64,000 bases of DNA from Gracilariopsis chorda (lineage: Eukaryota; Rhodophyta; Florideophyceae; Gracilariales; Gracilariaceae): NCBI GenBank assembly GCA_003194525.1, contig NBIV01000137.1, positions 154,830 to 218,829 on the forward strand, in the 5' to 3' direction. The position numbers and the translations under genes are program-made. Of this stretch, positions 1-64,000 are shown piece after piece (position 1 is the stretch's first letter; each line of letters begins with the position of its first letter). The notes beneath the pieces were generated by a model that was not told the DNA's origin, made no database searches, and saw only the letters and a program-made list of their open reading frames with translations.

Positions 1-1545
1 GTCCTTTGGAGTTCTGAACGTCAGTGTAGGTACAGTACTTGCTATTGTGGATTGGAGTATCTCAGTCATCACAGTTTGAGATACCAAACGTCAGTTACGA
101 AGCGCATGTTGTCTTGCATGCTTCGATAAAGGCCCGATTCAGCCTTCGTGAACAGTTGTTGTTGCTGAACCTGATAATTCTCTCACATCAAAAGATCTGC
201 GATTCCGATAACAGGCGCTCAACTGAAAAATGCACCGTCGATGTTGTTTTAAGCGAGACTGCGTCTTTTCGGTACGAGGGTGAACGCTGCCTTCCGACGG
301 ATCTGCGTTGTCCCATTCCCGTCATTTCCTCTTGTTTGAAGAAGGTATGCATCGACAGAACAGAAGTGCTTTTCAACTGTCATGGAGGACGCTTGGAGCT
401 GTTGTCTGTCAGCTTTCCTTTTCTTGCTTCAGTTGGGAGTTGAGACTACGTGCCATCGCAATCTGAATGAAGGTTTTTCTGTGACTGCAAGGAGAGTGAC
501 GAACGTCACGTCGAAGACTGGATCATAAGCCAGTAAGTCGCAGCCGTTTCGCACACGCGGGACGAAAGCAGAGAGAGCTCCGTGAACGCTTTGTTTTGGT
601 GTTCCACCCTCCTCTTCCAATACACGAGCTTATTTTTCAGAAACTGTCTCACGGCGCATTCGTACCGTCGGTACTCTCAGAACTATCTTCAGGTGTATCG
701 GGGAAAAAGAGAGCACCTGATACTCCGTTCCCGGTTCAAGACAGGCAATGAAGGTGTGTCCGAGGGTAAAGGCCTGGATTCTCGTATGCTATTTTCGCGC
801 GGTTTATGATAACCGATTGTATTGCTTGTTTCTTCCCCTTTTTGCGCTTAGGCCATATATTTTCGATGGGAAGATCGACGAAGAGAGAGGAGATGAGTTG
901 CCAACGGCGCCACCGATGCAATCAACCAGAGAGAATGTACTATTGTCAATGTGTGCTGCGCTGAACTGCGCACAATTCATCGAAACTATTGAGCGTATCT
1001 TCTTCACGACAACATTGCATTTGCGTTGACCGTAACAGATTGACCTTTTGCAGTTGTCGAACTCAAGGAGGACATTGCATCGAGTCTTCGCAAAACACAT
1101 CCTTGTGTTCATTTTCGTTTCTTTCTTATACTTTGGTTTACATTATATAAAACATAAGCGGATATCATCCCCTTCTTCACCCAGCTTGGGCTGCAGGACT
1201 TCAGAATGTTGTTCCCAATCTTGAGACTCAAGGAAGACAAGCTCAGCATGTTGGAACCCACTCTACTCCCAAATCCCCGCCTCCCTTATTCCTGGGCCTT
1301 CAAACACAGCGTCGATGTGGCATCGATGAATCCCTTCGGTCCCGTGGAACGCGTCCAGCTGCCTTTCAACGAAAGCCACAGCTACGAAACCAGACCGAAA
1401 CTGGTCAGACTGGTATAGACTTCCGCAGGGCCGAGTCCCATGAAGAAAACCGTTGTGTGGCCGGGTACAAATGGTGCGTTGTTTCGAGCCCTGATTGGTA
1501 GCGATGAATCTGACACAGGAAAGCGAACTGAAAATGGCTTGGTGC
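1..1545. other. 5' margin, no supported gene
   Basis: Short open frames of 60-134 codons exist on both strands, but none shows a recognisable domain, biased composition or a convincing start context. I see no RNA gene here. The right part (about 1440-1545) borders the 3' end of a minus-strand LINE fragment. Confidence 0.5.
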
Positions 1546-1547
1546 AG

Positions 1548-2030
1548 CGATTTCTTCTTCTTCTTCTTTATTGCGGGTTCAATATGCCTGATTATGACAT
1601 ATCGATAGAGGTTTCTTATGAGAAAAACCTCTCTCTTCCAAGAAAGGCTAACAACTTTCGTGGCCACTGGCGGACTATCTCCGCCAAAATCTTTCTTCTT
1701 CTCTCTGCTGAGGCAGGAAGCTCGCGTCTCCTAGATTCCGTCCGCTTGGCACAGCGAAGCACAAAGTGTTCAGCACGGTTGGTAACGTGCGTGTTGCAGT
1801 CGCATTGTGACGGTTTTGCTTCCATGTAGGTTGCAACAGAGTGAAGCTTCGGAGTGTGTCCCACATAGATCTGAGACAGAGTGACTTCTGCCTTTCGCGG
1901 CGCCCCGTAGTTGTTCTGGGACGTCATCGATCAAAGGCCTGGCTCTCGAGGCAGCCATTTGACCAGCACCAGCAATTGAATCTTGGATCATCGGGCGCTG
2001 TGCAGCACCAGAACTGCCACCGCACATCTC
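1548..2030 (-). mobile_element. LINE (non-LTR retrotransposon) 3' fragment, copy A
   Basis: The minus strand encodes the C-terminal end of a non-LTR retrotransposon polyprotein. It has a Cys/His cluster (C-x-C, then H and C, around the peptide ending FVLRCAKR) followed by a short basic tail ending in FFS and a stop. Downstream on the minus strand lies AATAAA (1567-1572) running directly into a (GAA)n tail. A 7-bp stem (GAGGTTT/AAACCTC) overlaps the stop codon, as in 3' stem-loops that some LINE reverse transcriptases recognise. The coding part shifts frame near 1900, so the copy is 5'-truncated and dead. Copy D at 42.2-42.5 kb is closely similar, including the tail. Confidence 0.75.
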
Positions 2031-2048
2031 AACTTCTGCATCACCGCG

Positions 2049-3310
2049 ATGTGTGCTCCGGCAAATGGAGCATTTCTAGTTGGACCTCAGAATATTGGCG
2101 GAGTGATGGGAATCACTCAGTTCACACAACATAATGTTGTTCTTAGGGTGGATCCGTCTGGCACTCAACGGCTACCTGTGGCAGGTAATCTGAATGACGC
2201 CGTCCTGCAATCTCACGGTTACCCTGATGGCGACGTCGCCGAAAAGATTAGGGCTGATCTGGCCGACGATCAGCCCGATACCGCCGGAGGGATTGAAGGG
2301 GTTGTGGCGCTCGCAGAACAGGTCCAACACATTCTGGGTTTGAGGCGGCGCAAGCTTGGGAACATTGGAACAAGCTTGGGGACAGCCAGCCCCCGGGTGC
2401 TGCCGCCGTACAATTCGTCGCAAGGCAGCTGTATCAACAGCTTGTGAATGAGGAAGGGGCCAGGCCATGGGGGACGAACACTATTGCACATGTGGCGGGC
2501 GGCGTTCATTACGCTGACCAAAACATACTGCACAGTTACTTGCGAGGGGCCACGGCTGAAGCGAACGCGTCGCAGCCCACCGTCGTCGATGGCGACGGGA
2601 AGACGATTCCAGCCGAGGCGGACGGCACGTGTTCACTGCCACCCGGTGTTCAAGCTTCGATTGCAGATCCGAACTCGTCGGCAGCAGGCGGATCCTCTGT
2701 AGTTGGTACGCCAGGTTCGCCGGTGGAAGAGGGGCGTCGGACACCGCCCAAGGAACAGGCCGGGCTCAATTCGAGCGCGAAGAAGGCCCGCAGGGGAGAC
2801 GGTGGAATTTCGAAGGCCAGTGGAGCTGGACCGCGCGAGGCAAAGCGGGAGCCGAGGACCTACTCGCAGGCCGCGCCGAGGCAGCACTGCCATACATGCT
2901 TTCGGCTGCCGACGACGAACGCTCCGCACATGATGCGCGGCAACCTGCTCCGAAGCCGGTGCCGAAAAACCACCTACGCAAAGTGCTTTGAGAGGTATAA
3001 CTGGGACCTCGAAGCAGCTAGGGATGCGAAAGCTGGGATATGGATGTGCACTCACTGTCGCGGGGAATGCCCAACCCGTGCACAATGCGTGATCTATAGC
3101 AGAACTTCGGACCCGCGGTGGATGAAACTTATCAACTACCGCAAGAACGGAGCCGGGGGAGCCGGGAATGGTGCATCGGAAGATGGGAAAGTGTCCCCGG
3201 TCGCAGGATCAAGCCAAGGCCCGGGCGATAGGACTATTGTTGGACGCGCAGAGCCCGTGGGCTTTGTGAGCTCGCAGCAGTCATCGGCTACATTCCGGGG
3301 ACATGAATAG
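2049..3310 (+). pseudogene. CDCA7-type zinc-finger (zf-4CXXC_R1) gene with a frame break
   Basis: The C-terminal half (frame open from about 2297 to 3310) contains a Cys cluster: CHTC, then CRK...AKCF, then WMCTHCRGECPTRAQC. This is the arrangement of the zf-4CXXC_R1 domain found in CDCA7-like chromatin proteins, which in animals and plants act with HELLS/DDM1 remodelers in DNA methylation. The region before it is Ser/Gly/Pro-rich and basic, probably disordered. The N-terminal part lies in another frame from about 2049 (ATG). The two frames would connect if a 20-bp segment bounded by two copies of CAAGCTTGGG (2351-2360, 2371-2380) were absent. The ATG choice is uncertain because the LINE copy A fragment abuts the 5' side. 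It could be a pseudogene, an allele with a small duplication, or an assembly error. Confidence 0.55.
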
Positions 3311-3869
3311 AGACTGGTGCTACGTTACAAAGAAAATATTTCTCTCCGAGGAGCTTTACGTAATACATAGAGTTTAGCATTCAAGACGAAGAAAAGCTCC
3401 CCTGCAGTGTTAGATTCTTCCATTCCGTAATCAGGTAATGTGTGCCTATAAAAAAGAAGAAGACGAAGAAGAAGTGAGCTCGCCTTCCGCTTTCTGTGTC
3501 GATTTGACAGCGGTTGGGCGACGAGCAGCGTGTTTGTTGTGGAGGGTGGGGGGAGAGAGGCGAGAAGCACCAAAGGACGCATTGATGGGGATGCTGGGCT
3601 TTGGAACGGCGGGCTTGGGAAAAGTGTGGGGGTCATGAGAATGAAGGCAGGATAAGTAGAGCTGGGCGGAATACCTGTAGCGCGAGCAAAGTAGTTCGGG
3701 CACGATAGAAACAGAAGTTCATTCGACAGATGAAGATGCATAGTGGGGACCTGCAGCAAATGGAGCGGCACGGTGGTGCGGTTCCCTAGCAATCTGAAGA
3801 AGAACGTGTCCGTTCCCAGCTGGGGATGTGCGTATGTGTTCATATGAGCTCGTGTCACTAATTCCAAGA
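3311..3869. other. Intergenic, no supported gene
   Basis: The stretch contains a purine-rich patch of repeated AAG/GAA triplets at about 3450-3475. A 203-codon open frame on the minus strand runs through it but overlaps the LINE copy B coding end and shows no family features. Nothing else is supported. Confidence 0.5.
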
Positions 3870-4658
3870 CTACGGTAGGGGTTGCATTGAGAAGAACCCC
3901 TCTCTCTCTAGATAAACCATCAGCTTTTCTGGCCATGTCCTTACTATTGATTCGACGTCAGAACCCTGCCTCTCTCGGAGAGGTGGGAGTTCTCGACGAC
4001 CGGACGCCGCTCTTCGGCGGCATCTATGAACGAAATGGTCTAGATTATTAAGTATGTTGAGCCCACATGCCAGCGGGCAGAAGTATTTCCTGTTGTGTAG
4101 AAACGTAGAGACTGGATGTAGCGTCGGAACGTGGCCAGTAAATACTTGCGACAGGGCGGTATGTGCCCTCCTTAGAGTCACTACATTTAACAACGACTCT
4201 GGCACCTCGCTTATTGGCTCTGCGCTAGTAAGACGGACGCGAGTTCTCTGTCTCACTTGCAGAAAGCCGATCTCTTTTTGGGGTTGCTGCGCAATGGGGA
4301 GACCAAGACTTTTCTTTGCAAATTCGTCGGCGGCCTCGTTTTGTGATAATCCGCAGTGTCCTGGGCTGGGGATGGTGTTGTTGATGGCTGCGGCGAAACG
4401 GAACGCCGAGATGTGACGGAAGTGATGAGGTCGGGATTGGAAGAGAGGTAGAAAAATGTTGGTGAGACAGACAAGGATACTGGGGTGGTGGTAGAGAAGA
4501 CCGGCACAAGTGAGGGGCTCGAAGATGTCGTGCTGGAGTCCCTCGAGAGAATCTTTGGACAGGCTGGATGCGGTAAAGCGGTATGGGAGATATATGGGAG
4601 ACTCGCTCCATATTTTGAACAGGAACGGTGAGGCGGACATAGAAATGTCCGCGATCAC
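3870..4658 (-). mobile_element. LINE 3' fragment, copy B, with RNase H remnant
   Basis: A 262-codon minus-strand frame encodes the end of an RNase H domain (GHCGLSQNEAADEFAKKSL, the usual His-containing C-terminal block). It continues into the linker motif ALSQVFTGHVPTLHPVSTFL and a terminal basic segment ending FFSMQPLP. The linker is shared with copies A and C (ALSQ-x-x-x-GH), so all belong to one LINE superfamily. The terminal Cys/His knuckle is altered compared with copy A. The copy is truncated upstream and starts at no plausible Met, so it is a fragment. Confidence 0.7.
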
Positions 4659-4913
4659 AGCGAGTCTACCACAGGTTGTGTGAGAACGAACTCTCTATCT
4701 TCTTCGATGCAATTGTTTCTCTTCGGGAATGCTGTGAACTTGTCGAACAATCTTTTTTCTGCTTATACTTCTTCCATCCCAGCAACTGAGCTGCTCCTCA
4801 CTGCGTGTCACGTACTCTTTCGGACACCAAGGAATGGCATATTTCATTTCGTATGCAGTGCATAGCCGCCCACCTTGCCAGGCATGAAGCAACTACACAT
4901 GAGGATGATCAAC

Positions 4914-4976
4914 ACCGGACATGCATCAACGCATCATTGCACATTATGAAGGCGCCTACGCTGATGCATGTCCGGT
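4914..4976. repeat. 15-bp perfect inverted repeat
   Basis: The arms ACCGGACATGCATCA (4914-4928) and its exact complement (4962-4976) flank a 33-nt spacer. No open frame depends on it. It could be the core of a small non-autonomous element or a structured RNA; I see no target duplication that would decide. Confidence 0.6.
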
Positions 4977-5556
4977 CTCGACTTGCATTCACCAAGCCCC
5001 TGCTGTTTCATTCTTTCCGATACCATGAACCCTAATCTTTCGGTCAAAGACGGTTGGCTTTGCGTGTTTCAGGAACGTTCTGTCCCAACTTGAGCGTAAC
5101 AGCTTTCTGGAATCTCTATCTTAAAGGACTAGTAAGCTATCCCAGATATATCCGACTGCTGATCCATTTTGTTTTCCTCCCCTGTCCACATGACATATTC
5201 CCAAAATGAATGCGGACAAAGAACTGTAGATTCTGTATTGTACGGAGATGTCACAACTGGCAGTTGCCGTAAGATCCTCGACGGAACCATGTATGGGGTT
5301 CATACTCTGCTTGCCTTGCGGTTTAAGAATTGACAGCGGTGCAGATGATCCTTTCCAGGTATGGGAGGTCCGCGTCCTCAAAGGCTTGGTCGAGAAAATC
5401 TGCAAGATAATGGCATACCTGTACTTACGAACAAGAGGAAAGGTGATAAGCGAATTACACACGGGATTACCGTCGATTCCGCGCTGATGCTTGAAGAGGA
5501 TTATAGGATCGAAGTGCTGTGCAAGCAAAGGTACTAGGATATACGTTGAAGAGCAA

Positions 5557-5640
5557 AGGCGACAGAAGCAGTTCCGCCCTTCGAGGTGTGCCGACCTTCC
5601 GAAAAGGCTACTAAACATTATCAAAGTTACGCCGTACGAG
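5557..5640 (-). repeat. Dispersed repeat R3, copy A
   Basis: The minus strand carries the block CGGAAGGTCGGCACACCTCG plus flanks, also present on the plus strand at about 41.08-41.20 kb and 46.48-46.59 kb. This copy lacks the upstream GT-rich part seen in the other two. The family has no coding capacity that I can see. Confidence 0.7.
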
Positions 5641-6325
5641 GAAGCCAAATGGAAATGCGATTGTGTCTATTCGGGGAATTTCGCCGTCGAATAGATAATT
5701 AGCCTTCTACTTCCAAAGCCCTTTAACACACCCACAAAGGCGACAGAAGGATAGGTATAAAAGACTTTGGAGTATTACCGCAATCGATCGACATTAGATG
5801 TTGGACGGACGGACAGGCGAATAGCAGAGACAGAACGGAGTTTCATCGGTGTTAAGTTTTGTGGACCATTGTGGCCAAGCGGCACGGTGGGCATCAGTCT
5901 TGACATGGTTATGTTATCGGGTATTACCGGAGGGGGGTATCATGAGTTCATGGAGACTTTTGTGGTGGCCTGACACAAGAGCTCATGTTATCCACCATTG
6001 AGATGAGGCCTGGAGCCATGCCAAGCTGGATAAATCGACAAATCCATTGTTGCTTAGAGCCTCGATTGACAATTCCTTGTCCTATGATTCCTTCACCTTT
6101 TCCAGGTATTGTCCGTTTAGATCATTCGGAGCAGCCCCCTCATCAGGAATCCTGCACCGTGCTGACTTCAGTTAAACGGTTTGGCCAAACAGATGATTTC
6201 GGTAGTTGCTTCTTCCAACTGATGACGCCCGATCGTTTGCCCAAAGGAGGTAGAAGGCTGGTTAATCTCCCGACTAAAAAACCGTGCTTACCTGCACTTC
6301 ATTTACAAAACCGGAATGCTACCAT

Positions 6326-7915
6326 CTACTCGCTTAACAAATCGTGGCTTTTCGTCGAAACCAGTTTCTCTCTTGCTTGTCCAAATGCTGCCTCAGAAAC
6401 AACACGAAACGCGTATCCCCCTCGGGAGCTCGTAAGCTCAACCTTCTTGCACCATTCCGTTGCCAGCAAAGCAATAGCGTCAAGCTGCTTTTCAAGATCA
6501 GTTCTTGTCCATTTCTTTGGGTGAAGTTTTTCTAACTTAAGGATCAATTGCTGCCAACCCATTGCGAATCGCTTTTCGTTCCTCATTACAACGAAGATAC
6601 TGTCCATCGTGTCAGGAAGCTTAGAAAAGAGACCCTCATTTCTCTTCTTCTCCTCTTTCAGCTTGGACTCTTGCTTCTTTAGCGCTTCGGATCGAGCTCG
6701 GACTCGTTCTAGAAGGCTCCTGGGGATGCATCCTTCAGCTTCGTCCCCTTCGTCCTCTTCGGGACTTGTGTCGTCCTGTTCGTGGCTCGCGTCCAAAGTG
6801 GTGGAATCAGGAAGATTAAACCGCACTCTCTTCACCTGTCGGACTCTCTCGCGAGACTTCTCGCTGGTATACAGCGGGGGAGCTGGAAGCTCGCTCACCT
6901 CCTTTTCTAGATCAAAGTCTGGATGCCAAATATCACTCTTGTATCGCGTAGCAGAAATCTGCTCCAAGAACTTCTCGTGATGCTTTCGAACCTGTTGAAG
7001 TAGACGCTTGTGGAGTAGAGATCGTCTTAATCGTGCAGGAGCAACGCCAAGAGAACTTGTTACTCGTCCCTTATCGCCGTCTGCGCCGCGGTCCTCGTCG
7101 ACTTTGTCAAGCCGTACAATTAGATTATCGGAAGGTCGCTTCGGGTTGAATGTGGCCTTTGGACCAGGCAGAACTGCGACAGCCTCCGGAACAAGATGCG
7201 CTAATTGCGATAAAACCTTAACAGTAAAGTCCCGGCGAGTGCTTCGTGCTACAATGTCGCGCAAAGCCCCCACGGTTGGTCTCATTTTGCGAACCCGGAC
7301 CAGGGCGACGGCCGTTTCAAGGGCGATTAGGGTATCCAATACCAGTGCGTATGACTTCGGAAGCATGCACCTGTCATACAGCAGGGCATCACCCCCAGGA
7401 ACGGAAGATGAAAAGCTCTTCGATTGAACTGGCTCAGCGCTCAGAACAGTGCTGGGAGACGGCGACTTGGCCTTCGCCTTCTTGCCATTGATTTTAGTTT
7501 CCGATTTCTTGTTCTCTCCGACAGTCGACGACATGGCTTCGGTTTTCGTGGACATACTCGGACGCCTGCTATCCATGTGCGGTGTCGCCAGAACAAATGA
7601 TGGTTGCGCGAACTTCTTCATTCTCCTCGTATGTCTTTCTTTCTTCAGAATCTCGGATAGTCGCCATCTTTTTTTCTGCGAGTCTATTTCGTGTGCCGAT
7701 GTAATCGCCGAGGGAGGAGCGACTGGGGCCGGTAAAGCCTCTGGGATGTCTTCTGAGAGCTTCTGTCGCTTGGTATCACGGGCAGAGATATCTGAAAAAG
7801 TTCTCGGCTTCCTCACTCTATCGCCTATGAGGTCTGTCAGCTGATGCTGCTCTCCCCGTTCGATAGCGCGCTCCGTTTCTTTTCGAAGTCTCTTCATGCC
7901 TCGTTTGGAAGCCAT
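6326..7915 (-). CDS. CDT1: DNA replication licensing factor CDT1
   Basis: A single 529-residue frame starts at the ATG at 7915. Residues 1-170 are basic and low-complexity, as in other CDT1 N-termini. Residues about 184-250 (LPKSYALVLDTLIALETAVALVR...MRPTVGALRD...LSQLAHLVPEAV) fit the CDT1 winged-helix fold that binds geminin and MCM. The C-terminal winged helix is introduced by IPRSLLERVRAR (398-408) and spans about 430-525. CDT1 loads MCM2-7 on origins together with ORC and CDC6 in G1. Residues 23-30 (QHQLTDLI) resemble a PIP degron, with Q, L and TD present but both aromatic positions replaced. The upstream DNA contains two E2F-type sites. The length is normal for the family and no break is seen. 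Confidence 0.9.
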   Translation of the reverse strand: MASKRGMKRLRKETERAIERGEQHQLTDLIGDRVRKPRTFSDISARDTKRQKLSEDIPEALPAPVAPPSAITSAHEIDSQKKRWRLSEILKKERHTRRMKKFAQPSFVLATPHMDSRRPSMSTKTEAMSSTVGENKKSETKINGKKAKAKSPSPSTVLSAEPVQSKSFSSSVPGGDALLYDRCMLPKSYALVLDTLIALETAVALVRVRKMRPTVGALRDIVARSTRRDFTVKVLSQLAHLVPEAVAVLPGPKATFNPKRPSDNLIVRLDKVDEDRGADGDKGRVTSSLGVAPARLRRSLLHKRLLQQVRKHHEKFLEQISATRYKSDIWHPDFDLEKEVSELPAPPLYTSEKSRERVRQVKRVRFNLPDSTTLDASHEQDDTSPEEDEGDEAEGCIPRSLLERVRARSEALKKQESKLKEEKKRNEGLFSKLPDTMDSIFVVMRNEKRFAMGWQQLILKLEKLHPKKWTRTDLEKQLDAIALLATEWCKKVELTSSRGGYAFRVVSEAAFGQAREKLVSTKSHDLLSE

Positions 7916-8145
7916 TGTGTGTTAGTTGTGTTGTGGAAAGACGGATTAGGATCCTGTCCTTCTGCTCCTATACGAACAATGGAGCCGAAAAGGGGGATCG
8001 AAGGAATGGGAGTATGCGTGCAAAGAGGGAAATTAGGGCTTCGCTAGGATTGAGCGTGGTCGGGAACGGGCATGAGCCTGTGGGGGTATACATGAGGGTG
8101 AGCACGAGGCCGGGTACGAGCCCTGTAGTCTTCGAGTACGAGCCC

Positions 8146-8153
8146 TTTGGCGC
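8146..8153 (+). promoter_or_regulatory. E2F-type site upstream of CDT1
   Basis: TTTGGCGC matches the E2F/DP consensus TTTSSCGC. It lies about 230 bp upstream of the CDT1 ATG. A second match is at 8249-8258. Confidence 0.55.
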
Positions 8154-8233
8154 CATTTCGAGCGCTAATCCAGGCCGAAGGCAAAGTGTTTCAAAGGAAC
8201 ACATGAAGACGGGGCTACAAGTGTCACCGAAAA

Positions 8234-8258
8234 CCAATAAGAGCAACTCCCGCCAAAA
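8234..8258. promoter_or_regulatory. CCAAT motif and second E2F-type site upstream of CDT1
   Basis: CCAAT at 8234-8238 is followed by CCCGCCAAAA at 8249-8258, whose complement TTTTGGCGGG fits the E2F/DP consensus. CCAAT and E2F sites commonly co-occur in G1/S promoters. The distance to the ATG is about 320-345 bp. Confidence 0.45.
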
Positions 8259-8675
8259 GAGGGTTCCGAAACCAGAACCACCGAAAATTGATCTGAATCA
8301 AAGGATCCGTTTTGAAACTGCGAATGACTGGATTGCACCACGCGTTGCGCGTGCGCCAGGAGTGGTTTTCGGTTACGTTTCCCGAAGAGGCACTGCGGAC
8401 AGTTTCCGGTCCGACGGCGGTCACCGTCTTCCGTTCCTTCGTTGGCGGTACGACAGCCAGACTAACTTGACCGAGATGTTCAACAATTCTCAGCGTTACA
8501 CTTCCAGTGTTCTGTACAAGAGCGTCACGGCTGGGAAATAGACAACCGGCGCCGTCGGGCGGCATTGAGTACAGAAAATCTACGGTATCCGGCATCAAGT
8601 GCCATTGATTCAACATCATTGTCCGGGCTAATTCTGTTACATGCGAGTGTTATCTGCGGAATTCTCTTACGAGGT

Positions 8676-8905
8676 GTGGAGCTCCTACCTTGCATTCCCC
8701 GCATGAATTTCAATGGGAGTATGTCTTCTCCGAGATTCCTAACTGTGCCGGGCAGTGCCTCAGCTTTCTGATTATCGAGTAGTGTGGACTCCTCTCACAA
8801 ACATGTGGAGTTCCCTATCTTTCGTTTCCCGCGTGAATTTCTGAAGGAGTACGTTTTCTCCCAGATTCTTAATTGTGCTAGGCAGCGCCTCAGCATTCTG
8901 ATTAT
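8676..8905. repeat. Degenerate direct repeat of about 100 bp
   Basis: Two copies, 8676-8776 and 8805-8905, align from GTGGAG to CTGATTATC with roughly four in five positions identical by eye. The start-to-start distance is 129 bp. They lie 3' of RRP1 and 5' of CDT1. The function is unknown. Confidence 0.65.
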
Positions 8906-8980
8906 CTATGTTCTTGCTGAAAACGATATTTTACAAACTTCGAACACAGTTGAAGTTTCATAGCAATGAACTTTCAATCT

Positions 8981-10015
8981 TTATCCTTCATGGGATTCCT
9001 TGATTGTTGCAGAGCCTTCGGCATCTGCGTCTGTTAAACCGTTACCTTTTTGTTTCTTCTGTTCGTCATAATCCGAGACTTCACCCTTCATTTGTTTTCT
9101 GATATCGTACAGGCTTTTACGAAGGCTATCAGGAGTTGCCTTGTTTGCCGCAAAAGACATAACATGTTTTGATGCTCTTGCAAGCATGTCTCTCTGAAAC
9201 TTTGGTTTCAAATCCACCGACTCGGATTTGACAAAATCGACAAGTCTGCCGAGGATTCTTTCCGTTATTCTCTTGATCAAGGCAAGAGAATACTTCTGCG
9301 GAGTGCTCATGATTTGAATCGGCGCTTTCAGTGCTTTGTCGAACACCTTGTGGACATCATTACCGGGACAACACTTTCCCCGTTGAAGCAAAGGCTGTAG
9401 TATTTTGTCAATGTACATGTCGAGAACGTGCAGTGTGAAGCCCTGTCCTTCCTTATGAGCACGGTCCCATACCTGTGTTTGAAGCATCTCCAGCATTGCA
9501 TCCATGTTTTCTGTGAAAGACTCGTTAGTCTTCTGCTCCAACACAATTTCGATAGACTTGGCCAAGGCAGCGTTGGCAAGTTCGTAGTACTTGTCCACTC
9601 TATGTCGGTCAATACCAAACCATTCTCTCATTAAACATCCGAAGGAGCTAGACAAGAAAGGCCATCCCGCGACGTCAGTGAGCTCAATAACGTGTTGTAT
9701 GGTACTCGTGATTACACGGGGCCTGTCAGCCATCCATATGCAGTAGAAAAGCGCCTTCCATAGTCGGTCAAGTTCTCTAGCTTGCAACTCGCCTTTGTTT
9801 GCACTTAGCCATGATTGAAGGGATGTTAGAGAAGCTTCCCTGACACGCCTTTCCGTATCTGATAGCGCTCGAGCAAGCTTTAGCTCTCTTTCGCCAACAA
9901 TTACCTTGTTGTTCACGACGTCAAGTGATTCATGTAAATGCTCCACTGCTTTGTTATTCAGCACCTTTCGAGATTTTCGTTTCCGCTTGAATCTGATTTG
10001 ATGCTGGCTTTTCAT
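8981..10015 (-). CDS. RRP1: Ribosomal RNA processing protein 1 (RRP1/Nop52)
   Basis: The 344-residue frame starts at ATG 10015. Residues about 45-170 carry the Nop52 signature: LARALSDTERRVREASLTSLQSWL, then LDRLWKALFYCIWMADRPRV and FGCLMREWFGIDRHRVDKYY. The C-terminus (about 300-344) is Lys/Asp/Glu-rich. RRP1 is a nucleolar protein required for 27S pre-rRNA processing and 60S subunit assembly. The length suits the compact yeast/plant form rather than the longer vertebrate protein. The 5' end faces the divergent GCP gene across about 1.1 kb. Confidence 0.92.
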   Translation of the reverse strand: MKSQHQIRFKRKRKSRKVLNNKAVEHLHESLDVVNNKVIVGERELKLARALSDTERRVREASLTSLQSWLSANKGELQARELDRLWKALFYCIWMADRPRVITSTIQHVIELTDVAGWPFLSSSFGCLMREWFGIDRHRVDKYYELANAALAKSIEIVLEQKTNESFTENMDAMLEMLQTQVWDRAHKEGQGFTLHVLDMYIDKILQPLLQRGKCCPGNDVHKVFDKALKAPIQIMSTPQKYSLALIKRITERILGRLVDFVKSESVDLKPKFQRDMLARASKHVMSFAANKATPDSLRKSLYDIRKQMKGEVSDYDEQKKQKGNGLTDADAEGSATIKESHEG

Positions 10016-11126
10016 GGTGACGCTGGGATGTTATAGCGAAGAAGAGGTGTTTACGAAGTTGACCGAAGTTGAGGAGAGAGATTCGCCGTCGCCGCTGTTG
10101 CTGCGTATCGCAGTATGCAAACCTATTTTAGAAAATTGCGGGCACCAGAACAGAATTTGTTTTGAAATGTACATTTTTCTAAAGGGAACTGGTTTTTAAA
10201 TCCTATCCGTCCATCTGTTCCTGCACGAAAGTCATGAAGAAGTAATTGAAAGGAACGACCTCTATGATATCGCAGCGCAAAAACGTTTAACCGACGATTT
10301 CTGGGTTCACAAAGAACAGAAAAAAAAATCTCCAGATTAACGCTTTGCCACAAAAAACCATTGCCTACGGTTTAAAACCGCTGCATATCTTAAGCCAGCT
10401 TCTACGCATCCTGCGGCTAACATTGAAACGCTTCGCAGTTTAACGCTTTGCACGAGAAAAAAACCAATACTTCTATTTGCAAACAGGAAGAGGTACCCAA
10501 CTTGCTTCGAAAACGTTGCCTGCTGCTTTCAACTTTGCTTCATGGACGCAAAGGGTTAAAGGGTTAGCACGGCTAACCCTTAACCTTTTAACCCTTTAAG
10601 CCTACCTTCAGTAAATGGTTCTGATTTTTTAAGCAGTTGGCCGTTCGGTTTGCATAACCAGTTGAAATACGGGCATCCATGTCACTCTTTAAACCAAATA
10701 CGTAATACGCCGTTTTGATACTGAGTAGCAATATCCACCGGATCTGCTTCGTCATTCAAGCAGCTTTCAAACAAGTGAGTAAACCCTGCTTGGCGCCCTT
10801 TGTTCAGCTTTCGTGAGACATCATCAAAGCGCCATCTGCGGTCCCCACCCACGCACCACTGTGACATCTGCTCCCGCTTTCATCACAAGCGCTCATAGCC
10901 GCTGCTCGCTAAAGCGTTACAAGCTTTCTTTGGTTTGCTGTTCCATTCGGATCAGCGCTATGCGTTTATGCGTGCGCATTCAGCAGGATATCACCCGACG
11001 CATATAATGATCTTATTAGCACCATCGGTCCCTATGTGAACAACACCGTCGGAATACCTTTCATTTTCGCCGAGACCAGATACATGGATTTTTGGCAGTG
11101 TCGAACACCATCAATAGGAGCAAGAC
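10016..11126. other. Divergent intergenic region between RRP1 and the GCP gene
   Basis: No gene is supported. At 10559-10581 a 10-bp perfect stem (AAGGGTTAGC/GCTAACCCTT, 3-nt loop) is followed by further AACCC/AACCTT units. The rest is unstructured to my eye. Confidence 0.5.
10559..10581. repeat. 10-bp hairpin in an AACCC-rich patch
   Basis: AAGGGTTAGC and its complement are separated by ACG. Flanking DNA repeats TTAACCC-like units, which resemble telomeric repeats only loosely. It lies in the shared upstream region of two divergent genes. Confidence 0.5.
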
Positions 11127-14100
11127 ATGGTTCAGAAAGAAGACCGAGGCAGTTCAATTTTGCAATTGACCAAAAAACTGTGGAAAGAGAAGTGGATCTT
11201 AGGGTATGAAGTCCTACTGGATATAACTGGGGAGTTTCGAAAACATCACATCCGCACAAATGCTGAATGTGAATCCTTACTATTTGACGTAACCACCGAA
11301 CTGCGAGCGGCTGGTCGGGTTGATGATGCTAATCAGCTTGAAGTCCTTGCAAAACCTGTCACTGGCGAATCAGGAAGCTCATCGGAATCAGTTCTTCTTG
11401 TGCTGTTGCTTTGTGCTCAGAACCTGAGGAGAAAACCAAGAACAGTCCCGGGACTTCTATTCAGCTCAGACAGCTTTGTTAACACCAGAAAGGCTACTCC
11501 GAGCTCCGACAATCGTCCAAACGGTTTCTTTGACATTTCCATTTCAGAGATCTTTAATGAGTCGGGAGGAACGGGTGATACCATACCCGGGTCTTCCAAA
11601 TCGCACTCATTGTCATCTAGCAACAGTACATATGATTTCGAGGACTGTCTCGCCGCAAGAGCTCGTTCGGCTATAGAACAGAAAGCTCTGTGGTTGGAGA
11701 ACAAGATGCGTCCTTCACCGTTGGCTTTGACATCAAAGAGCAAGATTAGCAACCAACCGACGAGCGTGTACGATTTGGATCAATGGAAAGCCTTTCGGCC
11801 TCTGGAGAAGGAACATGTTTCATACGTCCCGACGCCAACTGATGCATCCCTTTTAAGTACCGCATCTCGCGATGAGCGAATTCTGCAGCATGTTTTCTGT
11901 CGATGTGTCTCTGGACCTGAGTTTGATGAGCTGGTCGTGCATTCAGATGACGACTATCAACTGAACAAACTTCAAGCCGTTTTGCTCGGAAGTCAACAAC
12001 TATCAGAGGAAACTAAGAAGAACTTACTGGGAAGAACTGATACTACGCGCCAGCGTCGTTGGGCACACCAGCTGTTAACTAAAGTACGAGCTCCTCAAGA
12101 TGAAGTAACAGAACTGACGATACGGTCAAGCGTGTGTGGGGCCCTTTATCAGGATATTCTGTCTTTTTCTAATGTGTACGCCTCTCTTGATCTAGGAAGG
12201 TCATTACAGGCCGTGATTACATTCATAGAAGAGAAAACTGAATCTTATTATTTCTCCCTGCTTGATTCAGTTCAAGATCACACCGTTTTGCCGCGCAACA
12301 AGCCCTGGTCATTGCTTAACAAAGCAGAGTCTATGATCTCCGATATGTACCACTTGGGGGAGCTTTTGTCAATGCTTGAAACCACAGATGGATCATCCTT
12401 TTCAGTTCTGACCGTTCTAAAGGAACATGCATCTAAGCAAACTTGCAGCTCAACCCTGAATCAGATGTTCTTGAACGTGTTCATGACATACATGGATTTT
12501 GTATGGGATTGGTTCTTCGAAGCATCCTGCCGGCGTGATTCAAAGCATGAGTTTTTTGGAACAATGCTTGGGTTATCTGCTCGCGGATCCGAATCTCTAC
12601 GATCAGGAGATATCATTCAAGGCGAAGACGGACTCGACACCCCTAGGCAAGAAAGCGAACTCATACATGGATTGTTTCCTTCAATATTCAGTGAAGACCA
12701 AGCTTTATTCATCCTTCGAGCAGGCAGGAGCAGGTCATTATTGCAATATTTTGGTCTTGAGACGGGCAATCTCGCAAACAAACCTCAGTTGCCGAGCGGT
12801 TCACATTGCAGGAATAATCTGAACCTTCTTCGTGCTCGGTTGGATGAATATGTCCAATGTCTGAAATCACCCGGTAGCCCAACAGAACAGCACCCTACAA
12901 TTTCGGAACCAGATCTCAACACGTCTCATGGATTGAAAGCCATGGGAGCACCCGTTGACGACAAGGATGATCCATTAAGCAAAACGTTGAGTACTGATTG
13001 TGAGAGTTTTGTTGTTGAGAACCATCCTCATGAGGCTCAAGACAGCTTGATACAAAAGAGTTTATATGTCGCAGATACTCTGTCCACGATACCTTTGGCC
13101 TTCCAGATGATAATGGTAGAGAGTGAGGACGACGATAATGCTTTTCAGGGGGACATTGAATTCCAAAGTTGTTTTACGTGGAATCAAATTCTTCCGATGT
13201 CATCTCAATCTCAAGACCTGACGGATCCCTATTGCCCACCTTTGAGCCTAGTTTCTAGAGGGTTCCTCCTGCAGCCGCTGCGCGTGATAGATGAACTTGT
13301 CCAGACAAAGGTTATGCGAAGTTTTGTACAGGATTTGGATCTTTTTGGCCATCTCAAGAACCTGCGGTCTCATATACTTCTTGGAGCTGGGGACTTTGCG
13401 AATGCACTCGTGGGGCAAATCGAGGGTGCTGCCAGAACATCTGAGGCTACAGAAAGGTACATTCAGAGACGAGTAAATGCTGCAATGACTTTCTATGGAA
13501 CATCTGGAGCAGGCGGTAGGTATCTTAGAGATCGCACCCTTCTGAATCGATGCCTTCGAACAGCTTTGAATCTGTACTCTCGGGTTCATAATCCGTATGC
13601 AGATTTGCTTTTCATGGACTCAGTGAGCCATGTTGACGAAAGGGAAAGTGCATCAGGCAAAATTTCTTTGTGGGACCATTCCATGGAATTTAAGTACCAT
13701 GTCGAATTCCCCCTGAACATCATTTTCTCCGAAGAGGCCATGGCAATGTACTCAAAGATATCTGATTTCTTTTTACGAGTTCTACGTGCGAAGCAGAGCT
13801 TGAGGAGTTTGTTTGTTCTCTCTCGGCGAAATAGTTCGCTCTACAAGCGTTCAGAAGAACGGTTGTCTCACAACAAGAGACTTCAGGTTGCTATTTGGAA
13901 CTTTTCCTGGCAGGCGGAGCATTTCGTGTCAATATTTGGAGGCTTTGAAATGGATCAAGTACTAGGAACTGCATGGGATAAGTTCAAGTCATCTTGGGAA
14001 AACACGGATAATATATGGGACTTAAGAGATGCCCATATGCGATTTCTTAATGTTTCTGTTCGTCGCTGTCTTCTTGGAGAAAAGCACAAGAGCGTGTTGA

Positions 14101-14363
14101 GTGTAATGAGTGGCGGCTTTGATATTGTTGTCAAGATAGACAAGCAAATTATATCCGTTTGTTATCCCGACATGATTAGTGCCCCTGTTGAAACGGAAAA
14201 TGTCATCGACTTACTCATTTCGGCATCTGCCAGTCTAAAGCGAAGAAGCATGTTCTTGACGGATGTGTTGGGCAGGTTAATAGAATCTGGAGGATTTCCT
14301 CACCTTGAAGACCTGCTAACTCGGCTCAACTTCAATTATTTCTACCAGGCAAGTGCCAGCTGA
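11127..14363 (+). CDS. Gamma-tubulin complex component, GCP5/GCP6-like
   Basis: A single 1078-residue frame starts at ATG 11127. The C-terminal third carries the GCP signature: FVQDLDLFGHLKNLRSHILLGAGDFANAL, then a tryptophan-initiated strand block (SLWDHSMEFKYHVEFPLNIIFSEEAM), then helices ending LTRLNFNYFY, the usual GCP end. The N-terminal GCP region begins near residue 250 (ILQHVFCRCVSG). GCPs form the gamma-tubulin ring complex that nucleates microtubules. The long spacer between N and C grips (about residues 460-720) points to GCP5 or GCP6 rather than the compact GCP2-4, but I cannot choose between them. No break is seen. Confidence 0.85.
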   Translation: MVQKEDRGSSILQLTKKLWKEKWILGYEVLLDITGEFRKHHIRTNAECESLLFDVTTELRAAGRVDDANQLEVLAKPVTGESGSSSESVLLVLLLCAQNLRRKPRTVPGLLFSSDSFVNTRKATPSSDNRPNGFFDISISEIFNESGGTGDTIPGSSKSHSLSSSNSTYDFEDCLAARARSAIEQKALWLENKMRPSPLALTSKSKISNQPTSVYDLDQWKAFRPLEKEHVSYVPTPTDASLLSTASRDERILQHVFCRCVSGPEFDELVVHSDDDYQLNKLQAVLLGSQQLSEETKKNLLGRTDTTRQRRWAHQLLTKVRAPQDEVTELTIRSSVCGALYQDILSFSNVYASLDLGRSLQAVITFIEEKTESYYFSLLDSVQDHTVLPRNKPWSLLNKAESMISDMYHLGELLSMLETTDGSSFSVLTVLKEHASKQTCSSTLNQMFLNVFMTYMDFVWDWFFEASCRRDSKHEFFGTMLGLSARGSESLRSGDIIQGEDGLDTPRQESELIHGLFPSIFSEDQALFILRAGRSRSLLQYFGLETGNLANKPQLPSGSHCRNNLNLLRARLDEYVQCLKSPGSPTEQHPTISEPDLNTSHGLKAMGAPVDDKDDPLSKTLSTDCESFVVENHPHEAQDSLIQKSLYVADTLSTIPLAFQMIMVESEDDDNAFQGDIEFQSCFTWNQILPMSSQSQDLTDPYCPPLSLVSRGFLLQPLRVIDELVQTKVMRSFVQDLDLFGHLKNLRSHILLGAGDFANALVGQIEGAARTSEATERYIQRRVNAAMTFYGTSGAGGRYLRDRTLLNRCLRTALNLYSRVHNPYADLLFMDSVSHVDERESASGKISLWDHSMEFKYHVEFPLNIIFSEEAMAMYSKISDFFLRVLRAKQSLRSLFVLSRRNSSLYKRSEERLSHNKRLQVAIWNFSWQAEHFVSIFGGFEMDQVLGTAWDKFKSSWENTDNIWDLRDAHMRFLNVSVRRCLLGEKHKSVLSVMSGGFDIVVKIDKQIISVCYPDMISAPVETENVIDLLISASASLKRRSMFLTDVLGRLIESGGFPHLEDLLTRLNFNYFYQASAS

Positions 14364-15171
14364 ACAACTATATATACGATATATCCACATTGGTTTGCTA
14401 GGCTTCCAAATTAACTACAGTGCAGATGGATTAGCACAATGTCTCGTAGTCTGGCTTTTCTTGTCTGGAACGTTGTCCTGTACTTCAAGAGGACCCATGA
14501 ACCTGAAGATTCTCATATGCAGCTGTATGATCACGACCCAACAGCCCTATATATTCTGCGCCTGCAACAGGTGGGCCTTCCCTTAGGTAGTGGATGTAAT
14601 GGACCGCAACTTTTCAGAAGGTTCTTGAGTGTTATAACCAAATGTGTTGGATTCTACCCTACCTCCTCTATCATCTAATTCCGCACTCTTCTTATCAATT
14701 TGAAGGAAACGAAGCTATCGACACCACTTCGCTGAATACTGCAGAATCGAAGGAATGTGCGATGCTAAGCGGGCCGAGATCGAGAAATTCTCAACACCTG
14801 ACCTTGTCGAAGATGCCTATGTACCGTTGTACCTTCGGTAGATACGGGTGGTGACGCGGGATGGTGTGATATTTGATTCACGATTTTCGAAGATTCTTGC
14901 AGATTCCAGAGATGGAATTCTTTGGTTTCACGTAGGGGTTTGAAGTGTAGCCTTCTAACCCTTGTACCCTTGGTACCTGTGTACACGTTCGAGGATATCC
15001 ATAAGTGCCGTGGTGATGGCCAATGCCGAACACAGAGTCGTCTGCGCGCGTGTTCTTGTCGAAGTTTATGGAAGGCTTGTGCGCCCTTGCAGGGTCACGG
15101 ACTCAAGACTATTCCAGTGCTCGTGACACACTTCGTGGTAAGAGGGGAACCGAGACACTGAGACGCTGTTT
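14364..15171 (+). other. Unassigned coding-like fragments upstream of the hydrolase
   Basis: Two stretches look like real protein but sit in no complete gene. One frame from about 14439 starts MSRSLAFLVWNVVLYFKR. A second frame at about 14720-14935 reads through a TAG into a hydrophilic segment (RDGVIFDSRFSKILADSRDG). They could be exons of a small gene or the remains of one. I do not recognise the family. Confidence 0.3.
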
Positions 15172-15924
15172 ATGGCGCACAGCGCGAACGGTCAAACCAA
15201 AGGCTTGGTAGTTCTTGTTCACGGGCTTTTTGGTCATCGATATCAATTACTGCCTATTGCTTTTTCACTTTCCAGTCGCTATGACGTCCTCAACTTCGGT
15301 TATAAGAGTAGAGCTGATACCTTACATGGGCACTGTCAAAGTCTTTTGGACGTAGTCGAAACGAGGTTGAACAAAGAGAGGCAGCACGTGCATTTCGTTT
15401 CTCACTCTTTCGGTGGTTTGCTTGTTCATCGCGCTTTTTCAGAGGGCTTGAAACACTTGCTCGGAGAAGATGTCAGCCGTAGTAGATGCGTTCTTATCGG
15501 CCCACCTTTGAGAGGCGCAGCGTTTGCTCGAGCCTTTCAGAGACAGAACATCCCAGGCCCAGAGGTAGTGAAGGATTTAGTCCATGGGACTGCTCGGACA
15601 ATTCTTGGTGACAACTCAGGCCATGAACTTCTCATGAATGATGAAAATTGGTACGCAAGGCAGCTAGGAGTGATTCCTCCTGAAGTTGACGTACTTGTTG
15701 TTGCTGGATGTCGCGGTAGAATGAATCCTCTCATTAACGAAGACTCTGATGGTGTTGTTGGAGTCAACGAATCTATGATGAGTCGCTCGCATTACCGTAT
15801 GGAGGTGAACCTTACGCATAAGCTCATGGTGTACAGCCCTACTGTCATCAATTCAATCTCTGTGTTTTTGGAGGGGAAGCGAGTGGGAAGTTTGGTTCAT
15901 GGACTGCAGGAGACTTATGTATGA
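15172..15924 (+). CDS. Alpha/beta-hydrolase fold protein (lipase/esterase-like)
   Basis: The frame encodes 250 residues. The oxyanion motif VLVHGLFG is at about 14-21. The nucleophile elbow is SHSFGG with Ser79, a GxSxG variant where the first Gly is Ser. An acidic candidate lies in NEDSDGVVGV and a late His in NLTHKLMV, so a complete Ser-Asp/Glu-His triad is plausible. No signal peptide or membrane segment is seen. The start ATG is the first after an in-frame stop, but coding-like sequence upstream means a longer spliced form cannot be excluded. The substrate is unknown. Confidence 0.75.
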   Translation: MAHSANGQTKGLVVLVHGLFGHRYQLLPIAFSLSSRYDVLNFGYKSRADTLHGHCQSLLDVVETRLNKERQHVHFVSHSFGGLLVHRAFSEGLKHLLGEDVSRSRCVLIGPPLRGAAFARAFQRQNIPGPEVVKDLVHGTARTILGDNSGHELLMNDENWYARQLGVIPPEVDVLVVAGCRGRMNPLINEDSDGVVGVNESMMSRSHYRMEVNLTHKLMVYSPTVINSISVFLEGKRVGSLVHGLQETYV

Positions 15925-16440
15925 TAATAATCTGCCTGAGTCCACTGAACGTATTACAGCACGTTCATTTTGAACTAGCTCCTTGTATCTCATTAAGATT
16001 AGGTTCTCTTCATGTTCTTGGCCGGCATCTGCGCAATACTTTTCTTCAGTTTTTGGTGCACTCGAGTTTCTTCGAGATTCGACTATCAAATGACCCTGTA
16101 CAGAACACCAAGTACACGCAGCATGGTTTTGTTCCACATTCGAGAAGAAAGTACGATTGTATACTGCAAGTCTGCATGTCATGGTTCGCAGCCAGAAAGT
16201 TATCATTTTCTCTTTAAGCATAGCCCAGCATTTCAGGACCGCCATTGCGATCCATGGCCCTTTCCCGCTTTAGAATTCTTTTTCCACAACCACAGACTAC
16301 TACGTACGCATCCCTAGACGCGGTACTAATGGTAACATTTGACACTATCAGAGGGTAGTCATCAAAAAGCAAATATACTAAGTTCTTGAGGCTAGGGAGC
16401 ACCGGTGTCTTGCCTGCGGCATATTTCTACCTTGACGCCC
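15925..16440. other. Intergenic, no supported gene
   Basis: Only short overlapping frames are present. No repeats or structured elements stand out before the hairpin cluster that begins at about 16.45 kb. Confidence 0.5.
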
Positions 16441-16452
16441 TGACCAACCATT

Positions 16453-16551
16453 GCACCATGATGGTGCACGTACCAGGCTATGTTCAGTACTAAACGTTAG
16501 CGGTTGCCGCTATCCCTTCACGAAAGGTAATAACCCAACGGTAATGGGTTA
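16453..16551. repeat. Cluster of four small perfect hairpins
   Basis: In 99 bp there are GCACCAT-G-ATGGTGC (16453-16467), TAGCGG-TTG-CCGCTA (16498-16512), CCTT-CACGA-AAGG (16515-16527) and TAACCCA-(7)-TGGGTTA (16531-16551). The style (short perfect stems, some CC...GG framed) resembles the hairpins of the LTR element at 53.7-64 kb, so this may be a small relic of such an element. It is not found elsewhere in the gene block. Confidence 0.5.
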
Positions 16552-16667
16552 AGATGGTTACTGGTATAGGTCCGAGCATCCATTCATTAGGTTGCAGCCA
16601 CGTAGCTGATCCTTTACTTATAACGCTGTCCTGCAGAAAGCGTGTAGAAGAGATCGTTGCGCGCTCT

Positions 16668-16683
16668 CTCTCTCTCTCTCTTT
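16668..16683. repeat. CT dinucleotide microsatellite
   Basis: A run of CT units lies just beyond the 3' end of LINE copy C. On the minus strand it is a GA tract, so it may be that element's 3' tail. Confidence 0.6.
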
Positions 16684-16686
16684 TAC

Positions 16687-17305
16687 GAGTACACTAGTTT
16701 AATTATTAGAACGCTTCAATTGAAAGTAGCTTTCTCTCGCTAGGAAAACCAGCATTCGTTCAGGCCACTTTCTGATGATTTCGAAAACCCCCAGTCCTTG
16801 TCGTTCTTGTATATTTGGCAAACAAAGTCTTCTTGACAAGGTCCTCAATGGACATCTTAAAACATAATGGTCCACATCGTTTAGCACACCCCGGCCTACA
16901 TCTGCAAACCAGTCGTCGTTTCGATAAATAAGATCCCACAGGATGAAAGCATGGTTTGTGACCCACTGCTAGTTGCGATAAAGCAACTTCGGCTTCTCGT
17001 TGAGATACCATCCTATCGAGTTCCTTAGGGACACCTTGTATAATCGACACACAACGTTGTTTCTTTGTCACTCTTCTCTTCACATCTGCGTAATCAACTG
17101 GAACGGCAATTTGATCCTCAACCTTCAGGTCCAACGCTGATTTGGCTAATGTATCTACTAAGTCGCTTCGATACAAACCGCAATGACTTGGTATCCACAG
17201 CATCTCGATTTCGCAAAACTTGCTAATCACATTGGAACTCCGTGACGGAAACAGCGTCACATCGGAGGACACCGTCACGCTACTCAGCAAACTCTCGACC
17301 TGCAC
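16687..17305 (-). mobile_element. LINE 3' fragment, copy C, with RNase H remnant
   Basis: Two overlapping minus-strand frames together give the end of RNase H (EIEMLWIPSHCGLYRSDLVDTLAKSAL), the shared linker ALSQLAVGHKPCFHPVGSYL, and a Cys/His block ending DHYVLRCPLRTLSRR with a terminal RESYFQLK. The switch between frames near 16880 shows a frameshift. Sequence relation to copies A, B and D is clear at protein level but the DNA is diverged, suggesting a different subfamily. It is truncated upstream. Confidence 0.7.
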
Positions 17306-18426
17306 CGTGTGGGAGAAGCTGTTGGCGCTGCTGCAAGGCTTGGAAAACGTCCCCAGTCTGGCTCATCTTGAAGACCTTCTACAACACTAGAGGTGCCGCA
17401 TATACCGCGTCAACATTCCCCGAGCACATCTCTTCAAGAAAGGAATTGGACATCGATTGACCGATATATTGCTATCTCAGGGAAAAGGAAAACACCTCAG
17501 CCTAGTTTTCAACCATTGCAACTCGCGACAAGCAACTATCGCGTTGGCGTGGCAGCACCTGTCACGCGGGCGCCTCTTTTCGGTGCCGCATGTGGCTTTG
17601 GGTCGCATGTCCATCGTTCTATCGAAACGACGTCCTTCGGGAGCGCGAACGAAGCTCTGTCTCCTCTGTCTGCACGAGGCAGACTTCTTCGGAAACTGAA
17701 GCATCTGCTCCGCTTAATCGTGTTATGCAATACTGTTCTGGTTGCGCACGTTGCGAGATAAATTGCCTTGTCATGCTACAACGGTTAAGGTTGATAGCAC
17801 CCACCCTTTGGTCTTAGTAGCCTTATACATAGCCCCATCTATACTAGGTCCATATTCAGAACATTACCACATTCTGCTTGATCCCTAGAGCCAGTCACAA
17901 TCTTCCCGGTAACGCGTATTCCAACTCTAGATACACGATACGGTGCTTTGTACACGCTCGTTGTCGAATCTCCACCGGAACCGTCGGTACATCCGTCCAA
18001 GAGAAACAAGTTTCCTTCGTATTCCCCTCCGTTCCCTTTGAGAATGCTTTGCAGAATGCGGAAGGGAAGGTTCTTTTTGCCAAGTGTTGTATGTTTTACA
18101 CGACTATTCTGTTCCAGAAAGACATCTGCCCGTGGATCATCACGTACATCGCATGTTAGATAACGCCTTCAAAAAATCTTGGTTTTCGCCTCTTGGAAAC
18201 ACGTTCTTCGCCTGCATTGCATCAATGAACCACAACATTCGTTTTATCAGCCCATTCTGTTCAGACTCCCGGAAGTCGAATGTAAAAAAATGCTCAAAGC
18301 TTAGGAACACTACTGTGTTCTCGGCGCGTAACACCTTTTCACGTTGACTGCTTATCGTGCCGTTGGGAGTGGCGTTCAGTTTTGCTCCAAAGCCGAACAA
18401 GGAAACCCCACCTTCGACCATACTCT
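17306..18426. other. Intergenic, no supported gene
   Basis: Possible further upstream LINE sequence fades out by about 17.4 kb. Beyond that, only short frames on both strands with no family signal are seen. Confidence 0.45.
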
Positions 18427-21400
18427 TCATGGATACCGGGGTATTCTGACATGGACTAAGTGATACTCTTCATCTAAGTACAAGCACTCCGTTCCAGATC
18501 TGCGGTTGAGCCCCCTTTCGCAGCGGAGAACTATTTTCCGTTGTTTTTGCTTCGGTGCAAAGGATATACGGGAATAATGGGTGATTTGATTGAATGGGGG
18601 TGGTGAACCGAGACAGATTCCAACGCTTCCGACCTTTCCATGTTCCTTTAAGAATTCGAAGTCGATCTTAAAGTGGTATGCCCAACCCCATGGTATCACT
18701 ACCTCCTTGTAAGGAACATCGTCGTTATGCGTCTGACGCAGGTCGATATCCAGAGTCTGAAGCACGTCACGGAGCTCTCGTTTGAGCATGTCGACAAAAC
18801 AGTTCTGAAACATACGTGAAATCTCGACAAACTTTAGAAATACATCAGCAGTCTCGTGATTTGGTGTTATAATGAAGGACATAATAGAGAACCCAACCGC
18901 ATTCGGAGAACTTGGAACGATTCCGACCAAGTGTTCATGTGGTCCATATCGAAATGATATTACATCGGACTCAGACTCTGACTCCCGCCCTTCTTCAAAG
19001 AATTCGACACTGATTCCATAGCGGTCTAACTGTCTTGAACTATCCTGAGTTGGAAACTCGAGCACATCATCCATTTCACTCAACAATCGATAATCTTCAA
19101 AGTCAAGCATAATGTCATTCTCCATAGCCACAATATACATAAACTTCAAAAACGGATATGTTCTACGAATTTCAAGCTCGCTTTCCGCCACGCTCGTCAT
19201 CTGTAAGGACTCAAAGCGATCCTCAAGTACTTCTTGGACTGCAGGGTCTTCAAGTGCGAGCTTGGGGTTGGGATAAAACTGGTTGAAGCCGTCCAACACT
19301 AGCTTGGAACGCATTTTCTTGACTTCATCCCGTTTTTGATCCTCACCCTCTCTTTCATACAGCTTCAGGGCATCCTGAAGCAAATGAACCTTGTAGCTTA
19401 TGCTCAACAACACACTTGGAGAATTTTTGCTTCTTTAGAGAAACAATTCCACCATCCTATGAGCTTCCTCAATCCTCCTGCGATAAACTAGCATATCCTC
19501 TCTGTATACAATTGGTGTATCTGCTAATCCTGCCTTGTAAACAATGTCTATGATTCTGGTTTCGTCGCTTGCAGAAAAATCCTCTAGAATAGACTTCTCA
19601 TAGAGCTCTCTCGCTCGCATTGGGTCTCTAATGAATCCACTTCTTCCTTCAAACAGCAAATCAGCTAAGCATTTTGAAGACTCGATGCCGCACTTACGAC
19701 TAGCATTTTGTTGCTCGAGAACACAGGTTAATGGTGCTCTCGACTTCGGTACGTTATTCTTCACTGTCCAAGCGCACAAGTCAATTATTTTTGTATTGTA
19801 ACCAGAGAAACGTGGCGATGAAATCAGCGTCTCGATTGATTTTCTTATCTTCCCTTTGAGGCTTCTTGTTCTATGCCGGATAACTCCCTCAAGTAGTGAT
19901 ATAATGCTGTGGCTGATAAAGGGGCTCAATATTCCTGGCAAGCTGGTCAAATCGGAAATATTTATTGCATTCGTGCGGTCTTCTTCTAAAAATACAAGCA
20001 CCTCTCCGCTATAGCGTAGGCGAAGTACATGTAGAAACCTCTCCGCAAACGCATTCAGTTCATCACACTCAAATTCCTTTTGTGCAAGTTGAGGTATCCT
20101 CTTCTCCAACCAAGAGGAGGTTCGGCAAGGAATGTCGTGTGAAGGATTTCCAGCTCGTTGTTTGAGGACCGCCGAGTTGCAATTTACAAAGCTGTGATCT
20201 TCGATATCCTCCATGAGAGATGTGATCATTATCAAGTCACGAAAACGATGAGCTGGAACTCCAGAGAGAGCCCGAGCTATTCTAAACTTGGCTTCCAGAC
20301 GGTTTTCGTCTTTTACAGCTCTCGTGTACAGTGCCAGTCCCCTTTGCGGATCTTCATGTGCAAGCGTATAAGCAAGCATTATCATTCCCGTTGCACTTTT
20401 TCCGAGTTCCAATGCTTGCTCACACAACTTACTTGTTTGCTTCAAGTTCCATATCAGTGGATCAGGATAGTTCTCAATGATGGTGGCGAGCTCAACCAGA
20501 GCACCAGCATCACCGACGGCGAACGCACTTTTCTCAAACAAATCGAGGGCATGTGTCACGTTTCGAACAACGCCACCGAAGCTATCAGAGATAGCTCTGA
20601 CTTGTTCCTTCAAATCCGAAGAATCAATAATGCAATCCGAAGGTCCAGTACAACCTAGAGAAATTTCTCTCTTTCTCGCTCGGATCACCAGTTCCTCTTT
20701 CCCCTTCCTCAACTTACGTATTTTATCAATTAATCTTCTTTCACGCATTTCCCTTGTTTCTTCAGCTTTTCCTCAGGAATGGGTGTTGTTAATCCTCCGT
20801 TAAGTAACTTCTGACTTTGCTCCACGTTTCGCCAAGTGATCTGGACCCTTTCGCTGTTTGAGAATGTCCATCAAGTGTGTCAAGGCGCCAGCATCACACA
20901 TCCCAATCGCAGCTACGTACAGCTTTGTAGCGGCCTCGTAATCTGCACTGCGTGTATCACGAACATCTCTGTGCGGAAGCAAAATACCAGCAAGGATCTT
21001 CATCACTTCTGTATTTCCAGCATAAGTTGCGCGTTTGTACTAATTCCATGGCTTTCTCCTTGCACTTCGATCCACGTTGGAGACTGCAGGCTAAGGGGAT
21101 GTGCTTCTCTAGTAGTTCCGAGTAAAGAGCTTTGCTCTCCGCTGGGATTTCCGAAGATGTTCTTAAAGATTCGAAGCTCCTCCCCGTTTGCTGAGTAACG
21201 TAAATGCGTAGCAACAGAGTACCTAGTTTCTCCATAGCCTGCGTATCATTTGCATCATGAATGGCTCGTTGGTACAAGGCAGTTGCAAAAACAGTCGCAT
21301 CCCCTTCTTTGTTGAAGTGCTCAAGGAGTAAATCTGCCAGCACGACCATGGCCTTCGTACTCCCTGACTTACGAATCACACGTTCGAGTAATTGTCTACT

Positions 21401-21889
21401 TGTTTTATGGGAGTCTTTGGCGAGCAGCGATGCTTAGGTGATCATATCGTGCTCATCATGATCTTCGTCGCGATCCATTACTTTTGTCAGCAGCTCCTTG
21501 GCGCGGCTTTCATTTGGCTGAAAGCCACTGTTGTAGTACTACAGCGCGGCGCGAAACATGGCATCGGTGTGGTCGAATTGAGCGATGATACGTTCGAAGA
21601 AGCGAATGGCAATGTACTGGTGTTTAGCAATACCGGCGTCACCGTAATCCAAGAGATACGCCATGTTGATCATTGCCTGACGGTCAGTCAAGGCGAAAGT
21701 GAAGTTTCTGATCCACGAACTGAAGAAGATGCAATTCCAGCGGGAGGCTCTGTATGCGTCGAGCAGAACGGCAGCCATGTTGCGCCGAGAAGTCGCATCA
21801 GTTTCGATACGACTGAATGAAGACAGTTTGGCTTCGAGAGCAGCATCGAAAAGTCGGTGGTCTGTGCTGGTAGGAGATGATGAAGACAT
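18427..21889 (-). pseudogene. Sel1-repeat (TPR-like) protein, decayed
   Basis: Reading from ATG 21889, the minus strand encodes repeated helical units of Sel1 type (for example AMVVLADLLLEHF...ALYQRAIHDANDTQAMEKLGTLLL and DAGALTHLMDIL). It ends in an acidic C-terminal domain of unknown type (about 18427-19413). The frame is interrupted by in-frame stops at 21539-21541 (TAG), 21434-21436 (TAA), 20800-20802 (TAA), 20773-20775 (TGA) and 19435-19437 (TAA), plus one frame shift near 21030. Coding potential resumes in the same frame after each stop, so this is one ancestral gene of more than 1100 codons. Sel1 proteins are usually scaffolds, for example in ER-associated degradation; the substrate here is unknown. 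Very short introns could explain one or two stops but probably not all. Confidence 0.65.
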
Positions 21890-22570
21890 GTTTAGTAGAA
21901 CGAAGCTTTAATTGCGATTCCAAAGACGGACTATGGGTCGGCGAAGAGGGAGCTCTATGGATGAGGCGCATGGTGAATGAGGGGAAAGCCAAGACCGGGA
22001 TTGAGTTGAACGAAGACGCGAACGAATTGCACGTGTAATTTGTTCTTAGCATTTGGGAAGGTACGAAACTTCAACGCGAAACGGGAGTGATAAAGTTTAA
22101 ACGAATGAGTGCAGCAGTGCAAGAGATCATACAGGGTAAGGGCTCGACTGCTAGCTGCGGCAAACCCTTGCAAATAGTGGTTCAGCCAGCAGTCCAAACC
22201 CTTAGAGCGAATGGAAATTGTTGTCAAAGCTACATTGGCCAATATATGTACTCAACAAAAACAACTAAGCCTAACCCCTCGACACAACGATGTGGTAGTA
22301 CCACAGTGGTACAGATTGGGTTCAGAACACACACCCCTGAATACACCCATGAAATCATTGTGGATTCATGACCCACAAAAACGGGTGCAGAACGCCAATC
22401 ATCGAAGCAGGGTAGGTCTGAGCACCAGAAGGATTGGGGAATTCGGCCCACCCAACCCTCCGATTACATAGATGGTCAGAAAGGCTTGGGTGAAGTTAAG
22501 CGGCCCTGAGAGGTTATGAACGGAATGTCCGTAGACTTAAAATATTGACGATGTAGAAAACTGCAGCACT
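21890..22570. other. Intergenic between the Sel1 gene 5' end and the LIG1 3' end
   Basis: No supported gene. The part next to 21889 would hold the promoter of the Sel1 gene. I see no marked motif or repeat. Confidence 0.5.
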
Positions 22571-22579
22571 GTTTATACA

Positions 22580-24916
22580 TTAGACGTCGTTCGAAACAGC
22601 GGATTGGTCCAAGTACATCTCCACAACTTGTTCAGCCGTTGTAGCGTCTTCGGGGTTTTTGTCGTCTCGAACACGGAGAAAGCGGGGGAATCGCAGTGCG
22701 ACGCCTTTATTAGGGTCCACCTGTCCAATACCAGCAGTATGCTGTGGAGAAATAGAAAGGTCAGCACACTTCACCTCCCAGACTTGGACGGGCTCAAACC
22801 ACACGTCCGGCTCGAGTGTGTTCAGGGTCGGGGTACGATAATATGACTTTGCTTTCTTGCTGGTGCGTCTGTGCTCAGGATCGTCAAAGAACTTGGCAAA
22901 TTGTTCAAGTTGAGCTTCTGAGAAACCAGTGCCAATTTTGCATACGGACTGATATTCTTCGTTGTCGGGATCATAACATGCGAGAAGGAATGCGCCATAA
23001 GAACCGGTCCGTTTTCCACGACCACGATAGCCACCTATTGGTACAAGATCTAGAGAGTCACCGCATCCTTCAAGATAGTCTTTCTTCACCTTGAGCCAGT
23101 TCTGACTGCGATTGGCAGGCTCGTACGTAGCATTGCTACCGTCAAGGGCTTTTACCATAAGCCCCTCGCAGCCCTCCTTCACGCTTGCATTGAGCAGCTC
23201 CATGATTTGTTCAGGATCACGAGAATCATGGCTCTTGGCAAACATAAACTGGCCTTCCTGTTCTCCAAAACCCTCACTGAGAAGAAATCTCCTCTTACTC
23301 AGGGGTTCTTCGATGAGACTGGTGCCATCAAAGTACAACAAGTCAAACACAAAGATACAAACTTTGACCTTGATATCATCTGCGTTGACGTCCTTTCTTT
23401 TCCTGCTCTGCAGTTCTTGAAACGGTAGAATCTTCTTTCGTTCAGTATCATACGCGACAGCCTCTGAATCAATGATGAAAGAAGATGACTTGAATTGTTT
23501 TCGCAACGCAAGCGGCAGTTGTTTGACAAGATCAGGGTACTTTGGAGTCAAGTTTTCGGCATTTCTGCTATAAATCTTAATAGTGCCATCAGGCAAACGA
23601 TGAATCTGTGCACGCTCGCCATCATATTTGTATTCACATGTGAATGTCACTTCCGCAAAGCGGTCCAATACCTGAGAGATAGCCTTCGTAGGTTTGGCAA
23701 GCATTGGGGATACTGGAACGCCAGGAACCAACTTACAAGCCTCACTGAGTCGTTCATCAATAGTGCCGAATTGCAAAAGCTTGGGAATGATTATGTCCCA
23801 TACTGGAAGTTGACTATATACTGAGTTGAGCGAAGCGGTAGCGTCCTTGATGAGCTGTTCAATACGCTCTTCTCTTGCTGAGAGTTTGGGCTTCTTGCTT
23901 CCATCTTGTTCTAGAAGAATATCCGTGCTGGCGTGTTCATTTTCAAGAACAAATGCAGCTGCCAGTGAAGCTATTACGGTCTTGTCTGCGAGATGAATAC
24001 GTAGTTTTCCCAACAGCGCCCTTGTAATATACTTGGCTTCGGTCTTAGAAGCTGCAACTAGCATCTTGAGAATCTTGGATTGCTTCTCATCCTGGGTGTT
24101 CTTACCAGATACAGAAGCAATGGTACGAAACTCTTTGTACACCTTGCGAACAGTGAGCGGGGGTGGTGGAAACATGGTTTTCTGAGTGGTTCTAGAAACA
24201 TAAGCCACATCTCCCAAATCACCAATCTGTTTATACTTTGCCTTGAGCGCGGCAACTGTTCGACCAGTGACCATGGAAAGACTCTTCAACAGAATGGATT
24301 CTCCGACACCGAGTTCGATTCCCTCGTGTGCTGGGGCGAGCTTGTTGATGCAGAGATAGATGGTGTTGACGAGATCTTCGGGAGTTGCTACTATGATTGC
24401 TCGAAAGAGGTCACTCAGTATGGCTTGGATTTGAAGTCGACCAGTGATTTGTTCGACTTTTGTGAAGGCGTCGGCTAGAAAGGTGTACGGCACGGGTGCG
24501 CCTGCGTTCCATGTTGGTTTTGCGTAGGTGTGGGAGGAAGCTGTGTTTCTCTTTGATGGTTTGGTAGTTGTGAGACTTGCGGTTTGCTGGTGCGAGTGGG
24601 ACTGGGAGTTATCATCATCAATGTCGGAGGCGTCCGGCTGTGTGGTTGGTTGTGACTGAGAAGACTGCGGGGTTTGAAGCTTTGCCGGCGGTGACTTGTC
24701 TCGCGGGGGTTTGGACTGTTTGGGATGGGGAGACTTGGATTTTGCAGAGTGCTTCTTCTGAGAGGTATTCACTGTGGGGGCTGTGGAGGGTCTCGGACGC
24801 TTTTTTGGGGAGGGGCCGGAGGCGGTGGGCGGTGAAGTTGACGGACGTTTGTTGCGCTTTTCAGGGGATGAATTGAGCGGACGGAAGAAGGAAGTGAGCG
24901 TGCTTTGCTTGCCCAT
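22580..24916 (-). CDS. LIG1: ATP-dependent DNA ligase I
   Basis: The product has 778 residues from ATG 24916. The open frame runs 14 codons further upstream but only from a GTG. Residues 4-11 (QSTLTSFF) form a PCNA-binding PIP box, which supports this start. A Ser/Pro/Lys-rich linker follows to about 135, then the DNA-binding domain, then the nucleotidyltransferase domain with the adenylation motif EYKYDGERAQ (Lys430). Motifs SRNAENLTPKYPDL and EGCEGLMVKALDG follow, with the OB domain near the C-terminus (QVWEVKCADLSISP). Ligase I seals Okazaki fragments and long-patch repair nicks. The gene is intact and diverges from the M50 protease gene across about 420 bp with E2F-type sites. Confidence 0.96.
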   Translation of the reverse strand: MGKQSTLTSFFRPLNSSPEKRNKRPSTSPPTASGPSPKKRPRPSTAPTVNTSQKKHSAKSKSPHPKQSKPPRDKSPPAKLQTPQSSQSQPTTQPDASDIDDDNSQSHSHQQTASLTTTKPSKRNTASSHTYAKPTWNAGAPVPYTFLADAFTKVEQITGRLQIQAILSDLFRAIIVATPEDLVNTIYLCINKLAPAHEGIELGVGESILLKSLSMVTGRTVAALKAKYKQIGDLGDVAYVSRTTQKTMFPPPPLTVRKVYKEFRTIASVSGKNTQDEKQSKILKMLVAASKTEAKYITRALLGKLRIHLADKTVIASLAAAFVLENEHASTDILLEQDGSKKPKLSAREERIEQLIKDATASLNSVYSQLPVWDIIIPKLLQFGTIDERLSEACKLVPGVPVSPMLAKPTKAISQVLDRFAEVTFTCEYKYDGERAQIHRLPDGTIKIYSRNAENLTPKYPDLVKQLPLALRKQFKSSSFIIDSEAVAYDTERKKILPFQELQSRKRKDVNADDIKVKVCIFVFDLLYFDGTSLIEEPLSKRRFLLSEGFGEQEGQFMFAKSHDSRDPEQIMELLNASVKEGCEGLMVKALDGSNATYEPANRSQNWLKVKKDYLEGCGDSLDLVPIGGYRGRGKRTGSYGAFLLACYDPDNEEYQSVCKIGTGFSEAQLEQFAKFFDDPEHRRTSKKAKSYYRTPTLNTLEPDVWFEPVQVWEVKCADLSISPQHTAGIGQVDPNKGVALRFPRFLRVRDDKNPEDATTAEQVVEMYLDQSAVSNDV

Positions 24917-25333
24917 GTTGCGCGGCGGAAGGAAGAAGCGCGCGCACAAGTGGGGCACGACTGGTTGGCAGAACGCAAACCGAGACGATCATTGCGCAAA
25001 AGGATGCGGGGCGCATGGTTATCGTTGGCGAGCGCTTTTGGCGGGAAACGCGAAACACGACGTGCACTTGATGCACGTGGGCTGTAAGCAATAAGAGCTT
25101 ACAGCGCTAGGACACGGACGTGGGCCTGAGAATTGGTGAGCGGTGATTGGAGCACGAACGGGGGGCGTTTGTGGCTGAGCGTGGCGCACGGGTGGTCGCT
25201 TCGTGGTGGGCAACCGACGCGCGTGGCGCAGTGGCTCCATGTGCCTGAGAGAACTGGCGGGCAGTGTGTTGTAAGATGCTGAAGCTTGAGTGATCTCCAC
25301 GTCGGGGTTGTGGGAAGCAGAGTTGAGCTCTTT
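24917..25333. promoter_or_regulatory. Bidirectional promoter region of LIG1 and the M50 protease
   Basis: This 417-bp spacer separates two divergent starts. It contains the E2F-type pair at 25036-25055, a 7-bp inverted repeat ACGTGCA-CTTGA-TGCACGT (25060-25078) and a CACGTG G-box (25074-25079). It is rich in CG dinucleotides. Confidence 0.55.
25036..25055. promoter_or_regulatory. Tandem E2F-type sites at LIG1
   Basis: TTTTGGCGGGAAA (25036-25048) is a full E2F/DP site readable on both strands. CGCGAAA directly follows (complement TTTCGCG). The pair lies about 120 bp upstream of the LIG1 ATG. Ligase I is a known E2F target in animals and plants. Confidence 0.65.
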
Positions 25334-26722
25334 ATGTTCGATATGATGTGCACTCGAAAGCGATTTGTGAAGAATACGGTTACGCGCACAGCGGCGTTCT
25401 GCGCGCCGCTCTCCGGGTCGACGCTGCTGCTCAAGAGCGCGTGCCGCTCTACGTGCGCGCTGAGCAGCGTGTGGCGCGGGCACTTTGTACAGCGGCGTGG
25501 TGTAACACTAGCAGCGCGCGCTCTTTCCCCCCCGCAGGCGGCAAAAAGCGCCAGAGCGACTCCGAGCGCATCGCTGGTTGCGCCGTCCATAACAGCGATT
25601 GCCAGCACGGGGGCGGGCGTGTTGGTGCTCGGTTTCATCGTGTTTGTTCACGAATGCGGGCACTACTTGGCGGCGCGATGGCAGAACATTCGCGTGAAGA
25701 ACTTCTCCATCGGATTTGGGCCCAAGTTGTTTTCGTTCACTCCGAAGCACTCCGAGACGGAGTTCAGCATCCGGTTGCTGCCTCTGGGCGGCTACGTGGC
25801 GTTTCCGGAGCACGTGGTGGAAGATGAGGAAAGCGGCGAACAAAAAGTGCTAGATGATGAGAACATGCTTCAGAATCGACCCATCCTAGACCGAGCGGTT
25901 GTGATTTCGGCTGGAGTGATCGCAAATTTGATACTGGCTTGGTCGGCGGTGTTCACTTCTACGGCGGTTATTGGCGTGCCTACGTACATGTATGCGGCCG
26001 GGGTGCGCGTTGAGAACGTTGTTGACGCGGGCGGGGCGGCGGCGAGGGCGGGCATACGAGCGGGGGATGTGATTGTGGCGGTGAATGGAAAGGCGGTGGG
26101 TGCCAGCTTGGAAAGCGCGTCACACGTGGCTGCACAGATTCGCAACTCCAAGGGGCAGGCGCTGCACTTGGGCGTGCTGCGCGAGCAGCAAAGCGTGCAG
26201 ATTCGGGTGGAACCGAAGTGCTGCCTGCCGGACGGGTCGTCGGTGATGGGGGTGCAACTGAACGCGCTGGCGGCGGTGAAAAGGGAACGGCCGGCAAACG
26301 TGGTGCAGACGGTGAGGAGCAGCAACAGGGAGTTTTGGCGGTTGTGCAGACAGACGTGGCAGGGGCTGGTGTCGACTGTGGGCAATTTCGAGGAGAGTTC
26401 GAAGAACTTATCGGGGCCCATTGGGGTGGTATCGATGGGGGCGCAACTTGCGAGAAACGACAGCTGGGCGTTGTTGACGTTCTGCGCGGTGATCAGTATC
26501 AACTTGGCGGTGATCAACGCGCTGCCGTTGCCGGCGTTGGACGGGGGACAGATGGTACTGTTGGTGGTGGAGGGGCTCAAGGGCAGCCCGGTGTCGCTGC
26601 GCGTTCAGGAGGCGATTAACCGCAGCGCGTTGTTGCTGCTGCTGGCGTTCTCGGGGGCGCTGTTCGTGGGCGACCTGGAGCGGCTGCACGTTCTGGGCGC
26701 CATCCAGCAGCTGTTTGGGTAA
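25334..26722 (+). CDS. M50 site-2 protease, RseP/ARASP type
   Basis: The product has 462 residues from ATG 25334. The N-terminus (1-80) is rich in Arg, Ser, Ala and Thr with few acids, as in plastid transit peptides. The zinc site HECGH is at 106-110 (HExxH) within a membrane helix, followed by GFGPKLF and RLLPLGGYVAF. A PDZ domain covers about 215-300 (AARAGIRAGDVIVAVNGKAV). The second active-site motif NALPLPALDGG supplies the third zinc ligand Asp. Such proteases cut membrane proteins within the bilayer; plant homologues act in chloroplasts. The plastid location is inferred from the N-terminus and the cyanobacterial-type family. The gene is intact. Confidence 0.9.
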   Translation: MFDMMCTRKRFVKNTVTRTAAFCAPLSGSTLLLKSACRSTCALSSVWRGHFVQRRGVTLAARALSPPQAAKSARATPSASLVAPSITAIASTGAGVLVLGFIVFVHECGHYLAARWQNIRVKNFSIGFGPKLFSFTPKHSETEFSIRLLPLGGYVAFPEHVVEDEESGEQKVLDDENMLQNRPILDRAVVISAGVIANLILAWSAVFTSTAVIGVPTYMYAAGVRVENVVDAGGAAARAGIRAGDVIVAVNGKAVGASLESASHVAAQIRNSKGQALHLGVLREQQSVQIRVEPKCCLPDGSSVMGVQLNALAAVKRERPANVVQTVRSSNREFWRLCRQTWQGLVSTVGNFEESSKNLSGPIGVVSMGAQLARNDSWALLTFCAVISINLAVINALPLPALDGGQMVLLVVEGLKGSPVSLRVQEAINRSALLLLLAFSGALFVGDLERLHVLGAIQQLFG

Positions 26723-27069
26723 ATAATAGTTGCGCGCATGTGCGCCACGCGGGCGCGCCTTTTTGTTGTGGCCGCTGCTTTTGCGCGCGCGTGTGTACGT
26801 ACTGTACAGTGCGCGCACTTGTCCACCAGCGCCGCACGCACGGCGTAGATAAAAAAAAAGATACGATACGCCTTCACGCGCTGTGCACCAAGCGTCTACG
26901 CGTGCCTGTTTTTTCGTTCTTTCTCGCGCTTCGTCTACCGTCTCTTAAAGAAGGCGCTCGTCGCTGCCCGCTCGCTATTCGAACTGACGCACTGCTCCTT
27001 CCGTCGTCACTCTCAAGTACGCGATCGTTTGTTCCGCCAGCCCCCTCTCTCTCCCTCCCCGTCTGCGTA

Positions 27070-28419
27070 ATGACTTTCATGGGCGCCGCCTCGTCCCACG
27101 CAATGGCGCAGCCTGCCGACCGCCTTGCTAACACCCCCTTTTTTCCCTCCTCCCTCATGCACAACCCGGCTGCCATCCCCACCGTGTCCGCCTCTTCGCA
27201 CTCCTTCACGCACTCCGCCATGCCGCTGCCAGCCGCGTCCCCCCCCGTCTCCCTCATCGACTCCCCAGTGCACCACATGTCGCCCACCAGTGCAACTCAC
27301 CACCACTCCGCAATCCATCCGCTACACCCCCTACACACGTCTAATCACTTTTCTTCAACTTCGCAGTCGCTGCCTTTTTTCTCGCCGAGCTCTCAACAGC
27401 TGTTGCCGCCCTTACCGTCCGCCTCGCACCTGGTCACCACTGGTGCCGCCGTTGATCACGCCGCCGATCACGCCGCCTCCTTGTTCCCCCCCCCGTCGTC
27501 GTCGTCCCTAACTGCGCCCTCAAATGTGCTCGTTGCTTCCGCCTGTTCTCGCCCGTTCTCTCACCACTCGCAACTTATGCATCAGCTAACTTCCACTGCC
27601 ATGCTCCACGCTACTTCTCTTTCTACCACCAACTGTTCGAATAACAGTTTCTCGCAAGATGCGTCTGATGGCTCTGATGCTGCTGCTGCTGCTGCTGCTG
27701 CCGCTGCCGCCGCCGCTGCTGCTGCCGCCGCTGCTACTAGCGATGTTGGCGCAGTTTGTGAAGCCGCTTCGACCCTCTATCACACTGCACCACTGTGTAC
27801 ACAAGCACGCGCACAATCGCATGCGCAACATGAGGCACAAGCACAACGGTCGTCGTCGTCAAGTGGCTCGCCGCTCAAGGTACAGGTGCAACAAAAGCAA
27901 CGACCAACAAGACGTCGCCCATCACGCCGCGGCCCGGCCAACTACATCTGTCCCGTGCCCAGCTGCGCCAAGGCGTTTCGAATGTCTGGAGATCTGCACA
28001 CGCACATGAGGAAGCACACGGGCGACGAGCCGTTCAAATGTCGGTATGCAAACTGTAACATGCGCTACAAATGGCGCTCCAGTCTGTCCCATCACGAGGG
28101 CTTACATCGTAAAAACAACTATACGCGAAGACCGCGAAAGAAACGACACCCTACCGTGGATCAGATCTCGCCCGCGCTGCTGGAAAGTCACCTGGCGGCG
28201 GCTAATGCGGACGCTAGAGCTCGCAAACTCAAGTTGGATGTGATGAAACGACGGGAGGAAGCACTTTTTGCACACGGGGCGCCACTTGGGGCGCCGCAGG
28301 TGCAGGAGGCGGTTGGTGTTGGTTTGGGCGCGTGTGAAGGCGCGGCTAATGTTGGCGCTGTTGTTGACGCGGCGGATATTGTACACTTGAATGATCTGAA
28401 TGACTTGAGTACTTGTTAA
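27070..28419 (+). CDS. C2H2 zinc-finger protein, paralogue 1
   Basis: The product has 449 residues from ATG 27070; the frame is open further upstream but without ATG. The N-terminal half is Ser/His/Pro-rich. A run of about 20 alanines lies at 202-222. Two adjacent C2H2 fingers (about 291-345) read CPVPSC...HTHMRKH, linker TGDEPF, then CRYANC...KWRSSLSHHEGLH. The basic segment after them (RRPRKKRH) may be a nuclear signal. It is probably a sequence-specific transcription factor. The next gene downstream carries the same finger pair, so the two arose by tandem duplication. Confidence 0.85.
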   Translation: MTFMGAASSHAMAQPADRLANTPFFPSSLMHNPAAIPTVSASSHSFTHSAMPLPAASPPVSLIDSPVHHMSPTSATHHHSAIHPLHPLHTSNHFSSTSQSLPFFSPSSQQLLPPLPSASHLVTTGAAVDHAADHAASLFPPPSSSSLTAPSNVLVASACSRPFSHHSQLMHQLTSTAMLHATSLSTTNCSNNSFSQDASDGSDAAAAAAAAAAAAAAAAAAATSDVGAVCEAASTLYHTAPLCTQARAQSHAQHEAQAQRSSSSSGSPLKVQVQQKQRPTRRRPSRRGPANYICPVPSCAKAFRMSGDLHTHMRKHTGDEPFKCRYANCNMRYKWRSSLSHHEGLHRKNNYTRRPRKKRHPTVDQISPALLESHLAAANADARARKLKLDVMKRREEALFAHGAPLGAPQVQEAVGVGLGACEGAANVGAVVDAADIVHLNDLNDLSTC

Positions 28420-29764
28420 GTTTTTTTTATTTTTTTATTTTGTTATTACGTTGGTGTTGTAAAGGAAAGAGTTTTGTGTGTTTGTACGCTCGCTGCTCTG
28501 AAACGGAGCTAATGGCAGAGGGGGGTTTCCGGTATGAATTGACGGAAGATGGGTAGTAGAGGTAATGTACCGCTCGATTTGCGGAAAGAAAGAAAGAGCA
28601 GTTTGAAGAAATCATTGTTTTGTAAGAGGTGGAGGACGAAGGTATTGTTGGTAACGGTGAATGGGTGTGAGGAAATTAATTGTGTGGTTGGTGGGAAGCA
28701 ATGGTGGAGTGCAAGTGTTGGTACAGTATGTAATGCGCTTGGTATGATATGATAGCGCGGTAAGAGGCGCAAGTAAGGAGTTGTTCTTCGCGAAACAACT
28801 CATCACTGCGGCGCGGAAGCAGTTTTGCTTTTTGTTGTTTCTTCGCGCGTGCGAATTCAGCTGGCCACGCGCGCTTGTATGTTTTGGTTTGGCGAGCACC
28901 AAGAGGGTGCCCACGACGCGTGCAACCGGCGCTTTTGATTGGGCGACGCGCGCACGCTTTCTCCGCGCAGCCGCGCCGCGTTGCTGTGCTTTTTCTTTAC
29001 CTTCACGCTGTGGAGGCGCTTAAAAGGAGAGTTTTAAACGCGCGCCGCGCTTTTATTATTGCTGCTGCTCTCTGCTGCCGTTTTCTTCGACGCCGCTTTG
29101 GTTTGTTGACGCGATATTGCGGCGGCGCCATCGTGCAGCGCGGAGTGTTCGGCCGTGTGCACGCGCGGGCGCCCGCGTGCAACGCGTTTGTGCGAACGAC
29201 GGGGGTGAAAACCGATTTGAGCCGCTTCTGCAGCCGTCGGGTGCGGGCGGCTGCGAAATGACGCGCTTCCTTTTGCGTTTTCTTCTGCGCGCATTGTTGA
29301 CGGCGTCGCTCTTTCTGCTGCGCGCACGGATGCGCGGCGCGCCACAGCCGACGTGATGGACATGTGCGATGAAGAAAAGCTCTGTAACATATATATGTCG
29401 CGCACACAGCGATGCAAGCCTTACAGCGCGCCGCTTACAGAATGGCTAGTGACCACAATAAAGTGTGGCTCAGCCGTGTCCACGTTGAACAGCGCTGCGG
29501 GCGCACTTGGCCGACCAGCGCGGCGGGCGGCGAAAGCGTTTTACAGAACACGCAGCCTGTAAATCGACGGCGCGCAGCGCTCCGCCAGCCACCACAAGCG
29601 CACAGTCACACTCTCGGTCGCGTCGTGCCAACGTCGCGAGCAGACGAAGCGCACACCCCGCTACTGTCAGAGGGGCTCGCGTTGAGTAAGCCGCGCGCCA
29701 TTTCCGCCCTACCCCCCCCCCAACCCCCCACCCCCCCCACCTCCATAAGCGCCGCCCTGTGCCC
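28420..29764. other. Intergenic and 5' region of zinc-finger paralogue 2
   Basis: No supported gene. From about 28780 to 29700 the DNA is rich in GCGC/CGCG tetramers, like a CpG-rich promoter block. It ends in a C-rich tract (29712-29743). Short frames here reflect the composition. Confidence 0.5.
29712..29743 (-). promoter_or_regulatory. Poly-C/poly-G tract, candidate G-quadruplex, before paralogue 2
   Basis: Runs of 10, 6 and 8 C (29712-29721, 29724-29729, 29731-29738), then short C pairs, end about 22 bp before the ATG at 29765. The complement can form a G-quadruplex and the given strand an i-motif. If it is transcribed as 5' leader, the RNA is C-rich. This is a structural prediction only. 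Confidence 0.45.
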
Positions 29765-30757
29765 ATGACGCCGCACACCTCTCAACGAGGCGTTAATGCT
29801 TCATCGGCGCTTTCACCGCATCAACTTCATCACCACCGCACCGCCAATTCCTCCTCCCCGCCCCCGCCGCACCACCCCCCCGCCCATGTCGCCGCCGCCG
29901 CCGCCGCCCATGCTGACGCTGCGCACGCGCCCGCAAACGTCCGCGCACACACGGATAGCGCGTCGCCTGCATCCGCTCTCGCGGATGCTGACCAGTCCTG
30001 CTCGCCTCGCCAACAAGCGCACCAGCAACAAAAGCAGCAGCAACAACCGCAACAACCGCAACAACAACAACAACAACATGCTGCGTCGCGGGACGCCTCA
30101 CCCACCACTGCGGCTGTGCAAGGCGTCGCGCAACATGAAGCCGACAAAAAGGGAGCACACAGCTTAGGAGCCGCAATGGCTGCCGCCGCCGCCGCAGCCG
30201 CAGCCGCAGCAGCAACCGTAACCATGCATTTACCAACCATTCAACCCGCCTCCACGCCCCAATTAACACTAGCGCACCGTCCCGCGCTGCACAGCGCCGT
30301 AACAACTCAACCACCAGCTTCACCGATTCCAACTCTTTCTGCAATGCCACCCATGGTGTCTCCAATCCACAAGAAAAGCTCCTCCGCCGCCACATACATG
30401 TGTGACGTCGTCGGCTGTGGAAAGACGTTCAGTAAAAAGTTCAACCTCAAGGCGCATAAACGCGTGCACACCGGAGATGAGCCGTTTGTATGCAGTTATC
30501 CCACGTGTGGAAAACGCTTCAAGTGGAAGTCTAGTCTCACTTTTCACGAGGGTTTGCATCTCAATACGCCGGATGAACCCGCTCGCCAACCTCATTTGAC
30601 CGCTGCGGCCGCTACTGCTACTACCACCCCGTTACCGCTTTCTTCGGCTGCTACTAATGCTGCTGCTCATGTCACTGTTGAAGCGTCTGCGTTGCCCGCC
30701 TCGGCCGCGCTCGACGTTGTGCCGCCACCTGCTGTCAAGAAGCACGAAAAGGCGTAG
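29765..30757 (+). CDS. C2H2 zinc-finger protein, paralogue 2
   Basis: The product has 330 residues from ATG 29765. A Gln-rich run (about 85-105) and an Ala-rich run (about 140-152) precede two C2H2 fingers at about 211-264: CDVVGCGKTFSKKFNLKAHKRVH, linker TGDEPF, then CSYPTCGKRFKWKSSLTFHEGLH. The second finger is nearly the same as in paralogue 1 (KWRSSLSHHEGLH); the first differs more, so the DNA targets may differ. It is a likely transcription factor in the nucleus. Confidence 0.85.
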   Translation: MTPHTSQRGVNASSALSPHQLHHHRTANSSSPPPPHHPPAHVAAAAAAHADAAHAPANVRAHTDSASPASALADADQSCSPRQQAHQQQKQQQQPQQPQQQQQQHAASRDASPTTAAVQGVAQHEADKKGAHSLGAAMAAAAAAAAAAAATVTMHLPTIQPASTPQLTLAHRPALHSAVTTQPPASPIPTLSAMPPMVSPIHKKSSSAATYMCDVVGCGKTFSKKFNLKAHKRVHTGDEPFVCSYPTCGKRFKWKSSLTFHEGLHLNTPDEPARQPHLTAAAATATTTPLPLSSAATNAAAHVTVEASALPASAALDVVPPPAVKKHEKA

Positions 30758-31219
30758 CGCTTGTTTGATAATCTCATTTATGTGCTTTGGCTTGTTAGCT
30801 GTGGTATATGGCGCCGCTTGTTGTGGCGCTCGCACGACAGCCACACCACCATTTGTTTCGGCGCCTTTTGTTTAGCTTGCAGCTTTCGCTTCGGGCGGTG
30901 ACCAACTGCCACGTGCGTATCTATTATATTATTATTATTTTTTTTTTCCACTTCCAGCACGCTGGAAAACGGTGCAACTCATCTCATTCGCCTCCAATCG
31001 CTGCGAACGGGAGCGCGCCGCTTGTACATACAACTTGTCGTGTGCCTCGCTGCTGAAACGGCGACCCCTTTGCCCATGCCTCACGCATCTCGCATCTCGC
31101 ATCCTCAACCCACCCCGTCCCTCACCCGCAATGGAACGCTTCCCTAATACAATACCGTTGCATCTTATCTCCATTTGTCCCACCGCCGTTGTAACCATCC
31201 CCTCTTTCGCACCTGCATC
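30758..31219. other. Intergenic, 5' region of the secreted protein gene
   Basis: A T-rich patch (about 30925-30948) is followed by a pyrimidine-rich leader up to the ATG at 31220. No other feature is seen. Confidence 0.45.
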
Positions 31220-33049
31220 ATGTCCGCTTTCCGCCCGCTTCTTCTCGCCTTTCTCCTCCTTCCCCTCGCCATAGCTTCCTTCCTTCCCCCACGCACACGG
31301 CGCACGCCCTGTTGCCATGCCATCCCACCAGGTCTCACCTTCGACACCTGCGCTGACGTCCGTGGCTGCGCTGCAGGACGACACTGTCTCACCGCCGACA
31401 CCCTCTTCCCCTGTCCGCTAGGCCGCGTCTGCATCTGTTATCCAGTCCGTATCGAGCCGTGCACCTCCTCCGACCAATGCATCCAGGGTGAACGATGCGC
31501 CGCTCGCCCGTACGACCATCACCCCTTCTGCGTCAGTGAGCACGTCGTCGCGCTTGACCCCTCCTTCAAAGTCGTTGAGTCGTGTTGCTTTACCGACTTT
31601 CCGATATCGCCTCCCGTCGTGGAGAAGCCTCGTCCGGATCGTCCGCCAACCGTTAGCAAGCCTGACAACCCTGATCGCCCGCCTTCTAGAACGCCCACCC
31701 CTACGCCGTCGCCCACGCCGAAACGCGCACTTGTCACCGCCCCGCCGCCTCGCCCCGCTGCCAGTCCGCGCCCGAGTCGCACTTCTCGCCCGAGTAAGAC
31801 GCCGCGTCCGTCGAGGACCTCCACACCCCGTCCGAATCCAACGCCCACTTCACAACCATCTCGAAAGCCTCGTCCATCCCCGTCAAGCTCTCCTCGACCG
31901 CGTCCAACGCCGTCTCGCGAACCTTCCATCACAGCGGTTGCACCGCAGCCTCGTCCCTCGCCAAAGCCGCAGCCGCAGCGAACGAGACCCCCCAAGACAA
32001 GCGGTGGCTTGGCAGGTGATGAATGTCGCCGTCAGGATGATTGTCTCTCGTATCGCAAGTGTATTGATCGACGCACCAAGCTTGAATGTACTACTGCCGA
32101 TTGCGTCTGTGTTGGCTCCCGTGTTTGTGTTTGTAACGACCAATGCACGGATGGTGAATTGTGCTCAGGAGCGCCTGGAAGGGCGTATTGTTTCTCCCCT
32201 CACGTCCTTGAGAAGATTTCTTGGGCGCAGTCTTTGCCTTGTCCATTTGCCAATCCTAACAATGCTACAAACACTCCCAAACCGAAGCCGTCTGGTTCGG
32301 ATGAAGGGCTTACTGGTGCTGTTTGCAACACTGATAGAAATTGTCGCGGAAAGAGAAGATGCGTTGTTGCCGGAGGTGACACTTGCGCTACTGAGGATCT
32401 TTTGTGCAAGGGTCGTCTAGCACCTTGTGTTGGTGCGGAAAGCTGTTACTGCTACCAAGAGGAATCATGCAATTGTTCGAATGATTGTGTTGATGGTGAG
32501 GTGTGTACTACCACCGTGCTGGGTCGCATCTGTATTTCTCCGTTCCTACCGGAGAACGATAACCTGCTGCAGACGATTACTTGTCCCGCGGGCGCTTCTG
32601 CAGATGATCCCATTCTTATTGTCAACCTGGTTGCACCGGAGAACCTCGACGAAACTGAGGGCGATTCAAACAGTTCTGATGATCAGCAAGGCGGAAATGA
32701 AGATGAGGATGATGGGGTTTGTGTTGATGCCCGTGCCTTGAAGCATTTGGCCGCTCACGAACTCGTGTTCCCTACCCACAGGACTGCTCGCGTGCTTTGC
32801 GACCAGAATGGCAGCTGTGCTACACCTGGACATGTTGTGTTGTACAAGGCAACTGCCATGATGATGAAGAGTTATTGTGCGCTTGTTGGATGCACACATC
32901 GCGTCATGAAGGTGAACAGTCCCAAGCTGAAGCGCGCTATTCGAATTCCCACCAATACCGATAACCTGCATTTCACTGCGTTCGCAGCCAGATACCAAAC
33001 AACATTTGAAGAACTCGCCCTCACCGCTATCGTGCACGTAGGACTGTGA
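31220..33049 (+). CDS. Secreted Cys-rich modular protein with Pro/Arg/Ser/Thr-rich hinge
   Basis: The product has 609 residues from ATG 31220. Residues 1-19 (MSAFRPLLLAFLLLPLAIA) are a signal peptide. Module 1 (about 30-110) is Cys-rich. It is followed by a long hinge with repeated PRPS/TPRP units (about 125-265), then two more Cys modules (about 268-335 and 355-450). All three share the order C-x(4-6)-C-x5-C ... CxC ... C-x(2-3)-C-x-x-GE-x-C and end in a Ser/Phe-containing motif before an uncharged strand. An acidic stretch and a His-rich C-terminal part without homology follow. The hinge resembles wall glycoproteins and would be a glycosylation target. I do not recognise the family; an extracellular-matrix or cell-surface role is inferred. 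Confidence 0.7.
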   Translation: MSAFRPLLLAFLLLPLAIASFLPPRTRRTPCCHAIPPGLTFDTCADVRGCAAGRHCLTADTLFPCPLGRVCICYPVRIEPCTSSDQCIQGERCAARPYDHHPFCVSEHVVALDPSFKVVESCCFTDFPISPPVVEKPRPDRPPTVSKPDNPDRPPSRTPTPTPSPTPKRALVTAPPPRPAASPRPSRTSRPSKTPRPSRTSTPRPNPTPTSQPSRKPRPSPSSSPRPRPTPSREPSITAVAPQPRPSPKPQPQRTRPPKTSGGLAGDECRRQDDCLSYRKCIDRRTKLECTTADCVCVGSRVCVCNDQCTDGELCSGAPGRAYCFSPHVLEKISWAQSLPCPFANPNNATNTPKPKPSGSDEGLTGAVCNTDRNCRGKRRCVVAGGDTCATEDLLCKGRLAPCVGAESCYCYQEESCNCSNDCVDGEVCTTTVLGRICISPFLPENDNLLQTITCPAGASADDPILIVNLVAPENLDETEGDSNSSDDQQGGNEDEDDGVCVDARALKHLAAHELVFPTHRTARVLCDQNGSCATPGHVVLYKATAMMMKSYCALVGCTHRVMKVNSPKLKRAIRIPTNTDNLHFTAFAARYQTTFEELALTAIVHVGL

Positions 33050-34186
33050 GCAGCAAGATTCACTTGTATCTATCTCATTGTTGTTGATGTCTTAACGCTA
33101 TTGGAAACCAGATTGTGCTGGTCGTGCTGGCTATCCATAACACTGCCCTGGAGACGATCAGCTACTCATGGTCGTGGATACAAGATTCGAAAGCTTATTA
33201 GCGCTTATCAGCTCACTGTCCTAACAGCGTTCGCAGGTGGTAGGTTAAAGGGAAGGCTAGCTATTGCTAATCCTTTGCCCGTGGTGCCGTATCGCTTTAC
33301 AGTCTCAGGTATCCTTTACCATCTCTGCAGTGCAGCAGAGTGTGCATATGTCTCGCTTCCGATATCGTGTCTCCAACCTCAGGGTAAGACCGCGGGTGTG
33401 CACCATCCGGAGAGCACTGGCACCACACCGCGACAGAGATTCTACGAAGAATTCATCCTTTCGAACAGCAAGGGTAGCTTGAAAGATAGATTGCTTCAGG
33501 TGTAGCGACAATAAAACCTGAATGAGGTTTACTATTCTCCGTGACCACATAAACCAATCAGCAATCTCCCATCGACGACTTGCGCTATAAATCTGTATGA
33601 CCGCAGCCGTCAACACCGCATGCAGATTTTGCTACAATAATAGTTTTCTGCGTAGAACATATGAGAGATAGCTCGGGACGGTTGTTAAATAAACCTATAG
33701 ATGCCACACTTCGCGGACGGACGACATGCATTATAAAAATTGTAACAACGTCATAGAGAAATGGTGCTTTTATTCTTGTTCAAACTACCTCAGGTCTTCA
33801 TTACAAAAAGGCCTGCATGCTGGGACAACGCACGTTTTCTACCCCTTTCGAGAATGCTGGAACCGACACACATGAAAGAAATAGGCCTTCCGAAACTAAG
33901 CTCGCGTTTACGCTGAACCTGAGAAGATCTCATGTGACTGTAGCTTAGCTCGCGCGAGCGATGTGGTTTACCATGCCCAATGAGCCCAGGCCCTAGACAG
34001 TTCTCAGAACGCCAATAAAAAGCGCTTGTCATGGAGAGGAACCTTCGCAGTTTTACATCAAGAGACCCCCTTCGTGCCACTCCAAAACAAGGGTGAGCGA
34101 CGAGCATCAACGGTGTACCTGTGGTATATGAGAGTAATCAATGCTACATGCTCGTGAGACTTTGTATAGAACTTTGGGGAAGTAAA
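33050..34186. other. Intergenic, no supported gene
   Basis: This lies between two convergent genes. Only short frames are seen, and no repeats of note. Confidence 0.5.
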
Positions 34187-36541
34187 TTACCTTCCACTAG
34201 ATTGATATGATGGACTCGGTAATGGTGTCCCTGCGGCTTGCATGGCCTGTTGATGTGCAAGATTGCGTTCCCTTCGTCTCCTTAGCATGTCAGCGTCTTC
34301 ACCGCCGGAGGAATCCGAATCCTCAGAGCTGGATTCATACCCCGAGCTCCCGCTGCCATCCGATTCATCGGAATCCGAGCTAGAATCACTATCATAAAAA
34401 GACTTGTTATTCCCCTTCTGGCTGTCTTCATGTAACACAGGGCTTTTACCCTTTGAAAGCTTTCTCAATGCCGCTGTCACCTTTTCAATCTCACTAAGCA
34501 CTTCTTCGTTTGACATACGGAAGATATCTGAGTTGGGATCATCTTCAGAGCCATTCTTCTTTCTCTTTCTCAAAGCCTGGTTCACATATGCTTCCATATC
34601 CCGCAGTATCTCATTGTCTAGGCTGTCGATATCCAGCTCGATTTCTTCATTGTTGTTAACCTCCATGGAAGAGTTGGCATGTTTGGTGGCTAAAGTAACT
34701 ATCTTGCTCAGCTTGTCCGATGGGAGCTTGCTAACGTTTTGACTTAACCGTACCTTGTCGTCATAAGTCATGGGAACGTGGTACAGAGCCTTCGCCTCCG
34801 CAAGGTACGATGCCCCGCCAGGGGCCGGGGACGCCGGAGAACCCGCTTCGTTGACTGCACGTTGCCTTCGTAAGGCCCGCAGTCTTGTCTCCATATCTTC
34901 GACCGTTATGTGCTTCTTGCCTTCCTTTCTTCCCTCAACAGGTTTGACAACCTTTTTCTTGGCGGCCGAGCCCGCCACGGATCTAGATTTGCCAGCGCTC
35001 TGACCCGCCACCTTCTTCTTGCTACTGCCACCTCTCGATGTGCTATCCCCTGCAACTGCCCCAGATGTGCTACCCTTCGTCTTCTTAGAATCGGCACGTC
35101 TATCGCTTTCCACGGGAGCGGTGCCTGCCTTCTTTCGCTTCTTTGATTTCTTGATAGCCGGCGGAGTCACTTGTTCCAAGGATGGCAAATGAGTCATTCT
35201 GCTTTCGAACTTTTCAAGTAACCGAGTGGCAGACTCGTGGTAGAAATCGCCAACTCTGTTATAGGTTCTGGCGTTCTCAAAAACCAAGCGCATATCGGCT
35301 TCAAAAGCTTTCACGTCGAACACGACTTCCTCGACATCCTTCCGGCCAGGCGTGGTCATGTATTGTCCGGCTTCCAGTTTCCGTCTAACCGTATCCAAAT
35401 CCATTGGCTTCGTAATAATGTCAAAGTAACCCGGCAATTGGTCGATCGGCCACAATTGGTCTATTGGTTTCGAGAAGCCAAACGCGTCCTTGCGGCGAAG
35501 AATCTCTTTGACCATTCGCAAACAGAATACAACTTGTCTGTTCTTCGAGGCGACACCCTTCGGAAAGGTCTGGCCTCCGTCGCCTGGGTGAGAAGAAAGA
35601 AGGACCGAAGGCGTGCGCACTCGGGCAGAACCTCGACTAGCCGCAGCCGATGCCGATTGAGGGGACCTTGTCTTGGTGGCTTTAGCGCTCTGACTTTCTG
35701 TACGCGTAAGGTCAATGTTCTTCGTAGAAGTAGCTTCGTCTACTACGCTGAGATCTATACTGACGACTTTTCCCCTAGCGGAAGCAGAGTTTGGGGCTGG
35801 CATTCCTAAAGATGGGAGAGTGCGCGTTCTACCCTTACGTCTGGCGTCAGGGGCGCCTTGTGCGCCATGTTCCGCACGTGCAGCAGGCGCTGACGGTGAA
35901 GCGTGAGTATGCCCCTGCTCAAGCGGGGGGCTCAATAGATCTTTCTTCCCCCCAAAGCTGTGATCGCGCCGCCTACGTTTGGGAGATAAAGAGCGGGGTC
36001 TTCGGCCATTCACTTGGAGTGGCTCCTTGGCCGAGTCGCGTCTCGCAATTTTAGTAGGGCGGCGGTGCGGTTCATCCGCATTGTGATCAGGGTGAGAGCG
36101 ACGCAATCGACGTGATCTGCCAGCAACAGGCTCGAGCGGCGAATCCTGTTTGGATACGACTCGTGATAAGCGCTGCTGAGAAGTTGCGTTGAGCGAATTT
36201 TTGGTTAGCTTTGGGGTAGTAATTGAGGCTTGCTTTTCTAGAAGACTTCTTTGACGCGTAATCTGATTGAGCCTTCTTAACAGTTCGATGCGTCGGGGGT
36301 CGTCAGGGGTGGGTGCGGTGGAAGCGGAAACAAAAGTGACGGGTTGAGTTGTGGATGATGCGCTGACGATGATGGGTCTGTGAGAGGGTGTGACGCGGCC
36401 GCGACCTGTGGCTCTTCCACGGGTGCGGCCGCTACGTTTTGCAGCAGCCAGGACGAGTGTGAATCTAGAACGCAGGTGATGAGCAGTGAAGGATGTGTTG
36501 AATGGATAGACGGTCGAGTGGTTTAGAGGGGATTTGTGCAG
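34187..36541 (-). CDS. BET-type bromodomain/NET-domain protein (GTE-like)
   Basis: From 36106 down, the frame encodes a 639-residue stretch. Its single bromodomain is at about 195-300 (FGFSKPIDQLWPIDQLPGYFDIITKPMDLDTVRRKL...NARTYN, with the acetyl-lysine-binding Asn). A NET domain lies at about 440-515 (MTYDDKVRLSQNVSKLPSDKLSKIV...ELDIDSLDNEILRDMEAYVNQAL). The tail is Ser/Asp-rich. One bromodomain plus NET is the plant GTE pattern; such proteins read acetylated histones and aid transcription. The codon at 36106 is TTG, not ATG. The frame stays open and protein-like up to about 36541 (for example TPDDPRRIELLRRLNQIT) without an ATG, so the start must be in an upstream exon. Confidence 0.88.
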   Translation of the reverse strand: MHKSPLNHSTVYPFNTSFTAHHLRSRFTLVLAAAKRSGRTRGRATGRGRVTPSHRPIIVSASSTTQPVTFVSASTAPTPDDPRRIELLRRLNQITRQRSLLEKQASITTPKLTKNSLNATSQQRLSRVVSKQDSPLEPVAGRSRRLRRSHPDHNADEPHRRPTKIARRDSAKEPLQVNGRRPRSLSPKRRRRDHSFGGKKDLLSPPLEQGHTHASPSAPAARAEHGAQGAPDARRKGRTRTLPSLGMPAPNSASARGKVVSIDLSVVDEATSTKNIDLTRTESQSAKATKTRSPQSASAAASRGSARVRTPSVLLSSHPGDGGQTFPKGVASKNRQVVFCLRMVKEILRRKDAFGFSKPIDQLWPIDQLPGYFDIITKPMDLDTVRRKLEAGQYMTTPGRKDVEEVVFDVKAFEADMRLVFENARTYNRVGDFYHESATRLLEKFESRMTHLPSLEQVTPPAIKKSKKRKKAGTAPVESDRRADSKKTKGSTSGAVAGDSTSRGGSSKKKVAGQSAGKSRSVAGSAAKKKVVKPVEGRKEGKKHITVEDMETRLRALRRQRAVNEAGSPASPAPGGASYLAEAKALYHVPMTYDDKVRLSQNVSKLPSDKLSKIVTLATKHANSSMEVNNNEEIELDIDSLDNEILRDMEAYVNQALRKRKKNGSEDDPNSDIFRMSNEEVLSEIEKVTAALRKLSKGKSPVLHEDSQKGNNKSFYDSDSSSDSDESDGSGSSGYESSSEDSDSSGGEDADMLRRRRERNLAHQQAMQAAGTPLPSPSYQSSGR

Positions 36542-37690
36542 TCACTGGTGGTAAAGGAACGCATTGAGAAAGAAAATGGTCAGCTGGTTGGAATTATAAA
36601 AGCGCAAACGGGCGTGGGGGAGGGATAAAGATTGTAGAGGGATTTTGATCGCTTGCGAGCTTTACGTTGAGGGGGGGTTGCGGTAAGATGCTGACGTACA
36701 GCTAGAGGGGATGAGGCGGGGTTGTCGGGGCGGGGCAAAAGTGTGATCCGTGGGTGTGGCAGATGATGAAACGTGATGTAAGGCATGCTTCGACTTGAGC
36801 AAAACCGGAACGCAAGTTGGGGGAAGCGGGAGCTCGCAAGCAGAAGGAGCGGGAGGCGAAGGGGGGGTTGCGGAACAAGAGGCAGCACGCGCGAAAGGGG
36901 GTGGTGTACGAGAAACCTACCTGCAGCAAGTGGGGTTCGGAGCGGAAGTTAGGGAGGAAGAGTGAGAAGAGATGGCAAGAACGGCGGACAGCATGCGGGC
37001 GGGAGCGCACAGTGGAAGGTTGAAAAGAGCGTGAGCAACGAGACGGGATTACATAACACAAGCGTTGCGGCGTTGAACAAGGAGCGGGTGCGCCAACTTT
37101 TTCAGTTGGCTCCGAGCTTCTGCAGCTGCCGCGGCTGCCGCGGCTGCTGCGGCTGCTGCGGCTGCTGCGGCTGCTGCGGCTGCTGCTGCACGCGCTTTAC
37201 AGCGCGCTGTGCTGTCGGCCGCGTGGTTCTACAGCGGCGGTGTAACCAGCCCAGATGATCGGAACACGTTGCCACGTTTGCATCGCTGGTGAACATGGCG
37301 CTTTTGCGCAAGCGGTGTTGCACCCAATGCGTCGCGCTCGTTGTGTGGCGTTCCGTTTACCTTCGCGCATGGTAAGCGTCCCGTGGCAGTCGTCTTGCTC
37401 CACGCTTTGGTGTCGCCGCCTTCCATGCGCGAAGCGCTATCACATGGCTCTGCCACCAGCTGCTATGGCATACACATCGACGTTGTTGTTAGCTTCACGC
37501 TTTTGAGCTAACATCAAACTGTCATTTATACACTCGCAATGATCCACCACCATCCGGGCAACAAAAGTCTACAAGCTGCCTGTCTTTCACCGCGCCACAA
37601 CTCCGCACACCCCCTTGGTGCAGTGCCACCATTCAGCGGCTTGTGTCACACACCCATTTCGATGGACTGAATGTCCTTCATACCGCCCCG
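36542..37690. other. Intergenic/5' region with a 9-bp minisatellite
   Basis: This stretch should contain the missing first exon of the bromodomain gene, but I cannot place it. A CGGCTGCTG-type 9-bp repeat lies at about 37128-37190. No other supported gene is seen. Confidence 0.4.
37128..37190. repeat. 9-bp minisatellite (CGGCTGCTG)n
   Basis: About six units of GGCTGCTGC-type repeats are present, the first two with CCG variants. Translated on the minus strand it gives Gln-Gln-Pro repeats, but no complete gene contains it. Confidence 0.7.
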
Positions 37691-39165
37691 TCACAGCCCG
37701 TGATATTCCTTCTCGTACTGCTCATACGACTCCACTTCCACGCTCAAGTACCTCGACGCTTCTCCGTCTCTAGAACCGCTCGATCTGCTCATATCTGAGC
37801 TTCGTCCCTGAGATGATGTTCTACAAGAAGAACCACAGTTCATCATTTCCCTGTACAATCGTTTGCGTCTTCTTTCCTTGTATCGTCTCGCCGCAAACTC
37901 GGCCAGCACCCCCCCAACCAAAAAAGCTAATGCAATCGTAACAAATGTCGCTCCGATTGCAACTAGATTTCGTTTCACCTCGCATTGTGAAACGTACACC
38001 TCTGCCGCTGCCGCTTTAGCACGCGTTCCGTTCATGTTTGTAGTCATGCGAACAACAGAGCCCACATACCTTGACGATCCGATTGAAATCAATTCGATGC
38101 CCTTGATAGCCAGAGGTAGCACCGTCAGCACATCACTTAGAAGCGCGTAGAGAAGCATCTTTGCTGTGCTCACGTCGGCTAACATCGCAATCGGCACTAG
38201 GTTCAGGCATAGAGGGAACAACAGAATCGTCAGACTTGACGGACTTAGAGCCTCTGTACTTTGTTGAGTGTAACTGATTGCCTTGCCAACAGCCCTTTGA
38301 ACCGCGATGTTGTCGTCCAGAAACACTGCCTTGTATACCGCTGGTTCAGCAGTACCGCGATGGCTCACCATGATGGTGGTAGTATCGTTGCGTGTTCGAT
38401 GGTTTGCATCTCTCTCTGCCACTTTCATCAACCCATAACCCCCACCTCGACTCAAGATCTCTACCAGGTAGTGACGCTTGAATTCACCTAGATGCTTCTC
38501 TTTCTTCTCGTTTGTAATGCCTACGTTCAGATACCACACCTTGTCCAGACGATATGCTCCTAGAACATTCACCCTGCACTTCTCGGTTGTAGTTACGTGT
38601 GGAAAGTCAAGAATGGCATCCGCGTGTGTGAAATTTGTGTTCGCCTCCCTAGCAATTTCCTCAGCATGATCGTAGATATGCCTGTTGAACTTTCTCACCA
38701 CGTCGTGCAAATCACTTTCTCTCTTGCCCTCCGGAACCAAGTCGGTGAGACATAACGTGGTTGGTGCCACCTCGAACCTCAGTTCCACTTGATCAACAGC
38801 GGCATTTTTCCAAACTTGATCGTCGGCATTGCAGACGGCCACTAAGGGATCACTACTGCGTCGTCGCGACACCAGTCTGTTGGTTTGCTCTTTGAGAATA
38901 CTTTTTTCCACGGATTCAATCATGTCCAAAGCACGGTCGGAGTTTTCCACAAATCCATCAACGGCCTTGAGCACCTTGTTCATGGGTGCCTGATTTGAAT
39001 GGTAAAAGTAGCGATACTTGTACCATTTCACGGGGAAGGGGAGGGACGGGCGGATGGCGTCGGACTGGAACCTGGGCTAGGGGTGGGTGTACCGCAGTTA
39101 TGCGCCACACAGCATTGCGCTGCAAGCAAAACGAGGCAGAGGCGGGTGATGCGACGGCGAAACAT
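37691..39165 (-). CDS. Multi-spanning membrane protein, paralogue 1 (frame break near the 5' end)
   Basis: A 446-codon frame (37691-39031) encodes a mostly extracellular N-terminal half and a C-terminal membrane block: LTILLFPLCLNLVPIAMLA, LLYALLSDVLTVLPLAIKGIELISIG and VAIGATFVTIALAFLVGGVLAEF. A basic cytosolic tail (RRYKERRRKRLYREMM) and Ser-rich end follow. That frame has no ATG near its start. In another frame an ATG at 39165 begins a signal peptide (MFRRRITRLCLVLLAAQCCVA) and a Thr/Pro/Ser stretch that runs up to it. One base change in the C-rich run near 39035 would link them. The same layout and length (about 490) occur in paralogue 2 at 49.5 kb. The family is unrecognised. Confidence 0.7.
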
Positions 39166-39372
39166 CAGCACGGCAAGGGGTGGGGTACCGCTATTTCATG
39201 TGGGTTGAGAGGAACGGGAGAAAAAGCGTGGCGGTACGATTGCTCGTCGCTTAACGTTGCGCTCGCGAAGATGTTGGAATGGTAAACAGTGCTGCAAGAT
39301 GGGCAATCAATGCTTCAGTATGAACGCGCGTGCAGTCTCACCGAGCCAAAGTTAGCCGTATGTACGAAGCGC

Positions 39373-39387
39373 GGGGGGGGGGGGGGG
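39373..39387. repeat. G homopolymer, 15 bases
   Basis: An uninterrupted run of 15 G. Its length in the real genome is uncertain because such runs are prone to sequencing error. Confidence 0.8.
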
Positions 39388-40985
39388 TCGGGAGCACGCA
39401 TGAACCATGCCCTCATCTGTGTCGCCTCACGCGCCAAGCCCTAACCGAAGCTATCTGTGCTTGACTGATGCAAGCGCGCAGTTCTCCTGTGCACCTTGTT
39501 GCCACCTGACTGTATAACTGTAATGGGGAAGTGGGCCCTTCCGGTTTGCTAACCTTTCGGAGCACGCTGCAAAGGGCTCACGCTATTGTTATTCACGAAG
39601 AGGTTGCGGTCCATCCTCACAAGATTTGATCGCAAGACCAAACCTAACCCTTGATACGAGAGGGAGCGTAGTTCACTTGGCAAAGAGACTCGAGTAGATT
39701 TACAAGGGACGCATGACGGAAAGCGAGCTTCTGAACATCAACTTTCAGAGCGCGGGAGATATAGCAGAATAATTTGCTTCGAGCGAAACAGCATGGCAGG
39801 ATGGCGTGAGCGCCATTGCCAGCGGGAAAGTACACAGAAGCATTCACGCCGCATAGATGCCCACAGTTTCGCGACAGTTCGTACGTCAATGCTTCAGCGC
39901 GGACCCAAACTCTGTCAAAGCATCGTTGTGCCATGCGTCGTCAGGCGATCCGTAAAATGCATGCCCTCCCTACAGTATGATGAACACCATAAACCCCCTC
40001 ACTGATCTGCAACGCGAACGGCTTCTGGTACAACATTAAGCCCAGGCGCAGAGATGATGTTGTGCTGCACTCGTTTGAGATCACTTCCCGAGTTGGCCCA
40101 CGTAGAACATTAATTAAAGCTACTGAATGTTAAGCGGGTTAGCCTTCCGCTACCCGAAGCAGATACGCTATTAAGCCAGTACCATGTATGAAACCTGTTC
40201 CGACAGCGCGCTTGTGCAGTCAGTGCTACAAGCATGCAAGCTGCAAGCAAACCAGATGAAACCAGAACATTGCAATGTTGCCGGAGAAACACGATGAAAT
40301 GCTAACCTTGTCAACGCGCAAAGAAGCAAACGATGGCAAGGCGCTTCGCACAAAGTATCAATCTTTGTTGTTTTGCACTCGTGGGCTACAATTGCTCGCA
40401 TTTCGGCGTCTTGGTCTGGAAATTCCTGTTTCCGCAACGACCGAAGAAACTCCTGCCAACTATTGTCCACTTGTATTCTTTGCTATCATTCTGCTCTGGT
40501 CTCCCTGCTTCAATTTATCATATGTACGTAAATGAATGGATCACCTCTTACTAAATAAGGTACTGCCTGTACCGTTGGTACTCAAAGATAGTTCAAAAGA
40601 TCAACGAGTTCTAAAAAATGACTATGCAAACAGAGAGTCAGAACCACCACAACCAGGCATACAGAATAGAACATTTATTCCACATTGCAAGTGCGGAATG
40701 AAGCGTGATGCTCCCCCTCCATGATTGGCTGGCTTTTGTCAATTGACAACTGGTTTGGTGAGAACGACGACAGTAACCGTTCTTCGTTCGTGCCATATCC
40801 TACATGGGGCGTCAGAACTGGCGAAGCTCATCAGAAGTTGTCTCCTACATCAAATCACTCGCGACAGACAAGTGTTGCATCGAGAATTCAAAGGGGAGGA
40901 GCAACCGATCCCATGCAGAGGCCGACCCCTAAACAGAACGAAGCCCTCAGTAAACGCAACTTTCCTGCTGACACGAATCTCATAA

Positions 40986-41200
40986 TGTGTGTGTGTGGGT
41001 ACGGGCACGTGCCTCTAATTCCAAGGCAACGGGATTCGCTTTCTACAAGTAGAATGCTAATCATCTACCGGCGTAACTTTAGTGTTTTAAAGCCTTTTTT
41101 CGGAAGGTCGGCACACCTCGACGGGCGGAAGTGCATGTGCCCTGAGCGGGACTCGCTAGTACCTTGCAGTGGTCCCTCACCACAACGGTGTCCAGTGCAC
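40986..41200 (+). repeat. Dispersed repeat R3, copy B
   Basis: It starts with a GT-rich run and GGGCACGTGCCTCTAATTCC, and continues through CGGAAGGTCGGCACACCTCG to CCTTGCAGTGGTCCCTCACC. It aligns with copy C (46.33-46.59 kb) over its whole length apart from an extra 60-odd bases in C, and with copy A in its central block. Confidence 0.7.
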
Positions 41201-41467
41201 AGCGATTTAGCATCGTGATTCCAGATGGGCTACGACAACTTTGACGCCCCTGGTGGGACAGGCTGCTTGATTATCTAGAGAGGGAGGGAGGGATGCTTAG
41301 GTCCATCTGTAGACGTTCACACTGTTACGCCCAGCTTCAGGACAATACACCATAAGGGGTCTGGCTGGAGGTTGTGACCGAAACCAACCGTCACAAGGAC
41401 TTCACTGTTTTTGATCCGGTGCGCTATAGTTCAGAAAGACAGAAGCTGAAAAGCATCGAACTCCCTG

Positions 41468-41495
41468 TCACTGTCCCTGGAGACAGGGACAGTGA
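41468..41495. repeat. Perfect 12-bp hairpin with GAGA loop
   Basis: TCACTGTCCCTG (41468-41479), loop GAGA, and the exact complement (41484-41495). GAGA is a GNRA-type tetraloop, so an RNA form would be stable. No gene is next to it. Confidence 0.65.
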
Positions 41496-41806
41496 GAACG
41501 CAGGAAGGCCGAAAACGTAACGGCATCCCTCGCTGCCTGACGAAGAGTTAGCGAAGTAGACGTGCCCTCTCTCCTATTCTTTACCCCGTAGATCCGAGCG
41601 ATCCACTTTGCAAACCGAAGGGCTCTGAACGACTGCCGTAGATCCCAAGAGCTCGTATATCGTTCTTTTTATTTCAGTAGCGGACGAGAGACCCTGTCGG
41701 TTGCTATGGAAAATGGAACCTTTATTGGTTTCGGACGTAACACCAGCCTGGATTGGTGAGTATGTAAACAACGCTTTGACGGATGCCGTAAGAAAGGCAG
41801 GGGTGG

Positions 41807-42100
41807 AACGCAATCGATTGGATTGTAATCGATTGCGTTGCGTCGTGCGCACCCCTCAGCCCCTCAGATTGGTGTCGATTGCAATTGAGGTGCTATCGTA
41901 TATCTGCTTGCACTTTGATGCATATTCACATTGTGCAAAAGCAAAACAACAAGAAAAAGACTAAACCAAAACGTTGGATTGCTTTGGATTGCGTTTTGAA
42001 ATCTAAGATTGCAATTAGATTACGAATGAAAAATGGGATGCAATCTGATGGGAGATTGCCGTGAAAGATTGCAATCCGCTCCCCCTGAGATTGGTTCCAT
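41807..42100. repeat. 13-bp hairpin and GATTG/CAATC-rich patch
   Basis: AACGCAATCGATT (41807-41819) and its complement (41827-41839) enclose 7 nt. For the next 260 bp the pentamers GATTG and CAATC recur about a dozen times without a fixed period, often as GATTGCAATC-like palindromes. Confidence 0.55.
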
Positions 42101-42189
42101 CGCTGAAAAGAGGAGAGTCATCACAAGGGGAGCACGCAATTGTTTTTCTTCTCTTTCCTTGCTTCTTTTCTCCACAACCATTCGGACTG

Positions 42190-42480
42190 TTCTTTTTCTT
42201 CTTCTTCTTTATTGTGTATTCAACATGTCTGATTACGACCTTTTGATAGAGGTCTTCTTGTGAGAAAAAGGCTTCCCTCCCAAGAAATGCTAACAACTTT
42301 TGTGGCCACTGGTGAATTATCTCGGCCAAGGTGTTACCTGTTCGCTCAGCTGGGGCAGGAATCTCTCGTCTCCTAGATTCCGTTCGCTTGGCACAGCGAA
42401 GCACAAAGTGCTCTGTAGTGTTTGTAGCACGTGTGTTGCAGTCGCAATGTGACGTTTTCCTTCCATACAGGTTGTCCGGA
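42190..42480 (-). mobile_element. LINE 3' fragment, copy D
   Basis: The minus strand shows the same terminal block as copy A (FVLRCAKRTESRRRE...WPQKLLAFLGREAFFS), then AATAAA (42209-42214) and a (GAA)n tail. The protein block shifts frame near 42400. It stops matching near 42480, so only about 290 bp remain. Confidence 0.72.
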
Positions 42481-45400
42481 CTTTTAAAATCCTCATTCTT
42501 TCAGTTTCCATTCTCCTCTTTGCTTGCAATTTTTGTAGCCAGAAGTCACACCTGTGCACAGCGCTACAAGAGAAGAATAATTGTAGGTGAATGCACATGG
42601 ACTATTCTCTCTAATCTCGTCGATTTTGTTTGTGTGTTTGGCTTTACACAAGTAAGAGTGGCAGGAGATTGAAGGACGTAAATAAAATGTTTCGGAAGCA
42701 GCGCTAGTAGACATCCATAGGTGTAACAGGCGAGTAGAGATGACGCGGCCCCGTCCCAAACAATATATAGACTGTCTGTGGCACTTCAGGAAGCCTCAGT
42801 TACGCTAGATACCTTAACAGACTTGTTGTCGGTGTGAGCTCATGACGCCTCGATGTTCGTGTTGCGTGAACGCATTTGAGAGCATTCGCGTTTTCCGACT
42901 TCTAAACAGAAAAGTACTATTGCTTATGATGTGTTTGTATTTGAGAGGGCTGAGTCGCCAATTCCAGGAATGCGGCAGAAGCCAATATAGGAAGAACCCC
43001 TCCCTCAAGACCAAATAGCGACTTCTCTGGCCATATTGTTTCCGTCCAAAGTGATACAGGTGAGGTGGATGCTGTTTCTAAATGTGTAGCTTCTTTATGC
43101 TTCTGCTCCTTCAAAATGAAATATGTTCTGTACATGAAAAGTAGGTCTTTGTGTCCTGATTCGTCTTTTTCTTTCCAAGCTTGCAGCAATTATAATGCTT
43201 TTGTGTTAAGCTGTTAAAGTGCTGAAAACGAAGAGACTGTGGTCCTCGATGAGGGCTGCGCTACCTCTGTAAACACCTTAACCATTTACAGATTATTACG
43301 TGACCTTGCATTCCAATTTGGCGACAATCGAGAACGAGATGCTACCCCAGGGTGGTTCTGCAACATGTGCTGTGCAAATGCGGCTAGTTATTATGGGACT
43401 CAAAGCAATTCCTTTTTTATAAAGATCAAGTTGTTCGGAACACAACGCTGTTTGTAAGCGTGCGGCTACAGACAGTAGGATTATGAAGAGGTTCGGATTT
43501 GTGAGATAACAACGAGAATGGTTTAGTAACGCAACGGGTATTGTAGGACGGAGAAGCGGAATTGTCCGTAAAGCTCTGCTACGTTTCTTGTGCCCTGAGC
43601 AAAATGCGTGACAACGTTGTGGCGTATATGCGTGCTCTGGTGCTGAGCGCGACGGTCCAAACTAAGGGCGATAAGAACAAGTAAACGCACTGACGAACGT
43701 AGTATCGAGCGCCCAAAGAATATCGACGGTTTTGTTATTGTTCTTTATGGGCGCACATTGTCTAATAGCGACGCTGTGGTAGAACTTACCATAATTCTTT
43801 CTCAATCTCTCAACAAAGTTAGCGATCAGATGGGCTTAACTTGGAACACATTCAAGACACTAAAAAATGTAAAATTTTGCACAGCTTTTGGTATCTCCCG
43901 CACCGATGATAGACAAAGAAGGGCTTGACTTGAGACAAAGACAAAGCTTGGACTTCTTATCGTCTCTTGAAACTTGTGTTCTGTTTTGGCATTGTGGCAC
44001 TGACTCTTGTTAGTATGAACCGCAATAGTGCAGACTATTGTAAAACTAACTTATTGGCTGCGGCAGTGTTAAGATAACGGACGTTCTTGCTTTCTTTAAC
44101 GCAATGGAAAGCCAAAGGCGTTTGATCCACGAATTGGAAAAGAAAGCCAACAGCTACCTAGTAAACGTTACCCACAACTAAAATGCTTCTTTGTACAGCC
44201 TATCCACTATTCTTTCTTCTGAACGGAGGACGCAAAAGCTTTTTAGCCTTGAGTACTTCACATTCAAGTTTGCAGCCACTTTGTTGAAGCTACGAAGGGT
44301 ACACTTTTGCCGGTTTTGGCACTCCCAAAACCCAAAGCTCATGCGATTGACACCTTGGTAGACATACGTTCTCTGCCAATATTTGGATCTGTACTAGAAG
44401 AAAAGTTTTACAGAACCAAAATTTGGCTAATTACAAAAAAGAAAAACAGGTTCTTCTCATCTTCAGCCACCTTTTTGGCAAACCATTCGTCTCAACTTCA
44501 GCCCTGTCTCAAAAAAAGCCCTTCTGATCGCTAACCGCTAGCTACTCCTCGTGAATGACAAGTTCTCTCTACCCCGTTACACCATTCTTAAGTTCCGACT
44601 CAAAATATTGTTGATAGCTGTTGCGTGCTCCCACCCTGCAGCAGCCGTGTTACGCTCACCAACTGGTATTCCAAGACGTAGTAGAATGGTGCAAAACCTC
44701 TACGGGGAGACCCGAATGTATAATCCATTTCGTTCTGGCGCGTTTCGCCTCTTCCAGACTTTGCTCTGCTAATCCTTCCTCAACTCGAGAGATCGACGGT
44801 GCATTGGCGATACGCAGCTTTCACAACGAGATGGTCGATATGCTACATCGATAATTCACGGCGCCCTGGGTCGGCTGCGCATACATCATACTGTAAGTTA
44901 GTCTACTGAAGACTGTGCGCGGGATGAATGAAACTGCCTCTGGAGGGCACACAAAACACACTGAGCGCAGCACGGTGCCCGTCACAACAGTCATTTTCTT
45001 TGTTGCCCTGACTTCTTCCCTCCCTCCTTTTCGTCCTCTTTCAAGACCATTAGCCGCTGCACCACAGAGCGCAACAGTATCTTCTTAGCAGCGATGTACA
45101 AGATTTGTACTACAAGTATCTGCCTTCCCCTCATGTCTCCAAACAGATAGTGACTCGGTGCTCCAATTTCATTACCCACTGCTTCGCTGTGCCGCCAAAA
45201 TTAAATCTGTCGAACGCGAGTTCGCTACAGTTCCACTGCGATTATTGTACAGCACAGGACTAATCCAATCCAGATTGAGTCAGCCCCACAACTCCATGCG
45301 AGCTACAGAGCCACGCCAGCATTGAATTCGAATCTTCTCTCTTGAAAGCGACCAAAGCTTGAATTGAAACAACCCATGACAGCTTGGAGGACGCCTGTTC

Positions 45401-46325
45401 CTAGTGGCGACGAGGAAACAAAACGAGATTCTCTGCCGTGACGAAGAGAGCTCGTGCTCTTCGTGTCAAAAAAAAGACAGACGCAAGTGTGTAGCTTCAA
45501 TAATAATGCTGACAAAGCACATTTCAGAAGCCTTGTTTTTTCGTAACGCGAATTTGTCATTTACAGCAGTATGCCACAACGAGCGGTAGAGCTTCGGGTT
45601 TTCATCAATGCCTTCCTGCGTACCGAACAGAAGAAGCTTGCTTCAGTCTTGCCTTTGTTGTTTTTGATTGTTGTTGGCGGTGGACGAAACCCAACTCCCA
45701 GTTTCCGACGTTCTAGTTCTCTAAGAAGCTACTCTCTACCACAAGCCAAGTTCTTGAGGCACACTCAGTTGCAGCTCCATTTTGCTTCTTCCTGATTCGC
45801 ATCAGCTTAAAATTTGACACACCGCGCTGGGCAGATTAATGCATTATGCCCAAAGCGGGCTCACTGCTCGTGCTCGCATGATCCCTCAACGCAGTGCTAA
45901 AACAGCAAAAAAGGGAGTTGGTACCGCAGCTCTAGCTAGAGATGAGCCACGACTGCTTAAACCTCCCTCTTTCGCCTGGAGGAGTTTAAGGACATACTAG
46001 GTCAAAGTCTCGCTTTGTTCCGCAAGTTACAGTTAACACCGAAACTGTTTTGGACGGTAACTCAAAAATAGACGTAGCTCGTGTCGGCCTTCCTTGACAG
46101 AGAAGGTTTTTTTTTGTGCAAGTCATACCATGATTTCATAATTAGGAACACGGTCCATGAACAACAACAACAACACCAAAACTGCTCAACTCATATTCGA
46201 AGCCTTTGATAACTGAAAGCGGTCGCAAGGGACCATCTTACATGAAATCCAAGATATAATTTGTGAGTGTTGTTCAACTTCGCTTTTTTGGGATGACCTT
46301 TGAAGTCGTAGTTTTAATCTCTTGC

Positions 46326-46592
46326 TTTGTGTGTGTGTGTGTTTATGGGCACGTACCTCTGATTCCGAGGCAACGGTATTAACTTTCTAGAAGTAGAAGG
46401 TTGATAATCTGTTTGAAGGCTAAATTCCCCTTATAGACCCAACCGCATCTCCATTCGACTTCTCGTCCGGCGCAGCTTTGATAGTGTTTTGAAGCCTTTT
46501 CGGAAGGTCGGCACACCTCGATGGGCGGAACTGCATGTGCCCTGAGCCGGGCTCGCCAGTACCTTGCAGTGGTCCCTCACCACAGCAGTATC
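46326..46592 (+). repeat. Dispersed repeat R3, copy C
   Basis: This is the longest of the three copies: a GT run, GGGCACGTACCTCTGATTCC, an extra central piece, then the CGGAAGGTCGGCACACCTCG block and CCTTGCAGTGGTCCCTCACC. It is the same orientation as copy B, 5.3 kb apart. No terminal repeats or coding capacity are seen. Confidence 0.7.
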
Positions 46593-49117
46593 CTCTGGCT
46601 TTGGGCGTTTTAAAGGGCCTCGCCCATTATACTCGTCCCATTCGTACCCGCAATATCAGTTGTATGCGTATTTCTATGTCTACCGATGTGTTTCCGTCAC
46701 TTGTGTCAGCGCTAGTATTTATCTTACCAGTACTTTCATCATGACAGAACTACATCCCTGTAGTGCGACTTTGATTCCACTAAAACGTATCGCTGCCCAA
46801 AATCATAGTTCAATGTAATCTACACCAAGAAGGGGATCCTCCTCTTTCCATTTGCAGAATGGGTAGATCATGCAAGAAAGAGGATCGGACTTTTGTGGTA
46901 ACACGTGGTTAACTTGATCCCAAGAGACAACCCATTACGTACCGAGGAGAAAGCCATATTAGATCAAAAAGCAGAAACCTCAGCTTTACACGAGGCATGT
47001 ACATGAAGAACAGTACGCTCACCTAAACATGAACACATTCTACATGGTAGACCTTTACGTAAAGGGCATTGGCATAGGAGCGTCGTGAGTCGAAACAAGC
47101 TGGTAATGTTTTGAAATCTTCACAGATCTGGAACGAAATGTTTAACATCGCTAAATACTCCGGAGCAGGCGTTGCGTTGACGATTTGCCAACTGCGACTT
47201 TCTCTGATGTCACGGAGATGAAAATGTGTGCTAGAATTAGATACCACCTTGGGAGTCACTTGAGAGTGAGCAGCTGTATCAAAAGGTTATTGTCTCAAGA
47301 CTCTTCGAGGCCGCAAACTTTTAAAAGATATATCCTGTTCTTTGGTGGTCTTAAGTGCGTATTGCACGAGCCGAGCGAAAGTTGGAGGAGAGCGGCTTCG
47401 CTGAGGATTTGTATCAGAGATACTTGGACCGATTGGTCTGGTAGCGAGCTTGGTACCGTTTACCGCATAAGAATAGAAAGCCAACGTTCCTCTGGTACCA
47501 ACGGTATCCCTAATACCCTTCGTGTCTGTCTCTGCATCGATGATGGTATCCCAGCATGAAGGACGGATCAAAGCGTACTGCTGTAAATTACAGTTTCCTC
47601 TATGCTTGGTTTGCGGAATGTTAATCTATCATGGTCAAGTGATGTCGTAAGAATCTACCCTTGGATACGTAATTTACAACACTAGATGTGGCTACGGGTA
47701 TGGAAAGACGGGCGTGAACGTTGCGGGGCCCTTGACATGGTCTTTCGAGACGATGTCTCATTGCAAGGGGCACGGAAACTGCTTTGAATTGCCTGTTATG
47801 AAGAACAGCATCACACTTGGCAGCGCAAGCGTGTGCTGGTTGCCGCCTCCCACACACTGATGAAGCTCCAATGTTGTTGCCGATTGACCGCTAGCAGTTG
47901 TGCATTGCTGGCAGAGTAGGAAGATCGACAAACTGGTCTGCTTGACGTTGAGGGCAGCCATTCCCTACTAGTGGATAGCTTGATACAGCTCCGGGATAAG
48001 CTACAGTACTATCATACAGAGTATCGCGCAGGCAAACCGGGTTGGGGAAAAGAATGACAACAATGGGCGTAACGGGAGGAGACGAAAGCCACATTTGGCA
48101 CCATTTCAGAGAGGAGGTGCGGAGCAGGGGTTCCCGGAAGGCATGTTTACAGTTTGACAAAATGCATGGCGAGCACGATTCCATCGAAGCTGTGGCTCAG
48201 CGATGGTTGGCGCAAGCCCGTAGGACGAGGTGCGGATGAGGGAGGATCTGTACCGATGAGGAGGGCAAAACTAGCACGTGCTGATGGCAACTGTGCACGA
48301 ACTGGGATGTAACTTAACAAGCAGAGAAAAGGGTGCGCTTTTATAATTGTAACTTTTATGACTTCAGTTGTTGAGCGATGTGCATGAAAAGAGCAGGGGC
48401 GTATTTATGTCCCTGGAAAAGAGGCAACAGCTTGAGCAAGATTATACCCTTTCAATGCAAATTCATAATGTGCAACTGTGGCACCTTTGGTGAAGTCTTC
48501 AGTGTGCAGTCTCACTCATGCCATTGAAAAGGCGGCACGCCGAGAGGGGAGTGGATGTAAGGGGTGGAAGTCGCACCGTACGGGTTGGATTTGTGTGACA
48601 TAGTTATGAGAAAGTGCAAGATAACGTCGACGTGGATAAAAACCAAAACGACGGTCTCTTTCCCGGGCTGGCTACACCGTTGAAAAGCGTCGAAACGGGA
48701 AGTATGTGCAACACAGTTTTGCAGGGAGGAGTGGGGCTTTCGCCTGGTGATCGGATAGGTGATGCGGAGGAGGCGGAATTGTTTACAGGGGAGACGCCAT
48801 GGACGCTTTGACCTGAAATTGGTTGTGGCGTTTGGAAGAAATGGACATTGAATTGGAGTTTGTGGATTGGAGATTTGCGAGGGAGGTGAAGGTAATTTAA
48901 TCACTCTTGGTAGGGGACCCCCTCTCGGTAACCCTTACCACTAGTGGGGAAGACGAGCGCGGGAGAGTGTGAGGATGAGAAGGAACCCGCGTCGGTTGAC
49001 TAACTCTACGACTAGCCTGATTCACCAATAATTTATTTGTGACCACCTCTTCCAGCCTTTTTAACTCCGAACCCGTTCGATGATTGGGCAGACGGCCTGC
49101 TTCGCGAGTTTAAACTT

Positions 49118-49163
49118 TGTCGCGCGGATGTCACCTTTCTTCAAAGGTGACAACCGCGCGACA
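49118..49163. repeat. 21-bp hairpin with one mismatch, upstream of paralogue 2
   Basis: The arms 49118-49138 and 49143-49163 pair at 20 of 21 positions around a CTTC loop. The lower stem is GTCGCGCGG/CCGCGCGAC and the upper TGTCACCTTT/AAAGGTGACA. It lies about 335 bp before the membrane-protein ATG. It could be a regulatory cruciform, an RNA hairpin or a relic of a mobile element. Confidence 0.65.
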
Positions 49164-49498
49164 CACGCGTAGGTAATTACCGTTGGTGGGTCTACCCTTG
49201 TACCCAACACACAGCACACGTCAGATATTTTTGTGGGGGGAGCACGCGCAGCTTCGCGCGTTTACAGCGAGTGCACGAGCACGCATCTCAACAATTGCCA
49301 ACGAGGCGTAAGTCGTCCGCTTCCCAGCGAGGCGACCGCCCACACAGACGCATAAAAGTCTTGCTCCACCATACCACCCATTACTCTCTACTCTCACGTC
49401 CCGCCACACTTCCCAAACGCCCCCCCCCCTGGCCACTGCCGCCCCGCCAATGGAGCACGACCTTTTCTCGCTTTCGTTGGGCACTCCCCGCGCGCCCC

Positions 49499-50979
49499 AT
49501 GGCGTTGTTCATCGCACCTTTTATCCAACTTGTTTCCATATTCGTGCTTACCATTTGTGTCAACTGTTCTGTTACACCGCCTCCATACGCCGCAAATCTC
49601 TCCGTTAATATAGCCCCGTGGGCTCAGGGACGACTTTTTGCAATCTCTGACAAGGCCCCGTTTGCCACGCATATGCAACATGAGCCGCACTATCGCACCG
49701 CATTGAACCTACTCACTGACTTCTTCACGCGTGTCGAACGTGATGTAACTGATTCGAGACGACAGTCAAAGTCCTCGAACAGCGTTCGCACTCGTCCTTG
49801 CAACACTGATCCACAGAGGTGGCGTCGTGCCACCGAGTTCGCTAGCAGACATCGGGGATGGCCAGTAAACTCTCCACATTCCTCCGAGGTTTGCGTCACC
49901 GATTATTACGGGCCGCCTTTGGGGTATACGCTCTCACTGCCGCACATGCGACATCTCCTTTCACAGGGTTTCGAAGCGCTTGAACGTAATGCATATCGCA
50001 TCATGCTAGACGCTGTCGGCAACTGGACACACGCCACCTCAGGCCGCTTAACAACCTTTGAGTGGACCTCGCAAGCGTGCGAGCTCACCAATTATGGCGC
50101 TGTTCGCCTACATGGAAAGTGGTGGCCGTCGGTGGGAATCACTAATAAGCCGCCCTATCAGCACCTTCCAGACGGGCAACGCATTGTCATTGCCGAGGCA
50201 CACCGTTTGGAAAATGCAACAGTTGTTCCGGCGCTAATGACCTTACCGATAAACCCTGGAACCGGTACTGTACATAATGTCACGGATCGCGCCACCACGA
50301 TAATCACTATTTGGGGTGGTGCTAGTGATCCGTCTTCAGCGTATTTGCCCGGTACGGCTGAACGTAATGTCGCATTGCTGGCCGCTCGACAAAAGGGTGA
50401 ACATTTTGCACAACAGATGGAAGACGTTCTTCTTCCTTCCAACATAGCCATTTTGGCCTTCCCGCTCGCTCTTAATCTTGTACCGGTGGCGCTTATTACT
50501 GACTGTGACCAGTGGAGTGCGGTTTTGTACATTTTATTCAGTGATGTACTTACGGCGCTTCCAATGCTCATAAAGGGAATTGAACTTGTAACTATTGGTA
50601 AGGCTCGTTTTGTGCAGGTTGTTACTCGTATGGGGGATACCCTTGATCAGGCCACCATATCTGCAGAGATGACCGTAGCTGTTTGTCGAATGAGACAGGA
50701 TGCGGGTACAATTGGTGTTGTATTCATTTGTATTGCTTGTGCGGCAATGGTTTTTCGGTGTTGCGCTCGAAGTTTTTGGCACGCTTGCTGGTTTGGAGGA
50801 ACAAGGAACGACGCCGAATGAAAGAAGAGGAACAACTTTATTTTGAACAGTTTGAACGCGTGAGGTGGAAACATGAGAAGGGCTTTTATCAATATGATGA
50901 CGCTGGTTACTGGAGTACGCCACATTACGTAAACGGTCATTCGCTTAGACCACGTCATGATCTTTGGACGCCCATGTGA
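49499..50979 (+). CDS. Multi-spanning membrane protein, paralogue 2 (frame break near the 3' end)
   Basis: From ATG 49499 a signal peptide (MALFIAPFIQLVSIFVLTICVNC) leads a luminal/extracellular domain with several Asn-x-Ser/Thr sites. The same membrane block as paralogue 1 follows: IAILAFPLALNLVPVALI and VLYILFSDVLTALPMLIKGIELVTIG. The frame stops at 50821. The basic tail expected from paralogue 1 (LLVWRNKERRRMKEEEQ...YFEQFERVRW) is found in the next frame to 50979, so one base in the T-rich segment near 50755-50785 is out of place. A real pseudogene or an indel error are both possible. No domain family is recognised. Confidence 0.7.
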
Positions 50980-51256
50980 GAAACCACGAATCACAGCGCT
51001 TTTTTTATGTCTTGGGTGTGGTGGTGTTGGTTTGTGTTGGTTGTTGGGGGCTGTGTGAGTCGAATAGTTGAAGAGCGTGGCTTCAGATTTGATAAGCCTT
51101 TACGAAGATACCCTGGGGATATATATACCGTTTGTAGAATAGTAATAGTCTTGTGCACAGAATGGTGTTTTCCATAAACAAGATTTGTGTGAATGTGTGT
51201 TCATGTACTGGGTCGTGTTCCTAATTCAGTAGAGACTTTACGCAAACCAAATTCTC

Positions 51257-52600
51257 GTGCATTTTGCACGTAGCCACATCTGCCACGAAGTGTACCACGA
51301 GGTACTTCCGAGAAGTGCAAAAACTGCTTTACGCACACAGCGTGGAAAGAATCTCGTGAGCCTCTATATTTTTCATGCCCATCTTGGAACGCCCATGATT
51401 CTCATGGTTCGCCAAACAGATTATTCGATTGGAGCTGCTCGAATTCGCGTACAATCCTGCGTGCGGCATGTCTTTCTTGCCAACCAACTTGAAGAAGATC
51501 CTACTTTACTCCTAGCGCTTTGGCGTCGCTTCAAACGGGCAAAGTCAGACTTACAAAACATAAGGAATCGCTTGCATAGAATTCGTAACTATACTTTCAA
51601 TATCAACGCGCTGTCTGAAGAACAATGCCTACACGATTTTCGCTTTCGGCCTAACGATATAGGACGAATTTCGAAGATAATAGGATAGCATTTACACCAT
51701 ACAAGCAGAAACCGATATCAATGCGATGCAGTCACAGCTGCTTGCATACTATTTAAACGCTTATCCTGCAAAAATACTTGATATGACATGGAACCGATGT
51801 TTAGAATGCGGTTAAGTCACATCAGTGAAATATTCTTGGACGCAATAGAGAAGTTTGTGGAATATAAGGGGCATCTCGTAACTAACTTGCAATCAGAACT
51901 TCTACAATCTCGCGCTCATATTTATTCTGAAACCATACGTAGAAGTGGATCTCCATTACCCAGATGCGTTGGGTTCATTGATTGCACAGCAATAGAAATG
52001 TTCCGCCCTGGAGGACTGGCAAGCAATCAAAGGTCTTGGTTCTCGGGGCATACGTGAAAACATTGCTTGAAGTACCTAACTATATCTACGCCTGATGGAT
52101 TAATTTTCTACTTATATGGACCTGAAGTTGGCCGTCGTCACGACATGACCGTGATGCGAAGAAGTGATATTGAAAGTAATATGGAATCATCTTTGGTAAT
52201 TGAAGGCACTCAGTACTACTTTTACGGAGATCCGGCGTTTGGTTTAAGACCCTGGCTTCAAACTGCCTTCGATAGGAAAAATGCAACAGAAGATGAGCTG
52301 AAGTACAACTGTGCGATGAATACAATTCGTACTTCCGTCGAATGGAACTAAAAAGATTTGAAACAGATATGGACGAGGAATGCGTTTTCTAGGTTACTAC
52401 GTGTGAGGCAATTTCCAGTTGCACTTTTTTACATTGCGTCTGCCTTGCTTCTGAACTTCAAGACCTGCATTGAGAAAAGAGGACAGGCAAGCTATTACTT
52501 TGATTGTGATGCTCCGAGTTTTGATGTGTACTCCACTTTGCGACAGCGTTTGCGTACTGGCAAGGTAAGGAGTTCGAAGGAAAAAAGGCGGCAAATGTCA
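51257..52600 (+). pseudogene. PIF/Harbinger-type DDE transposase, decayed
   Basis: Successive plus-strand pieces give an N-terminal helical part (QCLHDFRFRPNDIGRISKIIG) and a DDE nuclease of the DDE_Tnp_4 kind: GFIDCTAIEMFRPGG with the first Asp, then CLKYLTISTPDGLIFYLYGPEVGRRHD, then YYFYGDPAFGLRPWL with the second Asp. An in-frame TGA at 52055-52057 sits where the family has a basic residue, so a CGA-to-TGA change is likely. Other frame breaks lie near 51690-51790 and 52350. The element is dead. No clear terminal inverted repeats were found. Confidence 0.7.
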
Positions 52601-52673
52601 CTCAGATGCGTGTACTTCGGTTGCAAAGCTTCGAACTCGGCCAAAATACCAGTTTGTACTATTAGTAGTATTA

Positions 52674-52723
52674 TCAGCTTATATAGTTGTGAATGGGAGT
52701 CCATTCACAACCACATAAGCTGA
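52674..52723. repeat. Long hairpin at the start of the hydrolase gene
   Basis: The arms 52674-52696 and 52701-52723 pair at 21 of 23 positions around GAGT. The upper 11 bp (GTTGTGAATGG) are perfect. The predicted ATG of the next gene (52693) lies inside the left arm, so the hairpin would sit on the start codon if that start is right. Confidence 0.6.
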
Positions 52724-53678
52724 CGGTCTACCTTCGAGATCTGAGAAGAACTGGTGCTATTGGCGAATATGTGAGTGTCTTTGAACACGATCTCAAGCAA
52801 GCCATGCGTATGTTGGTCGTTGAAAGCTGTGACGACAATAACGATGACGACGGCGACCCGGACACCGTTGTTGAGCGAGAACACGAAGTTGCACGTCAGA
52901 AAGGATCACAGGAAGAGGTTGAGAACCGCGGTCTTAACAATATATTCACCGCTGTGATGCGTCCATTTGAAACCTTTGTGTTTGGCAGGCACATGAAACG
53001 CGGACAGACAGTGGGTCAAGTCATGAGGAGCGTTCTTGGTAAACTAATGAAGGCTACCGAAGACAGGAAGAAGGTCTGTGTGATGGCCAATTCGTTGGGT
53101 GCCCACGTTTTGTGTGGCTTGTTAAACAGGCCACATCAACTACCATATAAGATTCACACCGTTTTCTTCGTGCAGGGTGCGATCGCAAAGGACGGGTTCC
53201 ACCCGGGGGCCAAGTACGGACATGTGCATGAAGTCGTGGCTGGAGCTTTATTTCGTATGGTCAACGCGACCTCCTTCTTCGTAACATATTTGGTTGGTTC
53301 CATGGCATTACTTTCGGCTTTGATGGTACCCAGATTGGTCAGATGATACGCATGAAGCATTTGCATGTAGTCGCGGATGACCCTTACGGTTTCGATTGTG
53401 GGGCATGGAACAATGTCGATGGAACAGAGTAAGTTTCATTTTGCATCCTATGCATTGCATATTTTCAATGTGCCTCGGCGTCATGTAGCACATCTAAAGC
53501 GACCCACAATTCTAACTCTCGTGATCTCATGTACTTCGTTTGCGACCAAATGTGTTTTGTACTGAACAGGTTTATTGATGAGGGAAATGCAGTCGCAGGT
53601 GGTCATGGCGACTTCAAAGAACACGAAACGACCAGTTTATACTGGTCCGTCATCAAGACGGAGCTCGATGATTCCTAG
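52693..53678 (+). CDS. Alpha/beta-hydrolase-like protein with one intron (frame break upstream of it)
   Basis: The first frame (52693-53346) contains VCVMANSLGAHVLCGLL, a nucleophile elbow with Ser in NSLGAH as in lipase-like hydrolases, and a following strand VFFVQGAIAKDG. Protein similarity then continues in another frame (GFDGTQIGQMIRMKHLHVVADD...GAWNNVDGTE) up to 53428, where GTAAGT begins an intron ending ACTGAACAG at 53569. Exon 2 continues in phase (DEGNAVAGGHGDFKEHE), supplying a candidate catalytic His, and stops at 53676-53678. A one-base shift near 53250-53290 separates the first two pieces, so the gene is either broken or carries an assembly error. The start is uncertain. Confidence 0.55.
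53429..53569 (+). other. Spliceosomal intron, 141 nt
   Basis: The donor GTAAGT and acceptor AG, preceded by TACTGAAC (branch-point-like), flank a segment with stops in the reading phase. Joining the sides keeps the frame and a protein-like sequence. It is the clearest intron in the window. Confidence 0.75.
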
Positions 53679-53726
53679 TACGACTTGCATTAGCTCATTA
53701 ACAGAAGCACAAACTTGTTTCATTAT

Positions 53727-54534
53727 TGTGGTGCAATGCCCCAAAGGGGAAAAACACCGAAAGACGTCCGGGATCTTCCTCTCACGAGGTGAACCCAGTT
53801 GGCTAGAGCCCTCCCAGAGGTGTCATGGCGAAGCCGGTTTGTAAGACCAGGGACACCTGTCGCGACTCGCGCAGGGAGGTGAAGGCGAAGAATCGGTATC
53901 CGCGTGAGCGGGGTGTGATCCTCAGTAGAGGTATGTTTCCACGTAAGTGGGGGTGTGTGAGCGGATGCGCACACGGGGGCCGCGGATAGCGGGAGGTGCT
54001 ACCCTAAAAAGGGGAAAGAGGAAGGACGAGGTGGGTCGCGAGAGCGACAAGTAGATACGGCAATGCCGGTGGACAGGGCTCCCTATACAGGGCGAAACAC
54101 CAATATGATTGGAACAATTAGTACTCCCAATGATGGGTCTCCTTTAGATGTGCAAGGGGGGTGAACTTCCGTACACTACGGTGCTTCCCTCCAAGGAGGA
54201 GTTGAGAACACGCGGAGGCGGTAAAGCTCAGAGCCAATTCCCCAGGTTGGGGTCCCTTGTTGGGGAAGGTTTACTGGTGCGACGGCAGTGCGCCGTCGCA
54301 CTAAGTACTAGCTTCCCAGAAATGGGTGTGAAAATAATAAATAAAATTAACTAAAATACTCCACATTCCGTGGCAACATCCACTACTGTGGCCAACCGCC
54401 AATTGACCCAAAACCGTGTCCCACGTGTCCATACCCACCATTGTGGGGCGTAGTTCATATACACACTACACAATCGATAATATCGGGAAAGCGTTCAAGT
54501 ACCCAGAATCCCTCCCTGAGGGCGTTGCACTTCA
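53727..54534 (-). repeat. 3' LTR of the Ty3/gypsy element
   Basis: The 808-bp LTR is bounded by imperfect inverted ends: TGTGGTGCAATGCC at the outer end and TGAAGTGCAACGCC (minus strand) at the inner end, so it begins TG and ends CA. The inner end abuts a polypurine tract. An AT-rich patch at 54328-54358 is the only one in the LTR and may hold the TATA or poly(A) signal. A 10-bp hairpin (54277-54301) and at least 18 CC...GG mini-hairpins lie inside. The second LTR is outside the window, so the ends rest on the inverted termini and the tract. Confidence 0.7.
54277..54301. repeat. 10-bp perfect hairpin in the LTR
   Basis: GTGCGACGGC and its complement enclose AGTGC. It is the longest perfect stem noticed in this LTR. 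Confidence 0.7.
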
Positions 54535-54550
54535 TATCCCCCCCCTTAAG
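54535..54550 (-). other. Polypurine tract
   Basis: On the minus strand CTTAAGGGGGGGGATA directly precedes the LTR start TGAAG. This is the expected primer site for plus-strand DNA synthesis of the element. Confidence 0.65.
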
Positions 54551-54591
54551 ACGGGAAAACGACCGCGGACGCGGAGGATTCCCAGACGAAA

Positions 54592-56379
54592 ATGGGTGAT
54601 AAAAGCGCGTGCTTTGACTCCGGTTCTCCGGTAAATCCCTCTGCACCAGAGTCACCAAGCACACAAACGACAACAACAGCCACCCTCCAAAAGGGAAAAA
54701 TGAACGACGACAACAATATCAACAACCACAGCCAACCGCCGAGACTTCTCGGGCGATACACCACCGGTTTCCGGTCAGTTCCCCTGCCTCAGGGCGATCG
54801 AAATCCGGTACAACCGGGGAATATGGCTGCGGCAGCCGACCATCCCTTCGCACTACCACCTTCGGTGGTGTCCTCCGGAACCACTCCGGTGTCCAACTGG
54901 CCAACTTACAACACCCTGGTGGGGCTCAATCCGATGAATCGGAATCACGCGTCGCGCCTGCGCCTTGCCCCGTGGTTTCACCTGGTCGCCGTCCTCAATG
55001 AGGGATTGGTCACCGCTTATGCGGATGGTTCAGACACCCTTCCGGGGGATCTGCCCAGAGCAGTCACCACATCGTGGGATTGGCGTCACCGGATTGCGAT
55101 TCCGCGTCACCACCTCCGAAGAAACTCGGGCGAGACCGTCACTGCGGCACAGACCGCGCTGACGCGCATGGCGTATCAACGGCAGAGCCGGGCTCCATTC
55201 GATGTACCGGTCCCACCGGAGTTTGGCTTCGACGTTAGCTACTTCCGCACTCGCGGGGAGATTGGGTACGGCGAGAACCTGTTCCGCCTCGAGACCCTCG
55301 CTTGGAGGAATTTCCCCGCAGCGCGGCAAGAGGCCCTTTGCTGGGAGCGACCGATTATTCGGGCGGAGTTCAGGTACCTTCCCCGGCAATACCGGTCCAA
55401 CTTTCTCCAAAACTTCATCCGCTACGAGCGGCGTTGGCGATCCCGATTCGGGTATTTTATCCCGTATCAGAACGTGGAGATAGAGCGGATTGCGCCGCCT
55501 CACCGACTAGGTCGGTATGTAGCACTCCCCGAGTGGTGGCGCTTCCATGAAGCCTGCCGGGGGTGCTACATAGAACTCCCGCCGGTACTTACGTACCTCG
55601 GTTCGCTGCTCATGCAGGATCCCCGGTCGGGGTTGTGGTCCGTGGTGGTTACGGAGTGGGCGGCTCGCAGTGCGGCTTATATCCTCAACGAGGCGTACGA
55701 CCAGTATCGTCTCTGGTTCCTTCAACCGCGTGTGCGGGCAGCGATCCGAAACCTGGATCTTCGCATCCCCCTTGGGGGCCAGGCCAACAATGAAGAGGTC
55801 CTCCAATTACTTGGGTACATCGACAGCGTTAGCTGGAGTGAGGTCCCGCGGGAGCAAAGCGGTCGTCTTAATGGCGGTAGCGGTAACACCGGTGGTCCGG
55901 GACTCGGTAGAAACACCGCCCTTGCGGGGGATTTTATCTACTTCGACCCCTGGGAGTTCCGGGAAATTTCCTCCGAGGAGGCGCGCGAGCTTCGCGATAC
56001 GCCCCGGCATGTGCCGGAAGACCACCCGGTGGGGTACGTCGATTCCGACGGCTACTACCGCGCATACGGCGGGGATGACCCAATGGTCGATAACGAACCG
56101 GAAGAACCCCGGGAGATGGACGTAGAGGAAACCGGCGCTAGCGCGGAAGCTTTCCCAGAGGGGGCATCTCCGGCCGAGCCGGCTGCTGACCCTTCGGCGG
56201 CAAGTGCCGGACCTTCAATCCCCAGCGGGGTGACGGCGAATGAAAACGAAATCATCGCACGTTTTCTCCGGGGTGCCGGTCTTAGCGCTGCCGAGGTATC
56301 GGGGGATGTCACCACCATGGCGGACGCGTTGGCCTACCGCCTCGCTGGTGGTTACGCCCCGGACGATGGGGGTGAGTGA
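54592..56379 (+). CDS. Long antisense ORF inside the LTR element, unknown product
   Basis: This intact 595-residue frame starts at ATG 54592 on the strand opposite gag-pol, between the polypurine tract and the chromodomain. The N-terminus (1-90) is Ser/Thr/Asn/Pro-rich. The central part (about 120-430) is rich in Trp, Tyr and Arg with many predicted strands and helices (for example RSRFGYFIPYQNVEIERI and WWRFHEACRGCYIELP). The C-terminus is acidic with Ala/Pro runs. I recognise no family. AATAAA follows at 56467-56472 on the same strand, and GTGAGT overlaps the stop region. It is the only long frame of the element without a break, which suggests it is used. Plant elements with antisense ORFs in this position are known. 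Confidence 0.6.
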   Translation: MGDKSACFDSGSPVNPSAPESPSTQTTTTATLQKGKMNDDNNINNHSQPPRLLGRYTTGFRSVPLPQGDRNPVQPGNMAAAADHPFALPPSVVSSGTTPVSNWPTYNTLVGLNPMNRNHASRLRLAPWFHLVAVLNEGLVTAYADGSDTLPGDLPRAVTTSWDWRHRIAIPRHHLRRNSGETVTAAQTALTRMAYQRQSRAPFDVPVPPEFGFDVSYFRTRGEIGYGENLFRLETLAWRNFPAARQEALCWERPIIRAEFRYLPRQYRSNFLQNFIRYERRWRSRFGYFIPYQNVEIERIAPPHRLGRYVALPEWWRFHEACRGCYIELPPVLTYLGSLLMQDPRSGLWSVVVTEWAARSAAYILNEAYDQYRLWFLQPRVRAAIRNLDLRIPLGGQANNEEVLQLLGYIDSVSWSEVPREQSGRLNGGSGNTGGPGLGRNTALAGDFIYFDPWEFREISSEEARELRDTPRHVPEDHPVGYVDSDGYYRAYGGDDPMVDNEPEEPREMDVEETGASAEAFPEGASPAEPAADPSAASAGPSIPSGVTANENEIIARFLRGAGLSAAEVSGDVTTMADALAYRLAGGYAPDDGGE

Positions 56380-56466
56380 AACCTCTGGTCCAGTTTCCTG
56401 GTTCCTCTTTCCCTGGCTATGCCAGTTAGTGTAGTGTAGTATTGTGGGGAGCTAGCTGCTCCCCTG

Positions 56467-56472
56467 AATAAA
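56467..56472 (+). terminator. Poly(A) signal downstream of the antisense ORF
   Basis: AATAAA about 90 bp after the antisense ORF stop, on the same strand. Confidence 0.4.
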
Positions 56473-56570
56473 CTTTCCCGTTTAGAACGGTGCTTCTCGG
56501 TTGAGTTCCCCGTCTTCGACGGACTTTGCCTTGTTATCCTTTCCTTTCGCTCTCCGCTCGCGCGGCAACG

Positions 56571-57320
56571 TTACCCAACTTGGGCATTGACCAGCGTGGC
56601 TGGGGCTGCAGTTCCCGTCTGACAGTGGTATCGCAGAACCTGCGACCGTGGGAGGTGTTCAATTGGCTCCCACGTATCCCCACTGGGGTCGTACCCGTAC
56701 CAGCGGACGCGGTATTGTAGAATACCATCCTGGTTCCAGGTGTGTCCGACAAGTCGGTCTACTACGAACTCTCGTTCGTAGACCTGCCGGCCGTGCCGGG
56801 TGGTGGTTGTACTCCCTTGCGAGGGCTGCCCGCTGTGCGGTATAATGTCCCTTAGCAGGGTGTTCGGCGATAACTCCGACGTTGCCGTGCGCTGTCCTAG
56901 TGGCCGCTGCTCATGCGGGAAAATATCCCTCAAGAGGGTGTGTGGTGTCACGGTTTTCCCCGGCAAGTCATTCCCCATTGGGGTGTCGTTGTTCCCGTCT
57001 TCACGGTAGGCCAGGCGAACCGCCCGTCGGCGGGGGACTTGGGCTCCGCCTTCGCGGTTGAGCTCACGAACCGCGAGTTTGCGGGAAGATGACCGCTCCT
57101 GCGGGATCGTCATTTCCACAATCCCCTGGGGGGTCCCGTGCGACACGGTGATTGGGTGGCAAACCGCCTCCCTGCCAGGCGCACGAGCACTTTGCACCAT
57201 ACGTTCCGGCGACGCCGTGGTGTCCCCGGCTACTGACGGGTTGCCTGGGGCTAACTCCGGTACACCGGTATTTTGGTCAAAATTCCCCTTTGGGGGGTTC
57301 TGGGCAGGTGCGGATGACAC
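56571..57320 (-). pseudogene. Chromodomain-containing C-terminus of integrase
   Basis: This 249-codon frame is low-complexity until its end, where YEREFVVDRLVGHTWNQDG...YRVRWYGYDPSGDTWEPIEHL forms a chromodomain with the aromatic Y/W/Y positions and WEP motif. In chromoviruses this domain guides integration to marked chromatin. It is in a different frame from the integrase, and no start near it is convincing, so it was part of the pol polyprotein. Confidence 0.7.
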
Positions 57321-57415
57321 CCTTTTCAGAGGAATTGCCGCTGAGCGCAGTGCACCATCTCCGTGAGGAGGAGCAGCGTCCGGTACGACCGGTTTCGAGC
57401 GTGCGATGGCGCGCG

Positions 57416-59980
57416 TTATTCCCGAGTTTCTCGGTTCTTCGCCGCAGCGATGCGGGGTTGGCGCAAATTATTCCCCGTAGCGGGGGCTTTGATTCCGTCA
57501 ACGACGGGAGGCGTTTCCGGTGCTTGCAAGCCAGGGCTTAAAGCTTCGACTGCAGCTTGGCCGCCTTTTTCCCCAAGAGGGGTGTGGGTATTTCCCAGCG
57601 GCGCTGGTGTATCTGGGCGCCTCTTCTCCCCGGGGCGCGGGTCTGATCGACCTGATTGAACCGCTTCCGCGGGGACTTCCGCCAACGGCGGCTTCGAGGC
57701 ATCGGGCGATTGCCTTTCCGCTGCTGCGGTCTTGGAGTGAGGCTTCTCGTTCTCCCGTGACAAACGGTGTATTTGCCGCTTTTGCGGGGCCTGCGCGTCC
57801 GGTTCCTGTTGCACAGCACTGCCCGGGAACGGGGGATTAGTGTCGCGTGACATACTCCGTGCTCCACGGTCAGTGTTACGTATGTTACGGTGTGTTTCCC
57901 GTTGCGACGGTGATATCGTTTCTCGAAAACGAGTGTTCTCCTCCCCCTCCTTAGACGGAGCGGCGGGATAAGAGATAACATTCCCCGCCTGGCGGGTATA
58001 AATGCGCGCCAGTGGGGCAGATGTGGTAAGGGCGGGCGCTGAGGGGCCCGAATTACCCGGCTGAGCCGGTGAGTCCGACAGAGTCGGTAGGTCTGAGAGT
58101 CCCCGGCTGGGGTGTGGTAGTACCGTAGGTCTAGTACTCCCGGATTGTTCCGGTGTAGCGAAGTCCGTAGAAACGGGGTTGCCTGGATCCAGGATTACCT
58201 CTGACGAGGGAGGAGGGGCAAGGACAACACGATCACGGGAAATCCGTTCGTGCGTGTCCCCCATCTCTACCACGACAGTGTCGGTGTTAACAGAGATCAC
58301 CTTGAAGGGTCCATCCGCCACAGGCGAGAGTTTGTGACGCTTCTCCCGTTCCGGGTTGTAGTATTCCTTCCTGATGAAGACGTAGTTATTTGCCCGAATC
58401 GGGGACGGTTTTCCTCGCACACGAGCGTCAAAATCCCGCTTGTAAGCGGCTTGGGCCCGTGCCATAGACTTCCGCGCCGCGGGGACCAGCTTGGAAAGCC
58501 ATTGCTTCCATTGATGCCGGTAGATACCCACAGATGGGAAATTGTCCAAGGTAGCTTGGGGTCCCAGCGCCACAGGCGGGGGTGTTCTAGATAGAACTAA
58601 CTCGAATGGCGAAACTCCGGTAGTCCGGTGTACCTGCGTATTGTACGCGTAGGTTACCGCATCAGCGTAGAGATCCCAATTCTTTGGGTGGTCAGCGACG
58701 TAGGAACGTAACGCCGCGAGTAACATCCGGTTAAACCGTTCAACTTGCCCATTACACTGGGGGTGGTAGGTAGTCGTGAACAAGTTCTTGACATCCAGGA
58801 TGCGACAAACATCCTGGAAGAACTTGCTCACGAACTGCTTCCCGTTGTCAGAGAGCACCTCTACAGGGGGACCGTAGACAAAAATCCAGTGCGTCACCAG
58901 AGCCTGGGCCACCGTGAGAGCGGTTATCCTCCGAAGAGGGACAGTCCGTACCAGCTTAGAAAAGCGGTCGGTAATGACAAGTAGAAACTTGTTTCCACGT
59001 TTCGTGGTGAGTAATGGTCCGAGAATATCGATCGCAATAAACTCGAGCGGCGCCCTTGCGGGGAATAGTTTCATCTTCTTCGCATTTTTGCGGAGTTTGA
59101 CGCGATTCTTCGCGCATTCGCTACAAAACCGCACAGTTGCGTAGCAATCCACCGCCATTGCGGGCCAATAGAAATCCCTTTGCAGGGTTAGGTAGAGTTT
59201 CCTCCCACCTGGGTGACCTCCAATGGGGGCGTAGTGTGATAGATGTAACACCCGCGATTGCAGGGAATGTGGTACCACAATCTGTGGGCGGGCTTCGACC
59301 TTTCTTACGAGGTAGCCTTTGTCGTTTACCCCGAAAGGGAGATCTTCACCACCGTTGATACGGGCACGAATTCTCGTACAGAATGGGTCGCCGAATTGTT
59401 CTCGGATCATTTCTTCCGGTGATACCGGTACAAAGTTTCCCGGTAACGGGTTCTCAGATCCATCTCGCGATGCGAGTAGTTCGTCAAAGTCAGCATCCTC
59501 GTCCCCGTTTTCTGGCCCAGCCTCGACGGCACATTCCGGATCATCCAGGTCTATGGCCATGAAACATGGGACTTCATCATCCTCCGTTGGGAGTGCTTCC
59601 CCACTTGTGGGTAACCGCAATAAAGCGTCGGCCTGGGTGTTCTGCGCACCCTTTTTATAAATGACTTGAAAGTCATATTCCGCGAGGCGGAGTCTCCAGC
59701 GCATGAGGCGTCCCGACGGGTCGGAGATATTCATCAACCACCTCAATGAGGAATGATCCGTGTATACGGTGAAGTGAATTCCCATAAGGTAGGGGCGCAG
59801 AGTGGTCATCGCCCATACGACGGCGAGGCACTTTTTCTCCGATACGGAGTAGTTCCGCTCATGAACATTGAGCGAACGTGACCAATAACCAATTGGATGC
59901 CGTTCCCCCTCGGGGGTGGTTTGAAAAAGAGCACACCGGACTTGGTAGTCGGTCGAGTCCGTATCTACGGAGTATGGCAA
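57416..59980 (-). pseudogene. RNase H and integrase region of pol
   Basis: The 854-codon frame begins inside RNase H (YSVDTDSTD, SEKKCLAVVWA, YTDHSSLRWL, ADALLRL). It continues into integrase: an HHCC zinc block (HLSHYAPIGGHPGG...CSEC), then the DDE core with AIDILGPL, LSDNGKQF and GQVERFNR. The catalytic D, D and E are all present. After the core a Pro/Ser/Arg-rich tail of about 280 residues runs to the stop. The 5' boundary is set by a frame change from the RT frame near 60070, next to runs of G and C. Confidence 0.85.
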
Positions 59981-60027
59981 CCCAAGTTTTGGGAGATGTA
60001 GGATTGGTGCTGATGTGACAGCCTCCT

Positions 60028-61203
60028 TTAAGGAGTTAAAAGCTTCCGATTGCTCGGGCGTAAATGTTCCCAGTTTTGGGGGTTCCCCTTTCGCAACAAC
60101 GCGTTCAGGGGCGCTGCAGTATCCGAAAAGTTCGGGATAAACCGTCGATAGACGTTGACCAGTCCCAGAAAGGAGCGCAGTTCCGTTTGAGTACGGGGTT
60201 CTTTCGCCTCAACGAGGGATTTGACTCGAGCTTTCTCGATTGCTAAACGTCCAGGACGGATAATGTGACCCCGATACTTCACAGTATCTGTGAAAAACTC
60301 GCATTTCCTCAACTTGAGGGTAATTCCCGCATCGCGGAGTACGGTGAGCACGTCTCGGACGTGAGTGAGATGGTCTTCCAACGAGTGGGAGAAGATGATG
60401 ATATCATCACGGTAGACCAGACAACTCCGCCACTTAAAGCGGTTGAGTAGAATATCTACTGCACGCTGAAAGGTGGCGGGGGCGTTGGTTAACCCAAATG
60501 GCATCCGCTTGAAGCGGTACGTTCCTGCATGGCAGGTGAATGCGGTTTTGTCGCGATCCTCCTGTCTGACTGGTACTTGCCAATATCCCCAATTGGAATC
60601 AAGGGCCGTGAACACGGTGGCGTCTCCAAGGGAGTCAATGCACTCGTCCATACGAGGGATGGGGTACGTGTCCCTAACAGTCACGGCATTGAGCCGGCGG
60701 TAGTCGACACAGAACCTCCAGGTTCCGTCGGCCTTTAAAGCCAGTACAACTGGGGATGCCCAGGGTGATTGAGCGGGCTCAATCACACCTGCGCGGAGCA
60801 TCTTGTCCACCTGGGACTGCTCCTCTTCCCGAGCTTTCGGACCTGCCCTGTAAGGGGGTTGTGCAACCGGTCGCGCACCGGGGATTAAATCGATCCGGAG
60901 TTCCGTTGCATTAATCTCGCCAAGCGAGCCATCCCACATTGTGGTGAATTCCCGTAACATAGTACGGAGTTTGTCGCGGTGCGACTCTGGCACGTGGCTG
61001 AAGTCCAGCGCTTCAAGTGCTTTTTTCCGGATCAATCCGGTCATTGCTCGATGGAGCATTGTCCTGTGGAACAGGTGTGGTTCGCAATTCCGAGTTACTC
61101 GGTATGTTCGGCGCTGAAGTAGCGGTTTCCTCCCCCTCCTTAGACTTGACGTCTTCGGACGGCGGGGCGAACTCCTCAGAAGAGGTGGTAACTCCGAGTA
61201 CAT
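60028..61203 (-). pseudogene. Reverse transcriptase region of pol
   Basis: The 391-codon frame holds all RT blocks: IEPAQSPWASPVVLALKADG, FCVDYRRLNAVT, FTALDSNWGYWQVPV, FKRMPFGLTNAPATFQR, CLVYRDDIIIFS (catalytic YxDD written as YRDD) and FLGLVNVYRRFIPNFS. The DNA behind the IEPAQS codons forms a 10-bp inverted repeat with a 2-nt loop. The frame ends shortly after the connection region, where RNase H continues in another frame. Confidence 0.88.
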
Positions 61204-61493
61204 CGGCGGCTGTCATCTTTGTTGGCAGCATTCCCATAGGATGGGGGTTACACTCCCAATTACTTGGTGTTTGACCAGATACTGGGGGTGTTTGCCAAGG
61301 TTGGCAACCAATATCCGGAAAGGGACATCCGGGAAATGGAGACAATTCCATTAGCCAGCGCCAGCTGGGATTTCTCCTACAATGAGGCGAGGGGTTGTAT
61401 AACCCGAAGACCGTGTTGACGGGAATTTACCTGCACCAAGACTTGGGACTCAGCCGGTATAGAAACCGAGGCAGCGACGCGGAGCTTGGTGGA

Positions 61494-62128
61494 CTAGCGG
61501 GACGCGGGCGGTGGTTCCTGCGCAGCAGGGAGCGGAACTTGTTTCCGAGAGGACCGCTTTAGCGGGCGGCGAACAATCGGAACCGACGATCCGTCGTCAA
61601 GTTCTACACGCCTGAGGCGGGGCCTGATTGCGTCGACAAATCTGTCGCAGTAATCACATCCCAGTATGACTGGTGCTGCCAATGAACGGCAAACGATGAA
61701 GTCCAACTTCACCACGGAGGTACCAGGTCTCACGACGAGGTCCACTGTGCCCACCGTTTGTAACGGGTTGTTATTCGCATCCGAAATGTCGGGGACCGCG
61801 TCAGAGCGGATACGAGACCGCACAAGCGGGGGTAACAATGATTCCACAACGAAGTTGGGCCTGCACCTGTATCCAGGACGGTGAGAAACCTCACCATAAA
61901 CTGAAGGTCAAGGCCAAGGTCGGCATAGACCTTATAATTGCGCTTGGCCAAGACCAAGACTCTACCGGGAATCCGGGGATTTTTACTCCGTATCCACGGG
62001 CGACGCAACACACCGAGGTGCGCAGAGTCCGCGTCAGCGGTGTCTTTCCTCGAGAGGACTTTCACCGGGGAGCGAGGCGAGGACGCCTCGGGCGCCAACA
62101 GCCTCGTTCTTGAGGACGCCTCTCCCAA
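61494..62128 (-). pseudogene. Retropepsin-like protease region
   Basis: One frame (61730-62128) contains the active site LTVLDTGAGPTSLW; another (61494-61847) carries the later strand motif VILGCDYCDRFVDAI. The two overlap at about 61850, so the protease is split by a frame change. Ty3-type proteases have this DTGA and ILG pair. Confidence 0.7.
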
Positions 62129-62338
62129 AGGGGAGACTCCCTCAGTTAGTTTTCCGCCTTCGGCGGTGGGTTGGTTTCCTCGACAACGAGTGCTTCATCC
62201 CGTTGACGGGGGTTTCTATCCGCATAAGCGGGGGTTGCAACGGATGGTTTGCGTGATCTCCCGAACCGGGGTGTATGAAGCTTGCCGCGCACGCGGGGTC
62301 TGTGGTAGGGCGTGGGAAAAGTCCGTTTTAGCACGGAG

Positions 62339-63928
62339 TTAGGAAGCCGTCGGGACGGAACGTTTCTCCTCTGGAGTGAGGGCCTCATAATTTGCCACCA
62401 CCTTGGCCATATCCTTCAGTGAACAAATACACTGAGGAGAGGTATGGCCATGGGCATAGCACAGGTGGCAAATGAGAGCCAGCACCGCGACACGCGGATT
62501 ATTATTCCGAGTATCGGAGAAGCGAACCGCAGGGCGGGTGTCAGTCCATCCAGGCCGTTGATAACGGGATTGACCGTTTGAAAACGGGAGTCGTTGGGGT
62601 TGAACCCGACTGTTACCACCGTATAGAACGGAATCTTCTGTTTCCCGTATCATGGGTCATCGCCGTCGTTGACGGTAAGTCACTGGTGGGTATCGACACA
62701 CCATCCCCCTGCGCTAAATGCACGGTATCAAATCCCTGTCCAGGTTCCCATCCGCGGTGAGCGGGAGAGAGGAAGCTTCGCTTTCCAGCAACAACGCCTT
62801 GGCGGATTTAGACCGATTGTTCGGAGTTCTTGCACGAAGTGCATCCCCTTCCGCTCGAGCGTGTTGGACCAGCTCGAGGTAGGTGATCCTTCGCTTGTCC
62901 TCCCGATAACGGGTAAACTAAACTCCGGATTGCCGGGTCAAGACCATCAATGAACATGGTACTGCGCTCCCCAGCGGGGTATACGTTACCACATCTGTGG
63001 AAAGCCTTGTTAAGGCGCACCGAGTAATCGGTCTCAGTCTCTCCAGCACGCTGGCGTGTATCTCGCAAAGCGAGGATAGCCTGCTGAATAGCGGTGTTGG
63101 TGGCGTAGGAGCGCAGAAGATACTGCACAGCCTCCGGCCAGCAAGTAACTCCTCCCTCGGAGGCGCGAGAAGATCCTCTGACAGAGGTGTATTGGTCCTC
63201 CGCCACTCCCCGTAAGAAATACGGTAAAGCCAAATAGGCTTGTCCCTCATTCATACCGAGGATATCGGCCTCCGCTACAAAGCGGGATAGGAAATCCAGT
63301 ACTAGGACTGGGTCCTCTCCAGTAAAATACTGGTTGCGGAGCGAGAGCTGGCATTCGCTTAGTGCATTCTCGCACTTTTCCCGTACCACGGGGCGTACGT
63401 CCAAGTGACGAATCTTCAAGCCGGTAGTACCGGTATGATAAAAGCTTCCGGTAATCCGGGTTTGTCGGTTTCAATTCCCGGAGACCGGGGTGTCTTCTCC
63501 ACTTCTGGCGGGTTCGGACCACACCTTCAGTGGCCCGATGACCGCTTCGAGCGGGAGGAGTAGCCTCGCTTCTCGTCCTCCGAGTCGGATTCCGAGGAGC
63601 TCGACTAACCGAATGATTTCGGGTGAGTCCGGCGATGCCGAAGAATCGGAGTCCGAATATTTTCGTGGTGTTTCCGTCGGTGACGGCGTTTCTTCTTCCA
63701 GCAAGCTGGTCGTTGTGCGATGCCTCGTTGACCGGATCACCCGGGATGGTTTGTCCATGAGGACGAACTGCTCCAGCGTCTCCAGGCGGGCACCAATCCG
63801 ATCAAATCGGGCTTCAACTCCTTCGATGAAGGCGCGGGTTGTCCCAAACTCTCCAACACGGAGTTGACGTCAGACCGTAAAATACGGAGCTCCTCGGCGA
63901 CCTCCTTTACGGGGGTTGCCGAGACCAC
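62339..63928 (-). pseudogene. Gag region
   Basis: Frames at 63737-63928 and 63471-63758 give a charged N-terminal part. The 62808-63419 frame holds a gag-like helical domain (ALPYFLRGVAEDQYTS...QAILALRDTRQRAGETETDYSVRLNKAF). The 62339-62653 frame ends with a CCHC zinc knuckle CHLCYAHGHTSPQC (C-x2-C-x4-H-x4-C). An in-frame TGA at 63471 and a frame change near 62.7 kb interrupt it. Gag coats the element RNA; the knuckle binds it. Confidence 0.7.
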
Positions 63929-64000
63929 CTCTTGGAGGGATTTTAGTTCCCCTACAAGGGTGTCATGGGCGGTCCACAGAGCGCGGACCTGGGATTCCAG

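What the first reader, a model, noticed from the sequence alone, without database searches (positions are those of the whole stretch)
53739..64000. Whole retrotransposon patterned with CC...GG mini-hairpins about every two helical turns
In 53,739-54,447 I find 18 perfect units CCNN-loop(3-5)-N'N'GG. With equal base frequencies about 0.5 would be expected (710 x 3/4096), so enrichment exceeds 30-fold before GC correction. Stems vary freely (CCGC, CCTC, CCAC, CCCT, CCCA, CCAA, CCGT, CCGG) with exact compensating complements. Start-to-start spacing of 19-22 bp recurs (53900/53920/53939, 54081/54100, 54169/54188, 54361/54380, 54856/54875, 56830/56849, 62199/62220). The first unit sits 12 bp inside the LTR edge, and none is obvious just outside. 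Units lie in the LTR, the antisense ORF, RT, integrase and gag without visible insertions in conserved motifs. Possible causes: selection for RNA structure (packaging, silencing escape), protein binding every 20 bp, or a mutational process such as template switching that perfects quasi-palindromes.
Basis: partly seen in the sequence, partly recalled or inferred. Interest (0 to 1): 0.93.

Follow-up and report, generated by a model that had tools for sequence, protein, structure and literature searches.

The report
Retrotransposon genome written in mini-hairpins
A family of "jumping" elements in a red seaweed has hundreds of tiny hairpin-forming sequences threaded through its whole length, genes included, and comparison of related elements suggests that evolution keeps them there, for a purpose not yet known.

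Summary
CCNN-loop(3-5)-N'N'GG occurs 206 times in 53739-64000 (18.8 in dinucleotide shuffles) and at chance level (31 vs 29.9) in the rest of the window. Synonymous-codon shuffles do not explain it. It begins at the LTR edge. In the same genome, probably Gracilariopsis chorda, the three related Ty3/Gypsy chromovirus families sampled have it; the few Copia, endonuclease-domain (LINE-like) and DNA-transposon loci sampled (4 each) and a 601-bp piece of another Gypsy clade do not. Families only 37-42% identical at third codon positions share 8-11 hairpins at exactly the same place (0.2-0.3 expected), and pairs changed on both sides still match in 49% of cases (control 28%). Selection on a folded strand is the best reading; a templating mutational process is less likely but not excluded. 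There is no helical periodicity, only a preferred 5-11-nt linker. Strand and molecule remain open. The proposed role, dispersed binding sites for the element's own Gag/nucleocapsid, is inference. Nine searches of the held papers showed nothing like it for LTR retrotransposons.

The parts
53727..54534 (-). 3' LTR of the element (808 bp, TG..CA; the element is inverted in the window)
   Evidence: outer edge shared by 9 and inner edge by 6 of the 10 LTR loci cut out, one of the 10 being the window itself; ends read; 21 CC-hairpins, 26 per kb
53739..64000 (.). mini-hairpin array: 206 CCNN-loop3-5-N'N'GG units; 353 non-overlapping perfect hairpins of all kinds (shuffles 130), 45% of the sequence
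   Evidence: the array runs to the contig end at 64000
54538..54545 (-). run of 8 C on + (8 G in element sense) next to the 3' LTR, probable polypurine tract
   Evidence: sequence; the function is inference
54592..56379 (+). 595-aa ORF antisense to pol, no Pfam family; 35 hairpins (19.6 per kb)
56571..57320 (-). ORF with chromodomain (C-terminal end of integrase)
   Evidence: PF00385 E=1.2e-10
57416..59980 (-). RNase H and integrase ORF; 48 hairpins (18.7 per kb)
   Evidence: PF17917, PF17919, PF17921, PF00665
60028..61203 (-). reverse transcriptase ORF; 16 hairpins (13.6 per kb, lowest of the six parts counted)
   Evidence: PF00078 E=1.3e-34
61857..61873 (-). protease-like motif DTGAG
   Evidence: seen by eye in translation; motif recalled
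62429..62470 (-). CCHC zinc-knuckle-like motif of a nucleocapsid (CHLCYAHGHTSPQC)
   Evidence: seen by eye in translation; motif recalled
62808..63419 (-). ORF taken as gag remnant by its position; the surrounding frame has stops
   Evidence: no Pfam hit

Best explanation
One lineage of Ty3/Gypsy chromovirus-like retrotransposons in this red alga carries a genome-long array of short self-folding hairpins: stem 4-5 bp opening with CC:GG, loop 3-5 nt, linkers of 5-11 nt preferred. Selection acting on a folded single strand keeps them, through codon choice as well as in non-coding parts. The units are individually replaceable, so many turn over while density is kept. Most likely job (inferred, not shown): repeated low-affinity binding or condensation sites for the element's own Gag/nucleocapsid on genomic RNA (or the cDNA), that is, dispersed packaging and particle-assembly signals. 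Shown: density, boundary, restriction among the sampled elements, encoding through synonymous codons, same-place conservation. Supported but modest: compensation and stem constraint. Inferred: molecule, strand, reader. I put selected structure at about 0.75 and the Gag/NC role, given that, at about 0.5.
For: Excess only inside the element. Present in three families 67-73% identical in protein; no CC-hairpin excess in the sampled Copia (4), endonuclease-domain LINE-like (4) and Harbinger/MULE-type (4) loci or in one 601-bp piece of another Gypsy clade. Not explained by codon or dinucleotide use. Same-place CC hairpins: families A/B 11, A/C 8, B/C 9, against 0.28, 0.28, 0.20 when both ORFs are synonymously shuffled (max 2 of 200 shuffles). 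Where both sides of a pair changed between families, 66 of 135 are Watson-Crick against 103 of 365 for wrong partners, p=3e-5. Third-position identity at same-amino-acid codons is 0.49-0.58 in stems and 0.37-0.42 outside hairpins. Fixed versus singleton differences in family A: stem/outside odds ratio 0.60, p=0.035. Folding z-scores -1.1 to -1.8 on both strands of A, B and C; -0.2 to 0.3 for Copia, LINE/DNA elements and host sequence. Small family dialects: stems open CC in A and B, CC or TCC in C. Flanks of hairpins are strand-asymmetric in family A (in the window copy GG is followed by A in 48% against 33% of other GG, p=3e-4), and among one-mismatch hairpins family A leans to G-U over A-C in the sense strand (33/48.0 vs 28/57.1 of expectation in the window copy, 11/15.0 vs 3/22.0 in L018). 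A CCHC knuckle motif is present. For yeast Ty3 a review says that RNA packaging depended on UTR or POL sequences (PMC4974528, passage).
Against: One-mismatch G-U hairpins are nowhere above shuffled expectation, and B and C lean the other way (G-U 8/15.1 and 6/13.8, A-C 10/14.7 and 10/15.1), so there is no consistent RNA signature. Flank asymmetry is absent in B and C, and the GG-A effect is not significant in the second family-A copy tested (L018, p=0.56). The fixed/singleton test loses significance with broader hairpin definitions (odds ratio 0.79, p=0.21; then 1.18, p=0.35). Of six stem-versus-outside third-position tests two have p<0.05, and ordered family pairs count shared changes twice. 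In same-place hairpins only 2 of 44, 2 of 32 and 3 of 36 pairs are compensatory. Low stem divergence between subfamilies A1 and A2 is partly ascertainment. Most hairpins are not place-conserved between families. The same review says that nt 429-4979 of Ty3 are dispensable for retrotransposition when proteins come in trans (PMC4974528, passage), so an array through pol is not a general Gypsy need. No binding or probing data.
Confidence: 0.4

Rival explanations
1. Strand insulation: each strand folds on itself locally so that sense and antisense transcripts (the element has an antisense ORF) anneal poorly into long dsRNA, which lowers exposure to RNA interference.
For: Stems are strictly Watson-Crick, so both strands fold about equally (mean z -1.77/-1.51 in A, -1.43/-1.74 in B, -1.06/-1.34 in C); no consistent strand lean among one-mismatch hairpins; a 595-aa antisense ORF with relatives in Gracilariales.
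Against: Does not need the CC:GG stem base or its dialects; 4-5-bp stems are weak against full-length annealing; flank asymmetry in family A; no small-RNA or antisense-transcript data.
Confidence: 0.2
2. Mutational process: this lineage's reverse transcriptase switches templates at quasi-palindromes and perfects them, so hairpins accumulate without function.
For: Perfect Watson-Crick arms, one-mismatch forms not in excess; high turnover between families; found so far in one RT lineage only; 11 of the 12 hairpins not shared by A1 and A2 differ by 3-8 bases, one by a single base.
Against: Strong CC:GG signature at the stem base; same-place hairpins, many with identical stems, across families far diverged at third positions; stems more conserved than other synonymous sites. 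The 12 non-shared hairpins all start within alignment columns 3444-4383, which suggests subfamily replacement rather than events at each hairpin.
Confidence: 0.2
3. DNA-level role: cruciform-prone or single-stranded DNA hairpins act on the cDNA or the integrated copy (integration complex, chromatin, recombination).
For: Strict Watson-Crick pairing; no flank asymmetry in B and C; the array reaches to 12 bp from the LTR end.
Against: Arms of 4-5 bp make poor cruciforms (general knowledge); no CC-hairpin excess in the four DNA-transposon loci sampled, though one of them, L074, has more 4-bp stems of any sequence than shuffles (60 vs 36.5, sd 5.9); flank asymmetry in A.
Confidence: 0.12
4. Chance, base composition or codon use.
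For: The element is GC-richer (0.57) than the rest of the window (0.50).
Against: Dinucleotide shuffles, synonymous shuffles with matched dinucleotides and the GC-similar host stretch 24001-32000 (3 vs 8.1 expected) do not give it.
Confidence: 0.01

Closest known systems
Ty3/Gypsy (Metaviridae) chromoviruses
   Same: TG..CA LTR, RT-RNase H-integrase order, integrase zinc domain, chromodomain, CCHC knuckle motif
   Different: the genome-long mini-hairpin array; an antisense 595-aa ORF between the 3' LTR and pol
Multiple dispersed packaging signals of ssRNA viruses (PMC6281560, PMC4751978, PMC7793301: seen only as search listings with abstract starts)
   Same: many degenerate short stem-loops or contact sites spread through the genome, sharing a motif rather than a sequence
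   Different: signature in the stem base; about 20 CC units per kb; an LTR retrotransposon; no binding shown here
Genome-scale ordered RNA structure of RNA viruses (recalled; listing only)
   Same: genome-wide excess of folding, low MFE z-scores, carried by codon choice
   Different: here made of uniform 11-13-nt hairpins with a CC:GG base and about equal on both strands
Palindromic repeats of organelle genomes, such as double-hairpin elements (recalled, nothing looked up)
   Same: many short GC-rich hairpins
   Different: those are inserted mobile units of similar sequence; here stems vary freely and lie in open reading frames

Membership tests
Ty3/Gypsy chromovirus | RT before RNase H and integrase in pol | tested here: met
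   PF00078 in 60028-61203(-), then RT_RNaseH, Integrase_H2C2 and rve in 57416-59980(-)
Ty3/Gypsy chromovirus | chromodomain at the integrase C-terminus | tested here: met
   PF00385 E=1.2e-10 in 56571-57320(-); in this copy a separate ORF downstream of the integrase ORF
Ty3/Gypsy chromovirus | LTRs with TG..CA ends | tested here: met
   53727-54534 shared with other genome copies; the 5' LTR of this copy lies beyond the contig end and was not seen
dispersed packaging signals | many stem-loops with a shared degenerate motif | tested here: met
   206 CC units in 10.3 kb, 353 hairpins in all
dispersed packaging signals | conserved by selection in related genomes | tested here: met
   same-place hairpins 11, 8, 9 vs 0.2-0.3; 66 of 135 vs 103 of 365; modest effect, one host genome only, most units turn over
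dispersed packaging signals | bound by the capsid or nucleocapsid protein | not testable with these tools
   needs binding assays
genome-scale ordered RNA structure | genome-wide MFE lower than in shuffles | tested here: met
   mean z -1.77 in 26 segments of A; -1.43 and -1.06 in 9 each of B and C
genome-scale ordered RNA structure | sense-RNA signature such as tolerated G-U pairs | tested here: inconclusive
   family A leans to G-U over A-C (33/48.0 vs 28/57.1), B and C lean the other way; none above expectation

The most novel reading that the evidence does not exclude
Probability: 0.3. Interest if true: 0.92.

Novelty: new variant of a known kind. Interest (0 to 1): 0.74.

Why it matters
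[quoted passage not shown] A lineage with hundreds of near-uniform hairpins, beside relatives in the same nucleus that seem to lack them, gives a natural contrast for asking what genome-wide RNA structure is for. If instead the RT makes the hairpins, it would be an unusual mutational engine. Either way it is testable by probing, binding and comparison of Gracilariales genomes.

Tried and rejected
Helical-turn periodicity: no significant spectral peak. RNA G-U signature: the mismatch excesses looked like register shifts of real hairpins; after masking these, one-mismatch forms were mostly below expectation and the strand lean differed between families. Some rows used loci in antisense orientation (orientation fixed from then on). 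The first family-A alignment was invalid because loci lay in mixed orientation and was redone. Lower stem divergence between A1 and A2 is partly ascertainment, so I used fixed/singleton, same-place and third-position tests instead. Relatives outside the genome: a viral contigs and a genome-contig scan with the single protein found none; scans with alignment A1 (the query plus 10 of the 120 listed hits) gave 1 and 10 loci. None of these 11 has the CC pattern: L084 5 vs 7.3 expected; the highest is L092, 10 vs 4.0, without the sharp loop 3-5 peak. Nine of the 11 do have somewhat more 4-bp stems of any sequence than their shuffles, at least 1.2-fold (L092 166 vs 96.2), which I did not pursue. Red-algal DNA other than this genome was not reached. 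Structure prediction of the antisense ORF was switched off. Literature searches; of the papers I saw passages of PMC4974528 and otherwise listings only.
Full report
WHAT WAS CLAIMED AND WHAT IS THERE. The finding says that an LTR retrotransposon at 53739-64000 is patterned with CCNN-loop(3-5)-N'N'GG units. It is. I count 206 in that stretch against 18.8 in dinucleotide shuffles, and 31 against 29.9 in the other 53.7 kb. Per 1-kb bin the element has 13-27 units in each of the ten bins from 54 kb on; the 53 bins before 53 kb have 0-4 each. The excess begins at the LTR edge: LTR 53727-54534, first unit 53739, nearest outside 53087.

ANATOMY. The element is inverted in the window and runs off the contig end. 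It is a Ty3/Gypsy chromovirus by domain order and chromodomain. Between its 3' LTR and pol lies a 595-aa ORF on the opposite strand, with no Pfam family and four database relatives, two of them named: Gracilariopsis chorda and Gracilaria domingensis. This copy's gag region has in-frame stops. The LTR-end probe gave 40 full-length matches at 99-100% identity, the window's own included; only 40 of 1769 candidates were scored, so this is a lower bound. The host is probably Gracilariopsis chorda: the named relative P0122 lies on a contig of 445473 bases, exactly the length of contig C30 of this genome. That is one coincidence, not a formal identification.

THE UNIT. Perfect 4-bp stems of any sequence are in excess for loops 1-6 and at background for loops of 9 and more. 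A non-overlapping parse gives 353 hairpins against 130 in shuffles, 45% of the sequence; stems are mostly 4 (209) or 5 bp (119), loops mostly 3 (144) or 4 (140); the first two 5' stem bases are C in 77% and 69%. Linkers of 5-11 nt are preferred (141 observed, about 94 by random placement; 40% of linkers, against 9% in the sparser parse of shuffled sequence) and 0-4 nt avoided (41 observed, about 86), with no long-range period. Density is highest in the LTR (26 per kb) and lowest in the RT ORF (13.6), as expected if protein constraint limits it.

CONTROLS. Synonymous shuffles give means of 2.9-8.7 CC units, and 3.6-9.4 with matched dinucleotides, where 21-58 are seen; the ten ORF stretches tested come from three families (5 A, 2 B, 3 C) and none of the 125 shuffles per stretch reached the observed value. 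RNA folding energy is lower than shuffles on both strands in A, B and C and not in Copia, LINE/DNA elements or host.

WHO HAS IT. The two RT searches listed 106 and 150 matches; 30 of each were cut out. These 60 loci (family A 30, B 7, C 23; many near-identical, so three families rather than 60 tests) are all enriched: 10-21-fold, 11-20-fold and 5-11-fold. Copia: 1, 0, 0, 0 units against 0.7-2.2 (4 of 150 listed matches). Endonuclease-domain (PF14529) places, probably LINEs: 3, 3, 3, 6 against 1.4, 1.4, 1.1, 4.1 (4 of 26 listed; three share one hit score and have nearly the same counts). DNA-transposon places: 1, 0, 2, 2 against 1.1-1.7 (4 of 261 listed). One of these last, L074, has more 4-bp stems of any sequence than shuffles (60 vs 36.5, sd 5.9), without CC bias. 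A 601-bp piece of another Gypsy clade: 0 against 0.18, and all stems 7 against 8.0; it is small, so weak evidence. Other Gypsy clades of this genome were not reached. Of 11 loci from other collections none has the CC pattern, though nine have at least 1.2-fold more 4-bp stems than shuffles.

SELECTION OR MUTATION. Families A, B and C are 67-73% identical in protein and 37-42% at third positions. Yet 11, 8 and 9 CC hairpins sit at exactly the same place (0.28, 0.28, 0.20 expected with both ORFs synonymously shuffled), some with identical stems and changed loops, a few with exchanged pairs (2 of 44, 2 of 32, 3 of 36 pairs). Over all CC hairpins, pairs changed on both sides are Watson-Crick in 66 of 135 cases against 103 of 365 for wrong partners (p=3e-5; ordered family pairs, so shared changes count twice). 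Third positions at same-amino-acid codons are more conserved in stems (0.49-0.58) than outside (0.37-0.42), individually significant in 2 of 6 comparisons; loops (0.36-0.52) are in none. Within family A the fixed/singleton test gives odds ratio 0.60, p=0.035 for CC stems but 0.79 (p=0.21) and 1.18 (p=0.35) for broader definitions. Together this favours selection for having such hairpins, with turnover of individual units. A hairpin-perfecting RT is the main alternative: it would also give strict Watson-Crick arms, but it does not predict the CC:GG base, place conservation or stem constraint.

WHICH MOLECULE. One-mismatch G-U hairpins are not in excess in any family; relative to A-C mismatches family A leans to G-U in the sense strand, B and C the other way. 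Flanks are strand-asymmetric in family A, more clearly in the window copy than in L018, but not in B or C. So sense RNA in family A has some support, and RNA, both RNA strands, or single-stranded cDNA remain possible.

MECHANISM. I commit, with modest confidence, to dispersed binding sites for the element's own Gag/nucleocapsid. The reasons are restriction to one lineage among the elements sampled, confinement to the element up to the LTR edge, bead-like spacing, a shared motif with freely varying stem bases, small family dialects (TCC in C) and a CCHC knuckle motif. This step is inference. Strand insulation against dsRNA is the second choice.

NOVELTY. Dispersed packaging signals and genome-scale RNA structure are known kinds. 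An array this dense and uniform in an LTR retrotransposon I did not find in nine searches of the held open-access library, which lacks most subscription journals; I judged by listings, not by reading the papers.

Noticed in passing
54592-56379 (+): 595-aa ORF antisense to pol, no Pfam family; the four relatives found (45-58% identity) are in Gracilariopsis chorda, Gracilaria domingensis and two unnamed records; function unknown.
   Followed up: partly
37691-39031 (-) and 49271-50821 (+): Two ORFs on opposite strands encode proteins with closely similar C-terminal stretches (LNLVP..., LSDVLTxLPxxIKGIEL; by eye); look like paralogous membrane proteins.
   Followed up: no
3870-4658 (-) and 16760-17305 (-): ORFs with RNase H-like stretches (by eye, motif recalled) that look like LINE remnants.
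   Followed up: no
26740-28419 (+) and 29759-30757 (+): Two neighbouring ORFs with C2H2 zinc-finger-like ends and long alanine or glutamine runs (by eye).
   Followed up: no
L046-L070 (family C): Hairpins of family C open with CC or TC (TCC..GGA) rather than CC alone: 27 and 23 of 121 units in L062.
   Followed up: partly
family A alignment columns 3444-4383: The 12 hairpins that differ between subfamilies A1 and A2 all start in one stretch of the alignment, which hints at subfamily replacement or recombination there.
   Followed up: no
L074: A Harbinger-type place has more 4-bp stems of any sequence than shuffles (60 vs 36.5, sd 5.9), mostly A/T-opened, without CC bias.
   Followed up: no
L084 (Moorena MAG contig WTKN01000225.1): A bacterial MAG contig encodes a Ty3/Gypsy pol 43% identical to this one, probably eukaryotic contamination.
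   Followed up: no
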